This document shows, one piece after another, positions 1 through 64,000 of a DNA stretch of 64,000 nt (position 1 is its first letter; the number at the start of each line of letters is the position of its first letter). This DNA comes from Ctena decussata (taxonomy: Eukaryota; Mollusca; Bivalvia; Lucinida; Lucinidae): assembly GCA_963989385.1 (NCBI GenBank), contig OZ022509.1:53584271-53648270 (forward strand), read 5' to 3'. Under the pieces are notes generated by a model. That model searched no databases, was not told the origin of the DNA, and was given only the letters and a program-made list of their open reading frames with translations. The translations under genes and the position numbers were made by a program.

Positions 1-50
1 TAACGTCACGTTAACTAACGACGTCGTTAGTTTTGAACAACTGGGCCCAG
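1..50. mobile_element. MITE right end, family with GGGCCCAGTTGTTCAAAAC terminus
   Basis: The window opens inside a short non-coding element and shows only its right terminus, which ends in an inverted ACTGGGCCCA. The same terminus occurs at 22215-22465, 26470-26660 and 39542-39868. There both ends are present and lie 190 to 330 bp apart, with ACGACGTCGTTAG-like sequence just inside. No coding capacity is visible. Superfamily not assigned. Confidence 0.6.
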
Positions 51-867
51 GTTTTTTTTCTGAAAAAAAAAAGGTGCAGACAGGCAAAACACGGAAATAA
101 ATGACTTGAAAGTAATTAGCTGTTTGAGAAAATCTGTAGTTTTTGTTCAAAGATTTTCAGTTTGTAATATCATTGAAAAGTTGGCGGAGCTTGGCATACA
201 GCGTATGCATGCTCCGACACAAATGACGTCATAGGTCTGTTCCCATAGCAACTAAGAGTTCATATTGATGTCAAAGTGATGTCATCGAGACGTCATTATA
301 GCACGGTACTAAGCACAACAATTGATGATTCCATAGTTGCTATGGTAATAGATCTATGACTTCACTGGTATTGGAGCATGGTATACAGTTTTTGCAATTC
401 TCCTTTCGAATATGATGCCTGAAATTTGTACAATGGAAAAGTGTGAATTGCTCGAACCTATGATTCATTCTCAAATAATTTAATTCTTTGTTTCAAACGT
501 TAGGAATTGCTTTTAGGACGTCATTTGTTCAGCGATGAAGTTTGCAATATGGAAGCATATTAGGTTGTTCCGGTTGCACGCCCGAAAATTTTCATTGCCA
601 TTGCCTACTTTCTTGGCCTACTTTGACCATTATTTTTTTCTTATCTTATTTCTACTTACGTTTGTCTGACTTGAAGCTTGCAGAAAGTGAAGCAAAGGTA
701 TTCTTTTCCGGCGTCCCCTTGGCTGCGGCGTAATCATTCGTCGAGTTTTCTGAATTAGCTGTGTTAGAACTTAGTAGTATACGGGAAGCTTTGTGAACAC
801 AAACAGTTCAGACACATCGTTCTGCAGAATTCTTGTTTTGGGGTATCTAAACAGATTGATGACTAGC
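51..867. other. Intergenic, no gene recognised
   Basis: I find no splice-supported or conserved coding sequence here. Between about 180 and 385 there is an imperfect fold-back: sequence around a GGCATACAG/GGTATACAG pair and a CCATAGCAACTA/TAGTTGCTATGG pair face each other, with several GACGTCAT boxes between. It looks like an old fold-back element. Confidence 0.5.
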
Positions 868-1041
868 GATTTTACGTCCTTTTTAACAGTATTTCAGCCA
901 TATCAGGACGATGGGAGGGTGATAAAGGCTGCGCGCAATGGAACCCTGTTTACGGTGGGAAAGATGTGCCTCTAGCGGGTCTCGAACCTTGGACCGCTAG
1001 ATCAACAGGCCGGTGCTTAATCTACTGGGCTACCGAGGCTT
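868..1041 (-). mobile_element. tRNA-derived SINE, family 1, copy 1
   Basis: Read on the minus strand, the copy starts with a tRNA-like head that has an A-box (TAGCCCAGTAG) and a B-box (GGTTCGAGACC). It is followed by a body containing CGTCCTGATATG and a tail resembling GACGTAAAA. The same head, body and tail occur at 18261-18460 (+) and 28824-29011 (-). The tRNA-related head is clearly visible. The conserved body suggests one of the widespread molluscan SINE groups, but I could not compare it with a library. Confidence 0.75.
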
Positions 1042-1049
1042 GTGTAGGT

Positions 1050-2040
1050 GTGTGCAATTCACATTTGCTCAAATATATATAATGCATAGCTGAGTATTTA
1101 TGGAGGGGGGGGGGGAGTCTTTTCAAGCCGTCCCCAACAATTCTCCTCATCTCGATATAGTCACGCACGGTACTGAAAATTCAGTTTTTGGATGTAGGGT
1201 AGTATTAAGTTTGTAAAAAATGATTTTCCTACAAAATATATCAAAAGATTTGTAAGATACTGTAGAATACTAGGATAACACAACATTTTTGACTTTAGAT
1301 CCGTGCTTTAAGAAAAACGTAGAAAACTGAGTAAATTTTTGCTCATTTTCTCTATTTTCCCTATATACTATAAGGAAATGATGGCCATATTAATCAGAGC
1401 AAAAATTCAAAAATGACCGCATTAAATGTAAACTTAAAAGTTTGAAAAAAATACCTATGTGCAGCTAAAAAAGTGCACTATATTGACCTAACAGAACATT
1501 TTTCATTTTTTGTTCGAGGAAGATAAAAAAGGAGAGAGAAAAACTGTCAATGTCCTATCTAATTTAATGCTATTTCAAGCTCGCGCGATATCGTCGTTTA
1601 CAGGTAGATTATACGGGGCTGCGGAAAAAAGTTGCCGATGCAGGTAAGGGGCTAACCGCTTGTTCTGAAATATGCAACATAGGTCATATAGGTCGTCAGT
1701 CCATGGAGAATTAAGAACCACTCCAAAATTGCATTCAAAATGTCATATTATCCGCAGCTTTGATGACTGATAGAGTTTTTTTTCTTTAAAGGAACGGTTT
1801 AAAGACACGTGATCTCCGTGAATTATTAATGAACTGGGAGTAAAACTGAATTGGCATTTTTCATTCTTAGCTGAAACAATTCATTAAGTTTGACCTATTC
1901 GAGCATATTTGAATCGCGCACACCTACACAAGCCTAGTATGTACCAAGAAGCAGGCACATTGCGTCAGTGCGACAGCATGTGGCCGCTGGGAAGACTCCT
2001 CAGGACGTGCACGGTGTAGGGTACTATGGAGTAGAAACGC
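1050..2040. other. Intergenic, no gene recognised
   Basis: AT-rich DNA with a G-run near 1101 and only short shadow frames. No convincing exon, RNA gene or repeat family was identified. Confidence 0.4.
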
Positions 2041-2547
2041 TTCTAGTAATACAATGACTTAGATTTGATTATTGCAGGTGCGGGATAGGCAATTTCAAAA
2101 GGCTCCGAGAGCCGACGTGCTTTATAAGCTCAAAGCTTTCGTTTAGATCCTTAAATTTCAAATTATGTAGCTCTTATAACATGTATGCTATTATCTTGAA
2201 TATATGAGCCGCGACGTGACAAAACCAACAATGTGGTCGTGCGTCCAGCGCAGCCTCAGATCAGCCTGGGCATTTGCCCAGTCTGATCAGAGTCTTCACT
2301 TTCCGCATGAAGGTAGCTTAGTCCCATAGCTACCCTTTGAGCGCTTAGTGAAGAGTCTGATCAGACTGGGCGGATGTCCAGGGTGATCTGAGTCTGTGCT
2401 GGGCGCACAACCACATTGTTGGTTTTCTCATGTCGCGGCTCAAATATTGTTTAAACCAACAGTGGTTTCTAGTAAAACTGCGAACTACGCTTTGATTGCG
2501 GCAGGTGCGGGATAGGCAAATATCCAAAGGCTCCAAGAGCCGACTTG
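2041..2547. repeat. Two 77-80 bp direct repeats flanking a MITE
   Basis: The stretches 2041-2117 and 2468-2547 are direct copies. Both start TTCTAGTAA and contain GCAGGTGCGGGATAGGCAA followed by AGGCTCC and AGAGCCGAC. Between them lies the fold-back element at 2206-2441. A reverse-oriented fragment of the same motif (CATCCCGCACCTGC) occurs near 2733-2746. Confidence 0.6.
2206..2441. mobile_element. MITE family A (GAGCCGCGAC terminus), copy 1
   Basis: A fold-back element bounded by GAGCCGCGACGTGA and its near-complement TCATGTCGCGGCTC. The arms carry CCAACAATGTGG and CCAGCGCAG. Related copies are at 10674-10850, 32734-32964, 35905-36133 and, cut by an assembly gap, from 40797. The termini are flanked by A/T-only bases, so the target may be TA or AT. 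There is no open frame. Confidence 0.8.
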
Positions 2548-4920
2548 AGGACGTCGACCGTCATCGACATTTTTAAACGACCACTCTGAGATAGGTCACA
2601 TAATTCTCTCAAAGACTAGTTGTTTTCGGTTTAATTGCCTTTCGGTTTAATTGCCCTTTTAGACAGTATTTCAGTCTATATGGAGCTCCAAGAGCGAGGG
2701 AAAATGATAAACGAGTGAAAAAAATACCCTGCATCCCGCACCTGCTGCAAGTACACCCGACCCTTAATCTAATATTATTCATTTGGGGTCTTATTATTAT
2801 TATTGCTGCTGTTGCTAATGTTTCACCTTGGTTTGTTTGCGTTAGCTTCACTTCTCTCTCCTTCTTTATAATAGACGGTTCCATATAGATTGAAGGTGCG
2901 GTCGTTTTACCCCAAAACACGCAGCTAGGCATGCGCAGTAGGCCAAGACAAACTGTCATTAATGCTTTCTCGTGTTTGTTTTTTATTTCACTGTTTTACT
3001 TTAATATTTTTTCAGATCTGCCGTTTTCTGCGAGGCGTTTTGAACTTAAACGTTTTTGTGTCAGTCATTTATTGCTGTTCTAATAACAATACGATGTTTC
3101 TTCCTTAACTAGACTTCTAAGGAAAGGCATCTTAACCGTTTCTTGACTTAATATGTCTTCAGGCAGGCACATCGTTGCGCATGTTCAGACCATGCTGCCG
3201 CATAAGTACCGGCAAATCAGGGTTTGCACGTCCTTTTGTTTACAATCTTAAAGTCTAAATATTATCTAGACGAAATGTGATGTGCCCAGGAATAACTGGG
3301 TATGTAGTATGGGTAGGCGGAGTTTGCTTATAGTATGCCCCAAGGCAGGTTTTAATGCATGCTAATTGTCTGTTCTAAAATTGTCTCGAAGATTGTTTAT
3401 AAAGAACTAAATATGGCTGCTATGCTTTGGAAAAAAGAAGACACTTCCGATATAAAAGAACCTGTGCAACCTGAGCGTTAAGCGGTCTGATCGAGATTTC
3501 GACCCTCCTGTTTTTTTTTTTGTTTTTTTTTTTTTTTAGGTTTTCCAAATGTTTAAGAGGCGAACCGTAAATACTGTGGTCAGATTGTGCCGAGGGAAGG
3601 CTTACTGTTGCAATCGTCATTCACACTACGATACATTTGCCTTCTGGAATCTTTTCTTGAGAAGAATCTTAAATAAAAGTTCTCTCATAATCCTCAAGGA
3701 CTTGCTGAAATTAGAATGAGTGGGTTTTCTTTGAAGAAAAAATACAATTTTTAAGGCTTTAGATACGGCGAGTAATTGCTGACAATTCCAATATTATCAC
3801 TGTTAAATCTTCTTAATGAGAATGGAAAAATCTCCATGTTTTTTTTATCATTTTTACAAAGGGAACAAATTTTGTGACTTCGCGTTTGCTTAACTGGACA
3901 ACTAAGCCCTTCCACAAAAGGTTCAGCTCTTAAAAGAAAGAATTTGTTCCTAAGGGAACAAATTCTTTCCTTTAAGAGTTGACCCATTTTAGAAGGCAGC
4001 AAACATGAAAAAAAAAACTAAACAAATTGCTTTCCCTGAAAGTACACCCATTCACCGAAAAAGGAAGTAAAACATGATGTGGGCGCTTCTTAGAAATGCC
4101 TCACCGGGTCGGCTCTAATGAGTGACCACAACCTATGTTTAAGCTCATCTGTCACTCAATTTCGATGTCAGCATAGATCTGCGACCGCGTCCGCTTCGAC
4201 GTCCGTTTTTCACTGCAGCACAGTAAAGTTAACGTGATGTCAAGGAGCCATCAGGCGTGCTATCCTGTACGGTGACAGGTCTTGTTGGCGGAGTTGTAAA
4301 CGTGAAAGAAATATTTGATCCAGGGGCTGGTAGAGAGTTAAACATTAAAGAACAGTACGTGTGCAGTCTGACAAATATCTATACTAGTCTAATATTCGTG
4401 CGGTAGACGAGAACGAATGTCCGCGCGAGTGGCAAATGAATATCGAAAAGGTTCTTAATATTGGGACAGAAATATCTGTGCAAACAGTGCAGACCCAGAG
4501 CAGACTGCTCCTAAAGAGCAGTCTGAACAGGGTTTACACCATTTGCCGTTGTATCTGCATCTTTAACACCTTTTTGCATTGTAAAAAAGAACTGTACCAT
4601 TTTGATGATACCGATAGTGTCATTTTGCGTGCCCCATTTTTCAATAATTCTACGGTAATCAGAACGTTCCATATTTGGTTCTATGATCAATTCATTGCTT
4701 GTCAGGTACATACTCTGTAGGCGTATTCAAGAGGTATTCAGTAATTCTTTTGCAGAATTACAGACAACGTAAAATGATTGACGATATTGTTTTCTCTCGA
4801 AGACACCAGTTTTTGCACAGAGAATCAGTGATGCTATTTGTAGATCTGTAGTTTGATTTAAACAATTTCAAATCGTTTCAGTAACATATATGTACATGCA
4901 TCCATGCACTATATGAATGT
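2548..4920. other. Intergenic with fold-back fragments
   Basis: No gene was recognised. Positions 3750-4050 hold a copy of a fold-back family with a perfect GAATTTGTTCCTAAGGGAACAAATTC centre near 3940-3970 and a GAAAGTACACCC end. The same family appears at about 19.79-20.02, 29.36-29.59, 30.73-30.95, 31.80-31.95 and 33.10-33.29 kb. A small hairpin (CAGACTGCTC/GAGCAGTCTG) lies at 4501-4528. Confidence 0.5.
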
Positions 4921-4924
4921 AGAT

Positions 4925-5670
4925 CATGTCCTAAATCCTCCCCATCACGAAAAAGTACCACATATTTAGTTTTCAGGTCAGCCCCATATCTCCCTTTTCA
5001 TAGTCCCCAGAACATTGAAACTTCATCAGTGCATGCACCTTACCACTCCAGGTCACTTCCCACAAAACTAGGTCACTGTGACCTACTTTCACGAAAAAGT
5101 ACCACATCTTTAGTTTTCGAGGTCAGTCCCATATCTTTCTTTTCATTCGCCCCAGAACATTGAAACTTCATCAGTGCATGCACCTTACCACTCCAGGTCA
5201 TCTCAAACAAAACTAGGTCACTGTGACCTACTTTCACGAAAAAGTATAACATATTTAGTTTTTGTCTGCAGCCCCATATCTCCCTTTTGATAGGCCCCAG
5301 AACATTGAAACTTCATGAGTGCATGCACTTACCACTCCAGGTCACCTCCAACAAAACTAGGTCACTGTGACCTACTTTCACGAAAAAGTACCACATATTT
5401 AGTTTTCAGGTCAGCCCCATATCTTTCTTTTCATAGGCCCAAGAACATTGCATGCACCTTACCATTCCAGGTCACCTCCAACAAAATTAGGTCGCTGTGA
5501 CCTACTTTCACGAAAAAGTACCACATATTTAGTTTTCGAGGTCAGCCCCATATCTTTTTTTCATTGGCACCAGAACATTGAAACTCCATCAGTACTTGCA
5601 CCTTACCACTCCAGGTCACCCCCAACAAAACTAGGTCGCTATGACCTACTTTCACGAAAAAGCATTTTCA
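4925..5670. repeat. Tandem repeat, unit about 130-145 bp, five to six copies
   Basis: Each unit contains CTAGGTCACTGTGACCTAC (an internal palindrome), then TTTCACGAAAAAGTACCACA, TTTAGTTTTC and AGCCCCATATCT, and ends with AGAACATTGAAACT, CATGCACCTTACCACTCC. Units start near 5047, 5190, 5330, 5460 and 5610, with small indels between copies. The open frames across it are repeat artefacts. It resembles the tandem cores of the elements at 24.9, 33.7 and 36.5 kb but lacks their hairpin end. Confidence 0.85.
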
Positions 5671-5739
5671 CTACTGTCAAAGCGCCAACGGGCTCGACAT
5701 TCAGGCCGCGGCCATCTAGTTTAGTTTACATGCATATTA

Positions 5740-8510
5740 TTTACAATACAAGTAAATGAGAAGAGGTATGAAGACAAAATATCTATTTATACATGTATAT
5801 TAAAATACTTCCTTGAATAAGAACGTTTTGGGGAATGCCGAGTGTTTATTGTATGTCTGTTTGGAAAATTAGTGACAATGTTTTAAGAATTCCAAGAAAA
5901 AATATTAGTACAGACGACAGTAAGGTGGGCTGTCTTCTTTATTTCTCATACTTTAAGTATATGATAAATTAGTATATACCTGGGTAAACATTACTCTATT
6001 TTATCAAGTATTATTATAAACTATATAGGTAAATACATTAAAGCTTATCGCAATTTAAAGCGTCGGGATTGACGTCATAGGTGTCTTAGAAGACAATGTC
6101 TTTACCCCACCAGGAGGATATAAATAGAACGAGTCGACTCACAAGAAAATGAGTATTGTGGCATCAGCGAAGAACCAATTGGTCAGCCTGCAAATCCATT
6201 CAAACCGGTCTCTTTTCGTTGTGTATAGTCCTCAAAGTTTACACGCTGTTCAAGTGCAAAAGGAAAGACTCTGATCAGACGACACAGATGGTCAGGTTTA
6301 TTTGAGTTTGGCTGTTCAAAAATACGATCATGTACATTTTTACAGGACGCGTTTAAACTAAATTGAGGACGAGCGCGGGTAAATCGACTTTTGACATATT
6401 GGAACTGCGATGATACAAAGTAGCATGCGTACTTGTTGAGACTAATAACGATCTTAAGTGGTCTGGAATTGGCCTATATATAATGCAAGCGAATAGGGAG
6501 GAACATCACCACTAAGCGTAGCCTGATCAAGTTCTTAGCTGAAGGCATTTGCTAACTTATGAATTTTTCTACGCGCCGGCTAATTTTAGGATAGAAATAG
6601 ATTTTATATTGACAATTTCTTGTTTGGCACAATAATACAAGTTTGCATCAAAGAAAAAAATATCTGAACACATATACGGATTGCACATGCCGGGACGAGC
6701 CTGCGCAGGCTCCTCTAAGATTGCGCAATTCGTCCATACAATAACCGAAATAGAAAACGAACGACGCAGGCAATGACCATTGCAAATTGCTAAGGCTCGT
6801 CTGTACATACGCTGTTGCAATTGCCTAAAAGTGACAGTTTGCACACGATGTGACTACATGTATTTCAAAAATATTTAGAATTTGGTCTGATCTTGGGAAA
6901 TAGCAAAACATGGGAATTGCCAGTTTAACTTGCGCAATCGTGCAGACAGAGCTTGGCACTCGTTCCAAATTTTTGAAGTTCACATGTCGAGTTGACCAGC
7001 TAAAAGTACACTAAACTGGCTATTTGTTGCGCAGAATGACTTGGCTCTTTATGTGCGACGTCTACAGTTTTCACTGCCAAGCTTTAAGAAAATTATGCTA
7101 AATAATACGAAGACCATTTAAGCGCTTTAGGTTAAACCACATGTGAAGGTCTTGAGCACTTAGCATAAATATAAGGAATAAAACTAGTATGAAAGCTTCC
7201 ATACGTCATAGAGCCTGAAGGCACACGGTATTCAAACAACGTCGATGCGACGTGGTAGAACGCAGTATTTCGTGTATTTGGCGGACACTGCGTCCAGCGA
7301 AGACTCGGATGCCTGCGCATGCTCTCAAACTGTTCATAATTTTCCCTGTTTGCACACAATTGCATTTAGGAAAGTACGTAGGTGCGTATTAAAATATTGT
7401 CAAGTTGACAAAATTTCAATACGCACCTGCGTATCTGCATTCGGAAATTTTCTTAATCTTTAGTTATACAAATGTTTATACTAACTGCATACATACATGC
7501 CAATGTTAAGTTCCGAGGCTGAAGAGGAGGGGGGGGGGCAGTAATGCCGCTTCAGGGGTATAGTACAACATAATTATGCATCTTATCGCCCCTAGTTACG
7601 GCCCTGGTCATCTGTTAAATTTTGACTGTCGAAGGGGGATCTTCAATATCTTCACGATATCTCATTTTTCAACGTCCTTGTTCCCTACACCCTCTCGGAT
7701 GATTTAAAATTCATGCCTGTCCGTCTTCTGTCTACCTCGTTTTCTTAATCTATTTCAGAAGTATTGTCAATATAAAATTTGAGACTTCACCTTGACATGC
7801 GACATTTAGAGAATGTCTACCCAACGTTGATGCACTGTCACTGACGCTGCATCAACGTTAGGTAGATGTAGTGATCTCACTTGATTTGCGGTTCCCGGTA
7901 AAATACTGTAACAGCGTGATTGTACCTGACAATAATGATTCTGACAATGATATCATGTTTGGCCATAATGGCGACCTTATATAAAGTTCTAATGAACGTC
8001 ATTTTTTCTCGTGTAAAGTACAAAAAGGACACCGTAGTAACGCTATGTATAGGCACACCTTTCGCCAAGTATTGAATCTGGACAGGCTCACTTTTCTGGT
8101 CAAATAAAACTAAACGGCAAACTCTCCAGACCCTGATCGAACTGCGCTTCTTGAGTAGTCTTGTCTAGGTATGAACTGCATGCTCGAGATATGCGGACTT
8201 ACACAGAATTAAATGACATCCACTTTCATATCAGTCAACTGTTTTATTATTTATTTTTTTCTATTCTCTGAACAAATTATAGACCTTCCTATTTCGATCA
8301 GCTGATAAATAAAAGCAGCTCAGGGATTTTTTCTGGTCTATTTTAACATGTTTTCTGGGCTAAAGGTTTTATCAGTTAAAGTCTTGATTGCGTCGGACCC
8401 AGGAAAAGGACACACGATATTTCTGTTGAAAGTGCATGAAACTGATTAATGTTGTTCACCCAGAGGTTGAAATTCTTGACGCAGATGAATTTTATGGAAC
8501 AATCTCAAAA
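5740..8510. other. Intergenic with small fold-backs, no gene recognised
   Basis: Two compact fold-backs stand out. One at 7374-7435 has arms around GGTGCGTATT/AATACGCACC. The other at 7818-7867 has arms CAACGTTGATGCA/TGCATCAACGTT. Open frames here show no recognisable domain and no good splice borders. Confidence 0.45.
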
Positions 8511-8514
8511 ATCA

Positions 8515-8665
8515 GGCCCGGAGGTTATAAAACTTGAATACATTCTCAATATCAAAATAAAGCAAACTGATTGGCTGCTTCCGAGCACATGCTCGGAAGC
8601 AGCCAATCAGTGTGCTTCATTGTGAATTTGAGATTATACTCAAGTTTTATAATCTCGAACCCAGA
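8515..8665. mobile_element. Fold-back element with GGTTATAAAACTTGA-like ends
   Basis: Near-palindromic element with a perfect centre (GATTGGCTGCTTCCGAGCA facing its complement at about 8570-8610). The ends CGGAGGTTATAAAACTTGA and TCAAGTTTTATAATCTCGA mirror each other. It shares the GGTTATAAA end with the larger elements at 13610-13872 and 23695-23935 but not their interior. Confidence 0.65.
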
Positions 8666-8669
8666 TCGT

Positions 8670-10145
8670 GGTTCTTCTCCAGCTTTTGAGGCTTTCAGTT
8701 CTTTTATATGAATTGCTAAATGAGAGTGTCGTAAAAATCTTGCGCCCCATCTGCGCGATCCCTACAACGGTAGGCCTACGCAACGATGGGTACGCCCCGG
8801 GGTAAGCTTTGTTAATCGATGGCAATATCATTCAGACATTAACAGTGCATTTTTGCACAAAAAAGAGAAAAGTAATACAGAAATACATTTTACATTTACC
8901 AAAATTCATGTTGATTTGTTGGCATTTGCTGTAAGTATGGTATAGTCATTAAAAGTTTTGCAATTCTTACCGCTTACGCCAATTTTCTTGAGTTTTTACA
9001 CGGCCGCTTATAGCAATTACACGCTTGAAATGGTGCTAAGCAGCGATCTTTTTTTCCAGTTCTGAGTCTGATTGTCTGACAGATTGATAACATACAAATA
9101 AGTTATCTATGCCACAGAAATCTTGAGACAGGGGGAAAACTACGAACCCCTTGCCCCTACTTAGAGAGAAATTAAGGAACACACCAGTGTACTCAAAGTC
9201 GTTATAGCCATGCTTGATAAATGCGCAATTCCATTCTCACTGAAAGTTAAAAATTCAAGATTTTGCAGTTTGTGAGCCAAACTATAACAAGGCTGTTCGA
9301 TCATGACCGGCGCCTGATGATGTCGGAATTAAATGAATACACGTCAAACTGCGATCACTTTATTTACTCGTATACAATCAGTACGTACAGTGTATAAATG
9401 TGATTGTTGCTATTTGGGATTTTGCCTCTTTTAGGCAGTTTTGGCACAATAGTTTGGCCTGTGCAAGCAGTAATCATGCATCGCATACAAGAATGTCAAA
9501 TATTATATATATATATACGTTTTAAAGTGTACCTGTTAAGGCCATGCTGTCTTCAGTCGTGGTATTAGTGCCGTCTCCTCAGATGGGTACATATTACTCA
9601 TTAAGGGCTTGTACGCGAATAGCAAAAGTCCAGACCCGGTGTTTACTCTCTTTTAGCTATATCTCTGTCTACTTTTATAGCTATATCTCTGACCATACTG
9701 CGCCGACTGGACTTTCATTAACTTCGAAAAGTCCGTTTCACCGTGACATTTCGTAGTATTTACGCAACTTGTTTGTGGTTTTGAGTTTTAAAAATGAGTT
9801 TAAAATAAGAATGAGCCATTATCAGTTTAATTTGTGAATGAAATTTTGAAAACACTGTTCGATATTGGTAAAGACCCACTCAGTTGTGAAATACTACACT
9901 CCAGTAAAATGTATTTACAAATACTTGAATGACTAACTGTGAAACTTATACTTCGACTATATATAAATTCTCTTTACCCATTTTAAGAAATTTAAGTCGT
10001 TTTTTCCCTGTTCGTATTACATGTCCAAAATTATGCGACAAGTTCGTCTTTTCCACTATGCTCCGAGCGATGTAAGTAGAGTTTTATGCAGTTGTATCTT
10101 AACTTGAAGGGGTATGGATACATCTCAAATGAGATAATTCTTAGG
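8670..10145. other. Intergenic, no gene recognised
   Basis: Only short frames without recognisable domains. A short (TA)n tract is present near 9504-9520. No tRNA-like boxes or long repeats were noticed. Confidence 0.4.
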
Positions 10146-10150
10146 CCGTA

Positions 10151-10410
10151 GGCCGGGCCGCGTAGCGCAATCGGTAGGGCACATGACTCATAAGTCAGAG
10201 GTCCTGGGTTCGATACCCGGTCTGGCCACATACTTTCGTTTCTCCTTCTGCTGATTCAAGAAGGGCAGTTGTCTGTTACTGGCGAAAGTATGTGCACTTA
10301 GTAATGGTTAACCGCTTAGGAGGTCTAAGCCTGCCCAGGAATAGTGTAGATAGGTGAACTGACCGTCCCGACATGACCATAGTTGTTTACCGTGGACGTA
10401 ATGCAACTTA
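10151..10410 (+). mobile_element. SINE-like element with an initiator/elongator Met tRNA-like head
   Basis: Positions 10154-10228 resemble a tRNA: TAGCGCAATCGGTAGGGCA (A-box and D-arm), an anticodon arm with CTCATAA, and GGTTCGATACC (B-box) ending CTGGCCA. The anticodon loop is one base short (UGAC stem with a 6-nt loop) and the D-stem has a mismatch, so a functional tRNA is unlikely. A non-tRNA body follows, with a CATACTTTCG/CGAAAGTATG inverted pair and a tail ending GTGGACGTAATGC. I infer a SINE rather than a tRNA gene. Confidence 0.6.
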
Positions 10411-10673
10411 GGCCATAATTTTTATAAGTATTTGTCTCCGTTTTCATGGGGGACTAGTCTTAGGTTTCCTGATTTTTGTTCGAATTATTATGCGAAGCAT
10501 GCTTTCAACTTTATATTTCCGTCAGATATACATATAACATATACACAGACATAAAAAGGAACAAAAAGAGGAATGATTTTGAGTTACGCTGAGAGAAAGT
10601 TGAACATTGGCAATGTTACTTTATCCAAACTATCGATCTGACCTCCTAACACCTAACAGATAAATAATAATAT

Positions 10674-10850
10674 GAGCCGCGACACGAGAAAACCAACAAT
10701 GTGGTTATGCGCCCAGCGCAGACTCAGATCAGCCTGGGCATCCATTTGAGCACTTAACGAAGAGTCTAGTCAAACTGGGCAGATACCCAGGCTGATCTGA
10801 GTCTTCGCTGGGCGCACAACCACATTGTTGGTTTTCTCGTGTCGCGGCTC
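10674..10850. mobile_element. MITE family A, copy 2
   Basis: Bounded by GAGCCGCGACACGAGAAAAC and GTTTTCTCGTGTCGCGGCTC, which are perfect complements. The inner arms CAACAATGTGG and CAGACTCAGATCAGCCTGGG also face their complements. It is the most regular copy of the family in the window and is flanked by A/T-only bases. Confidence 0.85.
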
Positions 10851-10859
10851 ATATTCAAA

Positions 10860-12100
10860 TGAACAAATAACGAGCATTTTTGCATGAATTTTCCAGTTTC
10901 ATAAAACGACTGCCACAAACGTACGTCGCTTTGTTCAGTTCAGTTCAGTTCAATTTTCCTAACGACGTTTCTTTGCAAATGCCTTCGTTCTAAAGAAGAT
11001 TTTACTATTCAAAGCTTATTTACATATTTGGTAAGAGACATCAAAATGATGCTCGAAATATTGGGATTTCTATTCAGTTGCTCTTATTATCATGAAATTT
11101 GATTGGGGCTGAATATCTCCCGGAGATGTCACAAAAATAAATAAATGAGAACTGCAGAACCTAAATAGAACGGGTTTAAGCAACATAATTTTTTTTCTCA
11201 AACATTTCGACACACGTCGCAGGCGCGTCTATTGCACTTTTGATGACGTATTTCAATATGTATGACGGGATATTTTCATTGCGGATAGGTTAGATGGTTA
11301 TATTGATATTTAGGACACATAATTATGGCTCTAGAACCGGTGAAAAAACACATGCAGCGAGGAGGCAGGTCAGGCTGTAGATGGGCGCATACTGATCTTA
11401 TTTCGCTAGTTGACAATGTAACTAATAGTTTCTATACCGTCCGAAGGATTGTCAGCTAACAACATATCCGTGCAGTATGTGGACTTCGTCTCTGGTCTGT
11501 CATTGCGTAAGGTAATTCTGCAGATGCCCGGCTCCGAAATTGCGCTGCGCAAAGTAAAAATGTATCTTTTCTCCTGTGTGAATATCAGCATTCACCTTCT
11601 TAAAGTCTGATTAGAATCTTCTGCTGAACTTAATTAGATTATTGAGGCGAACAGGGAAAAATCTAATCAGACTGCGCAACTGCGCAGTCAGATTTGAGAT
11701 TTCACTGTTCGCACTGCGTTTAAGCACTATTTTTCGTGGTAAGACTCAAATATCATTTTGGAATTTTTGAAGCTTCAAAAAATTCTACAAGTGTTGAATA
11801 TGAACAAAAGAGGGTGACCTATATGAAGTACTCTATATAAGTTTTGAATACATATATTTAAATGCGTTCAACATGCATTGAAAACACGAATTAATCGGTA
11901 AATCTTCACTTCGAAATTCATTAGAGGGATTTAAATCGCATGTAAGTGTGTATACCATTTTTTTAAATGAATTTTGTGTTGAAACAAACTTGGCTAATTT
12001 CACGTTGTCTGCAATCATTATTTGCTTTAATACTGAAATGAAGCGGTTTTACAAAGACATAGTTAAAACTAGAAGCATTAACTAAATTGAGTGGCAGCTG
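10860..12100. other. Intergenic, no gene recognised
   Basis: Contains a short TTCAG tandem (10936-10953) followed by CCTAACGACGTT, a sequence seen again near 33450-33475. A fold-back near 11605-11730 has an AATCAGACTGCGCA-type arm. No exon was identified. Confidence 0.4.
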
Positions 12101-12114
12101 GAACATGTGGCAGC

Positions 12115-12195
12115 TGAAACATGGCCTGGATCGAACCCGTGACCTGCAGCACGGTGACTAGGTGCTCTACCAATCGAGTAACTGTTTCTCGTTTG
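12115..12195 (-). mobile_element. Partial tRNA-derived SINE head
   Basis: On the minus strand it reads as a tRNA-like segment with TGGTAGAGCACC (A-box side) and GGTCACGGGTTCGATCC (B-box). The anticodon arm is degenerate, and I see no body matching the other SINE families in the window. Probably a decayed SINE or tRNA pseudogene. Confidence 0.5.
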
Positions 12196-12274
12196 TCACT
12201 TTTGTTTTAGAAAAGGTTCTGTTTGAAATTTAGGGAAAGTAATTCTACTAAGTGTGGGAAAAAGTTGACATCTA

Positions 12275-12490
12275 AGAACGAAAAGAGTTCAACTTGCAGA
12301 CAACATGGATCCAAATCAGAATTTGCAAACAATATAGATCCAGAGCAGATGGCTCATAATGAGCCATCTGATTTGGATCAATACTGTTTGCCCTCTAGTC
12401 TTTGGATTCTTAATATGATGTAGCCTGGACGAAACATATTTGAAATTTTGCAGAAGTAAATGTTGTCGTCTGCTTTTAGAGCGTAATGGA
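12275..12490. mobile_element. MITE family B (central GCTCATNATGAGC palindrome), copy 1
   Basis: Centre GAGCAGATGGCTCATAATGAG, flanked by GGATC and GCAAAC/GTTTGC arms, and ending with a TTTTGCAGAAGTAAA...GTCGTCTGC segment. Other copies are at about 12625-12840, 16275-16505, 26030-26225 and 31615-31805. All share the dyad centre and the outer CAGACGACA motif. Confidence 0.7.
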
Positions 12491-12624
12491 ACTGAGCCGC
12501 GGCAGGCGAAAAGGATTTTAAGGGTAAAAGCGAACACCAGAACAATAGACCAGCCTGACTTTACCTGAGTCTGGTCTGAGACCTGGAAAAGCAGCAAGAT
12601 CGAAATAAGCTGTTTACTACTTCA

Positions 12625-12840
12625 TACTAACCCTTCAAGCGCCAAAAAGCAGACGACAACATTTACGTCTGCAAAAATTGCAAAATATGTTTCATCCAAG
12701 CTATATCATATTGAAAAATCAAAAACTAGAGGGCAAACAGTGTAGATCTAGATGAGGTGGCTCATTATGAGCCAACTCATCAGGATCTGCACTGTTTGCA
12801 AGTTCTGCCATTTTTCATCACTGGGCTTTAAGTGCTAATG
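12625..12840. mobile_element. MITE family B, copy 2
   Basis: Starts with CGCCAAAAAGCAGACGACAAC and has ACTAGAGGGCAAACAGTGTAG before the dyad centre GGCTCATTATGAGCC. It ends near TGGGCTTTAAGTGCTAA. It lies in opposite orientation to copy 1, only about 150 bp away. Confidence 0.7.
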
Positions 12841-13609
12841 GTGTTCTGTAACTGTTGTGACAATTTGTTTGGTATTTTTTTCTATAAATAGATGTAGTTA
12901 ATGACAATTTTCTAAATGGAACAACTTCAAAGACTATCCTCATTCAAACCCATTTTGTCTCATCTTGGCACGTGACAAAACATGTTTTTTAAAACATTTT
13001 CTATTTATTGTTCAGAGCAGCCTGCGCTGCGCAGGCTGTCGAGAGCTATCCACAGTTTGCAATTACAATCTATGGCATGTAGTTACTGTCTGTGTGCGCA
13101 GAGACCTGCGCAGATCTACAACACATAGCTCTGCGCTCGTATTCGGGCCCCGTATTCGCATGTCTCATTAAACGAGGCTTGTCGCGAGGCAGCTTACAAA
13201 AGATTCACTTTGTTTTATGTGGGGGTGGCACTATTGATTGTCGTTCTAGATATAGGCCTGCAAAACTGTGGTCTATCTACGATAAAAATGTTGTTTGAAG
13301 CATTTGCAGGCTGCGAAGACTGAAATCAACCTGCACTTCCGGGAGACTTTAGTAAACAAGTACACTTTATATGAAGATTTTAGCCTTTTCATTATTTCTG
13401 TCTTCTCAGTATGGGTCTAGCCTTAAAGGAAACAATCTGCTCCACTATGAGCAAATTCTTTTCGTTTAATGTCGATGTCATTTTGAGTGACAAGGTTATT
13501 CAGGGAAGCAAACAAGAACTCTTGACAGTTGTTTCCCTTTGTAAAAATGGCGACGGGAAAAAACTGAAAGTGAACCTATATGCTCTTGTATAGGCTCCTC
13601 TGAAAACGG

Positions 13610-13872
13610 TGAAGCCTGGCCCGAAGGTTATAAAAAAAAATTCCATGCTCAACTCAGCTGAGCCTGAAATTTTACCTGCTAATAAATAGCAAATTACTTA
13701 TAAGTACAGTTGTTTTCTTGCTCAGTTTAGCTGAGTGTGAAATTTTCTCTGCATATGAATATGAAAATGCCAACATTGGTTGGCATTTTCATATTCATAA
13801 GCAGAAAAAAATTCATACTCAGCTGAGTTGAGCATGAAAAAATGGCTTTATAACCTTGGGGCCTGATCAGAC
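13610..13872. mobile_element. MITE family C (AAGGTTATAAA ends), copy 1
   Basis: Ends CCGAAGGTTATAAA and TTTATAACCTTGGGG mirror each other. Inside are several CTCAACTCAGCTGAG motifs and a perfect centre, CAACATTGGTTG, flanked by GCATTTTCATATTCAT arms. The copy at 23695-23935 has the same architecture. There is no coding sequence. Confidence 0.8.
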
Positions 13873-14274
13873 AGCGTAAGTGCACACTATATATAAGTCT
13901 TCCAATTTTGTGTACACCCTTAGCTAGGGAACAATGTTGCAAATATTTGGCCCTTTCTGGACCGATCTGTCGTATTTTTCGCGGGAAAGCTGAAGAAGTT
14001 TGATTCGGATTTACTTGTCATAGGCCGCCATTTCGATCCATCACAGGATAATAACCCTAAGTTCATGCGCGAAATACGAGTGGGGTTTTCGGTAAACGTT
14101 TACCTCTCCAGAGGTTGCTTTGGGACCGTTTCCGTGATCCGCCCCGTATAAATGTAATGACAAAGATCAAACCAATTAGAAAGGCGTTTACACCTGTTGT
14201 TTCCAAGATTGCAAATGCTTACATTAACCTACTTGCTGACTTAAGCATCGTACCTGTGCAAATTCAGTAGGTGC

Positions 14275-14475
14275 ATTCAACTCTCGATATTTCAAAGTCT
14301 AATTTCACCCCAAACTACTGATATCTTAAAGTAAATTTTCTGGTCCCAGCAAATTTACTTTGCAATACCAGTAGTTTGAGATAACAGGGATCGAAAGGTA
14401 AAGAAAAGAGATAATCTGTCCAAACTATTCTTTTATGTAAAGGGTATTTCGAGATAACATCGTTTGAATTAACGA
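14275..14475. mobile_element. Fold-back family F, copy 1
   Basis: Centre AAAGTAAATTTTCTGGTCC faces its near-complement, within arms that carry AACTACTGATATCT and AGTAGTTTGAGATA. A second copy is at 20105-20330. It lies just upstream of the first calmodulin-like exon found here. Confidence 0.6.
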
Positions 14476-14509
14476 GCCTAAACTCTCTATATATTTTATT
14501 TCTTTTCAG

Positions 14510-14696
14510 ACGTCAAAGTGCAAAAAGTTAATCCGTTTGAGTCCCAGCTCATCAAAGAAAAGACATTCCAAACATAAGGATCCTGAGACATTCAACTGCG
14601 AGGGTGAGCCGGAACACAGTGGCAGAACCGGAACCAGTATGGCCAAAAAGTCCGACCAAAGAGTCATGAACGGTCCTTCAGATAAAGATATCCAGG
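14510..14696 (+). CDS. Calmodulin-like EF-hand protein, first recognised exon
   Basis: The exon is preceded by the acceptor TTCTTTTCAG and ends before the donor GTGTGT in phase 1. The frame beginning at 14510 is open throughout but has no Met until 14639 (MAKKSDQRV). From there the gene would encode 160 residues, close to the usual 149 of calmodulin. The acceptor upstream means either that the start is in an unseen 5' exon, adding a basic, Ser-rich leader, or that the upstream part is 5' UTR. The last residues (NGPSDKDIQ) align with the calmodulin N-helix lead-in before EFKQAF in the next exon. The leader-less start is my preferred reading but is not proven. Confidence 0.75.
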
Positions 14697-14799
14697 GTGT
14701 GTATAATTTCTTCATCATACCTATAGACTCTAATTCTTCTACTAATTTATCATATTGTTAGACAATCGCGTAAAAATTTAAGGCTCACTGATATTGAAA

Positions 14800-15170
14800 A
14801 AAAAACACTTGCATCTGACATCAAACCCCATCTGTTAATCAAGGTAGTTATTCATGCAACTGTCCTTTAACGCCATCTGTTACTCGCCGGCTGATACTTT
14901 CTGCATCTGACTTCTAACCCCATCTGTTAATCGCAGTAGTTTTTGCGCTTCTCACCTCTCACCACATATGTCAGTCACGCTAATACTATTTTGCATCTGA
15001 CCCCATCTGTTAATCACGGAAATTATTTTCTCATTTGGTCTCTAACCTAATCTGTTAATCATGACACTTACTTCTGCATTTGACCTCTAATCAGGTATGT
15101 TAATAACGAAAATGTTTTTCGCATCTAACCTCTAGCCCATCTGTTAATCATGATAAGTCACCTTTTCTCA
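14800..15170. repeat. Degenerate tandem repeat, unit about 60 bp, six to seven copies
   Basis: Each unit carries GCATCTGACNTCTAACCCC followed by ATCTGTTAATCA and then an AT-rich spacer. Copies are diverged and vary in length, so this is an old intronic array. Confidence 0.7.
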
Positions 15171-16274
15171 AGACATGTCTTATAATGTAAGAACATGGCT
15201 ATGTCACATATTTTTGAGGAGACGCGAAAAACGTACGATTCTTGCAACATTTTTAGATATATCGAAAAATATACCATATAATCGTACTGAGTGTGTAGAG
15301 CCATAACAGGAAATGTCATAAACTTTTAATGAGAGGTACGGAAAACATCCTAGAATTTCAAAAATTTGTGACACGTGTTAATGCGAGAACGTGGTCCGTA
15401 GCCACATTCTAGAAGTTACAAGATTAGATGTGTTCTGTTGGCTTTGCGGGCATGCCTATGTGTTCCTGTTTCCTGTAATTGGTTTGGAAAAAATGAATTG
15501 CGATAAATTGCTATCATGAGAAACAAATAATAAAAAAATATATTAACAGTTGAAACGATTTTTTCCTGCCAATCCTGTATTGAATTTAAATTCTGAAATT
15601 GTGAAACAATAGCTTGTCAAGGCAATTGCTTTTTAATGAAGTTTTGAAAACACACCCAAAGCTGTTCAAGGTTGAGTTATATGGTCAAGTCAGGTAAAGT
15701 CGGACAGCAGGTAAATTCGGACAGTGACATCGTTTCCTTTATACGTCAGTTGTTTGGAATTAAAATTAAAATAACTGGGCAAAGACTCTATATTTGATAT
15801 TTAACTATTCTAGAGAGGTCTTGCGGTAGGTATCTTCATCTAAGTGTAGAATTAGACTCGGTTTTGAGATAGACAGATTTTGGGTGTGAACAAGTATCAG
15901 CTTTGATCAAAATTACTAGAACAGATCAGACCCATCCGAGGTGCAATTTTGGATGTAGATATGGAGGGTGAGGGAAAGGTGGGGAGGTAGTGGTGGTTTG
16001 AGAATGCCGGATTGTTTTTTTTTTTTTTTTTTTAGTAATTCAACAATGGACTTGTCACACTAACACTATGAACAGTACTGCTAAATTACACTACATATTA
16101 ACACATAATGCTAGTGTTACTATACTGAAATGTCATACTTTTGAGGTTAATTATTAGATGTAGGCTGAACAACGTAGGTAACATTGCCCCTCCAGATGCC
16201 TTTCGCCGCGCTAAAAGTGCCCTTTTTTCCTCAGCACCCTGCCCCTTTTTCAGTCTGGGGGAAACACTGAAAGA

Positions 16275-16505
16275 GTGAAAACCCTGATGAGACGGCTCAT
16301 CATGAGCCGTCTCATCTGGATTTTCACTGTTTGCAATGGTATGTCCGAATTTATCCGCTGACTCTACCCTGACACTTAAATCGCCAGAAGTGAAAAAAAA
16401 AAAAAAAAAAAAAAAACTGAATTCTCAATATGATGTATTTTTGACGAATAAATTTTGAAGTTTTGCAGACGTCATTTTTTCGTCTGCTTTTAAGCGCATT
16501 TAGGG
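16275..16505. mobile_element. MITE family B, copy 3 (intronic)
   Basis: Dyad centre GACGGCTCATCATGAGCCGTC with GTGAAAACC/GGATTTTCAC flanks. Its outer TTTTGCAGACGTCATTTTTTC and GTCTGCTTTTAAGCGC match the ends of the other copies. It ends only about 45 bp before an acceptor of the calmodulin-like gene. Confidence 0.7.
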
Positions 16506-16548
16506 TAAAAATTTTATACACTGATACGGTTTTCCTGTTCTGTTGCAG

Positions 16549-16692
16549 AGTTTAAGCAAGCGTTTGACATGTTTGATAAAAATCATGATGGAAAGATCTC
16601 AAGTGAGGAGCTTGGCTGTGTGATACGAACGTTAGGTCATAACCATTCTTCAAAAGAGATAGAAGAAATGATAAAAAATGTAGACACAAATG
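16549..16692 (+). CDS. Calmodulin-like protein, exon with EF-hand 1
   Basis: Acceptor TGTTGCAG, donor GTGAGT, phase 1 on both sides. It encodes E20 to N67 of the predicted 160-residue protein. EF-hand loop 1 (residues 29-40, DKNHDGKISSEE) has all liganding positions: D1, N3, D5 and E12. The flanking helices read EFKQAFDMF and LGCVIRTLG, as in calmodulin. The exon stops inside the second loop (DTN), so loop 2 is split by an intron. Confidence 0.93.
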
Positions 16693-17082
16693 GTGAGTAA
16701 AATTTTCAATACAGTACGGACTTCACTCAATCTAACCATTTGAATGACTGGAAACTGATTATGATTGCAGAGAGTGGTAATGCCACTTTGATTGGAACGG
16801 AATGCAGACTGACTGAGAGTGATTTGACAGGCCAAAATTGCAAGTCAAAGCTTCTGACTAGAATATGTGTTACTGATAATTCTGAAATGATTTTTGCTAA
16901 AATTTATGTTAATTGTTTCAATTTTTTCAGTTGATTTTTCTTAATTTTCAATTAAATAAGTAAAAGAACTAAATAAAAAAAAAAAAAAAAAACAATAATA
17001 GCTCTAATAATTATAATGATACGGCAAATCAGTCTGTCTTAAATAAAAATTCTAAATTAAGGATACCATACGCATTTCTTCA

Positions 17083-17290
17083 GTTATAAGACAGGAGTTA
17101 ATCTTTCCAAAATATGTGTCAGCTTTATGTAATTCAGCTGTAAAATGAATTTTTCTCTCCCAAAACAATTCCAAAGATCAAGATCCGTCCACTGTTCCAA
17201 AACAGTCCCAAAAATCTAGATCTGTCTCATAAGACAGATCCAGATCTTTGGGATTGCTTTGGAAAGGAACACCCATGCCTTATAACCGAA
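17083..17290. mobile_element. MITE family E (CAGTTATAAGAC end), intronic copy
   Basis: Starts CAGTTATAAGACAGG and ends TGCCTTATAACCG. The centre carries AAAATCTAGATCTGTCTCAT facing AGACAGATCCAGATCTTTGG. A more regular copy is at 19138-19325. It lies in the intron just before the third exon of the calmodulin-like gene. Confidence 0.75.
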
Positions 17291-17390
17291 TAAATGGGTA
17301 GTGTTAACTGGTTACAATGTCCAAAATTAAGAGGAATCAGACTATCAGCCAAAACGCCTCTTACCTCTACTACTGATACTTCTCTTTCAG

Positions 17391-17645
17391 AAAACGGGTT
17401 TGTAGAATATGATGAATTCTTAACAATGATGCGCCGAGCATCGAAAGAACAATGCTCAGAGAACAACGACGACGCAAGAAAACGGGAAGCTTTCGCCGTA
17501 TTCGATATGGATGGGAATGGATATATAGATAAACATGAACTTAAATATGTGATGCGACGGTTAGGTGAAAATTTATCAGACGAAGATCTTAAAGCTATGT
17601 TCTCAGAAGCAGATATAAATGGTGATGGACTAATAGATTATGATG
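17391..17645 (+). CDS. Calmodulin-like protein, exon with EF-hands 2 (end), 3 and most of 4
   Basis: Acceptor TCTCTTTCAG, donor GTAAGT, phase 1 on both sides. It completes loop 2 (residues 65-76, [12 protein letters not shown]) and encodes loop 3 (106-117, [12 protein letters not shown]) and loop 4 (142-153, [12 protein letters not shown], with the last Glu spliced from the final exon). All three keep Asp at position 1, Gly at 6 and Glu at 12, so four Ca2+ sites are predicted. The central linker ([16 protein letters not shown]) differs from true calmodulin, so I call it calmodulin-like rather than calmodulin. A troponin C-type protein is an alternative. The acting partner cannot be told from sequence. 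Confidence 0.93.
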
Positions 17646-18579
17646 GTAAGTGTTTTCTAGCATAATCCTTCTGTACCTTGGAATGCAAACAGATCGTTTA
17701 CTCGCCAGTCAAGCTACTATTCAATGCCAGTCCGTTTTAAAACATTCGGCTGCCAGTTCAATAACTTGATAAGGATAGAAGGTATAACCGATTGGGCTCT
17801 ACTTTTTTTCTGAAAGTCCTAACTGGATCTTGATAACAAATGCTTTGTATAACATTTGCAGTAAAGTTTTGAGTTAATTTCAACAAGTTTCTTTATATGT
17901 CAGTAACTCTAGTGGAATCTTTAGATATTACAGTAGGCTTACTTGTAGGTAGAAAAAGATGTAGCTCCTGCTGTGACCATAGTTTAAGGTCTCAGACTTA
18001 GAAACTGATAGTCTGTTAATTTTGTTTAATTTTTATGGTGTTTATAGTCTTTTGCTTATTGCATATTCCTTTGAATAAAACCTTTTGAAATGCGATTGCG
18101 TCTCTATTATTGAGTTTGGTTTAGATATAGATTGGCCATTTGTCTGTCTTGTCTGTTTGTTAACAGTTGCAATGACGTTTTATGTTGAGTTTGTTTTCAT
18201 TACCGGAGTATAAGTGAACCCTTCTTCACTCGCTCTTTATTATTTATTTCAAACTTTGATGGAGCCCCGGTAGCTCAGTAGGTTAAACACTGGCCTACCG
18301 ATCTAGCGGTCCCGGGTTCAAGTCCCGCTGGAGGCGGGTTTCTTTCCTACCGTAAACGGAGTTCCATTGCATACAGCGTTTTATTATCGCCCTTCCATCG
18401 TCCTGATATGACTGAAATACTTTAAAAAGACGTGAAATCGTAAGTCATCCATCCATCAAACTTTACTTGTCAACTTCTATCAAATGATCAGGTAAAGTGC
18501 TAGACTATGTCAGTTTCCCCAACAATTCGTTTTCAGTCAGTGTTCCTAACAATCTTTTTCTTCTTTTCTTCAATTTCAG
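17646..18579 (+). other. Last intron of the calmodulin-like gene
   Basis: GT-AG intron of 934 bp. It contains a same-strand tRNA-derived SINE at 18261-18460, and no other repeat was recognised. Confidence 0.8.
18261..18460 (+). mobile_element. tRNA-derived SINE, family 1, copy 2
   Basis: Best-preserved copy of the family. Head GGAGCCCCGGTAGCTCAGTA (A-box), then GGTTCAAGTCC (B-box), then a body with TACCGTAAACGGAGTTCCAT and CATCGTCCTGATATGACTG, then GACGTGAAATCG and a short ATCC tail. It is inserted in an intron. Confidence 0.8.
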
Positions 18580-18605
18580 AATTTTCAAGACTCAATATGG
18601 CGTGA
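18580..18605 (+). CDS. Calmodulin-like protein, last coding exon
   Basis: Acceptor TTTCAATTTCAG, followed by codons for (E)FSRLNMA and a TGA stop at 18603-18605. It completes the E at loop 4 position 12 and the short final helix. Calmodulin ends in a longer FVQMM-type helix, so the C-terminus is shortened and diverged. A candidate AATAAA lies near 18669-18674. Confidence 0.88.
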
Positions 18606-19137
18606 ATATTCTTGTGTGTCTATCACATGACAGCTAAATTATGACAGACTTTTGCACCAAATTTCTAAAATAAACAAAACCCTTGCTCACCTGTTCATCA
18701 CGTGAACCATTTACCGCCGACGTCATATCCGGGTTTTACCATGTGAGTGTTAGACGACGTTTGATTGGTCGCGTGTAACCAATGCAGGGAAAGACAGGAA
18801 GCTATAAAACTGTGATAAATGCAGATAGAGGAGGAAAAGCAGGCGACAGTTCAGTGAGGATGTATTTAATCTACGTTTCGTTTTACGAATAACCATCTGA
18901 AGGCAAATGAATATTACGCATGTGCTCTGATCATGCGCAGTTAAGATATGCCTTGGGATATGTTTTCGCATAATGTCACGGATACAGAAGTATTATGCTG
19001 TTATCTGTTACCTCAGTACATATGGTACGTCACGTTTATAACAAGGAGGACGTTTATTACAGTGGCCAGTGTGTATATTACAATATATTTAATACTCAAG
19101 AGAACAGGGGTATAGTGCACACATGTATCGTATGTAA

Positions 19138-19325
19138 TCAGTTATAAGACGGGAGTTTACCTATTAAAAATAACCGCAAATATGTAAATCAGTCTTGTGT
19201 GTAATTTAGATATTAGATGTGTGATTCTCTTTCAAAACAATCCAAAAGATCTAGATCCGTCTTAGAAGACGGATCTAGATCTTTGATATGGTTTTGGAAG
19301 GAGAAACCCCGTCTTATAACTGAAT
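19138..19325. mobile_element. MITE family E, copy 2
   Basis: Bounded by CAGTTATAAGACGGGAGTTT and CCCGTCTTATAACTG. The centre AGATCTAGATCCGTCTTAG faces its perfect complement. Same family as 17083-17290. Confidence 0.85.
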
Positions 19326-20104
19326 AAATACGGTAAAAGTTAGTGCCAAGATATAAATGAAATGTAAATTGTTGAAGGGCTACAACATATCATTGATGTA
19401 GGATGTCGTATCGTTTGTTTTAAGTCCTACGTGGACTGTTCAGCAACCTACAAATGGTATGTCAATACATTGTATTTTGATACTTAACAATACTGAATTT
19501 AATATTAATTCTCATTTCGTTTTCGGAAATATTGCTATTCACGATATCATTTGGTTTCATGCAATAACACCATCATTTATGATTTCGTTATTGTCGGATG
19601 GGAAATTGATGAAATTTAAATGCAATAGGAATATCATTTGTTTTGATGTTTATTGATGTAGTGTACGTGACAGCTTTATCACATTTCTCATTGAGAGAAT
19701 AGAATTTACGCCTTTCATTCAACCATCTGAGTTCATTCCAAACACAAATGTATGCAATATTTATACTAGGGTGCATAGATTCATAAAGGGCAGGGGTGAA
19801 AATCCAAGGTTTTTTCTGTCATTTTTTCAGGGAGGCACGTTTTCTGACTTCCTGTTTGCTTTACTGAGCGACAAAACCCTTCTAAAATGGGGTCTTCTCT
19901 AAAAGGAAAGAATTTGCTCTCAGTGGAGTAAATGTTTTCCTGTAAGACATTACCTCGCCTGAGAAAGGTGGCAAAATGAAAATGACAGAGTTGCTTCCCC
20001 TGAAAGTGTACCCCTGTCCCGTAAGCCTATTGATAAATTTGCAATGCCCAATACTGTAAACTAATAAATTTTCACAAATGCTTATGGCAGAAAACATGGC
20101 GATG

Positions 20105-20330
20105 TATCCAATACAGTCAACTCTCATTATCTCAAACACTGATATCTCCAGTACCTCCCTATATCAAAGAATATTTTATGGACACATTTTCTATTTTTCT
20201 TTACTCTTTAAGGCCTGTTTTCTCAAACTACAGGTATCTCAAAGTAAATTTTCTGGGACCAGAAAATTTACTTTTAAATACCTGTAGTTGGAGTTGAACC
20301 TTGACTTTGAGAAATCGATATTTAACTGTA
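20105..20330. mobile_element. Fold-back family F, copy 2
   Basis: Centre AAGTAAATTTTCTGGGACC facing AGAAAATTTACTTT, with ACTACAGGTATCTC and ACCTGTAGTTGGAG arms. Matches 14275-14475. Confidence 0.65.
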
Positions 20331-22214
20331 CATAACAGACTTTGATGAAATATTTACAGAGTTTAAATTTTGCAGTGTTATAATAGTTCTTTGATTTGAT
20401 TGATCTCATATACGACGAAAATATTTTCTTCCCGGAGATTGGTGAAGTTTCATGAAATTTGAAGTTTCACAAAAAATGGTACTTTGCAAATAACTCCTAA
20501 TTTACAGTCTGTCGCAATACTGGATTACTATTAGTTTGCCAGCTTTTATGATATACCGCCTTTGGACACCGTTTTAATGTGACTGTATTAAAATATATAT
20601 GACTTTATGCCCTGACACAAATGGCTGCACTACGATCCCGCTTCTGTTTACTGTGTTAATAAAATACATCAAATAAGTGTACGCTCAGGCGAGTGCATTG
20701 TGGCCATTTGGCCATTTTTATTTATTGTTGTTTTTGTTTTACCCAAATCTTTCATAGTTTAAACCCCATTATACTTGTTTGCAAAATTGTTTGTAAATGT
20801 TCATGCTTCGGTAACTGTAAACTATGTCTTGTATATTATACATGCATTTGTATGTGTGATTTTTTGTGTAAACCATGACATTTTTATAATGAACAGCAAA
20901 ACCGTGTGTAAATGTGCGAGAGGACGGGTGCAAAGAGTGTTGGAAGTGTGGCTGTAGTAGGCCCTGAAGTATTGATTTCACCAGTATTTAACGTACAACA
21001 GTTCTCTCGAAATGCTATATTATTTCGCTTCTTGTATCAGTTTTTTCCCCAGTGGAGACTTATTCAACGTTTTCAGCTAAATGTTTTGCCCGTGTGTTTT
21101 TTGTTTTTTTTATAGATTCATGGCAAAAGTAGTACGGATAAGGAGTTTTGACCCGGAAATGGCTCCCTAGAAAACTACTTACTTAGTTGAATAATTTAAT
21201 TTTGAAGTACCATAAAAAATGGCATATAAGCTCCGTGAGAATGTTCTCTATTCAAGCTTATTCCACATTCCAAATGTTGCAACATAATCCAGAAAACATA
21301 CGACGTCGCATCAACGTAAATACGAAGCCTCATTTTGACGCTGTGTGCCTTTTGGAAAATTGCATTTTACAATCTATCTTTACGTCGCCTTGCTATAGGA
21401 TTAGAGACGGTAACTTTGCAATACTTCTGGTTTCGTTGTATTTCTTGAAGTTTAACTTATTTTAACTGAACTATAGATATCTCAAAGTGAAAATGTCGGT
21501 GCCTTGGACTTTTAGTTACTGAGGATCTACAGTATTTATATAGTTTATTAAACCTGAAAAACATGTGTTGTCGTGTTTCATAATAACCCATTTGGCGAGG
21601 CGGCTTTTATGGGAAGCCACGACATATGGCTTTACAGTGAATATTAGAATTATCATAAAATGTCATCTTTAAACTCCTGCTACACATACAGGTACCTTAA
21701 ATTTTATCATGAAAGTTCTGTATTGTCAATTCTGTGCATCATTATCCCAGCAGGAGGCACATAGCGTTGAAATGACGTCGTATTGACGTCCATGCGACGT
21801 AATGACGTCGCATCAATGTAAGTTCGACGTCATGTCTCCACAGGGATTAGTCTTGTTTGGATTGCATCAACTTCTCATGATATGAGAAAGTTATGCAAAA
21901 GTATTGCCAAAATACCTGTATATGGGTTTATATACTACATATTATTGCGCAAAATGGCTTATAATCGAAGGGCTATCAGCTGTCATGTTTAAGTTTTGGA
22001 AACCGTGCAGTCAAAGTCCTCCTTTTTCATCATTTCCAAATGTATCTCTATCTCTGAGATACTATAGCTAGCACGAGTCAGTCTGGACGTTTCTTGCGAC
22101 GCAAAACATGAAATACAAAGTCAGATTTGCTTAATATCAAGGGATATAAAAAATCGTTAGTATTTCGGTAACAATGTTTACATATTCATGTAAGATTCTG
22201 AGAATAAAATATAA

Positions 22215-22465
22215 GGGCCCATTCGTTCAAAACTAAGGTCGTCATTAGTTAACGCAACGTTTTAAAAAATTCAAATGTATTGTACGCAAAGGCACTAGGC
22301 TACCATTTTTTGCCGAAAATACACGAGGAGCTTTTGCAGTGCAAAAGCTCTTCTGTTTTTTTTTTCAGCAAACATTTTACCACGGTCTACTTTGTGAGTA
22401 CTGTAAGACTCAACAAGTCCTCGAATAACGACATTTTTAACGATGCTTTGAACAACGTAGCCCTT
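22215..22465. mobile_element. MITE with GGGCCC...GTTCAAAAC terminus, copy
   Basis: Left end GGGCCCATTCGTTCAAAACT, right end GATGCTTTGAACAACGTAGC. An internal GAGCTTTTGCAGTGCAAAAG hairpin is present. Same family as 1-50, 26470-26660 and 39542-39868. Confidence 0.65.
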
Positions 22466-23694
22466 GCATGCAGGAGAACTTAGACATCGTTTTTTTTTTA
22501 ATTGAAAAAAAGGGGGAGAAACAGGCAATGTCTCGAACTTTCTGCTACTGCATAGCCTGTTGATAATAAGCCATTTCCTCAAATCTTATGATGTGCTTTT
22601 GCATTTACCATTCAAAGTAATTGCAGCAGAGACACTGTTTCTGATGTTAATTAGTGCATTTTGTAAGCATTATTTGTAGATTCTTTACAATATATAAATA
22701 CGTAAATTATTAATATGTTCCTTTTTGCCAAAAGAGTTTATTAGTCACAATTTTAATTTCCTGAGTGGAATGAAAAGCTAACAGAAATGATATTTAGCGA
22801 ATGTTTGGGTGAGGTGAATCCGTACTGTACATAAGCATGTGCTTGTTTACACTTCCATGGTTATTTTTTCGCCCCATTTCATAGAGAAAATGATTTTCAC
22901 CCTCTGGGAGTAAAATCTGTAAGAGAAAACCCCATTTTGGCAGGGCTTTGTAGGCTAGGGATGCAAACAGGGAATCACAAAAAATATTTTCATTTGTAAA
23001 ACAAAATCTGTACCCATGCACCTAAGGCATTGGTGTTGCTAAAATTGTCACAGCCGTCTGTCTTTTTGATTTTGCTTTCAGCTCTTAATCAATAATACCG
23101 ATCTTGATGGGCGATCAGGTTTTTGCGCCGCTCAACAATATCGGTACAGTAGGTCACCATGGCAAGGTGCTGTTAAAAGCCGTAGTATATGGATAGAGAG
23201 GCCAGAGGTAAATACTATAGACCTAAACGAGTCTGGAAATAGTGCGCAGTAGAATAAAAGTTGACATAATTTGATTTTGATATACAATAGATTCGGATGT
23301 TGTCTTTAAGTTTTTAAGCCATAATATGGCTCCAAGCCAGGGGATTGCGTCTGAATATTTTTCCTGTAACCAGTAGAGAGAGGGTAATAGATAATATCCA
23401 AAAAGAGGGGGAATTCAGTTTAATTACACCGTTACACCCACTGCAAAATGTTAACCTTCCGTTTCCTATTTTAATTTCCCACGTGCTGTAAGGCACGTGC
23501 CTGACTCAGCTTTGCAATCAATAGTACAGATAGACAAAACCAATAATTATTCGATAAGCGTTCAAATGTATGTTACATGTATTATGTGTTTGTTTGTTTT
23601 TTCTTTCTTTTTCTCCAGATACATTATTTTTGCATTTTACTAATGAATTGTTCGTTTTATATTATGTGACACACTGCACTAGTAAAGATACCTG

Positions 23695-23935
23695 ACCCCA
23701 AGGTTATAAAACTTTTTTCATGCTCAACTCAGCTGAGCATGAAATTTTCTCCGCTGACAAATATGAAAATGTGAATTAATATTTGCATTTTCATATTTAT
23801 CAGCAGTAAAAAGTTCATACTCAGCTAAACTGAGCAAGAAAACAACTGTACTTATCAGTAATTTGCTATTAGAAGGTAACATTTCTTGTTCAGCTGAGTT
23901 GAGCATGGAAAAAGTTTTATAACCTTGGGGCCTGA
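23695..23935. mobile_element. MITE family C, copy 2
   Basis: Bounded by CCCAAGGTTATAAAACTTTT and AAAAGTTTTATAACCTTGGG. It contains four CTCAGCTGAG-type motifs and a central AAATATGAAAATG/CATTTTCATATTT pair. Same architecture as 13610-13872. Confidence 0.85.
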
Positions 23936-24858
23936 TAGCAACTGTGAAAAGCGAAGACTTAAGACCAACCTGTGCATTGGCGAAATCTGTTCATGGTCTT
24001 ATCTTTCCGCATAGACATTGCGTGGATCCTATGGAATAGATAGAGCGAACAGCGAAGACTCAGCTCAATCTGCACAAGTGTGCAGATTGATCTGATTCTT
24101 CGCTGTTCGCTCAAATAATAAGGTATCTTTCCTGATGACCTGGTCCTTTGATGTTTCTGTCAGGTGATTATTAGGTCTTGTTACTTATTAGAAACAATGA
24201 ATGCTTTCCTTCAGTATGGACAGACTCGCTGTTTCGCGGAGCCTCCTGGGGACCATCTTGGTTTAAACATATTTATTTTTTCAGTTTTTCACAACATGTA
24301 TATACAATACAACATGGTTTTAGGATTAGAACGAAAGCACATTGCTTATTTAGCTAAGGCTACTAAGTCCGTTTTGTTCGTTACGTACAAAGTGGACTTA
24401 GTACCACTGGCTTGCGAAGTTGCCCAGGGACTATAGATATTACGATAATTGAAAAAATTACTTTTCTTTTGTACAAAAAGATGCAAATTTTTGTCTGTAA
24501 AAAACAAAATACGCTCAGACACACTCAAACCTACCTAAAAGTGGCGTTCTCTTATTTTTGAAGGCACTGAAAGCCTGTCATATTAAAATTGAACTGAGGC
24601 TATAATCTAAAACAGAATGACAAACTGGGGTGAAGCAACGTTGTCTAAGTATCTTGACGATGCGTCGAAGGCTTGATGGGACATTTTTTCAACGCCCTGC
24701 ATCTACTTGGTTGGCGATGTAATATAAGAAAGAAAGTTCCTTCTGCCTAACTTCTGTAGCCGAACACACTTCACTCTGCCGAACTTTTGTCGCCAGTTTT
24801 GTGCGCTAAAAGTCATGGAAAACTTGGCTTGGCAATGTCAACAAGATTTCTTTATTGC

Positions 24859-24908
<50 letters not shown>

Positions 24909-24912
24909 TAAA

Positions 24913-25939
24913 CTAGAAATTGTTTTTTTTTGAAACACTATGCCCCCAACCATATGCTTGCCACTATAGGTGTCAAACTTTAGAATGTCTAAGTCTGAAA
25001 AGGAGTCACCTAATCTTTACTAAAATATTAAACTCATCAAAAAACTACTATTATAACAAATAATTCAGCTTCCTAGATTAAGCAATTCAGAAGATGGAAA
25101 AATGCCAAATTCAAACAAGGGCTGTAACTCCATCAAAATTTTTACGGAATTCTCCCAAAAGTTAATCAGGTAATGTACGCTTCATATCTGATCAGTATAC
25201 GGACTATCAAGGCCATAACTGAAACACTTTTTGAGATATCTTGCTAACAAGACATCCATCTCATGTTTATGTAGGGGCATAACTCCAAAATGGGGCATAA
25301 CTTGGAAAAAAGATAATAAATGTCAGTTATTTTTCCATGAGAAATCCGTATAAAATTTCAAAACCCTATGCCCAATGGTTCTGGAACACAGTAGCTGCAA
25401 AAGTATTGAACATCAGAGGAAGTAACTCCATTATTGATGAATGCAGCATTACCTAACCTGTACTAAAGTATTTAACTCATAAAGAGCTACTACTATACCA
25501 AAAATCTGCTTCCTAGCTTAAGCGGTTCAAAAGTTGGAAAAATGCCAAATTCAAACAAGGGCCATAACTCCATCAATATTTTACGGAATTCTCCCAAAAA
25601 GCAATCAGGTAATCTACTCCTCATACTCAGTCAGTGTACCAAATATCAAGGCCATAGCTCAAATACTTTTTGACATATCTTGCTAACAAGATAGCCATCT
25701 CATTTTTCTAAAAGGGGCATAACTCCAAAACGGGACATAATTTGAAAAAGAAAAAAAATATGTGTCACCTATTTTTCCATGAGGAATCCATATATGAAAT
25801 TTCAAGACCCTAGCTAACAGGGTTCCAAAGTTACAGCAAGCATGAAAAAGTGTGACGCACGGACGGACGGACGGACGGACGGACGGACAAACCAAAAGCA
25901 ATATGCCCCACCAACTTTTTCAAAGTTGGGGGCATAATG
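24913..25939. mobile_element. Tandem-cored non-autonomous element ending in a hairpin
   Basis: Two diverged direct copies of about 450-480 bp, each with GGAAAAATGCCAAATTCAAA and AGGGNCATAACTCCA. They are followed by a (GGAC)n run at 25860-25886 and a terminal hairpin (CCAACTTTTTCAAAGTTGG). The start carries ATGCCCCCAACCATATG and the end GGGGGCATAATG, forming a short inverted terminus. The layout resembles bivalve elements described as pearl/HINE-like. That name comes from memory and was not searched. Confidence 0.65.
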
Positions 25940-26029
25940 AACAGCAATTGACTTCGCAATACCAGTCGTTTCACTCAACGTTTCTATCTCGTTTAACGCT
26001 GTCTGTGACGGTATGTACCAACCCTCAAT

Positions 26030-26225
26030 ACGCCAAAAAGCAGACGACAAAATTTACGTCTGCAGAAATTAAAAAAATGCCTTGTCCAAGACATTTCATA
26101 TTGAGAATTCAAAGACTAGAGGGCAAACAGTGTAGATCTAGATGAGGCGGCTCATGATGAGCCGCCTCATCAAAATCTGCACTGGTTGCAAATTCTTCCA
26201 TTTTCATCACTGGCGCTTTAAGTGC
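26030..26225. mobile_element. MITE family B, copy 4
   Basis: Starts CGCCAAAAAGCAGACGACAA and has the perfect dyad centre GAGGCGGCTCATGATGAGCC. It ends near TGGCGCTTTAAGTGCTAA. It begins about 90 bp after the hairpin end of the preceding element. Confidence 0.75.
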
Positions 26226-26469
26226 TAAGAGGAAAGTAATCATTGTTGTTAAAGTTTATCCTTACGTCAGTATGTTGAAATGTCCCAAAATGTTAAATGT
26301 ACTATAAAATGCAACATGTTTATAAAATGTACATACTTGTTATAAACTTATTTGGAGATTTTTCTACAGTACGACTCTTTGTTATGTTTCATTTCAGTCC
26401 AATCTTATCCATCTTAACGTTTTATTAATGATGATACTTGTTTCAACGTCCATGCAACGCCCTGACCTA

Positions 26470-26660
26470 GGGCCCAGTTGTTCAAAACTAACAACGTCGT
26501 TAGTTAATAAGACGTTAAAATATCAAATGTTATAAAAGCTTCTCACATATTTTCAACAAAAAAATATCAGTGTATTTGGCTATAAAGTCTTAACACACTT
26601 AACCAGTTGACCTTTTAAAGAGCTCGTTAGGCTAACGATGCTTTGAGCAATCGGGCCCAG
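26470..26660. mobile_element. MITE with GGGCCCAGTTGTTCAAAAC terminus, complete copy
   Basis: Left end GGGCCCAGTTGTTCAAAACT, then AACGACGTCGTTAG. Right end GATGCTTTGAGCAATCGGGC. About 190 bp long and non-coding. Confidence 0.7.
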
Positions 26661-27324
26661 ATCTTTAAGTGTTTGCTTCGAAATTAAGAGATAAAGGTTT
26701 CCCATAGCCTTGTAGCCGAAGCCGAAGGGCAGTGGGTGTTCAGGTCTCATCATAACTAGGTCACAGTATATGGAAGACGAAGTTCAGCCCTTTTTAATGA
26801 CTGATTCTATCAGTCATTCAATGCTGTCATAAGCGTATTTTGGAAAGTGGCTTTCACAGCTGTGTTCTTCCGCTCAGAAATGAAGTGATCGTAAGGTCAT
26901 TTCGCTAAAAAACGTCTGGAATTGAAAATAAGTTTTGTATGAAGTTAAATGAGAATTTATATAACGTATTCTTGTGCAGGTATAATTATTTAAGTGCTTT
27001 TGTAAAATAAGAAGTATCCAACTAATGACATCAGCGGTCAAAAAATATAACGAATACAAACTGAATATTAAAAATCAATCCGCCAATTACCGTATAAGCC
27101 CCCTCTTCAAGCGCCCCTTATATTTGATCAAGTAAATAAATCAGTTGCCGCTGAAAAAAAAACTGTTTTACATTTGTAAACTTGCCTGAACAAGTATTTC
27201 GAGCACGGCAATCATTGCAGAGAATGTAATGTAAAAGAAATTCTGTAGGTTTATCCACTTATCTCGCAAGTGATATACTGGACATCATACGGTAATTGTG
27301 TGTTTATCGGTGGCTATTTATGGA

Positions 27325-28555
27325 ATTCTATTCTATTCTATCCCATAACCTTACTAGGTCGTTGGGGCACCACAGCTGACTTCAAAACAATCCCTTTCTA
27401 CCTTGTCATGTCTTCAGCTGCCCTAGTTGAGCTGGCAAAATCCATTCCAGTCCACTCCTTGATATTGTCTTCCCACCTCTTCTTCTGTCTACATCTTCTT
27501 CTTTTTCCTTTCACTGTGCCCTGAAGAATTGTCTTTGCTAAACCAGAAGACCTTGAGACGTGGCCAAACCACCTTAGTTTCCGTTTCTTGACCAGCGTCA
27601 GGAGTTCATCATATTCTCCAATGGCTGCTTGGATCTTCCTGCGAACCTCCTCATTGGTTATATGGTCCTTGTACGAAATGTTCAGTAAGCTTCGGTAGCA
27701 TCTCATCTCAAAGGCCTGCGTTCTTTTCTCTAACTCTGCTGTCAAGGTCCATGATTCACAGGCATACAGAAATATGGAAATGACAAGGGAGCGCATAAGC
27801 GTCACCTTTGATCCAAGAGATATGTTGTTATCTCTCCAAATTGGTTTCAGCTTGGCAAGAGCTGAAGTGGCTTGTGCTATCCTTGAGAGAACCTCCTGTT
27901 TTGAGCCATCATCTGAGACAACTGCTCCAAGGTATTTGAAGCTGCTTACAGTACCCAGCTTCTGCCCCTTTACCTTGATCTCCCTCTGGATGCCATCTGC
28001 GCTGTTTGTCATCAGTTTGGTCTTCTCAGCACTGATCTCCATCTTATACCTTGTGCAGGTCTGGTCGAGACTTTCAACTAGAGCTTCTAGTTCCTGCTCT
28101 TCCTCAGCAAGAGCGTCTATGTCATCGGCAAACCGCAGGTTGGTAATATTTCTGCCGCCTATGCTAACCTTTCCGTCATGTTCTTCCAGAGCATCGGACA
28201 TGATCCGTTCGAGAAAAATGTTGAAGAGGGTGGGTGACAGAAGACATCCTTGTCTTACTCCAACTGTTGTTATGAACCATTCTCCTGTGCTGCCATTTAT
28301 CAGGACTGCACTTGTAGCCTTGTCGTATAGCTGCTCAATGGTGCGAACTAGGTTTGCATTGATATTGTACTTCCTCATGGTGGCCCATAAGGCTGCATGC
28401 CATACCCTGTCAAAGGCTTTTTTGAAATCAATGAAGACATGGTACAGATTCTGCTGATGTTGGAGATACTTTCCACACAGGATTCTAAGGTTGAAGATCT
28501 GTTCTGTGGTGCTCCTTCCTGCTCGGAACCTGCCATACTTATGGAATTGCCATAT
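27325..28555 (-). pseudogene. 5'-truncated non-LTR retrotransposon reverse transcriptase
   Basis: A long frame (28564 to 27398) covers most of a reverse transcriptase. It shows FRAGRSTTEQIF at the start, FIDFKKAFDRVWH (palm Asp), GVRQGCLLSPTLFNIFLE, the catalytic LRFADDIDAL box, and FKYLGAVVSDDGS near the thumb. The C-terminus has YACESWT, LRWFGHVSR and RQKKRWEDNI. The frame stops at a TAG after MTR. In-frame codons continue past it (KGIVLKSAVVPQRPSK), so this looks like a nonsense mutation, perhaps of a Trp codon. There is no endonuclease domain, and the first residues do not belong to the family. The copy is therefore truncated at about 28540. The 3' end runs into ATAGA repeats near 27325-27345, as in RTE-type tails. 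Clade not certain. Confidence 0.9.
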
Positions 28556-28823
28556 TTTAAACATTAGAGTAGACTTCCTCGTGGTCCATAGGTTATGCGA
28601 AATACCGAAAACAGTAACCGTTGTCAGAATTCAAATATTACTTGTGTACAAGAGATAGAATTTTTGCAGGTGCATTAAGTGATTTGCGCTAAATGACTTA
28701 TTCACATTAATGGAGCTGGACCATTAACAACAGGACTGAAGTTTGAAATTAGTTTGAGCCGATGTAGCATGACTTTATTCTGATAGAATCAGTCATTTCA
28801 GGGCCATTGGCCCTTTGATTATA

Positions 28824-29011
28824 AATGGATGGATCACTTGCGATTTTTCGTCCTTTTCAACAGTATTTCAGTCATATCAGGACGATGGTAGGGTGATAAT
28901 GAAAGACTGTGTGCAGTGGAACCCCGATTACGGTAGGAAAGATTTTCGTCTCAAGCGGGGGTCCGTTGGATCTGTAGGCCAGCGCTTAATACCCCACTGA
29001 GCTACCGGGGC
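28824..29011 (-). mobile_element. tRNA-derived SINE, family 1, copy 3
   Basis: On the minus strand it has GAGCCCCGGTAGCTCAGT (A-box region), a damaged B-box, a body containing CGTAATCGGGGTTCCA and CCATCGTCCTGATATGACTG, and a tail with GGACGAAAAATCG. It is about 250 bp upstream, in the element's own orientation, of the truncated reverse transcriptase. The two are unrelated by sequence. Confidence 0.75.
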
Positions 29012-29019
29012 TCACCATC

Positions 29020-31060
29020 TATCCCTCCTTAAACTTCCCTTATTCGAAAAGGTACCTATTTACTGCTGGGTTGACACTTAGTTATTCAGTCGCTGGTTAG
29101 CCCTCATTCTCAACTCTAAGAACTCGACTATGATGCTTCGAGAACATGCGCGGGCAGTGAAGACTCAGACCAGCTTGCGCATCCGCACAGTTTGATCGAG
29201 CATTAACAGCCTATGTCTTCAAGGTAAGTGGTGAAGACAAATCTGCCTGCTGCGAGTGAAGGTTGCCAGTTACTTTCATGAACTATGAATCCAACAGTGA
29301 ACACTCTGGTCAGACTGCAAGTATAATCTGGCTGATCTCAGATGTTTTAATGTGTACACTACCATGTCTTTTCTGCCATTTTTATAAAAGGGACAATTAG
29401 TTTGACTTTCTTTCTACGTCGTTGGACGTCGTTGCCATTATAAAATGAGCGATCTAGTTTTAGGAAAAAACTTTGCTCTTTTTTTAAGCAAATTCTGTCC
29501 TGTATGATTTCGCCCATATTCAGAAAAGGGGAGGAAAGGGGGCAAAAGTGAAAATGGCAAAGTTGCTTAATTCCCATGAAATTATGCTAGTTATCTGAAG
29601 ACCCTGGTGCGATACTTATCTGAAAAGCCCGGTCCATCACTGAACAGACTCGAATGCGAGAAACATTTGAGAGAAGTAGCGGCAACAGTGGCTTGAAATC
29701 TGAAAAAAAGACTTAACTCATCCACATTGCCTTTTCCAACCCAAAGTATTCTCTTTGCACATTTACACATTTTTAAAGTGGATCAGCCAGTCCAACAATG
29801 CCGTTTTGAACGCTTCTTTAGATATACAGCTACGCGACTTGAAAAAACAATCGCGCTAGTAACACTTGACGGGGATTCAGCCAAAAGTCACATGGAAAGG
29901 GTCTGGCAGTATTTGTTTATGTTTCAAAGATAGCACATTTAGCTATACGGACATTCTACCTTGTGGTCCTCGTTACCATACAAGACTTTATACCAAACAA
30001 AATTTAATGACAAGTAAAGCAGACTACATGAATATACACCTAGCTACAATAATTAGCATCAAACATTGTTCTAAATGACCTACCAGCTCTTGAAACACAT
30101 GACTAGTGCAGCTTTGGCACCTTTCCACTGGGCACACAACACCGGCAAATCAACATTGAACCTACCAGCTCTTGAAACACTGACTAGTCCAGCTTTGGCA
30201 CCTTTCAACTGGGCACACAACACCAAATCAACATTGAATCAATATTGATTCAACATCATGACTGAATCAACGTCGAGTCAATGTTAATTCAACGTTGAGT
30301 GCATGCTGGGAATTATTTGTTAAGGGGTAAAAAACACTAGGTATACATGTACCGTACATATTTTAAGAGCCACAAGTATGAACTCAAAGGGCTGGGGGCC
30401 CACCAACTCAAAGGGCTGGGGGACCCACCCAGTGCAAGCCTTCTCCAGTCTATTTTTTTTTCTTTTATTTTAAGATTTGCATACTGGCACATTCCAACAG
30501 GGACTGGCGTTTGTAGAGCATTGTGACCAATATTTCAGTACCTAGTGAATTTGCCTGATAATTTCAGCACTGTTTAATTTGATTGCACCATACCATTTTT
30601 AAACTGGATTCTGACGTGAGCTCTATAGGACACCGTGATCATCTCGCTTTGAAAAAGATGGCGTACAACAAGAACAGTATCCTTTCCTTTTAGCTCTACT
30701 GTTATTTTTCCAGCTTCAAGTTGAATGGGTACACTTCCAGGGGTAACAACTCTTCAATTTTCATTTTGCCTTCCGGGTCAATTAGGGGACAACTCTTAAA
30801 GAAAAGAATTTGCTCCCATAGGAGCAAATTCTTTCCTTCCAGAGCAGGCCTCATTTTAGAAGGACTTCTGCGTCTGAAGAAGTAAACTGGAAGTCAAAAA
30901 AAATTGTCTCCCTTTGAAAAAATGGCGGAAAAACATGGAACAGTATCTACACACCCTCAGTACACCCCAGCAATCATTTTGTTTACTGGAAAGAAAACAT
31001 ACCACACATTCACCACATATTTGGCACTAAGGAATCTTTTATATAGACTTCTAGCTAAAA
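29020..31060. other. Intergenic with tandem and fold-back repeats
   Basis: Contains an 85-bp direct duplication at about 30080-30250 (ACCTACCAGCTCTTGAAACA). It is followed by TTGATTCAAC-type inverted motifs. A 25-bp duplication near 30380-30425 has AACTCAAAGGGCTGGGGG. Fold-back copies at 29360-29585 and 30725-30950 share the GAGCAAATTC-type centre. No gene was recognised. Confidence 0.5.
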
Positions 31061-31069
31061 GGTCCTAGA

Positions 31070-31190
31070 CCCGATTTCACGTCACAATTATAACTCAGAT
31101 TAACCAGTCCGTGGTCTATTTTACCGTAACGGTAAAATAGACCATGGACTAGTTGAGTTTTAACTTTGACGTGAAATCGGGCCTGCTTGT
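31070..31190. mobile_element. Short fold-back element with CCCGATTTCACGTCA ends
   Basis: Ends GACCCGATTTCACGTCA and TGACGTGAAATCGGGCC are inverted copies. The centre GTCTATTTTACCGTAACGG faces its complement. About 110 bp, non-coding. Confidence 0.75.
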
Positions 31191-31266
31191 TAATACGAAT
31201 GTTGTATCAACAACCTTTGAAAAATATTTCCATAAGCTTTAAAGCACACTTTCCAAATACCTAGGA

Positions 31267-31577
31267 TTAATATGACCATTTCTGGTCTGAAACGTCAAAT
31301 TCTCTGTGAACGAGCAGCACATGCCTATTTAATGAACTTTTCTGTGTAAACGTTTTGCTGCACAAGGTACAACCGTAAGGACGACTTCCGGTATGGGTTC
31401 TGTAATGTGTATACAAATAGGCTTTTCTGGCAAATGCCTTGTTACAAATGTCGCAGGCGAACTTCTTCTCTCCTTGTTCACGCTGAACAAATTCCTCAAA
31501 TTTACTGTCAAACCGTGCTGGTTTTGTTGGGACAGTAAGGTGCTGTGAGGAGCCCCTGTCTCTGGTACGGAGCATGC
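31267..31577 (-). CDS. Zinc-finger protein, terminal exon with two C2H2 fingers
   Basis: On the minus strand the acceptor TTCATTTCAG precedes an exon that enters with two bases of a codon (phase 1). It runs to a TAA stop at 31267-31269. It encodes about 35 linker residues, then two fingers. Finger 1 has CDIC, FARKAYLYTH and H. It is joined by TGSRPYG, a near-TGEKPY linker, to finger 2: CTLC, FTQKSSLNRH and H. A short tail follows. Two fingers in a last exon is typical of BTB/ZF-type loci where terminal exons are alternatives. No BTB domain or upstream exon was found here. A DNA-binding role is inferred from the fingers only. Confidence 0.82.
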
Positions 31578-31614
31578 CTGAAATGAAATTATGACTGAAA
31601 GCGGTTGTTCAATG

Positions 31615-31805
31615 TTAATAAACCTTAAAGTGCCAAAATTCTGCATGCAAAATTTAAAAAGATCATCCGAACTATACCATCTGCAAAATTCAAAGACTAG
31701 AGGATAAAAATGTAGATCCAAATGAGGTGGCTCATCATCAGCCGCCTCATTTGGATCTACGCTGTTTGCAAATTTGATTATTTTCATTTTTGGTGCTTTA
31801 AGTAT
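31615..31805. mobile_element. MITE family B, copy 5
   Basis: ATCCAAATGAGGTGGCTCAT faces ATCAGCCGCCTCATTTGGAT, with GCTGTTTGCAAATTTG beyond. It lies directly upstream of the acceptor of the two-finger exon, within about 60 bp. Confidence 0.7.
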
Positions 31806-32730
31806 TAAAGTGAATACACTTTCAGGGGAAGCAACTCTACCATTTTCATTTTGTCTCAATTTTCAATGGGTGCCAGCTCTTGAAGAAACAAATTTACTCC
31901 CCTCCACTAAGAGCAATTTCTTTTCTTTAAGAGTATATCAGGCAATTCTAATATAATGCTACAACATATGTATTATGTGACATCATGCTTTATATACGGA
32001 GGTTCGTGCATCGGAGAAGGATAAATAACATAAGTAAAATCCATCATCCAGTTTCAATAAAATCTTAACTGATTTATTTTAATTCCTGCAATGAACAATA
32101 AACGCAACTACAGAAATTCAATATTTACATGGAAATAAAGAACAAAATTCGTGAAACTAAAGAAGAACAAAAGAGTAATTACAAAACATAAAATAATATC
32201 ATGACTAAATTTTCTAACATCCAAAGGGCTAAACACGAAACTGAATTTGCAACAGTGTAAATACAGATAAGATGGTGATAATAAGTACAGGCCTCATACT
32301 GACAAAGCCTTTCCAAGCCTGAAATGCCTGCTTTCGCAGCCTAAAATAGCCCTTTTTAAGCAGAAAAAACACTGAAAACTTACAAATCAAAGCCTGAAAT
32401 CAAGTAAAATTCAAGAAATGAAAGCCTGAAATCCTGCAGAAGCCTGAAAAGTATGAGGCCTGTAAGTAACCTGATCTGGATCTACACTGCTTGCCCGCTG
32501 ACAATTGAATTCTCACTATGATACATCAACGGGCTCCAACATACATGATATACGTAACATTTCCAAATCTGACTCCCTTTCGCACAATTTAAGAACGCAT
32601 CAAGATATACGATTCAATTTAGAACATTTAAATCAACATATCAATTCATTCTATCTGCAAAGTGTACCAGCATATTATGTGCCACAAAGTTATGCTTCAA
32701 AGCAAACACTTCTATCACTGTGCTACCTGA
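31805..32730. other. Repeat remnants, no gene recognised
   Basis: A fold-back copy (31805-31950) with a CACTTTCAGGGGAAGCAACT terminus, then AT-rich DNA. Around 32295-32460 there is a short cluster of repeated AAGCCTGAAAT motifs. Confidence 0.45.
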
Positions 32731-32733
32731 AAT

Positions 32734-32964
32734 GAGCCACTACACGACAAAACCAACAAAAATGCAAGTGTACCACACGAAGACTCAGATTAGCCTGGCC
32801 CAGTCGGATAAGCGTTTTCGCTGTCTGCATGGAGGTAGCTTAGACCCTGAGCTGCCATGTAAGCACACGGCGAAGATTCAGATCAGACTCGGCAGATGCC
32901 TAGGCTGATATGAGTCTTTGCTGGTCGAACATGCCACTTTGTTTGTTTTGTCGTGTCGCGGCTC
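32734..32964. mobile_element. MITE family A, copy 3
   Basis: Starts GAGCCACTACACGACAAAAC and ends TTTTGTCGTGTCGCGGCTC. Inside are GAAGACTCAGATTAGCCTGG and its inverted partner. The arms have diverged compared with 10674-10850. Confidence 0.75.
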
Positions 32965-33733
32965 AAAAGGATTTTTCCAGTATACATTCTTAAATCAAAT
33001 CCAACATACATAACTCACTTACATTCTAAAATGCCCAATACATGTAAATCTGTTATGCATATTTTTAACACAAACAATTTATCTTGCGCAATTTAAGGTA
33101 ATTGGATATACTCTCAGGGGAAGCAACCTTTCTATTTTTATTTTCATTTTAATCTCCCTCTTCAAGGAATTTAACTCTCAAAAGAAAATGGGAACAGCTT
33201 TTGTTAATTCATACTTTCTTCCCTGGACCATGTAGCCCTATTTCAATAAGGTCTACTCTTAAACACAGGACTTCTCTGCCGGGGGGTCTGGTTCCCAGCA
33301 AATAACAATGTTACCTGTTTAGGTAAAGGAGAGAAAATTTAGTCAACCAATCAGTGGGGCAGAATTAACAGTTATGATGATTTTATTGGCTGATTGGAGG
33401 TGTTGACATTATGAGATCAAGAGACAGAATGACACTGTGTTCAGGTAAGTTCAGTTCAATTCTCCTAACGACGTTCCCCAAGTGGCTCAGCGGTACGTAA
33501 CCATAGTTGCACGCACTTGGTGCCGTGTGTCCATCCAATGTCGTTCAGTCTGTAATTATTCCGTCAGGCAGCCCTGTCCAACCAGATTTTATGCATAGAT
33601 GTTTACCTGCCTCGGCTTCAAGTGAAACAGGGCCCGGAAAAGGAGGCGCGCGCCACATGAAAGCCACCCCAGTGGATCAATGACACTGTGGAAGTTAATC
33701 CTCTTTATATAGTCCAATCTCTGTCTTTAAAAA

Positions 33734-35800
33734 ACAAGAGGGCCATGATGGCCCTGGATCGCTCACCTGAGTATCCTGTGAACTTAACCTCAGAGACACC
33801 CATATGACCAATAGACAGAGTTTCACAAAGATTAAATGGAAAATGAACCCTTTATTGTGTACCTAAGGTTTTTATAATATTTAACCTAATGACCTAGATT
33901 TTGACCCCACATGACCCAGTTTCAAACCTGGTCTAGATTTCTTAGATATGAACATTCTGACAAAGTTATCAAAACTGTGCCCTCTAAAGTGTACACAATG
34001 TTTTTCTAAGGTTTAACCTAGTGACCTACTTTTTGACCCAACATGACCAAGTTGCACCTTTGGTCCAGATTTGTTGGAGACAAACATTCTGACAAAGTCT
34101 CATGAAGATTAGAACAAAACTGTGCCCTCTAAAGCGTTCACACTGTTTTTCTAAGAACTGACCTAGTTTTTGACCTGACATGGCCCAGTTTCCAATCTGG
34201 TATAGATTTCATGAAAATAAATATTCTGACAATGTTTCTTGTAGATTGGATCATAACTGTGCCCTCTAGAATGTACACAAGGTTTTTCTATTATTTGACC
34301 TAGTGACCTAGTTTTTGACCCCACAAGACTCAGATTCAAATTTGGCCTAGATTTTATATAAATAAACATTCTGACAAAGTTTCATGAAGATTGGATCATA
34401 ACTGTGCCCTCTAGAGTGTGCACAAGGTCTTTCTGAGATTTGACCCAGTGACCTAGTTTTTGACCCCACATGACCCAGTGTCAAAGATGGTCTAGATTTC
34501 ATTTAGATAAACATTCTGACAAAGTTTCATGATGATTGGATCATAACTGTGCCCTCTGTGTCATTCTAAGATTTATTTCTATTTTTATCTCTGGTGGCCA
34601 TTTTGTTCAGCAGAGCGAAACCGTTTTACCAATTTTTGTTCAGGGCCATGAGTAAAATATTCTGTGATTTTATTTTTAAATCGAGCCACTGGCTTCAGAG
34701 ACGATGATGTTTAAAGCTTTTTTCTATTTTTAGCTCTGGCGGTCATATTGTTCAGCGGAGCGGAACCGTTTGAGCAATTTTGGTAGAGGGTCTCCTGAGG
34801 AACATTTCTGTGAAATTATTTCAAAATCTGCCCAGCAGTTTTGGAGGCGAAGTCGTTTAAAGGTTTTTCTATTTTTAGCTCTGGTGGCCATATTGTTCAG
34901 CGGAGCAGAACCGTTTGAGCAATTTTGGTACAGGGTCTCCTAAGGAACATTTCTGTGAAATTATTTCAAAATCTGCCCAGCAGTTTTGGAGGCGAAGTCG
35001 TTTAAAGGTTTTTCTATTTTTAGCTCTGGCGGCCATATTGTTCAGCGGAGCAGAACCGTTTGAGCAATTTTGGTAGAGAGTCTTATAAGGAACATTTCTG
35101 TGAAATTATTTCAAAATCTGCCCAGCAGTTTTGGAGGAGAAGTCGTTTAAAGGTTTTTCTATTTTTAGCTCTGGCGGCCATATTGTTCAGCGGAGCGGAA
35201 CCGTTTGAGCAATTTTGGTAGAGGGTCTCCTTAGGAACATTTCTGTGAAATTATTTCAAAATCTGCCCAGCAGTTTTGGAGGCGAAGTCGTTTAAAGGTT
35301 TTTCTATTTTTAGCTCTGGCGGCCATATTGTTCAGCGGAGCAGAACCGTTTGAGCAATTTTGGTAGAGAGTCTTATAAGGAACATTTCTGTGAAGTTATT
35401 TCAAAACCTGCCCAGCAGTCGTTTAAAGGTTTTTCTATTTTTAGCTCTGGCGGCCATATTGTTCAGCGGAGCGGAACCGTTTGAGCAATTTTGGTAGAGG
35501 GTCTCCTTAGGAACATTTCTGTGAAATTATTTCAAAATCTGCCCTGCAGTTTTGGAGGAGAAGTCGTTTAAAGGTTTTTCTATTTTTTGCTCTGGCGGCC
35601 AAATTGTTCAGCGGAGCGGAACCATTTGAGCAATTTTGGTAGAGAGTCCCCCAAGGAACGTTTCTGTGAAATTATTTCGAAATCTGTCCAGCAGTTTTGG
35701 AGAAGAAGTCGTTTAAAGCAAAAGTTGACGCCGGACGACGGACAAAGACCAATCACAATACCTCACCTTGAGCACTTCGTGCTCAGGGGAGCTAAAAATG
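33734..35800 (+). mobile_element. Tandem-cored non-autonomous element with Helitron-like 3' hairpin
   Basis: Starts near CAAGAGGGCCATGATGGCCC. A first array (about 33880-34560) has four units of about 135 bp with GACCTAGTTTTTGACC, AACATTCTGACAAAGTTTCA and ACTGTGCCCTCTA. A second array (34590-35715) has eight units of about 140 bp with TTTTTCTATTTTTAGCTCTG and GTTCAGCGGAGC...CCGTTTGAGCAA. After GACGCCGGACGACGGAC, the element ends with the hairpin GAGCAC-TTC-GTGCTC at 35770-35784, seven bases, then CTAA. A hairpin followed closely by CTRR is the classic Helitron 3' signature. No replicase is encoded. Confidence 0.75.
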
Positions 35801-35904
35801 CTCCTTTGAAGAGCTGACCCTCACTCAGAAGGCAGGCAAAAAAGGAATTGATATAGTTGCTTCCACTGAAATATTATCATATATATGAAAGTGCACCATA
35901 ACTG

Positions 35905-36133
35905 AACCGGGGACACGACTAAAGCAACAAAAAGGCATGTACGGCCAGCGAAGACTCAGATCAACCTGGACATCCGCTCAGTGTGATCAGAGTCTTTGCT
36001 GTCTACATGGAACTAGCTTAGAGCCTTACCTACCCTATAGTTGCACAGCAAAGACTCTGATCTGACTGAGCGGATGCCCAGGCTGACCTGGGTCTTTGCT
36101 GTGTGCACATGCCACTTTGTGGGTTTGTCGTGT
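35905..36133. mobile_element. MITE family A, copy 4, abutting a coding exon
   Basis: Arms AGCGAAGACTCAGATCAACC and GACCTGGGTCTTTGCTGTG, with ends ACACGACTAAAGCAAC and GTGGGTTTGTCGTGT. Its right end lies only a few bases past the stop codon of the zinc-finger exon at 36137-36420. Confidence 0.75.
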
Positions 36134-36136
36134 AAT

Positions 36137-36420
36137 TCACTTCCATTTAATTTTATAGTGCACCAACATATGTGCCTTCAAGTTATGTTTCAGAGCAAAG
36201 CATTTCTGACATTCTGAACACTGGTAAGGCTTTTCGCCTGTATGCATTCTCAGATGTTCTTTAAGTTTGGATTTAAATCCGAATTTCTTTCCACAAAACT
36301 GACAGGAAATTCCAGTATTGTCTTGGTGAACCTGAGGATTGGGCCAGTTGTCCAGTACGCTTTCTGCTTGGGTTGAACTCTTCCGGTGCCAGTCTCGGGA
36401 ATTTTCTGGAATCTGTATAC
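36137..36420 (-). CDS. Zinc-finger protein, second two-finger terminal exon
   Basis: On the minus strand the acceptor TTGCTTGTTATTCCAG precedes an exon entering in phase 1 and ending at a TGA stop (36137-36139). It encodes about 35 residues of linker, then two C2H2 fingers. Finger 1 has CQFC, FGFKSKLKEH and H, and is joined by a perfect TGEKPY linker to finger 2: CSEC, FALKHNLKAH and H. A short basic tail follows. Entry phase, exon size and two-finger layout match the exon at 31267-31577. The two may be alternative last exons of one gene or belong to duplicated genes. The frame extends upstream of the acceptor into the intron, but without domain content. Confidence 0.82.
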
Positions 36421-36499
36421 CTGGAATAACAAGCAAATTTGGTGAATTTACATCCCCTGCCGAAGTGATCTGGACTTCTTTGTGGTTTGTTTTAAGTTT

Positions 36500-37325
36500 C
36501 ATATCATTTCTTTCACTGGTTACTTACTTGCGGCTGAACTTAAGGATTTTAAATCAAATCAAGGGCAATAACTTTGTCATAGGTCAGCCTCTAAAAATCT
36601 TACCTCAGCATCACCACACAATGACGAAACATTTTAAATCCAGTTTCAAGAAATTTTGTTTACCAAAACCCAAGTTAAGACTAATTTGTTGATTTTAAAT
36701 CAGTTCAATGGCAATAAATCACGCACTTCTGATGCCATTATGACAAAACTTAATGTACACTGCCTTGTCATGACAATGCATAATTCATTTAATTTTCATG
36801 AAATTCTATTCATCGGTTACTTAACCAATTCAAGGTCAATAACTCATTGCTTACTATAGAAATTCTGACAAAACGCAAGATGCACCAATGTGTTATGGTG
36901 AGACATATTAGGTAAAAGTTTCACAGCAATCTATTCATCGCTTACTTAGTTTTGGCTAAATTTCTCAATCTTAAATCGTTTCAAGGGCGATAACTCAAAC
37001 ACTACTGATGCCATTCTGACGAATCTTTATGTGCATAGCCGTGTTATGGTGACACATGTTTAAGTTTCATGAGCTTCCGGTAATTTTTTACTTCATAAAA
37101 GACTCATTTTATTGATTTTAAATCAATTCCAAGGCAATAACTTATGCACTACTTAAGATAGTTCGACGAAACTTGATGTGTATCAACACATGATAGTGAT
37201 ATATATTCACCTTGCATTTCATGAAATTCCGTTTTATGGTTACTAAGTACCGGTAATGGCTCGGGACAGACGTCCAGATGGACATGGAGAAAACAATACC
37301 CCTCCGCCTATGGCAAGGGATAATG
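36500..37325. repeat. Tandem-cored repeat, unit about 160-170 bp, four to five copies
   Basis: Units share TTTTAAATCANTTCAAGGGC, AATAACTC, GATGCCATTCTGACAAA, and CATGAAATTC...CGGTTACTTA. The 3' end has a GGGACAGACGTCCAGATGGAC run and CCTCCGCCTATGGCAAGGG. That end resembles the GGAC-rich, short-hairpin terminus of the other tandem-cored elements in the window. Confidence 0.65.
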
Positions 37326-37689
37326 AATATATCAATTTTGAACTGTACAGCTAATCAAAATGATGCTATTTTCTTCAGTTTGAGACTTAGCATGTTTGAT
37401 GCTGTGCAAAATTTAAGGTCTTAAACCCACCAAAATAAATATATATATATATAATTATATAATTTAAAAAAACACAGCCTCTGCCAGCGACTCCGGCAGA
37501 GCTTTAGATGAAGGGGAAAATACACAAAAATAACATGCTAATACAACATAGTGTTTTATGTTTTATTTCTGTATTTTTTTTTTTTTTTTATAAAAAGCAT
37601 GCAAATATGAGCTAAAAATCATACAAACATGAGCTTATAATATGCTGCAACAAAGCCCTTCAATACTAAATGAAATGCTGACATGGACT

Positions 37690-37780
37690 ACAAAAACTAC
37701 TATTTCTCCACAACTCTTATGATCGTATAATTCTGAACGAACTGTACGATCATAAGAGTTGTGGAGACATAGTAGTTTTT
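37690..37780. repeat. Strong hairpin, about 35-bp arms
   Basis: CCACAACTCTTATGATCGTA faces TACGATCATAAGAGTTGTGG across a loop of about 20 bases, with ACTACTATTTCT/AGACATAGTAGT continuing outward. Origin unknown. Confidence 0.75.
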
Positions 37781-37899
37781 GACTGCAATCACCGTTCAGA
37801 ACAAAATGTACACCCAAGCCTCTGTGAAAGTCAGGAGACTGCATCCAGACAGCTGGATCCATCAGCGTTTTGCTGGCTGCTCTATGAGTAGCAAAGAAC

Positions 37900-38126
37900 C
37901 TGGGGTCGTATTTGTAAAACGACTTAAGTGGTTGCTATGCTGTTGCTAAGGCTTAATTCCTATTAAGGAGATTCCTTACAACTATGAAATTTGCTCTAGA
38001 GGAACAGCCTTTTTAGACTGTTCCTCCAGAGCAAATTTCATAGTTGTAGGGAATCTCCTTTCATAGAAATTCAGCCTTAGCAACAGCATAGCAAATATTT
38101 AAGTCATTTTATAAATACGGCCCCTG
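37900..38126. mobile_element. Fold-back element with CGTATTTGTAAAACGACTTAA ends
   Basis: Almost fully palindromic. CAACTATGAAATTTGCTCTA faces its complement around a GGAACAGCC centre. Outer arms are TTGCTATGCTGTTGCTAAGG and its inverse, with ends GGGTCGTATTTGTAAAACGA and TCATTTTATAAATACGGCCC. Confidence 0.8.
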
Positions 38127-38139
38127 TAGGTAGCAGTTG

Positions 38140-39070
38140 CTGAAGACCCTAAGCTACTTTCTTGTTAAATGTTGCTGCATGCTTTTCCCTATACTTTTGT
38201 AATTGTAAATAATATTGATTGGGCAGCTTTAAACAGGTGAAATACCCGTGACTTTGTCATACAAAGTGCTGAAAATTAAAGTTTTGTCATTTTAGTTGGC
38301 AACCAAAACTGACATACTTTGATATCATGAATATTTGTATTATGGTAAAATATAATGTACATGCGAAGGTTCTCGTTCACTGTCTTGCTTTTGTTTATTT
38401 TTTGTTGCTCAACAGGTAACAGGAAGGAAAATCGCCATTCGTGGACAGATTTCTCTATATTCAAAAATCAGTTCATATTTATCAACTGCATATTGTCATC
38501 AAAAATGAAGGCAGAGTTGCTTTTTATGAAGATGTAGACGGGATACGGGCAGTCAGTAAACAGTAAACGGATAGTATAGGGGCAAGGTCTGGCATATATA
38601 CAAAGAATATGGAGTATCAGAAAAGGTAGGGCCATTAGCTTTTTTCTGAATGTTTCCGATTTTTTGTTTCCGATTTTTTCTTTTGCTTTGTGTGTGTGTG
38701 TTAGTTTAGGGGGGATATTTTTTCTAATGCGTTTTGCTGGGAATGGGGCCACACTATTTTCCATGATGGTGGTGGGGTAGGGGGTCAGACAAAGAAAACC
38801 TAAATCAGTGGGTGGGCCTTGAAAAAGTATGTGGATTTCCCGAAAATTCCCTCACCCTAACCCAAACACCCCCTCCCCCAAGCCCTCACACACGCACACA
38901 CACACAAGCCGATAAATAATGAAAGTTCCATAAATAATGAAGAGTTCCACTGGTTGTTGATTCAATGTCTTTCACTAACTTGTTGATGAGTGGCACCCTC
39001 TTCAGGGTTTCTTTAGCAGCAGTAACATTCCTGGTGCATACAACAAGTCCATAAATGTTTTATCCTGAGT
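38140..39070. other. Intergenic, no gene recognised
   Basis: AT-rich DNA with a TG run near 38690 and a CA run near 38885-38905. No exon or element was identified. Confidence 0.4.
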
Positions 39071-39079
39071 ATTCAAGGC

Positions 39080-39444
39080 GGGGAATCACGTGACTTACAC
39101 ACATTTTCATGCACTATAGACTAGTGCAGATACCTTGTCTTTGTTTGCAGCAAACAACTAGTTTTCCACCTTGCCTGGAGCAAAGGCTTTCTGACTTCAC
39201 TCCAGATTATGTGGCAAACTACATCGTACATGGAAACGTCTCTTAGATAATGGCTTGGTGTTGGGGATAGGGTTTGGGATCTGATTCAGTCAGTTCCTGT
39301 AGTGTAGTTACTCGTTAAATTTGCTGATAAGGGACGAGGTATCGGCACTTAACCGCATGAAAATTCATTGAGTATTTTTGAAATAATTATTATTTTTCTT
39401 ACCGTTCTGTCTGAATACAGGTACAAAATATCACGTGATTCCCC
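39080..39444. mobile_element. Element with GGGGAATCACGTGA terminal inverted repeats
   Basis: Left end GGGGAATCACGTGACTT and right end ATCACGTGATTCCCC are inverted, 365 bp apart. The inner sequence around 39265-39315 (CTGATTCAGTCAGTTCCTGT) reappears inverted near 46090-46130, so the family has at least one other fragment here. Confidence 0.6.
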
Positions 39445-39541
39445 ACTGTGTGTACTGCTTACTCCATACCATCCACTGTTATATACTCAAATATCTACTG
39501 TTTACTCCCTACTGCATATACACATTAGCATATCCATCTTT

Positions 39542-39868
39542 GGCCAGTTGTTCAAAACTAGCAACACCATTAGTTAACTAGACTTTAAATCTCCAAACGT
39601 ACTGTATACAAATCACTGCTACCCTAATGTGCTTATGTATTGGATCACCTAAAAATAATTAATTTTCCATTTGTTCCAAACGGAAAATTCATTATTCTAG
39701 GTGTCCCAATATATACACACACTACGGTATTTTTTGCCCCTATATTGTAACAAAAGCTTCTCTCTTTTTTTCAGCAAAAACTATTAGCATGCATGCTTTT
39801 ATGTGTACTATAAGAGTAAAGAATCCTTGACTAACGATTCATTAAGCTTATGATGTTTGAACAACTGA
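39542..39868. mobile_element. MITE with CCAGTTGTTCAAAAC terminus, nested palindrome
   Basis: Left end GGCCAGTTGTTCAAAACTAG, right end GATGTTTGAACAACTGAGC. A perfect small palindrome (ATTAATTTTCCATTTGTTCC and mirror) ending TAGGTGTCCCAATA sits inside at 39646-39705. The same inner palindrome occurs alone at 40372-40445. Confidence 0.6.
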
Positions 39869-40371
39869 GCTGTGCTGTCTTGTTTCAAATGTTTACTGCT
39901 TAAAGACACATTTTTCAGCCTATATGAGAATGGTGGCACTCATAATCACCTCCAATAAACACATCCTTTCCCAGTTCCCAACATCAAACGGTTTTCTTAT
40001 CTAAGTGACTATGGGTGTCATAAAATCCCTTCACTGTAGCCTCTACCTGTATGAAATAAAAGGTCTCTTTAAGGACCCCTGCTGATTCCTTATCTCATCT
40101 CTCCATCTTCCAATAAACAGTCAATAGGTTGTTATGCAATCAAAAATGTGTCTTTAATTGATTATGCACATAAGCAGGTTCATATGCAAATTCTAAAAAC
40201 TTTTACTGCTTCCTGTGTGCTGTTGACTTTGTCCTGTAACCTTTCTGTCATAACTTTACCCTGTACTATCTACCGCTCATTTTACACAGGTGCTAAGTCA
40301 AAATCAAATGTTAATAAGGAAAATTTGTACTTGCATATGGATTCACAGTTACTGAAATGTGCCTAAACTTT

Positions 40372-40445
40372 GGGACACCCTACAATAATTAATTTTCCAT
40401 TTGGAACAAATGGAAAATTAATTATTTTAGGTGTCCCAATACTTA
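40372..40445. repeat. Solo palindrome GGGACACC...GGTGTCCC
   Basis: TAATTAATTTTCCATTTGGA faces its complement around GAACAA. The ends GGGACACCCTACAA and TTTTAGGTGTCCC are inverted. It is shared with 39646-39705, including the flanking CACTACGG just downstream. Confidence 0.7.
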
Positions 40446-40796
40446 TGCACACTACGGCAATTTAACTACAGTCATATTGCCAGTAATTGTCTTTTTTTTA
40501 TCTTTCTTTCTTTCACACAGCTAAATTGTTGAATTTATTCTTTACTGTATATCTAGAGGAAGACATCTTGCTGTTCCAGATCCTTGTGAATCTTGGAGTT
40601 GAAATCTGAAGCACCTGGGTGGCATAAACTGCAAAATAAAATTGAAATTATGTAAGTAAATATGCATGTTTTTTTTTCTGTGCTGATATAATTCCATACC
40701 TGTAATTATTGCTCTATGGCGGCTGTATATTTCATCATGTATCATCAATTATTACAAAGGCAGGTTTGTATTTTCACCCCTGTCAAAGTTATTAAT

Positions 40797-40930
40797 GAGC
40801 CGCAACACAGCAAAACCAACAAAGTGGCATTATGCGCTCAGCAAAAAGTCGGATCAGCCTAGGCATCCACCAATNNNNNNNNNNNNNNNNNNNNNNNTAT
40901 ATATATATATATATATATATACATATATAT
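40797..40930. mobile_element. MITE family A fragment, assembly gap and (TA)n
   Basis: GAGCCGCAACACAGCAAAAC starts a family A copy that is cut by 23 Ns (40875-40897). A (TA)n tract follows. The length of the gap is unknown, and the other MITE arm is missing. Confidence 0.7.
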
Positions 40931-41839
40931 ACTGAACAAAAATAAAAACTTGACGGTTTTTATTTCTCAATTCCGGCCAACCTAGCAAGTATGCAATGTA
41001 TGTATGGATGTTTTCGCATTGGACAGACGTCTGATTACTTAAATCATGAAAAAATACTGGTTAATTTTTGTCCTATCCGCAGTTAGCTAACTTATTCCTA
41101 TTTCAATAATTCTGACCAGAACATTAATTTGCGCATGCGCAGAAGTTATCTTGTACGCAATAAACAGTAAATTGAGTACGCACAGAAAACACTTTAACCG
41201 CTTCATGTTTATTGTATTCATAACCTGAAAATAACATTTAAAGATTCAAAACTCTCAGATTATCTCCCTTTGAATTAAACATATAGAGATTTTTGAGACG
41301 CTGTATTTTCTACACCAGTGCGTCTTTTTTATTATTATCTTCGAGGTTTGTTTGATGGTCTTGCAAACTCAATGTCTTAATAACTAAATTTTGTAGAAAG
41401 CCATTCCTTAAACTGCCATAAAGCCTTTAATGTGTAATGGGAATTCCATTGAAACTGAATTTCTGACTTCATAATGGCATGGACTGAGGGTTTTCGTCTG
41501 GGTCTCACGGCCTCCTAGTGGACCGTACATCGGCATAATTTTAACTAATGAGTCCATACAGATTGGATTTAATAATGGAAAGGCGTTGCCAACAGAATTT
41601 GTATCATTCATCAGACTTTAACAATTTTAAATTCGGCAATTGTTTGGTTTTGAGCTTAGAAAACAGAAAAGTACCCTTTTGACGTTTACAGTAGTCTCAA
41701 TATTGCTGTATCTTAAGACTCTTGAATTTCATGTGACTATGATATCACAAAATGATTATTTTTTCTTATATGAAAACTTTTTTCATGTCTCACCTGTTTC
41801 CGACTACCGTAGGATGAAAAATAGCGACTGTCAAGTTTT

Positions 41840-42225
41840 TATTTTATATATATATATATATATAGTAAAAACAATAAGTCCGATATAGCCAAATAACAAA
41901 ATTATTAATTAACTTCTACCGCGGTTTCACTGTTTTACAGATTTTCAAGAAGAAATATATATATATATATATAAAAAACACAATTGAGTCCGATTTCACA
42001 GTAACGTATGATTTATTTCGCTGTTTTCTACCGGGTTCACTGTTACAGTACAGATCATCAGGAACAAATATGGCGACTCTGTGTCGCATGGAAACGACGT
42101 TAGCAACGTAGCGTTCTTGTCGCATGCGCCGTAACGTCTACTTCCGCTCATTACAGTACAATACACTGTCACATTAACATCTATACAGTATAGTGTAATA
42201 ATGGCGTATATATATATAGTTCGAA
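41840..42225 (-). mobile_element. Two tandem Penelope-like terminal-repeat fragments with hammerhead-like motifs
   Basis: Two related segments, each with AGTCCGAT near one end and TTCTACCG further in, lie in the same orientation, separated by (TA)n. On the minus strand each carries a hammerhead-like arrangement at 41913-41952 and 42026-42064. In order these are a short stem I (CTTC/GAAG; TTC/GAA), UUGAAAA or CUGAUGA, a CUGU/ACAG stem II, GAAA or GAAC, a palindrome (CCGCGG or CCGG), then UA. No coding sequence is present. Confidence 0.55.
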
Positions 42226-42251
42226 AAAGTTGAGCCACAACAGCGGTAGTA

Positions 42252-42883
42252 TAAAGAAAAAAAGAACGAAAACGAGGAATAGCCTTTGATCACATTTTTA
42301 TTCTCAACGCGTTTCACTACTGCATGTAGATCTTCAAGAGACTGAAAAATAACGTTAACGTCATAGCAACAACGTACAATAAAGAAACGTCATAAATAAC
42401 GTTACGAACACATTTTAACATACATATATGGGGATGCCAGGAGGAGTATATTGGCGAGACTGGTGACACCTTAAGACATAGACTAACTGTACACAGACAG
42501 CAAATTCGAAATCCTAACGTCCGAATGTTATATGTTAGTGGACATATAAGTGTTTGCTCAAGGCAACTTGAGATACAATTCAAAGTGTTCCCCCTATATA
42601 AAATGAAAACGGACAGTATTACAGCACGTAAACTCAAAGAATCATATTTTATTGAATTATTCAGACCAAAGTTAAACCGTGCACTCTAACGATTGTATAG
42701 TTTCTGTATGTTAAAATGTGTTCGTAACGTTATTTATGACGTTTCTTTATTGTACGTTGTTGCTATGACGTTAACGTTATTTTTCAGTCTCTTGAAGATC
42801 TACATGCAGTAGTGAAACGCGTTGAGAATAAAAATGTGATCAAAGGCTATTCCTCGTTTTCGTTCTTTTTTTCTTTATATATA
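42252..42883 (+). mobile_element. Penelope-like element remnant with inverted terminal repeats
   Basis: Arms of about 172 bp (42252-42423 and 42708-42883) are near-perfect inverted copies. They bracket a GIY-YIG reading frame. Each arm contains a hammerhead-like motif, at 42788-42827 (+) and 42302-42341 (-). The right arm ends in a (TA)n tract. Inverted pseudo-LTRs, a GIY-YIG domain and hammerhead motifs are known traits of Penelope-like elements. The reverse transcriptase is absent here. Confidence 0.75.
42429..42689 (+). CDS. GIY-YIG endonuclease domain of a Penelope-like element (fragment)
   Basis: An open frame of 86 codons with no Met start, ending at TAA. It reads WGCQEEYIGETGDTLRHR at its beginning. 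The YIG of GIY-YIG is intact with the following T-LR-R helix. It continues with VSGHIS, FKVFPLYK, ARKLKESYFIELF and ends PKLNRAL. The helix Glu (KESYFI) and the final LN-type motif match the domain layout of GIY-YIG nucleases. It is the 3' part of a retroelement ORF whose reverse transcriptase has been lost. The frame is intact, so decay is limited or the insertion is young. Confidence 0.8.
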   Translation, partial: WGCQEEYIGETGDTLRHRLTVHRQQIRNPNVRMLYVSGHISVCSRQLEIQFKVFPLYKMKTDSITARKLKESYFIELFRPKLNRAL

Positions 42884-42897
42884 TATATTTAAGAAAT

Positions 42898-43048
42898 GAA
42901 TTTCATTTTTCTCAGGTTTATCGAAGTGTAAACTACATTGGGTCACGTGCAAAGTGAAAGAACCCCGAAGGGGTTCATGTAAACTTTGCTAGTGACCCAA
43001 TGTAGTTTACACTTCGATAAACATCAGAAAAATTAAGTTCATTGCTTA
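42898..43048. repeat. Fold-back, about 65-bp arms
   Basis: GTTTATCGAAGTGTAAACTA and CATTGGGTCAC face inverted copies across AGAACCCCGAAGGGGTTCA. It sits between Penelope-like fragments. GTAAACTACATT recurs at 43256, which suggests a shared origin with the adjoining sequence. Confidence 0.75.
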
Positions 43049-43333
43049 TATTTACATTTGTTTCAATCAAATCTTGCATGAAAAATCTTATAGAAGCGCT
43101 AAAATTGAAGCAGCAAACATGTACACGCAGATTTTCTGCTAACAGCAGAACGGCATGCATGACGTCATGACGTAGCTAACGTCCAATCAGGTTGTAGAGA
43201 GCTATTGTTTATTTTGACGTCATTGACGTCGCGTGTCTCAATGTAATTATTGGAATGTAAACTACATTACGTTCCAATGGTTTTCTATAGGATTTTTCAG
43301 TAAATACACCAAGAATGTAAATATATGTATATG

Positions 43334-43372
43334 AAAACGCCTGAAGATTGGAAATGAAAGCGCTCGCGTTTT
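43334..43372 (+). ncRNA. Hammerhead-like motif with 7-bp stem I
   Basis: AAAACGC pairs with GCGTTTT. Between them are CUGAAGA, a weak stem II (AUU/AAU), GAAA, the palindrome GCGC and UC. The conserved hammerhead core bases (CUGANGA, GAAA, UH) are all present. It lies about 100 bp before a (TA)n tract, like the other motifs in this cluster. Confidence 0.5.
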
Positions 43373-43462
43373 GTGTTATTGCTGCTACCATATCTATATA
43401 ATTTAAATACTGATTGGATTTTATTGTGAATTATACTGTGATCGCAAGTACATCTGTTTTTC

Positions 43463-43502
<40 letters not shown>

Positions 43503-43581
43503 AGAAATGAGACAAACATCAAACAAAAATCTTCCCGGTAGCACTGGATCCAACAAATGGATTCAAAATGATTGAAATAAG

Positions 43582-43990
43582 TATATGGTAGGATTAAATC
43601 ATCAACAGTGCAAAACAATATTTACTGAGCGCTTTCGGCTTTCGCCTTCTTCAGAGTTTACAGGTACAAGAAAAAAATCAAAATTTCAACATTTCTACAG
43701 GTAAATCAAGAAAAAACAAAATAATCATGAAAACGTTTCTCAATTTACTATTCAAATTCACATTAAACGACCAAAGAAATTGAAAAAAGGTCGTTTAACA
43801 AAGCAAAATTGCTACAAGGCGGCCGTTTCACGGCCCCAGTTCGAATTTGAAATTGCAAAAATGATTTACCTGTAGAAATGTTGAAATTTTGATTTTTTTC
43901 TTGTACCTGTAAACTCTGAAGAAGGCGAAAGCCGAAAGCGCTCAGTAAATATTGTTTTGCACTGTTGATGATTTAATCCTACCATATATA
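43582..43990 (+). mobile_element. Inverted-repeat Penelope-like terminal fragment, arms with hammerhead-like motif
   Basis: Arms of about 125 bp (43582-43710 and 43865-43990) are inverted copies flanked by (TA)n on both sides. The right arm carries a motif at 43913-43946: CUGAAGA, GGC-GAAA-GCC stem-loop, GAAA, GCGC, UC and a 3-bp stem I. Its mirror is at 43624-43657. The interior contains a GGTCGTTTAA/TTAAACGACC hairpin pair and no coding sequence. Confidence 0.65.
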
Positions 43991-44009
43991 TATATATATA
44001 TATATATAA

Positions 44010-44340
44010 GGACAAATCATACCTTTCAGTGACATGCTACATATGTGGACCTTTCGATGACACTGCCGTACAGCTGCTCCTGTATCATTTAGCTTTGAAA
44101 TCTTAACTCTTTTTCATATACAATTCAAGCTTTGACAAGCTGAAAATGCTTAAAGCCGTATAAAAGCTTTATTTCAAGATATACATTTTTTCAGTGTCGC
44201 TGAAAGGTCAAGCATAAAAAGGTCATGCAAAATACATACCTTTGGTCGACTCGTGTATATGTCACTTAATGGTGAACTAATATATGTCAACAAAAGGTAC
44301 GACTGGTTACAATATATGTCACCTGAAGGGCTGTATTGCG
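44010..44340. repeat. Cluster of TGTCRCTNNAAGGT motifs
   Basis: At least six copies, in both orientations, of a 14-base motif (TGTCGCTGAAAGGT, ATGTCACCTGAAGG, ACCTTTCAGTGACAT and similar). The same motif recurs throughout the exon array at 55-64 kb. Confidence 0.6.
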
Positions 44341-44544
44341 ACAAAGGTTTAGTTTGGAGGAGGCTTTAAACGAAAGATAAAGGAAAACAAATATTTTAAG
44401 AAATTGGATAGTTAAATTTTTGTTCATTTGCTTCAAATTCAGTGATCTTAAACTATGTCGCCATAAAGCAACAAGGGTTGCTGTGAATGTCTGCATGTCT
44501 TCAAATTCAAAACATCCATTGAAAAGATGCTGAAAAGTTTCAAG

Positions 44545-44705
44545 AGCGCCTGTAGTGTAGTGGATGACATTCCGGACTACCAATCCAGGAGTCGCAAGAT
44601 CGATCCCCCGCTTCTCCGGTCTTTTGGATGAGACTTTACACCGAGGCTCCGTCTCCATGTGACCTGGTTGTTGGTGGGACGTTAAATCCAAGTTCACTCA
44701 CTAGC
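44545..44705 (+). mobile_element. tRNA-derived SINE, family 2
   Basis: GCGCCTGTAGTGTAGTGGAT (A-box region) and GCAAGATCGATCCCCC (B-box-like) form the head. The body has GGATGAGACTTTACACCGAG and the end GGGACGTTAAATCCAAGTTC with CACTCACT. Different from family 1. Confidence 0.65.
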
Positions 44706-44719
44706 TGAAAAGTTTCAGT

Positions 44720-46890
44720 TTTAACATTTCTGTTTCAAAAATCAAACAGCGACGTGAAATGGCTGATATGGCCAGCACATAATTGTTAGTGACTTTATGT
44801 AGAACATAGACACCTGCATAGTGTTCAGCTCCTGTGAAACTGTAATGGTAAATCGATTAAATTATCTAGTTACGTATATAATGAACATAACATTCATTTC
44901 CACAAATAACGATAATAATAATAATGAAAATACGTGTAAGACAATTCAAAACATGCTGCTTACATTTCAGTCGCAATGTAACGGTACATGATGTCAAAGT
45001 GTACGACGCGCCTGTCATCATCGCAAACATGCCAAAACGTTCGAGATGTTGAAACTATTTCGTGTTTTATTTTTTCTTTCCACAATATAATCGGCTGCTG
45101 ATCCATCGAAGCAAATTCAATTCTTTATTAATAAGACTACCGGATACATAAAGCATCACAAAAACAAATATAGGTTTCTTCAAATTTTATAAAATTTAAC
45201 CCGAATTATTGTTCTATAGTCATAAAACATATCTTTGTGTATGTATGTATATAGAGATGGACAATATTTTTTTAGTAGCATCAACATTTAATGAGTTTTG
45301 GGATACCCTCCAGTTTAATGCCCTTGGGACGGAGAACGGATATTCAAAGTATGAAAGTCATAGAGAAGCATCAGAAACAGAACTAAGTTATTGATTAACT
45401 GATTGTTCCTCTTGCTGTTCTGTTTCCGCGCTACTACCAAGTGACGTCTCATCTGTTTCCATATACCAGCTGAGGTCCCATGAATTGCAACCAGAGGGTC
45501 CCCAAATATATTTGTATAGCACCATAAAACCTTAGAGAAAATAAAATCTAATCAGAGACGCATACAGCCACACCCTTACTGTCAGCCTAAATAAGCAAAA
45601 CAAATATATACACTCAGAGACTTTGGAAACGCAGCACCTTTGTTCCTTCGTATCTTCCAGACAATATGACCGGACTTCAACGAAGTTTACCTGAGCGAAC
45701 ATTTTCAAATTTTGTTGCACAACTGGCCATAACAAGGTCACATGGCAAAGTGTTAAACAAACCTATATTTTACGATATTGACAATGGGAATGTACAACTC
45801 TTTAAACAAACGAATGCGTGTTTAGGCACACTTGCAAACCACTGAAGTACATGAAATATTTTTTATGCTTCTCTTCTTTCTTTGTTTAAAGAAAGAAGAA
45901 TGTTTTCGCCGTTAACAGTTTGTCCAAGAAGACAGGTACCCGTTGTTTTAAAATCGTTTGGATTATTGACATTTGACATCCATATTATGGTCAACAGTTT
46001 CTGAACATTTAAAATTCATCAGTCTTCGACATTAAATAAATTATAACTTGTTTCCATTTAAGAACAATGAAAATTGTATTTTGCAAATTTTAAGAGTAAC
46101 TACACTTCAGGACCTGACTGAATCAGATCCCAAACATTTCCCCAACATCAAAGGGAAAGATTGACAAAGACATCCCAACAAACAATAAATTACAAGTGAT
46201 AAGCTGAGTCAGCAGCTCTTTCCCAAATAGGTGGCAACTCAGCTTTCTTTATTGAACTAAATAATTTAGACCAACAGATGGGTTACAACAGACTAAGCAA
46301 ATTATACGAAAAACATTTAACAATTATTTTTACCTATTTTCTATTTTTGTTATAGAAGGGTTAAAATGAGAACACAATAAATTAAACAGCACCGAACATA
46401 AAACAAATGCAACCGCAACGAAAATACCGCCTTGGGACGGTCAGTAATAACTACTGCGGGGTTTAAACCGGTTTAACTGGGCCCAGACCTTCACCCTCAC
46501 CCTCCGCCGCGGTGCACACAATTAGTTGGTAGTTCGGTTGGAGGTCACCTAACTAATATATAGCTTTGTGTAGGGGCTATTATAGAGTCTGAACCCCGAC
46601 CCACCGACGTGCAATTAAAGAGGACAGCAAAGTTGTCAGCCGTGATTGGGTTAACCACTAAGCATGCAGACTGTCGCATTACATCTATGTTATAGCCAAT
46701 GCGTTTAAATCGTATGATAATTTTCTTAAATTTTACAAGCCCATTTGTATATAGATGATGAAGGGAAGCGTTAATTGCCTTGATACTAATCGAAGCAAAA
46801 TCTACGTGAACACAGCAGTTAGCATCTGATGACTTGATGAATTTTGTTGGCAATCTTCCTCTTCATTTTATGAAAACATGCTCTAATCCT
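44720..46890. other. Intergenic, no gene recognised
   Basis: Mostly AT-rich unique DNA with a small hairpin near 45868-45900 (TTCTTTCTTTGTTTAAAGAA) and an inverted fragment of the 39.1-kb element near 46090-46130. No exon was placed here. Confidence 0.4.
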
Positions 46891-46892
46891 GT

Positions 46893-47035
46893 TTAGTTGT
46901 TCTCTCTCATCTGTCCCATGCGTTTCTTTGCTCGCCTTTGTTGTTTATTTTGCCCATTCATTATCTTTGATCGGAGCTGCCTGTAGGTGTAACGGCACAT
47001 TCTATTTGCCATGTATTGTATAAGTACATTTTTAC
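46893..47035 (-). CDS. Recombinase-like gene, terminal exon: second half of a Myb/SANT-like domain
   Basis: Acceptor TGATTTCTGTTTCAG, entry in phase 1, stop TAA at 46893-46895. It encodes 46 residues beginning KNVLIQYMANRM and continuing YTYRQLRSKIMN, then a basic tail (QQRRAKKRMGQM). The previous exon ends in LP plus one base, so the join reads LPSKNVLIQYMA. That resembles the P-S/G-K...C-terminal helix seen after recombinase-like cores in related invertebrate and fish proteins (from memory). A DNA-binding role is inferred. Confidence 0.75.
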
Positions 47036-47588
47036 CTGAAACAGAAATCATATGTGTGCTCGAATGTAAAGTAGCATGTACAAATGTCAACATACATGTA
47101 TCAAAATTAAGAAAAATATCGTTCAAGGTGCATTGGGCTACCACTGTTCGATGAATACCACAGGTAGATAGTTACCATGTTATGACCAGTCAAAGCATCC
47201 AAAGGGAAATTATAAACAAAGAATACCATTAGTGCATAACTGATATTGTAACTACTTTCTTCTCAACCAAGTGTATATCGGAATATTATTATGTGACTAT
47301 TTCTACGAAAAAAAACTATGATAAATAAATAAAATAAAGTAAAAAAATTAAAACAAGATAGTCCCTATTTGTATCTGTTGATACACGGCTGGCAAGGTAA
47401 AGTGCAGTTTTAAATGATAAGATTAGACATAAAGTTGCAATTTGTAGGATCAAAATAGGATCAACAGCGATATGAAAATAGAACATAAATGTAAGCACAA
47501 AAAAATATCTGTTTCGCACTAATGCGCCCGCAGTAATACCTATAAATTTATATACATATATGTATACCGCATAAAGATCCTCACTTAC

Positions 47589-47687
47589 TTGGTAAAGCAT
47601 TGCCGTCTGCAGCCGTAATCCATTCATTAAAATCAACATTTATTTGCCGCGTCTCTTCGTCTGTCCATTTAAAATAATCTCTTCTAA
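47589..47687 (-). CDS. Recombinase-like gene, exon with first half of a Myb/SANT-like domain
   Basis: 99 nt, acceptor ATATTGCAG, donor GTAAGT, phase 1 on both sides. It encodes RRDYFKWTDEETRQINVDF and then NEWITAADGNALP. The two Trp residues and the acidic helix after the first are Myb/SANT-like. With the next exon it makes a complete small domain. Splice sites are strong. Confidence 0.75.
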
Positions 47688-48187
47688 CTGCAATATAATT
47701 GTACACCCAGTAAATTATTCGAAAAGACTATCAGCATGGTTTGTATTCATAGTATGGTTATTCATTCCAGGAACTAGGAGGTATTATTCATGATATATTC
47801 ATTTTGTATTTAATGATATTCTATATAAACCTGTCTTTTTATCAGAGAGGAGTCTCATTTCAGAATGTTTATTTGATTATAGAAATTAAGATCTCCATTC
47901 GAACGCTTATATTCAGTGGTACGTAAATATCAAATTCCACATACCATGTTTAAGTAGGTAATAGTTGATTGGTCATCGAGCTTAATCAGTTACTAAAGCG
48001 TATTTCAGTAGTTAACAGTCCGACCCATTCCACTGAGCCTTACACATAGCAAAGGATCAATTCTTTTGGAAAAGGGCACGGATAGATAGAAACCATATTG
48101 ATGAAATCTGTACACACTAACATTCAATCGGCTGATAATATGTTGTTGTGCATCAAAATATGACAACATTTGGATATGTCCACGTAC

Positions 48188-48256
48188 CTGCGATGTATTC
48201 CGAATCCTGCTGGGAAGATGTTTGCACAGAGCTAAAAGTAGAATCGTCGTTTGGTA
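48188..48256 (-). CDS. Recombinase-like gene, short linker exon
   Basis: 69 nt, acceptor TCTGATTTCAG, donor GTACGT, phase 1 on both sides. It encodes a Ser/Gln-rich segment (PNDDSTFSSVQTSSQQDSEY) with no known fold, probably disordered. Support comes from splice sites, phase and position rather than homology. Confidence 0.65.
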
Positions 48257-48495
48257 CTGAAATCAGACAGAATACAAGACTAAACGTTTCAATTACCTCA
48301 TTGGTAGCCCTAAACATTTATTCGGCGAAGAATGTGGAACATAATGAAAACGAGAAAACATGATTTTCTTACTGGCAGTCTCAGAAGGCAGTTTCTAAGC
48401 AAACAGGACTTAAATGCAAAAACATGGATGGTATATGGAATCAAATATAACAATATTGCTTAACCAAATTATGGCAACTTCTGTTTTGCTTTTAA

Positions 48496-49355
48496 GGTGG
48501 TGATAATCACTGATTTGGGACAAAGACAAAAATCTGCATAAAATACTCAAAATAACACTTATCTTTCCAAAACTTAGCAGATGCCTTCTTTATGTTGTTT
48601 CTCATAATTTAGAATCCCAAAATGCAGCATTTGTTAATGTTAAAAAGTGTTTTTATAAGAGAAGATCAAAGGGTAATTTTCTGCGAATGAATCTGAAAAA
48701 ATAATATCATTATTGAAAATATACTTAGTGCTTAGAGTACCTTGTTGCATAATGGAGAGCGTCCTAGCAATTATTTTTTCCATCTCTTTCACACATTATC
48801 AGGCTGAGCAGTTGAAAAAAGATGCAGTCTGTGTCCAAATTTTTTTGTCAAAACACACAGGTGAGACAGGTGATACTATTTTAACAAGGTTGAACAATTT
48901 CATCTACACACCACTGATCATGTCAGTAATGTATTATTTATATTGTAGGGTTAACATAGGTATGCTTGCCTACCCTATATTTAATAAATGCGTCCAGTGT
49001 ACATTGACTTTGTACATGGCTGAATATTGAGAAAAAGCTACCGTTTTCATCTGGTCTACATTACAATTTGAGAAAGAGTTGAAATAAATAATTGCTAGGA
49101 CGCTCTCCATTATGCAATAATGCACCTTCAGCACTACGTAAATTTTCAATAACGATATTATTTTTTCAGATTTATTCGCAGAAAATTACCCTTTGATCTT
49201 TCCTTATGAAAACACTTTTTTAAGCAGCATGTACATCTATTTTGTATTCTAAACTGTAAAGAACAACGAAAATAAGAAGTCTGCTAACTTTCAGGGAGAT
49301 ACGTTCCTTTTTTATGGTTTTATGCAGATTTTTACATTTACCATAAATCACCACC
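48496..49355. mobile_element. 860-bp element with ~300-bp inverted arms flanked by TTAA
   Basis: Begins GGTGGTGAT and ends ATCACCACC, with TTAA on each side (48492-48495 and 49356-49359). Arms 48496-48795 and 49058-49355 are inverted copies that include AGCGTCCTAGCAATTATT and CAAAGGGTAATTTTCTGCGA. The 260-bp middle has no domain. TTAA is the target of piggyBac-type elements, but the termini do not start CC. It is inserted in an intron of the recombinase-like gene. Confidence 0.75.
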
Positions 49356-49518
49356 TTAAATCATCAATATCGTATACGTCATTGATAATACTAGAGCCGA
49401 ATAAATGACCTTGAACCATTTATTGAAATGCAGTTTATAAGAATCTGAAACGGGAAATTCCTTGTATGTTCCCCATTTAACGTAAATCAAAATAGTACGT
49501 TTTAAATTTGTATGTTAC

Positions 49519-49587
49519 CTTCATGACCTTCATTTAGCTGCCCTGTAGGCGCTTGAACTAAACTAAATCCGGAGCGCGCTTGTGGTT
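49519..49587 (-). CDS. Recombinase-like gene, short linker exon with a decayed duplicate upstream
   Basis: 69 nt, acceptor TTCTTTTTAG, donor GTAACA, phase 1 on both sides. It encodes (E)PQARSGFSLVQAPTGQLNE and GHE. A diverged copy lies at about 49940-50015. Weak donor (GTAACA), but the phase fits on both sides. Confidence 0.6.
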
Positions 49588-49939
49588 CTAAAAAGAATAC
49601 AAAAGAAACGTATAAGCTTGGTTCTGCCAAGAGGTCAATAAAAACAATTTTCCCTTCACAACAGAGAAACTGCATATTAGTGGCACTCCGTATTCTTATT
49701 CTTTTGTAATCTGCGCAGAGACAAGTCTTTATAATTATGATTAGAATGATGTAAAGAATCCGGGAATATAACTTTTTGTTGACTAGCAATATCCATTGAC
49801 CTTCATCGATCATGCAGGTTCCACCTAAAGGTGCTTTCAATAGTTAACGAAATATTTTAACAAAAATATGACAAGAAAAAATCTTGCTAATTCACTTTGA
49901 TGGCACAGAAATAAACGTTTAAAAAGTTGTACTTTTGCC

Positions 49940-50015
49940 TTCATTTAGTTTGTAGCATCTGCTCTGTAGGTTTCTGAATAAAACTCAATCCAGAGTCCTC
50001 CAGTGATGCTTATCC
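49940..50015 (-). pseudogene. Decayed duplicate of the 49519-49587 linker exon
   Basis: On the minus strand it shows CTCTGGATTGAGTTTTATTC and CCTACAGAGCAG, matching CTCCGGATTTAGTTTAGTTC and CCTACAGGGCAG of the intact exon. About 10 extra bases follow, and phase-1 reading hits stops at once (TAA after the acceptor, and TGA later). A skipped relic of an exon duplication. Confidence 0.65.
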
Positions 50016-50340
50016 TAAAAAATCAGAGATATGTTTAAGTGGATCTGATATAAGCACAGTGGCTTGAAAGTGCTAAGGTTCGAACGCCATTCTTGTTTTC
50101 TGACTATATCTATTACGTTAGGTGTTTACACATGGACTGGAAAGCACCGATATAGTTACAGACAATGAATTTTTTAACCTGGTGCAGGACGTCAATATGT
50201 AAAACATGCAACTAAATCGCCAAATGAACAAAAGGACCACCCAATGCAAAATACTATGGTCACTAAAAGATACTGACACTCTGAAGGAAACATAATTTAT
50301 AATATCCACTGCAGGTTACATTGCAAGTACCAATGACATG

Positions 50341-50610
50341 AGAGGCGCCTTAGTCGAGTGTGGTTAGAGTGACTCGGTTATGATGAGGAAAGTCGCGGAG
50401 AGGTTGTGAGTTCGCGGCTCACCATCGCCATCCGAGGACTGGAAAGTTCTCTCTTTCAGCCCAGTAGTAAATGGGTACCTTTTACGAATCAGGGAATGAT
50501 AAGGCAGCGAAAGGAGAGAGATGAGCTCCGCCTTTCATCAGCTGTGCCCAAGATACAGTGGGTCTCTAACCCCCATTGCCCCTACGGCTATTAGGCTATG
50601 GGAAACCTTT
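50341..50610 (+). mobile_element. tRNA-derived SINE, family 3
   Basis: GAGGCGCCTTAGTCGAGTGT and TGTGAGTTCGCGGCTCACC make a tRNA-like head. The body includes TGGGTACCTTTTACGAATCA, and the tail has TACGGCTATTAGGCTATGGG. Head and tail differ from families 1 and 2. Intronic to the recombinase-like gene, opposite strand. Confidence 0.55.
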
Positions 50611-50717
50611 TTACATGTAACATGTGCTGAAACAGTGTTAAACAAATAACATAGGACATTATCTGTTCAAAATAAATTTTCTTAAGACTAAAATTGGTGT
50701 TTTTAAGATATTCTTAC

Positions 50718-50825
50718 CTAACGCATCAATCATTTCAATGTTTTGACTCCCAGCAGTTTGACCTATATCATGTTCCTCTGATTCTGCTCTTGTTGCAGTA
50801 CATGTAGCAGTTGCAGAAGAAGAAG
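50718..50825 (-). CDS. Recombinase-like gene, linker exon after the catalytic core
   Basis: 108 nt, acceptor TTTCTATTGCAG, donor GTAAGA, phase 1 on both sides. It encodes a Ser/Thr/Ala run (SSSATATCTATRAESEEHD) and then IGQTAGSQNIEMIDAL. Low complexity, likely a flexible link from the recombinase core to the Myb-like end. Both splice sites are strong. Confidence 0.7.
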
Positions 50826-50829
50826 CTGC

Positions 50830-52087
50830 AATAGAAATAAGCTGCATCAGATATACAATTCTCTGACAGTTTCAATTTTCTGCCTTTAGGACAGCGCAGT
50901 TGCAAATGCCTTCACTATCTGCGTTTGTGCTGTCATACAATATTATCTATTAACGGAGATATTTAAAGACTTTTTATATGCTTATATGCGATTTCTGGCG
51001 TATATAATTCTGAAACTTTTGCAAGAAGGCAACTAAAGGTGTATTCCTGAATAACAACACCAATTCATCTTTATGAAGTAAACATTATGACTTGTTTCAA
51101 TCTGTTCATTTGTGCACCTATATACATATGTACTACTGACAACTTTGAATGAAAATCGCCTTTTTATATATATATTTCTTATAAGAAAAAAAAAATAGAA
51201 TTTTCGCAAAACACCATTGAAATATAATTCTACAGGGCTTAACAATTTTTATATCAGAAATGGTCTTAGTCATGAACAGGTAAGGCAGCATATATGCACA
51301 ACATCCCGTGTTTTTTTTTTTTCAATGAAAATTGATACAAAGCAGCAGAAGCTACATATCTGAACTCAGACCGACTTTATCATGTAAATTATCAAATCTT
51401 TGCGTTCAAATTTTTGTCACTTTTTGGAATTTATATAAAACAGGGATTCAACACTTGCCTTTTACAAAAAATAAAACTCAACTTCATTATGTTAAGGTTA
51501 AAAAACAGACATCAGATGCCTATGAATTGAGTATAATAATTAGAACTGAAACATTTTGGGAAAAACAACAACGAAACATCCACTTTAACAGATCTCATAG
51601 TTTGTGGTCTTTAAATTGAGTCTGCTGCACGTACGTTATATAATTACTAATTGGTTGAAAGACAATTTCTGGGATTAAATTTGATTGCATTTATGCACTG
51701 AGCACGTAACAAGGGTAGAGAATGAAGCCCCATTCCATTATCATACCTCGGTATATGCGACATTACTATTACCAAAAAGAGGAAATTTCGAATTAAAGAT
51801 TGTTCGGGATTATTTTCGTATTTTGGATTTGATTAATGTGATGGTCAATTTATGCGGAAATTAAGATTGATCGCACAGGTATTGCCTTATCGTTTAAATG
51901 AAAAGTTCAAATCGATCTGCTCAGTAGTTTCTGGTGTCAGTCTGACAAACAACTTGGATACTTAAATATATTTATATGAAACGCGACAAGAATTAAATTG
52001 CATCTAAGAGTAGTACTACTGTAGGATTTTTCGCTTTTCTTTTGATAGATTTGAATGAAATTCTGATATGCAGTAGGTAGTTCCTAC
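50830..52087. other. Intron of the recombinase-like gene
   Basis: AT-rich, with short (TA)n near 51167-51175 and no recognised repeat family or exon. It would be 3' flank if the upstream exon is read through to its stop at 52088. Confidence 0.5.
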
Positions 52088-52179
52088 CTACAACCATTGA
52101 TCGTAATTATCTGTTTCCGGTATAGTGGGCATGCTATGGGTTTCTTGGAGATACCAGTTGTAACAAAGAGGTTTTATAC
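52088..52179 (-). other. Read-through alternative C-terminus of the core exon
   Basis: If the GTATAA donor is not used, translation continues through IKPLCYNWYLQETHSMPTIP to a stop at 52088-52090. This would give a shorter protein without the linker exons and Myb-like end. Which form is used cannot be decided from sequence. Confidence 0.5.
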
Positions 52180-53784
52180 CTTTGTCGATGGCTTGAAGAT
52201 GTTTTCCCACTTTTGTAACCGCCATAATAGGGAGGGGGTACTGGTACGTTCCAACATTTACGGCCTTGGAGTGGCCCATATGCTTATAGAAGAAGTCCCT
52301 CTCCGACCCCGGAACATCCATAGCAGAATAAATTGTACTGATGCGATGCCGTTGCATGGTGGCAGTAAGGAGATTTGGATTCTTCACCTTTGCTCCTTCA
52401 CACATCCTGTTAATGGCATCCCAGCCTTGAACATGAGTGTCCGAACCCTGTGTATTTGCAAAAATAAATCTATTCTCTGGTGCCACACCGGACCTGCGTC
52501 TCACATCAGGATCTATCAACAAATCTAAGCCTTTTTTACAGTCATTGGGGATAAAATCTGAAACAAGATGATTGCCTTTTCCCGGCTGGTATGTTATATC
52601 CATCGTCTTAAATAGTTGTTTATCGACAGTGTCCATGTTCTCGACCTTCTTGTTTTGTATCCATCTGCCACTTTTTGCATCCCTATAATGCTGTAGGGTC
52701 AGCCTCGGTGGTTCGCCACCTCTTCTGGCATTAAACAGGGTCAGGCGACTACAAATACTATCTCTCAGTAGCACAAACTCATGCGGTCCAAAAAAGGTGA
52801 AGTCAGACGTACATTTCTGTATAGTTCCGGAAATATAATCTCTCAATTTATTCACCTCTTCCTCCTCCGCAATCTGCTCGGGCATTCTCAGCATTTCTTG
52901 TCTGCTCATGTTAATTGCATAGGTTGAATCTCCAAAAATTAAAGTTTTGTTTAGTTCAAATAATTTCTTCCATTTTTCCATTTCGCTGGCTTTCTCATCT
53001 TTACCCATTCCGTATAGATGACCAACTAAGATGTCATGAACTGTAAGTAACAGGTACTGTATGTGGTGTTTAACTCCATATTTCAGGTTTGCAGTGTCGT
53101 CTTTTGTGACAATGTCTATAGCTGTTTCTAATGAAGAAAAATTGTGTCTTAAAAACATGTCCTCTACAGCCTCACATTGTCCATGCTCTTTCACTTTCAT
53201 AAACAATTTCGCAATAAGTCTCATGTCATTCATTACGCCTTTCTTTGTGTCCGACACATTGTCAGGCTTTCTCTTGAGTTTTTGAAAAAGTCTGCGGCCA
53301 ATTATGTTCATAGTCCTGTCCGATCTACAGAAGTTTCCAATGTCATCCCTCTGAAAACGTGAAAGAATGACCTTAGAGAACTGTTCATCTTCTCCATTCG
53401 AAAAGGTTTTGAAAGAATCCATGTGTAGGCTGACTGGTTGAAAAGCCGAGTCCCCAGTACATGTGGACTTATGCCTGTGGAACAGCTTTCTTCCGTAAAA
53501 ACCTTTGCATTTCGAACAGCAAACTAAGTCTTCTTGATTCTTTCGTTCTGACATATACTTTGGATTTGGCAGTTGAGCCTGAAACTTGTTGTGTCGGAGG
53601 ATCCCTTCCTTTCTAAAAGCTGTAAATGCTGCAGTTCTTTCCTTCGAATGTTTCGGTAGGTCGCACGCCTCTGCAACGGCTGGAATTTTTTTGTGTCTTA
53701 GTTCTATATGCCGAGGTAATTGCGTGTGCTGCCGAAGATCATCGCAAAATGGGCAGACTCGCGGTGGTCGTTTATATTCTTCCT
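52180..53784 (-). CDS. Tyrosine-recombinase-like core exon with two Cys/His fingers
   Basis: 1605-nt exon, acceptor TTTACTTTCCAG, donor AAAG|GTATAA, phase 1 on both sides. Numbering the open frame from 53824: finger 1 is C24-x2-C27...H39-x4-H44, and finger 2 is C103-x2-C106...H118-x3-C122 (CSKCKGFYGRK). An alpha-helical middle part (about 150-350) may correspond to a core-binding region. The catalytic region follows: R368 in ARRGGEPPRL (R-x-x-E spacing), K416 in PGKGNHL, R492 in TMQRHRIST, H518 in HMGHSK and Y527 in GTYQ, with the usual nine-residue step from H to Y. The second catalytic His is replaced by T489. Without splicing at 52180 the frame reads on 30 residues to a TAA at 52088-52090. 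It resembles transposon-derived recombinase genes (Crypton-like). Catalytic activity is not proven. Confidence 0.85.
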
Positions 53785-54095
53785 CTGGAAAGTAAATAAA
53801 TAAGACACTGTTTATGATAAACATCGCTAATTTTTCTTTATTTCTTATATTCGAACATATTAGACAATATGATAGGTCTGCTTGGCGGGAAAATAAACGC
53901 TCAATGTGAATCTTAACTTCTGCTAGAATATATGAACATTTTGTTGCTGTCTCATTTAATGGAGCAATGACAGCTTTTGTATGACCTTTCTATTATTGTA
54001 TTGTATTTTATACATAATGAGCTATGGTCATTTTTAAACGACCTTTCGATTACTAGAGTTAGTTTCATCAACAACATGTCTCATTTTAAACGTAC

Positions 54096-54179
54096 CTGTC
54101 AGTGTTTCATGTTTCTTCATGTGAGTGACTAGTGCACCTCTTGTTTTAAAACACTTTTCACAGTTGGAACAGACATGTC
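54096..54179 (-). CDS. Recombinase-like gene, single C2H2 finger exon
   Basis: 84 nt, acceptor TTTGTTTTACAG, donor GTACGT, phase 1 on both sides. It encodes (G)HVCSNCEKCFKTRGALVTH and MKKHETLT, a textbook C-x2-C-x12-H-x3-H finger. With one finger per symmetric exon, it is a cassette that can be included or skipped in frame. It joins the last 22-residue repeat exon upstream to the core exon downstream. Confidence 0.8.
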
Positions 54180-54658
54180 CTGTAAAACAAACATATTTCT
54201 GCTGGTTTGTCTTGAACAATTGGTCTTCCTTAAACATGCTTTTGTTTAACTACAAGGAAATATATTAACTACAGGCAAATATACTGACTGCCATTATTAA
54301 TGGTGCTGGCAGGTGAAGACTGATTGTTTCCTGCAGTTATTAATGAGAATTCAGAATGTACTAATGTATGTATAATGCTCTCTATCATATATCTGTTCCA
54401 ATCAAAATATTTTTCTATACCAGTGCGGGGTATAGTAAGTTCTTGAAAGCTGGTATATTTGTACATATAAAATAATGTGCATATTAAAAATGGAATGCCA
54501 AATATCGGAATATGAATTGTTATCAGAGCAAGCGCACAAGCTATACAGTAACATTAATGACAAAGGTGATATTACACGGAGGCTTAATGTACTTCTTGCT
54601 TCCTTAAATGATTTACTGAATAATTCATTTAAAGTGTGTATCGAAAACCATGTTTTAC

Positions 54659-54724
54659 CTGGATATGCTTCGCAGTCGTTATTATCTCCTGAGAGCAAAG
54701 TGTTTTCAGGTTTGTCTTGATTGT
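54659..54724 (-). CDS. 22-residue repeat exon, copy nearest the core
   Basis: Acceptor TTGCTTTCACAG, donor GTAAAA, 66 nt, phase 1 on both sides. It encodes (D)NQDKPENTLLSGDNNDC and EAYP. The most diverged intact copy, consistent with being oldest. Confidence 0.72.
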
Positions 54725-55699
54725 CTGTGAAAGCAACAATACGATAAATAAATTGAATCATACATTTGTTTACATGGATGTTATACTAGCCCAAGCGCTT
54801 TCTGTCTAACAATATAATTTACTATGAAGTTTACAAGAACTTGATAAGACCAACATTACTCTAAAATTAATATTGATAACTGGTTTACTTGAAAACAATT
54901 CAATGCTGGTGTTAATGCCTTCAAATAATGTTACATGTAACAAGAAATTGCTTATGGCGTCACTGCCATAGTATTAACGTATATGAATGTTTTCTTGAAC
55001 GAAATTAAGAGCTGGTCTACATGTTGCTTAAAGGTCTTGTTTATCAACAAACTTGTCACTGAAAGTTCGATAACTGAGAAGTCAGAGGAAATCTTTTTAA
55101 CAAACAGTTTGATTAGTATCTGGTTATGTACTGTCTTTACGTAAAATGCTGGTACCATAATGTTGAAATCATTTAAGCTTATTTTAAACGCAATGGCATA
55201 TCGTTATATATATTTCTGGACTTTATTTCTTAATTGCCTAGTTACAAAGTCTTTAGTTTGTGTAACATTGATGTGGAGGCGTCAGCAGATTGCCTCGTAC
55301 ATATGGAGACAGCCAATCTTCTATAAGACTTTGAGAAAATTTGACGGCATTGGCCACAAATGCACATTTTACAATGCCACTTGTTTGTCTATCTGCTGTT
55401 TGAACATTGTAAGTATATAAATACCTTAAACGATTAGGTAAGAAAGAGTTAACACAAAAACGTACTTCAGATGTAAATACAATTATGTATATATGTTGCT
55501 TAAAGGTATTACCTATAAACAAATATGTCGCAGGAAGGTTGTCAGCTTAAATGTTTGCAGACCTATATAAAATACCTGTTTACGTTTTTCTACGTTTGTT
55601 GGCTGTCAAAACAAGTGCAAAGACTTTGCAGTAACATTAGTGACAAATATATCTTACACAAAGGTTTATTGTACTTCTTGTTTCCGTAAATTATTTATT

Positions 55700-55740
55700 C
55701 TTTTAAAAATAGTTAATCAATAAGCAACAATAGGCTTAAT
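55700..55740 (-). pseudogene. Array unit that lost its exon
   Basis: The flanks match other units (GTACTTCTTGTTTCCGTAAA on one side, CAACAATAGGCTTAATAAAT on the other), but the 66-nt exon and its splice sites between them are missing. Confidence 0.6.
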
Positions 55741-56894
55741 AAATTGTATCGCACTTTGAAACAGCCCATACGTCTGCTTCATTTGTGTATATGGCTGATT
55801 TTTACTTGGAAGCAATCCAGTGCTGGTATTCATGTTACTAAAATAAAATTAAAAATTGTTTATGGCGTAACTACCTTTATATTAATGTATATGAATGTTT
55901 TCCTTAATTAAAATTCAGAGCTGGTGTATATGTCGCTCGAAGGTCTTTTATTTTATAAACGAATATGTCGCTGATAGGTCGAGGTTTAAGCATTCAAAAG
56001 AAAGCAACATGTATCTAAGACCAGTTTGATTTCTAGCATCTTTACGGTTTTTAGATGTGAAAAGCAGTTCTAGCATCTTTACGTTTTTTAGATGTGAAAA
56101 GCATAACTAATTTACATATGCTGAAGTGACAAAGGTGTTAACACACAAGACAAAATTCCATGTTGTTTCTAAATATATAGAACTCTCGTTCTTTTTCTTT
56201 CATTCTGGAAGCTAAGTTTATCAAGTTATTTCGGTTCATTTTGTATTATTTTCCGTGGCAATATACGATATTTATTATATTCACTTCGTAAAATGCTGGT
56301 ACCATTATGTCGTAATATTTAAGCATATTTTAAACGCAATGACCAGTCTCTTTATACATATCTAGATTTGTTTTAATTAAAAGCTTAGTGACAAATTTCT
56401 TTAGTTTGTGTAACATCAATGTGGAGGGGTCAGCAAATTCACCCTTACAAATGAAGACAGGCAATCTTCCATAAGATAAATTCGACGGCATTTACGTGTC
56501 GCTTAAATCCACATATGTATGTCTGACAATGCTCAATCTTTATGTTTCTGCTGTTACAGCAGTTTGAGTATATCTGAAACGATTTTATTTGAAAAACTTA
56601 ACATGAAACTTACTGCAGATGTAAGGTACAATTTTGTAAATATGTCGCTTAAAGGTATGACATATATTCATATATGTCGCTGGAAGGAAGGCAGTTGAAT
56701 TGTTTTATAGAAATATAAAAAAAATACTTATTTTACTATTTCTACGTTTGATGGCTACCAAAACAATCACAAAGATTTTACAGGAACTTTGGCAATAAAG
56801 GTGTCATAACTCAAAGGCATAATGCATTTCTTGTTGCCTTAATTTATATATTGAATTACTCATTTAAACTATATAATTAATCATGATGCTTTAC

Positions 56895-56960
56895 CTGGAT
56901 ACGCTTTGTTGTCGTTATTTTCTCCTGAAACAGCTGTGTCTTCAGGTTTGTCTTGAATTT
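56895..56960 (-). CDS. 22-residue repeat exon
   Basis: Acceptor TTGCTTTCACAG, donor GTAAAG, 66 nt, phase 1 on both sides. It encodes (E)IQDKPEDTAVSGENNDN and KAYP. Intermediate between the 54.66-kb copy and the right-hand group. Confidence 0.75.
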
Positions 56961-57884
56961 CTGTGAAAGCAACAATATGATAGATAAATTGTACCGTACT
57001 TTGAAACAGCCTATACGTCCTCTGCATTTGTTTATATGGTCGTTATCTAACAAATGATTTTGTATCTTGCAATATAGTTTACTATGGAGCTTACAAGAAG
57101 TTAATAACACCAATACTACTCTGAGTTTAATGTTTATGAATGTTTATGTGAAAGCAATTCAGTGCTGGTATTTATGTCGCTAAATGAAGTAAAAAGAAAT
57201 CATTTATGGTGCAACTACAATAATTCTTATATATATGAATGTTTTCCATGACTTAATTCATAGCTGGTCTATATGTCGCTCAAAGGTCTTTTATTTTTAT
57301 AAACGAATATGTCGCTGATAGGTCGATTGCTCAGCAGTCAGAAGAATGCTACAGGTATTTAACATTATTTTTATTTCTAGCATCTTTACGTTTTCTGGCT
57401 GTGAAAAGCATAAAAAAGACCTTAGTGGAAATGACAAAAGAGCTATTAGATGAGACAAAATTTTTATGTTGTTTCTAAATTAATCGAACTCTCGTGAGTT
57501 TGTACTCGAAGCTACGTTAACTAAATCATTTCGATTCGTTTGACATTAATTTCTGCGGCAATATCATGATAAATAAAATTCTATAGATTAACGGAACCCC
57601 TCTGATACTACTCTTATACTTGTCATAATGAAATTTACGCAAGCATGTATTGTGTTGGAATATACAAGGCCTGCTAGTGTTATCTGGAAATGTACGGTAT
57701 TTATTCGCAAACTTCGTTCTATATTTCTGGTTTTCATTTTACTAGATAGTTAAGCGACATAATCAGCCCATATGTCTCCTGCATATGTCGCTCCAAGGTA
57801 TTCCATATATACATATATATGTTGCTGAAAAGTAGGTAGCTTTTTCAGCCAAAAATGTGGAAAATACATATTTACTTTTCCTAC

Positions 57885-57925
57885 ATTAGTTGTCCACTAT
57901 GATACAATATGCAGCAATATGATAA
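57885..57925 (-). pseudogene. Second array unit that lost its exon
   Basis: CCTACATTAGTTGTCCACTA runs directly into CAGCAATATGATAAATAAAT. In intact units, the exon and about 200 bp of flank lie between these two sequences. Confidence 0.55.
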
Positions 57926-58756
57926 ATAAATTGTACCGTAATTTGAAACAGCCCATACGTTTCTTGCATTTGTTTATATGGTCGTTACCCAACCAATGGT
58001 TTTGTACCTAACAATATAGGTAACTATGGCGTTTACAAGAATTTAATAACACTAATACTCCTCTAAAATTAATGTTTATAAATCTTTTACCTGAAAGAAT
58101 TCGGTGCTGGTATTTATGTAGTTAAAATGAAGTTTAAAGAAATTGGTTATGACGTAGCTACGACTATTTAATGTATATGAGTGTTTTTCATGAAGAAAAT
58201 TCAGAACTGGTGTATATTTCAAGACCAGTTTGATTTTTAGCATCTTTACGTTTTCTTGCTGTGAAAAGCATGAAGAATTTAAATAGGTGGAATTGACTAA
58301 GGTGTTATCGCACAACATGGATGCCCATTTCATACTGGAAGCTAAGTTTATCAAGTTAAATTCGGTTCGATTTTTCTATTATGTTCTGCAGCAATATTAT
58401 CAAAATGAAATACTGGAGATTTTAGATAACCAATGGTACTGCAATTTCACTCGAAGACTTTCTTCGGTGTTCATACAATTTATATATATGTCGCTCAAAG
58501 GTATTCCATATATACAGACACATGTCGCTGGAAAGTCGATAGCTTTTTATAGCCACAAATATAGGAAATGCATATTTATTTTTCCTACATTATTTGTCCA
58601 ACAGAGCAAGCGCAAACTCTTTACAGTAACAATAATAACAAAAGTGTTATTGTACAAACGATTAATATTTTTTCTTGTTTTTAGTAATCTATTTATTGAT
58701 TAACTATTTTTAAACGAATAACGTCTTCTAACTATGTAATGATAAAAATGCTTTAC

Positions 58757-58822
58757 CTGGGTTTGCTTCGCCAATGTAATTTTCTCCTGAGGCAACAGTG
58801 TCTTCAGATTGGTCTTGACTTT
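58757..58822 (-). CDS. 22-residue repeat exon
   Basis: Acceptor TTTCTTCCATAG, donor GTAAAG, 66 nt, phase 1 on both sides. It encodes (E)SQDQSEDTVASGENYIG and EANP. Confidence 0.75.
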
Positions 58823-59794
58823 CTATGGAAGAAACAGTATGATAAATAAATTGTACTGTACATTGAAACAGCACATACATCTCTTATATTTGTTTATATG
58901 GTCGTTATCTAACCAATAATTTTGTACCCAACAAAACAGTTCACTATAAAGTTTACAAGAACTTAATAACTCCAATACTGCTCTAAAATTAATGTTTATG
59001 AATGTTTTCACCTGAAAACAATTCGGTGCTGGTATTTATGTCTCTAAAATGAAGTTAACAAATTGTTTATCGCGTTACTACCATAATTCAAATGTACATG
59101 AATGTTTTCCATGAAAACTTCAGTGCAGGTGTATATGCCGCTCAAAGGTCTTTTACTTTTATAAACAGATATGTCTCTGAAAGGTCGACTGCTAAGCAGT
59201 CAGAAGAAAGCTATAGGTAATTAAGACCATTTTGATTTCTAGCATCTTTACGTTTTCTGGCTGTGAAAAGCATAAAGAATTTAAATAAGTGGAAGTGACA
59301 AAGGTGTTATCACACAAAATTGGATTCCATGGTCTATCTAAATGAATCGAACGTTCGTTATTTCATAGTGAAAGCTTAGTTTTTCAATTTGTTTGTTTCG
59401 TGTGTTTTTTGTATAATATTCAGCGGGAATTATATGATAAATGAAATACTGAAGATTGAGGATACCCATATCAAACTGCAATTTAACTTGAAATCTTTAT
59501 TCCGTGTTAATAAGTTTTTATAAATATCGCTGAAAGGTATTCCATATATGCAGATATATGTCGCTGGAAAGTCGGCAACTTCTTTTAGCCAAAACAAATA
59601 TAGAAAATTTATATTGATTTTCCCTACGTTAATTGTCCAACAGAGCAATCGCAAAATCTTTACATTTACAATTATAACAAAGGTGTAATTGTCCGAAGGA
59701 TTAATGTTCTTCTTGTCTTCGTAATTTATATATTGATTCACTATTATTAATCGAATAACTTCTTTAAACTATGTAATTAAAAATAATGGTTTAC

Positions 59795-59860
59795 CTGGGT
59801 TTGCTTCGCCGTCGTAATTTACTCCTGGGACAACAGTGTCTTCTGGTTGGTCTTGACTTT
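59795..59860 (-). CDS. 22-residue repeat exon, EANP type
   Basis: Acceptor TTGCTTCCATAG, donor GTAAAC, 66 nt, phase 1 on both sides. It encodes (E)SQDQPEDTVVPGVNYDG and EANP. Near-identical to the 61869 and 63933 copies. Confidence 0.78.
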
Positions 59861-60831
59861 CTATGGAAGCAACAATATGATAAATAAATTGTATCGTACT
59901 TCGAAACAATCCATACGTCTCCTGCATTTGTTTATATGGTCATTATCTAACCAATGATTTTGCATCTAACAATACATTTTACTAAGGAGTTTGCAAGAAC
60001 TTACTAACAGCAATCCCTTCTCTAATATTTATGTTTATGCATGTTTTACCTGAAAGCAATTTAGTGCTGGTACTTATGTTGCTAAAATGAAGTAAAAAGA
60101 AGATGTTGATGGCGTAACTACCATAATTTTAATGTATATTAATGTTTTCCATAAAGAAAACTCATAGCTTGTGCATATGTCACTCAAAGGTCTTTTCTTA
60201 TTATAAACGCATATGTCGCTGATAGGTCGATTGCTAAGCAGTCAGAAGAAAGTACAGGTATTTAATCCATTTTGATTTCTAGCATCTTTAAGTTTTCTGG
60301 ATGTGCAAAGCATGAAGAATTTAAATCAAAGGGAAATGAAAAAGAGGTTATCACACAACATATAATTCCATGTTATATCTAAATGAATCGAACTCTTGTT
60401 TTTTTATACTGGAAGCTAAGTTTATCAAATTTCCCAGGTTTGTCTTTGCTGTATTACGTTCAACGGCAATAGTATGATAAATGAAATACTGAAGATTTAG
60501 TTTACCCATATAAAACTGCAATTTAATTCGAAACATTTCTTCCGTGTTAATACACTTTGTATATATGTCGCTCGAAGGTATTCCATATACAGATATATGT
60601 CGCTGAAAAGTTTGCGCTTGTTTGGGCAGAAAAAGAATGTAGAAAATATATGTTTTTTCCTAAGGTAGTTTGCCATCGCAACCAGCGCAAAATCTTTACT
60701 GTAACAATAATAACAAACATGCTATTGTACGAAGGATTAATGTTCTTCTTGTTTTTAGTAATTTATTTATTGATTAATTATTTTTAAACGAATAACTTCT
60801 TTAAACTATGTAATTAAAAATAATGCTTTAC

Positions 60832-60897
60832 CAGGATATCCTTCGCCGTCGTAATTTTCTCCTGGGACAACAGTGTCTTCAAGTTCGTCTTGACTTT
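60832..60897 (-). CDS. 22-residue repeat exon, EGYP type
   Basis: Acceptor TTGCTTCCACAG, donor CCTG|GTAAAG, 66 nt, phase 1 on both sides. It encodes (E)SQDELEDTVVPGENYDG and EGYP. Partner type of the 62909 copy. Confidence 0.78.
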
Positions 60898-61868
60898 CTG
60901 TGGAAGCAATATGATAAATAAATTGTACCGTACTTTGAAACAGCCCATACCTCTCTTGTATTTGTTTGTGTGGTCATTATCTAACCAATAATTTTGTTTC
61001 TAACAAAATAGTGTACTGTGGAGTTTAAAAGAACTAAATTACTCCAATACTACTCTAAAATTAATGTTTGTGAATGTTTCACCTGAAAGCAATTTGATGC
61101 TCGTATTTATGTCACTAAATGAAGTTAAAAGAAATCGTTTGTGGCGTAACTACCATAATTCTGAGTACATGAATGTTTTCCATGAAGTAAATCCAGAGCT
61201 GGTGTATATGTGGCTCAAATGTCTTTTATTTTTAAAAACGCATATGTCTCTGATATGTCGATTGCTAAGCAGACAGAAGAAAGCTACAGGTACTTAAAAC
61301 CGTTTTGTTTTCTAGCATCTTTACGTTTTCTGGCTGTGCAAAGCATAAAGAATTTACATAAGTGGAAATGACAAAGGTGTTATCACACCTAATAGGATTC
61401 CACGTTGTATTTAAATGAATCGGATTTCGTTGTTTCATACTGGAAGCCAAGTTTATCAAGTTTTGTCGGTTCGTTTTTTTTTTGTATTATGTTCAGCGGC
61501 AATAGTATGATATATTAAACTCTGAAAACTCAAGATACCCATATGAAACTGCAATTTAACTCAAAATCTGTCATTGGTATTAATACATTTTTTGTATATG
61601 TCGCTCAAAGATATTCCATATATACAGATATATGTCGCTGGAAAGTCGACGGCTCTTTTAAGCCAAAATGAATATAGAAAATACGTATTTACTTTTCCTA
61701 CGTTAATTGTCAAACAGAGCAAGCGAAAAATCTTTACAGTTACAATTATAACAAAGGTGTTATTGTACAAAGGATTAATGTTCTTCTTGTCTCCGTAATT
61801 TATTTGTTGATTCACTATTATTAATCGAATAACTTCTTTAAACTATGTGATTAAAAATAATGTTTTAC

Positions 61869-61934
61869 CTGGGTTTGCTTCGCCGTCGTAATTTACTCCT
61901 GGGACAACAGTGTCTTTAGGCTGGTCTTGACTTT
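61869..61934 (-). CDS. 22-residue repeat exon, EANP type
   Basis: Acceptor TTGCTTCCATAG, donor GTAAAA, 66 nt, phase 1 on both sides. It encodes (E)SQDQPKDTVVPGVNYDG and EANP. It differs from the 59795 copy by one residue (E to K). Confidence 0.78.
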
Positions 61935-62908
61935 CTATGGAAGCAACAATATGATAAATAAATTGTACCGTACTTCGAAACAGCGCATACGTCGCCTGCA
62001 TTTGTTTATATGGTCTTATCTAACCAATGATTTTTGCATCTAACAATACATGTTACTAAGGAGCTTACAAGAACTTATTAACACCAATCCCTTCTCTAAT
62101 ATTTATGTTTATGCATGTTTTACCTGAAAGTCATTTAGTGCTGGTACTTATGTTGCTAAAATGATGTAAAAAGAAGATGTTGATGGCGTAACTACCATAA
62201 TTTTAATGTATATGAATGTTTTCCATGAAGAAAATTCATAGCTTGTGCATATGTCACTCAAAGGTCTTTTCTTATTTTAAACGCATATGTCGCTGATAGG
62301 TCGATTGCTAAGCAGTCAGAAGAAAGCTACAGGTATTTAATCCATTTTGATTTCTAGCATCTTTAAGTTTTCTGAATGTGCAAAGCATGAATAATTTAAA
62401 TCAAAGGGAAATGAAAAAGAGGTTATCACACAACATATAATTCCATGTTATATCTAAATGAATCGAACTCTTGTTTTTTGATACTGGAAGCTAAGTTTAT
62501 CAAATTTCTCAGGTTTGTCTTTGCTGTATTACGTTCAACGGCAATAGTATGATAAATGAAATACTGAAGATTTAGTTTACCCATATAAAACTGCAATTTA
62601 ATTCGAAACATTTCTTCCGTGTTAATACACTTTGTATATATGTCGCTCGAAGGTATTCCATATACAGATATATGTCACTGAAAAGTTTGCAGCTTTTTTG
62701 GGCAGAAAAAGAATATAGCAAATATATGTTTTTTTCCTAAGGTAGTTTGCCATCGCAACAAGCGCAAAATCTTTACTGTAACAATAATAACAAACATGCT
62801 ATTGTACGAAGGATTAATGTTCTTCTTGTTTTTAGTAATTTATTTATTGATTAATTATTTTTAAACGAATAACTTCTTTAAACTATGCAATTAAAAATAA
62901 TGCTTTAC

Positions 62909-62974
62909 CTGGATATCCTTCGCCGTTGTAATTTTCTCCTGGGACAACAGTGTCTTCAAGTTGGTCTTGACTCT
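62909..62974 (-). CDS. 22-residue repeat exon, EGYP type
   Basis: Acceptor TTGCTTCCACAG, donor GTAAAG, 66 nt, phase 1 on both sides. It encodes (E)SQDQLEDTVVPGENYNG and EGYP. Confidence 0.78.
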
Positions 62975-63932
62975 CTGTGGAAGCAACAATATAATAAACA
63001 AATTGGACCGTACTTTGAAACAGCCCATGCGTCTGTTGTATTAGTTTATATGGTCATTATCTAACCAATATTTTGTATCTAACAAACAAGTGCTCTGTGG
63101 AGTTTACAAAAACTTAATTACTCCAATACTACTCTAAAATCAATGTTTGTGAATGTTTCACCTGAAAGCAATTCGATGCTCGTATTTATGTCACTAAAAT
63201 GAAGTTAAAAGAAATCGTTTGTGGCGTAACTACCATAATTCTAACGTACATGAATGTTTTCCATGAAGTAATTCAGAGCTGGTGTATATGTCGCTCAAAT
63301 GTATTTTATTTTAATAAACGCATATGTATCTGATAGGTCGATTGCTAAGCAGACAGAAGAAAGCTACAGGTACTTGAAACCATTTTGATTTCTAGCATCT
63401 TTACGTTTTCTGGCTGTGCAAAGCAAAAAGAATTTACATAAGTGGAAATGACAAAGGTGTTATCACACATAGTAGGACTCCACGTTGTATTTAAATGAAT
63501 CGGACTTTCTTTATTTCATACTGAAAGCTAAGTTTATCAAGTTTTGTCGGTTCGTTTTTGTGTATTTAGCAGATGTATTAAATTCTGCAAAACTCAGGAT
63601 ACCCATATGAAACTGCAATTTAACTCAAAATCTGCCATTGGTATTAATACATTTTTTATATATGTCGCTCAAAGATATTCCATATATACAGATATATGTC
63701 GCTGGAAAGTCGGCAGCTCTTTTCATCCAAAATGGGTATAGAAAATACATATTTATTTTCCCTACGTTAATTGTCTAACAGAGCAAGCGAGAAATCTTCA
63801 CAGTTACAATTATAACAAAGGTGTTACTGTACAAAGGATTAATGTTCTTCTTGTTTTCGTAATTTATTTATTGATTCTCTATTATTGATCGAATAACTTC
63901 TTTAAACTATGTAATTAAAAATACTGCTTAAC

Positions 63933-63998
63933 CTGGGTTTGCTTCGCCGTCGTAATTTACTCCTGGGAACACAGTGTCTTCAGGTTGGTCTTGACTGT
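63933..63998 (-). CDS. 22-residue repeat exon at the window edge, EANP type
   Basis: Donor GTTAAG. The acceptor AG falls on the last two bases of the window. 66 nt, phase 1. It encodes (D)SQDQPEDTVFPGVNYDG and EANP. It shows that the array and the gene continue beyond 64000. Confidence 0.72.
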
Positions 63999-64000
63999 CT

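What the first reader, a model, noticed from the sequence alone, without database searches (positions are those of the whole stretch)
46893..63998. Recombinase-like gene fed by an array of duplicated symmetric exons
Fifteen exons on the minus strand all join in phase 1: eight 66-nt repeats, a C2H2 exon, a 1605-nt recombinase-like exon, three linkers and two Myb-like exons. The joined frame stays open for about 900 residues. Because every cassette is symmetric, any subset of the 22-residue units or the finger can be skipped without a frameshift. A tyrosine-recombinase-like protein with a variable acidic N-terminal repeat number is not something I recognise as described.
Basis: partly seen in the sequence, partly recalled or inferred. 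Interest (0 to 1): 0.92.

Follow-up and report, generated by a model that had tools for sequence, protein, structure and literature searches.

The report
Giant recombinase jumping gene in clam-like genome
The strange exon array belongs to the single recognised gene of a roughly 34,000-base jumping element that has recently copied itself onto four chromosomes, each time into a run of TATATA, and whose protein appears to join a DNA-cutting recombinase to a histone-marking enzyme.

Summary
All 15 exons are present, in phase, with AG/GT sites. A ninth 66-nt exon and four more lie past the window end: 20 exons, 1,121 aa open. The extra exons encode a KMT5A-like SET domain, so the protein reads SET, acidic exon, nine 22-aa repeats, C2H2, tyrosine recombinase (YR), linkers, conserved tail. 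The YR fold is supported; R, K, R, H, Y are kept in 52-54 of 54 aligned sequences, the HxxR histidine in none.

The gene fills a 34.7-kb segment found on four chromosomes with the same ends and a TA run on both sides each time; the parts compared are 98-99.9% identical, introns included. A 13-bp motif marks both ends, outermost copies inverted, and the array introns: 13 inside, 0 in 89 kb outside. Only the SET domain was recognised in the Pfam scans. I read it as a YR DNA transposon that inserts into TA microsatellites. SET-YR proteins occur in molluscs, echinoderms and a cnidarian; nine paper searches found no such element. Movement by its own YR, and the SET role, are inferred.

The parts
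44008..64000 (-). Part of the mobile element that lies in the window; the element runs on to 78722 in window-extended coordinates (G000:C12:53628279-53662992, 34,714 bp; strand given is that of its gene)
   Evidence: Same ends in four copies
43984..44007 (.). (AT)12 microsatellite at the left junction; the right junction is (AT)14 at 78723-78750 beyond the window
44009..44034 (+). Left terminus AGGACAAATCATACC..., imperfect inverted repeat of the right terminus; motif copies at 44022 (+), 44050 (+) and 44195 (-)
   Evidence: 16 of the best 25 columns match, 1 of 2000 shuffles as good; motif
63933..63998 (-). 66-nt exon R2 (R1 is at 65274-65339 beyond the window)
62909..62974 (-). 66-nt exon R3
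61869..61934 (-). 66-nt exon R4
60832..60897 (-). 66-nt exon R5
59795..59860 (-). 66-nt exon R6
58757..58822 (-). 66-nt exon R7
56895..56960 (-). 66-nt exon R8
54659..54724 (-). 66-nt exon R9
54096..54179 (-). C2H2 finger exon, 84 nt
   Evidence: a finger stands at the same place in Haliotis protein P0009
52180..53784 (-). Tyrosine recombinase core exon, 1605 nt (zinc-type motifs by eye, SAM-like arm, catalytic domain)
50718..50825 (-). Linker exon L1
49519..49587 (-). Linker exon L2
48188..48256 (-). Linker exon L3
47589..47687 (-). C-terminal conserved domain, first exon
   Evidence: tblastn to Haliotis tail; alignment A2
46893..47035 (-). C-terminal conserved domain, last exon with stop
55051..64000 (-). 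Array of the motif CTTTSAGCGACATAT (up to 2 mismatches, often paired about 32-36 bp apart) in the introns of the exon array; continues to 68543 beyond the window
   Evidence: AGCGACATA 29 inside element, 0 outside
48492..49359 (.). Later insertion of a multicopy repeat (868 bp aligned to other copies) into this copy; absent from the C13 and C15 copies, not examined in C14

Best explanation
A giant DNA transposon of an animal (probably a bivalve; host not named to me, inferred from the nearest named hits being molluscs). SHOWN from sequence: 33.8-34.7 kb with defined ends, four near-identical copies, TA-microsatellite flanks at each, and one recognisable gene reading SET - acidic exon - 9 x 22 aa - C2H2 - tyrosine recombinase - tail. 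INFERRED: the recombinase binds the inverted terminal motif next to the TA run, excises or copies out the element (probably as a circle) and recombines a TA run of the element with a TA run of the target, which leaves TA runs of differing length on both sides and no unique target duplication. INFERRED: the 22-aa repeats are a stretchable acidic spacer between the SET and DNA-handling halves; each tandem unit of about 1.04 kb adds a frame-safe exon plus further motif copies in its intron, so the array may serve both the protein and its binding sites. INFERRED: the KMT5A-like SET domain marks histones (H4K20 in the known enzyme) at the element or its target, to control silencing, replication or access.
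Against: No transcript, excision circle, empty site or transposition was seen. Not every copy was read in full: about 31.1 kb of C13, 25.1 kb of C15 and only 6.6 kb of C14 (core and both ends) were read or aligned. The HxxR histidine is T, S or R in all 54 sequences, and one SET-YR protein, P0122, has lost several catalytic residues. The outermost motif copies are inverted, but a third copy near the left end (44195) has the opposite orientation. A short terminal repeat and TA flanks are also what a DDE transposase acting in trans could leave; sesarmid nimaviruses insert into (AT/TA)n with a Ginger2-like DDE enzyme (PMC10871703). Genome-wide copy number of the ends was never obtained. Ends of the other YR families in this genome were not found. 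The exon with the first methionine was not found. 69 of 79 homologues carry no precomputed SET domain, though many are short predictions. The two flanks of the C13 copy share a 142-bp stretch at 95%, which I have not explained.
Confidence: 0.83

Rival explanations
1. Passenger: the element is moved in trans by a DDE transposase that targets TA, and the SET-YR gene is cargo or a regulator.
For: Short terminal inverted repeat and TA targets fit TA-targeting DDE elements; a DDE enzyme with (AT/TA)n target is reported for nimaviruses.
Against: No DDE domain at E<=0.01 in the scanned parts of the element; YR residues are conserved in most relatives; motif copies sit in inverted orientation nearest the two ends.
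Confidence: 0.12
2. Host gene spread by ordinary segmental duplication, with the recombinase used as a DNA-binding or chromatin protein (like the DUF3504 genes).
For: Many introns, fused chromatin-type domain, predicted proteins in many animals.
Against: Same ends at four sites on four chromosomes, TA runs each time, 98-99.9% identity including introns; most catalytic residues kept, unlike DUF3504 (abstract of PMC3212892).
Confidence: 0.04
3. Assembly artefact: one locus placed four times, or haplotigs.
For: C13 and C14 copies differ at 3 of 4,692 positions.
Against: Different flanks and TA lengths, an 868-bp insertion in C12 that C13 and C15 lack, and a 258-bp one in C13 and C14 that C12 lacks.
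Confidence: 0.01

Closest known systems
Animal Cryptons (CryptonA, CryptonI) and the DUF3504 genes
   Same: Eukaryotic DNA elements with a tyrosine recombinase
   Different: Animal Cryptons are said to have no C-terminal domain and no terminal repeats (PMC3212892, section 8). Here: terminal inverted repeat, 33.8-34.7 kb, SET, C2H2 and tail domains, 20 exons, TA target. DUF3504 lacks most catalytic residues (abstract); here most are kept. None of 10 members scanned matched DUF3504 at E<=0.1
YRs of endogenous nimaviruses (majanivirus and others), PMC10871703
   Same: YR with a C2H2 zinc domain and SAM-like arm, animal host, insertion into a microsatellite (there the telomere repeat), some multi-exon (abstract, passages and sections 10, 12)
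   Different: Those belong to viral genomes of 265-401 kb; no SET domain is mentioned in the passages read; their targets are (TAACC)n or 28S rDNA, while their TA-targeting members use a DDE enzyme. Sequence relation not tested
Starship / Enterprise giant fungal transposons
   Same: Large element whose classification centres on a tyrosine recombinase (titles and abstract starts only)
   Different: Fungal, with cargo genes; recombinase of another family (recalled). Here one intron-rich multidomain gene in an animal. Not compared by sequence
KMT5A (SETD8, PR-Set7)
   Same: SET domain is closest to it among solved structures, 5e-21
   Different: Fused to a recombinase; the NHS-type motif reads N-D-A here (by eye); activity untested
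DIRS / Ngaro / PAT retroelements
   Same: Encode a YR
   Different: They need a reverse transcriptase; none was recognised inside this element in the stretches scanned

Membership tests
Tyrosine recombinase superfamily | Catalytic-domain fold | tested here: met
   AF2 mean pLDDT 87, but under 50 at residues 506-516, which hold the catalytic tyrosine, and at the C-terminus; XerH, integron, Cre, phage integrase matches
Tyrosine recombinase superfamily | Catalytic residues R, K, H, R, H/W, Y | tested here: inconclusive
   Five kept in 52-54 of 54; His of HxxR replaced in all 54; P0122 has lost several
Tyrosine recombinase superfamily | DNA cleavage by the tyrosine | not testable with these tools
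   No assay
Mobile DNA transposon | Several copies with shared sharp ends in unrelated flanks | tested here: met
   Four of four copies found; left flanks of two copies share a repeat
Mobile DNA transposon | Empty target site | not tested
   Genome search machine did not answer
Crypton (animal) | YR without C-terminal domain, no terminal repeats | tested here: not met
   Tail exons 46893-47687 and terminal inverted repeat; description
Crypton-derived DUF3504 gene | Match to the DUF3504 profile | tested here: inconclusive
   No match in 10 of 10 members at E<=0.1; distant YRs match such profiles poorly, as only 5 of 54 match PF00589
DIRS-type retroelement | Reverse transcriptase inside the element | tested here: inconclusive
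   No RT domain in six-frame scans of 44008-46892, 47036-51990, L009, L010:1-4722, nor on the + strand of 54001-64000; 46893-47035, 51991-54000 and the minus strand of 54001-64000 were not scanned in six frames, but hold no other open frame of 150 aa or more except one antisense to the core
Starship | Captain recombinase of the fungal family | not tested
   No captain sequence was compared
Nimaviral telomere-type YR | C2H2 plus SAM-like arm plus YR | tested here: inconclusive
   Architecture agrees; no sequence comparison made
KMT5A-type SET domain | SET profile and closest family | tested here: met
   PF00856 on exon pieces; KMT5A nearest in PDB
   0 of 14 tails match a Myb model at E<=1; fold not predicted

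The most novel reading that the evidence does not exclude
An undescribed superfamily of giant animal DNA transposons, spread across Cnidaria, Mollusca and Echinodermata, whose transposase is a tyrosine recombinase fused to its own histone methyltransferase, inserts into TA microsatellites, and lengthens its acidic spacer by duplicating frame-safe exons together with its own binding sites.
Probability: 0.6. Interest if true: 0.92.

Novelty: new variant of a known kind. Interest (0 to 1): 0.86.

Why it matters
Tyrosine-recombinase DNA transposons of animals are described in the papers I read as Cryptons without extra domains or terminal repeats, or as parts of large viruses. A 34-kb one with near-identical copies suggests recent and possibly present activity, makes its enzyme a candidate tool for inserting large DNA at microsatellites, and offers a mobile element that may write its own chromatin state, so that the question whether transposons carry chromatin-modifying activity for their own benefit becomes directly testable. 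It also warns that some proteins annotated as uncharacterised or SET-domain genes in marine invertebrates may be transposon genes.

Tried and rejected
Pfam on the core alone gave nothing useful; 5 of 54 relatives match PF00589 (best 1.4e-6), so the YR assignment rests on fold and residues. The 66-nt exons were tested for excess conservation over flanking introns: the exon exceeds the downstream intron in most pairs with R1, R8 or R9 (for example R8-R9 0.79 against 0.47), but the upstream intron is as conserved as or more than the exon in several pairs (R2-R8 0.74 exon, 0.81 upstream; R4-R6 0.95 and 0.96), so this does not by itself show selection on the exons. Relatives were sought with one short peptide pattern each in viral contigs (17 stretches, 0 confirmed) and prokaryote genomes (28 stretches, 0 confirmed); this is weak evidence of absence. 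In a second recombinase family the strong 434-bp array downstream looks like a non-coding repeat; two adjacent units of about 370 bp with exon-like frames were seen but not worked out. NCBIfam gave nothing informative. Papers: nine answered searches listed no paper whose title or abstract start describes a YR element with a SET domain; only listings and the parts named in the full report were seen, the library lacks most subscription papers, and Repbase was not searched, so an existing entry there cannot be excluded.
Full report
What was claimed and what is there. One search confirms every one, with AG acceptors, GT donors (except the terminal exon) and an open joined frame. A ninth intact 66-nt exon lies at 65274-65339 just beyond the window and a decayed tenth, without usable splice sites, at 67123-67188 (coordinates past 64000 continue the window into its flank, loci L009-L014). 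R2 to R7 recur every 1.02-1.04 kb; R1-R2, R7-R8 and R8-R9 are 1.3, 1.9 and 2.2 kb apart. The exons came by tandem duplication of exon plus intron.

The gene is longer than the window. tblastn with a sea cucumber protein that joins a SET domain to this recombinase (P0105) finds matching exons upstream on the same strand. The final model has 20 exons: S1 75283-75382, S2 74586-74763, S3 73973-74199, an acidic exon 72840-72929, R1-R9, the finger, the core, L1-L3 and two tail exons; all phases agree and 1,121 residues are open. The donor of S3 and the acidic exon were chosen by splice signal and phase, not by homology. The first methionine exon was not found. The SET part is nearest to KMT5A among solved structures (5e-21; next, KMT2D, 3e-12). 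The tail has W, F, K, N and K invariant in 14 sequences but matches no Myb model.

The gene lies in a mobile element. A protein search of the host genome (1.66 Gb) gave 37 matches, four of them at about 100% identity on C12 (the window), C13, C14 and C15; counts from this tool are lower bounds. The identity includes introns: C12 with C15 98.6% over 14.8 kb, C12 with C13 98.4% over 10 kb, C13 with C14 3 mismatches in 4,692. Both ends agree in all four: AGGACAAATC... on the left and ...GGATTTGTGAAA on the right, each against a TA run of 18-50 bases. The copies measure 34,714, 34,073, 34,067 and 33,847 bp. Of these I read or aligned about 31.1 kb in C13, 25.1 kb in C15 and 6.6 kb in C14. Beyond the TA runs, flanks of 1.2-1.8 kb are unlike between chromosomes at the threshold used, except a repeat on the left of C12 and C14 that itself carries TA runs, and a 73% stretch of 214 bp about 1 kb out on the right of C13 and C14; the two flanks of C13 share 142 bp at 95% and 92 bp at 92%. 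An insertion of about 0.87 kb at window 48492-49359 is absent from C13 and C15, and C13 and C14 share another of 258 bp. These differences make an assembly artefact unlikely.

Ends and motif. The two termini match in 16 of the best 25 columns read inward; 1 of 2000 shuffles did as well. A short motif, CTTTSAGCGACATAT, recurs in the introns of the array, often in pairs 32-36 bp apart. A 13-bp form that includes the terminal sites, CCTTT[CG][ACG][AG]NGACA, was drawn up after looking at the ends, so its count is descriptive: 13 inside the element, 0 in the other 89 kb, 0 in the reversed sequence. It stands on the plus strand at 44022 and 44050 and on the minus strand at 44195, at eight places in the array, and at 78456 and 78674. 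The copies nearest the two ends are thus inverted to each other. Since the array units are duplicates of each other, their motif copies are not independent. This fits binding sites of the element's own protein, but binding is not shown.

Other genes. Pfam scans of six frames of L009, L010:1-4722, window 44008-46892 and 47036-51990, and of the plus strand of 54001-64000, recognised only the SET domain at E<=0.01. 51991-54000, 46893-47035 and the minus strand of 54001-64000 were not scanned in this way; one search lists no further open frame of 150 aa or more there except one antisense to the core. So 'one gene' means one recognisable gene.

Relatives. 153 proteins matched the core, 120 listed, and 79 the recombinase part of the joined protein. 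Ten of those 79 carry a precomputed SET domain: from Haliotis rufescens, Apostichopus japonicus (two), Anneissia japonica, Strongylocentrotus purpuratus, Clytia hemisphaerica, Argopecten irradians (two), Ruditapes philippinarum and Crassostrea virginica (phyla from my own knowledge: Mollusca, Echinodermata, Cnidaria). These are predictions; several are labelled as isoforms. In 28 of 51 homologues with an N-terminal region of 100 aa or more that region holds tandem repeats, against 0 of 51 shuffled regions and 0 of 61 cores; the repeats that I looked at differ in sequence between species. So a repeated, extensible spacer before the recombinase is common in the family. No relative was confirmed in viral contigs or prokaryote genomes, each searched by one short pattern. 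Other recombinase families in the host genome also occur in near-identical copies; for one, two copies stay alike to the end of the 10 kb fetched on one side, with a 1.8-kb duplication in one of them, though one of the two lies on a small unplaced contig and may be an allele.

How it probably works. See Best explanation. Steps shown: copies, ends, TA sites, gene content, fold. Steps inferred: that this recombinase moves it, the circle, crossover inside TA, the role of SET and of the spacer. A DDE enzyme acting in trans is the main rival, because nimaviruses of sesarmid crabs use one for (AT/TA)n sites (PMC10871703).

Comparison with the literature. Seen: PMC3212892 outline with abstract, sections 5 and 8; PMC10871703 abstract and passages, sections 10 and 12; passages of PMC3537659, PMC6431247, PMC10294476 and PMC12440569; otherwise search listings with abstract starts. 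Animal Cryptons are described there as lacking a C-terminal domain and terminal repeats. Nimaviral YRs share the C2H2 plus SAM-like plus YR plan and microsatellite targeting, and may be the nearest described kind, but I made no sequence comparison. My nine answered searches listed no paper that describes a recombinase transposon with a SET domain.

Verdict. The kind (YR DNA transposon) is known; this form I could not find in print.

Noticed in passing
window 48492-49359: Repeat of 868 bp with inverted halves; one search lists 25 further copies at 95-98% identity (a lower bound). It sits in an intron of this element copy; the C13 and C15 copies lack it, with 4 bp overlapping at the junction.
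   Followed up: partly
G000:C15:3178201-3214411 (L031, L033, L035): Three related recombinase frames of about 380 aa within 36 kb, about 98% alike in DNA, 24-25% identical to the window's core, one with a stop: a tandem cluster.
   Followed up: no
G000:C12:41731567 (L022) and C192:287857 (L021): Second recombinase family, 99.6% alike over 4.6 kb and about 99% over the next 10 kb; one copy has an extra 1.8-kb internal duplication.
   Followed up: partly
G000 C11:3030218, C12:71779901, C13:40121154, C156:108246: Four copies of an open frame of 1176-1192 aa that matches only residues 9-204 of the query (28%); the two compared, L043 and L044, are 99.1% alike.
   Followed up: no
window 27398-28630: 410-aa open frame that looks like a LINE reverse transcriptase (for the frame; the motif is recalled, no search run).
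   Followed up: no
window 34576-35718: Eight copies of a 145-bp tandem repeat.
   Followed up: no
window about 49950-50015: Sequence resembling linker exon L2 without a clear frame, perhaps a decayed duplicate; L2 and L3 also resemble each other in protein (by eye).
   Followed up: no
window 43476-43984 and L059: Left flanks of the C12 and C14 copies share a repeat that itself carries TA runs, so both may have landed in the same repeat family.
   Followed up: partly
L058 and L055 (flanks of the C13 copy): The left and right flanks of the C13 copy share 142 bp at 95% identity in direct orientation and 92 bp at 92% inverted; a dispersed repeat or something else.
   Followed up: no
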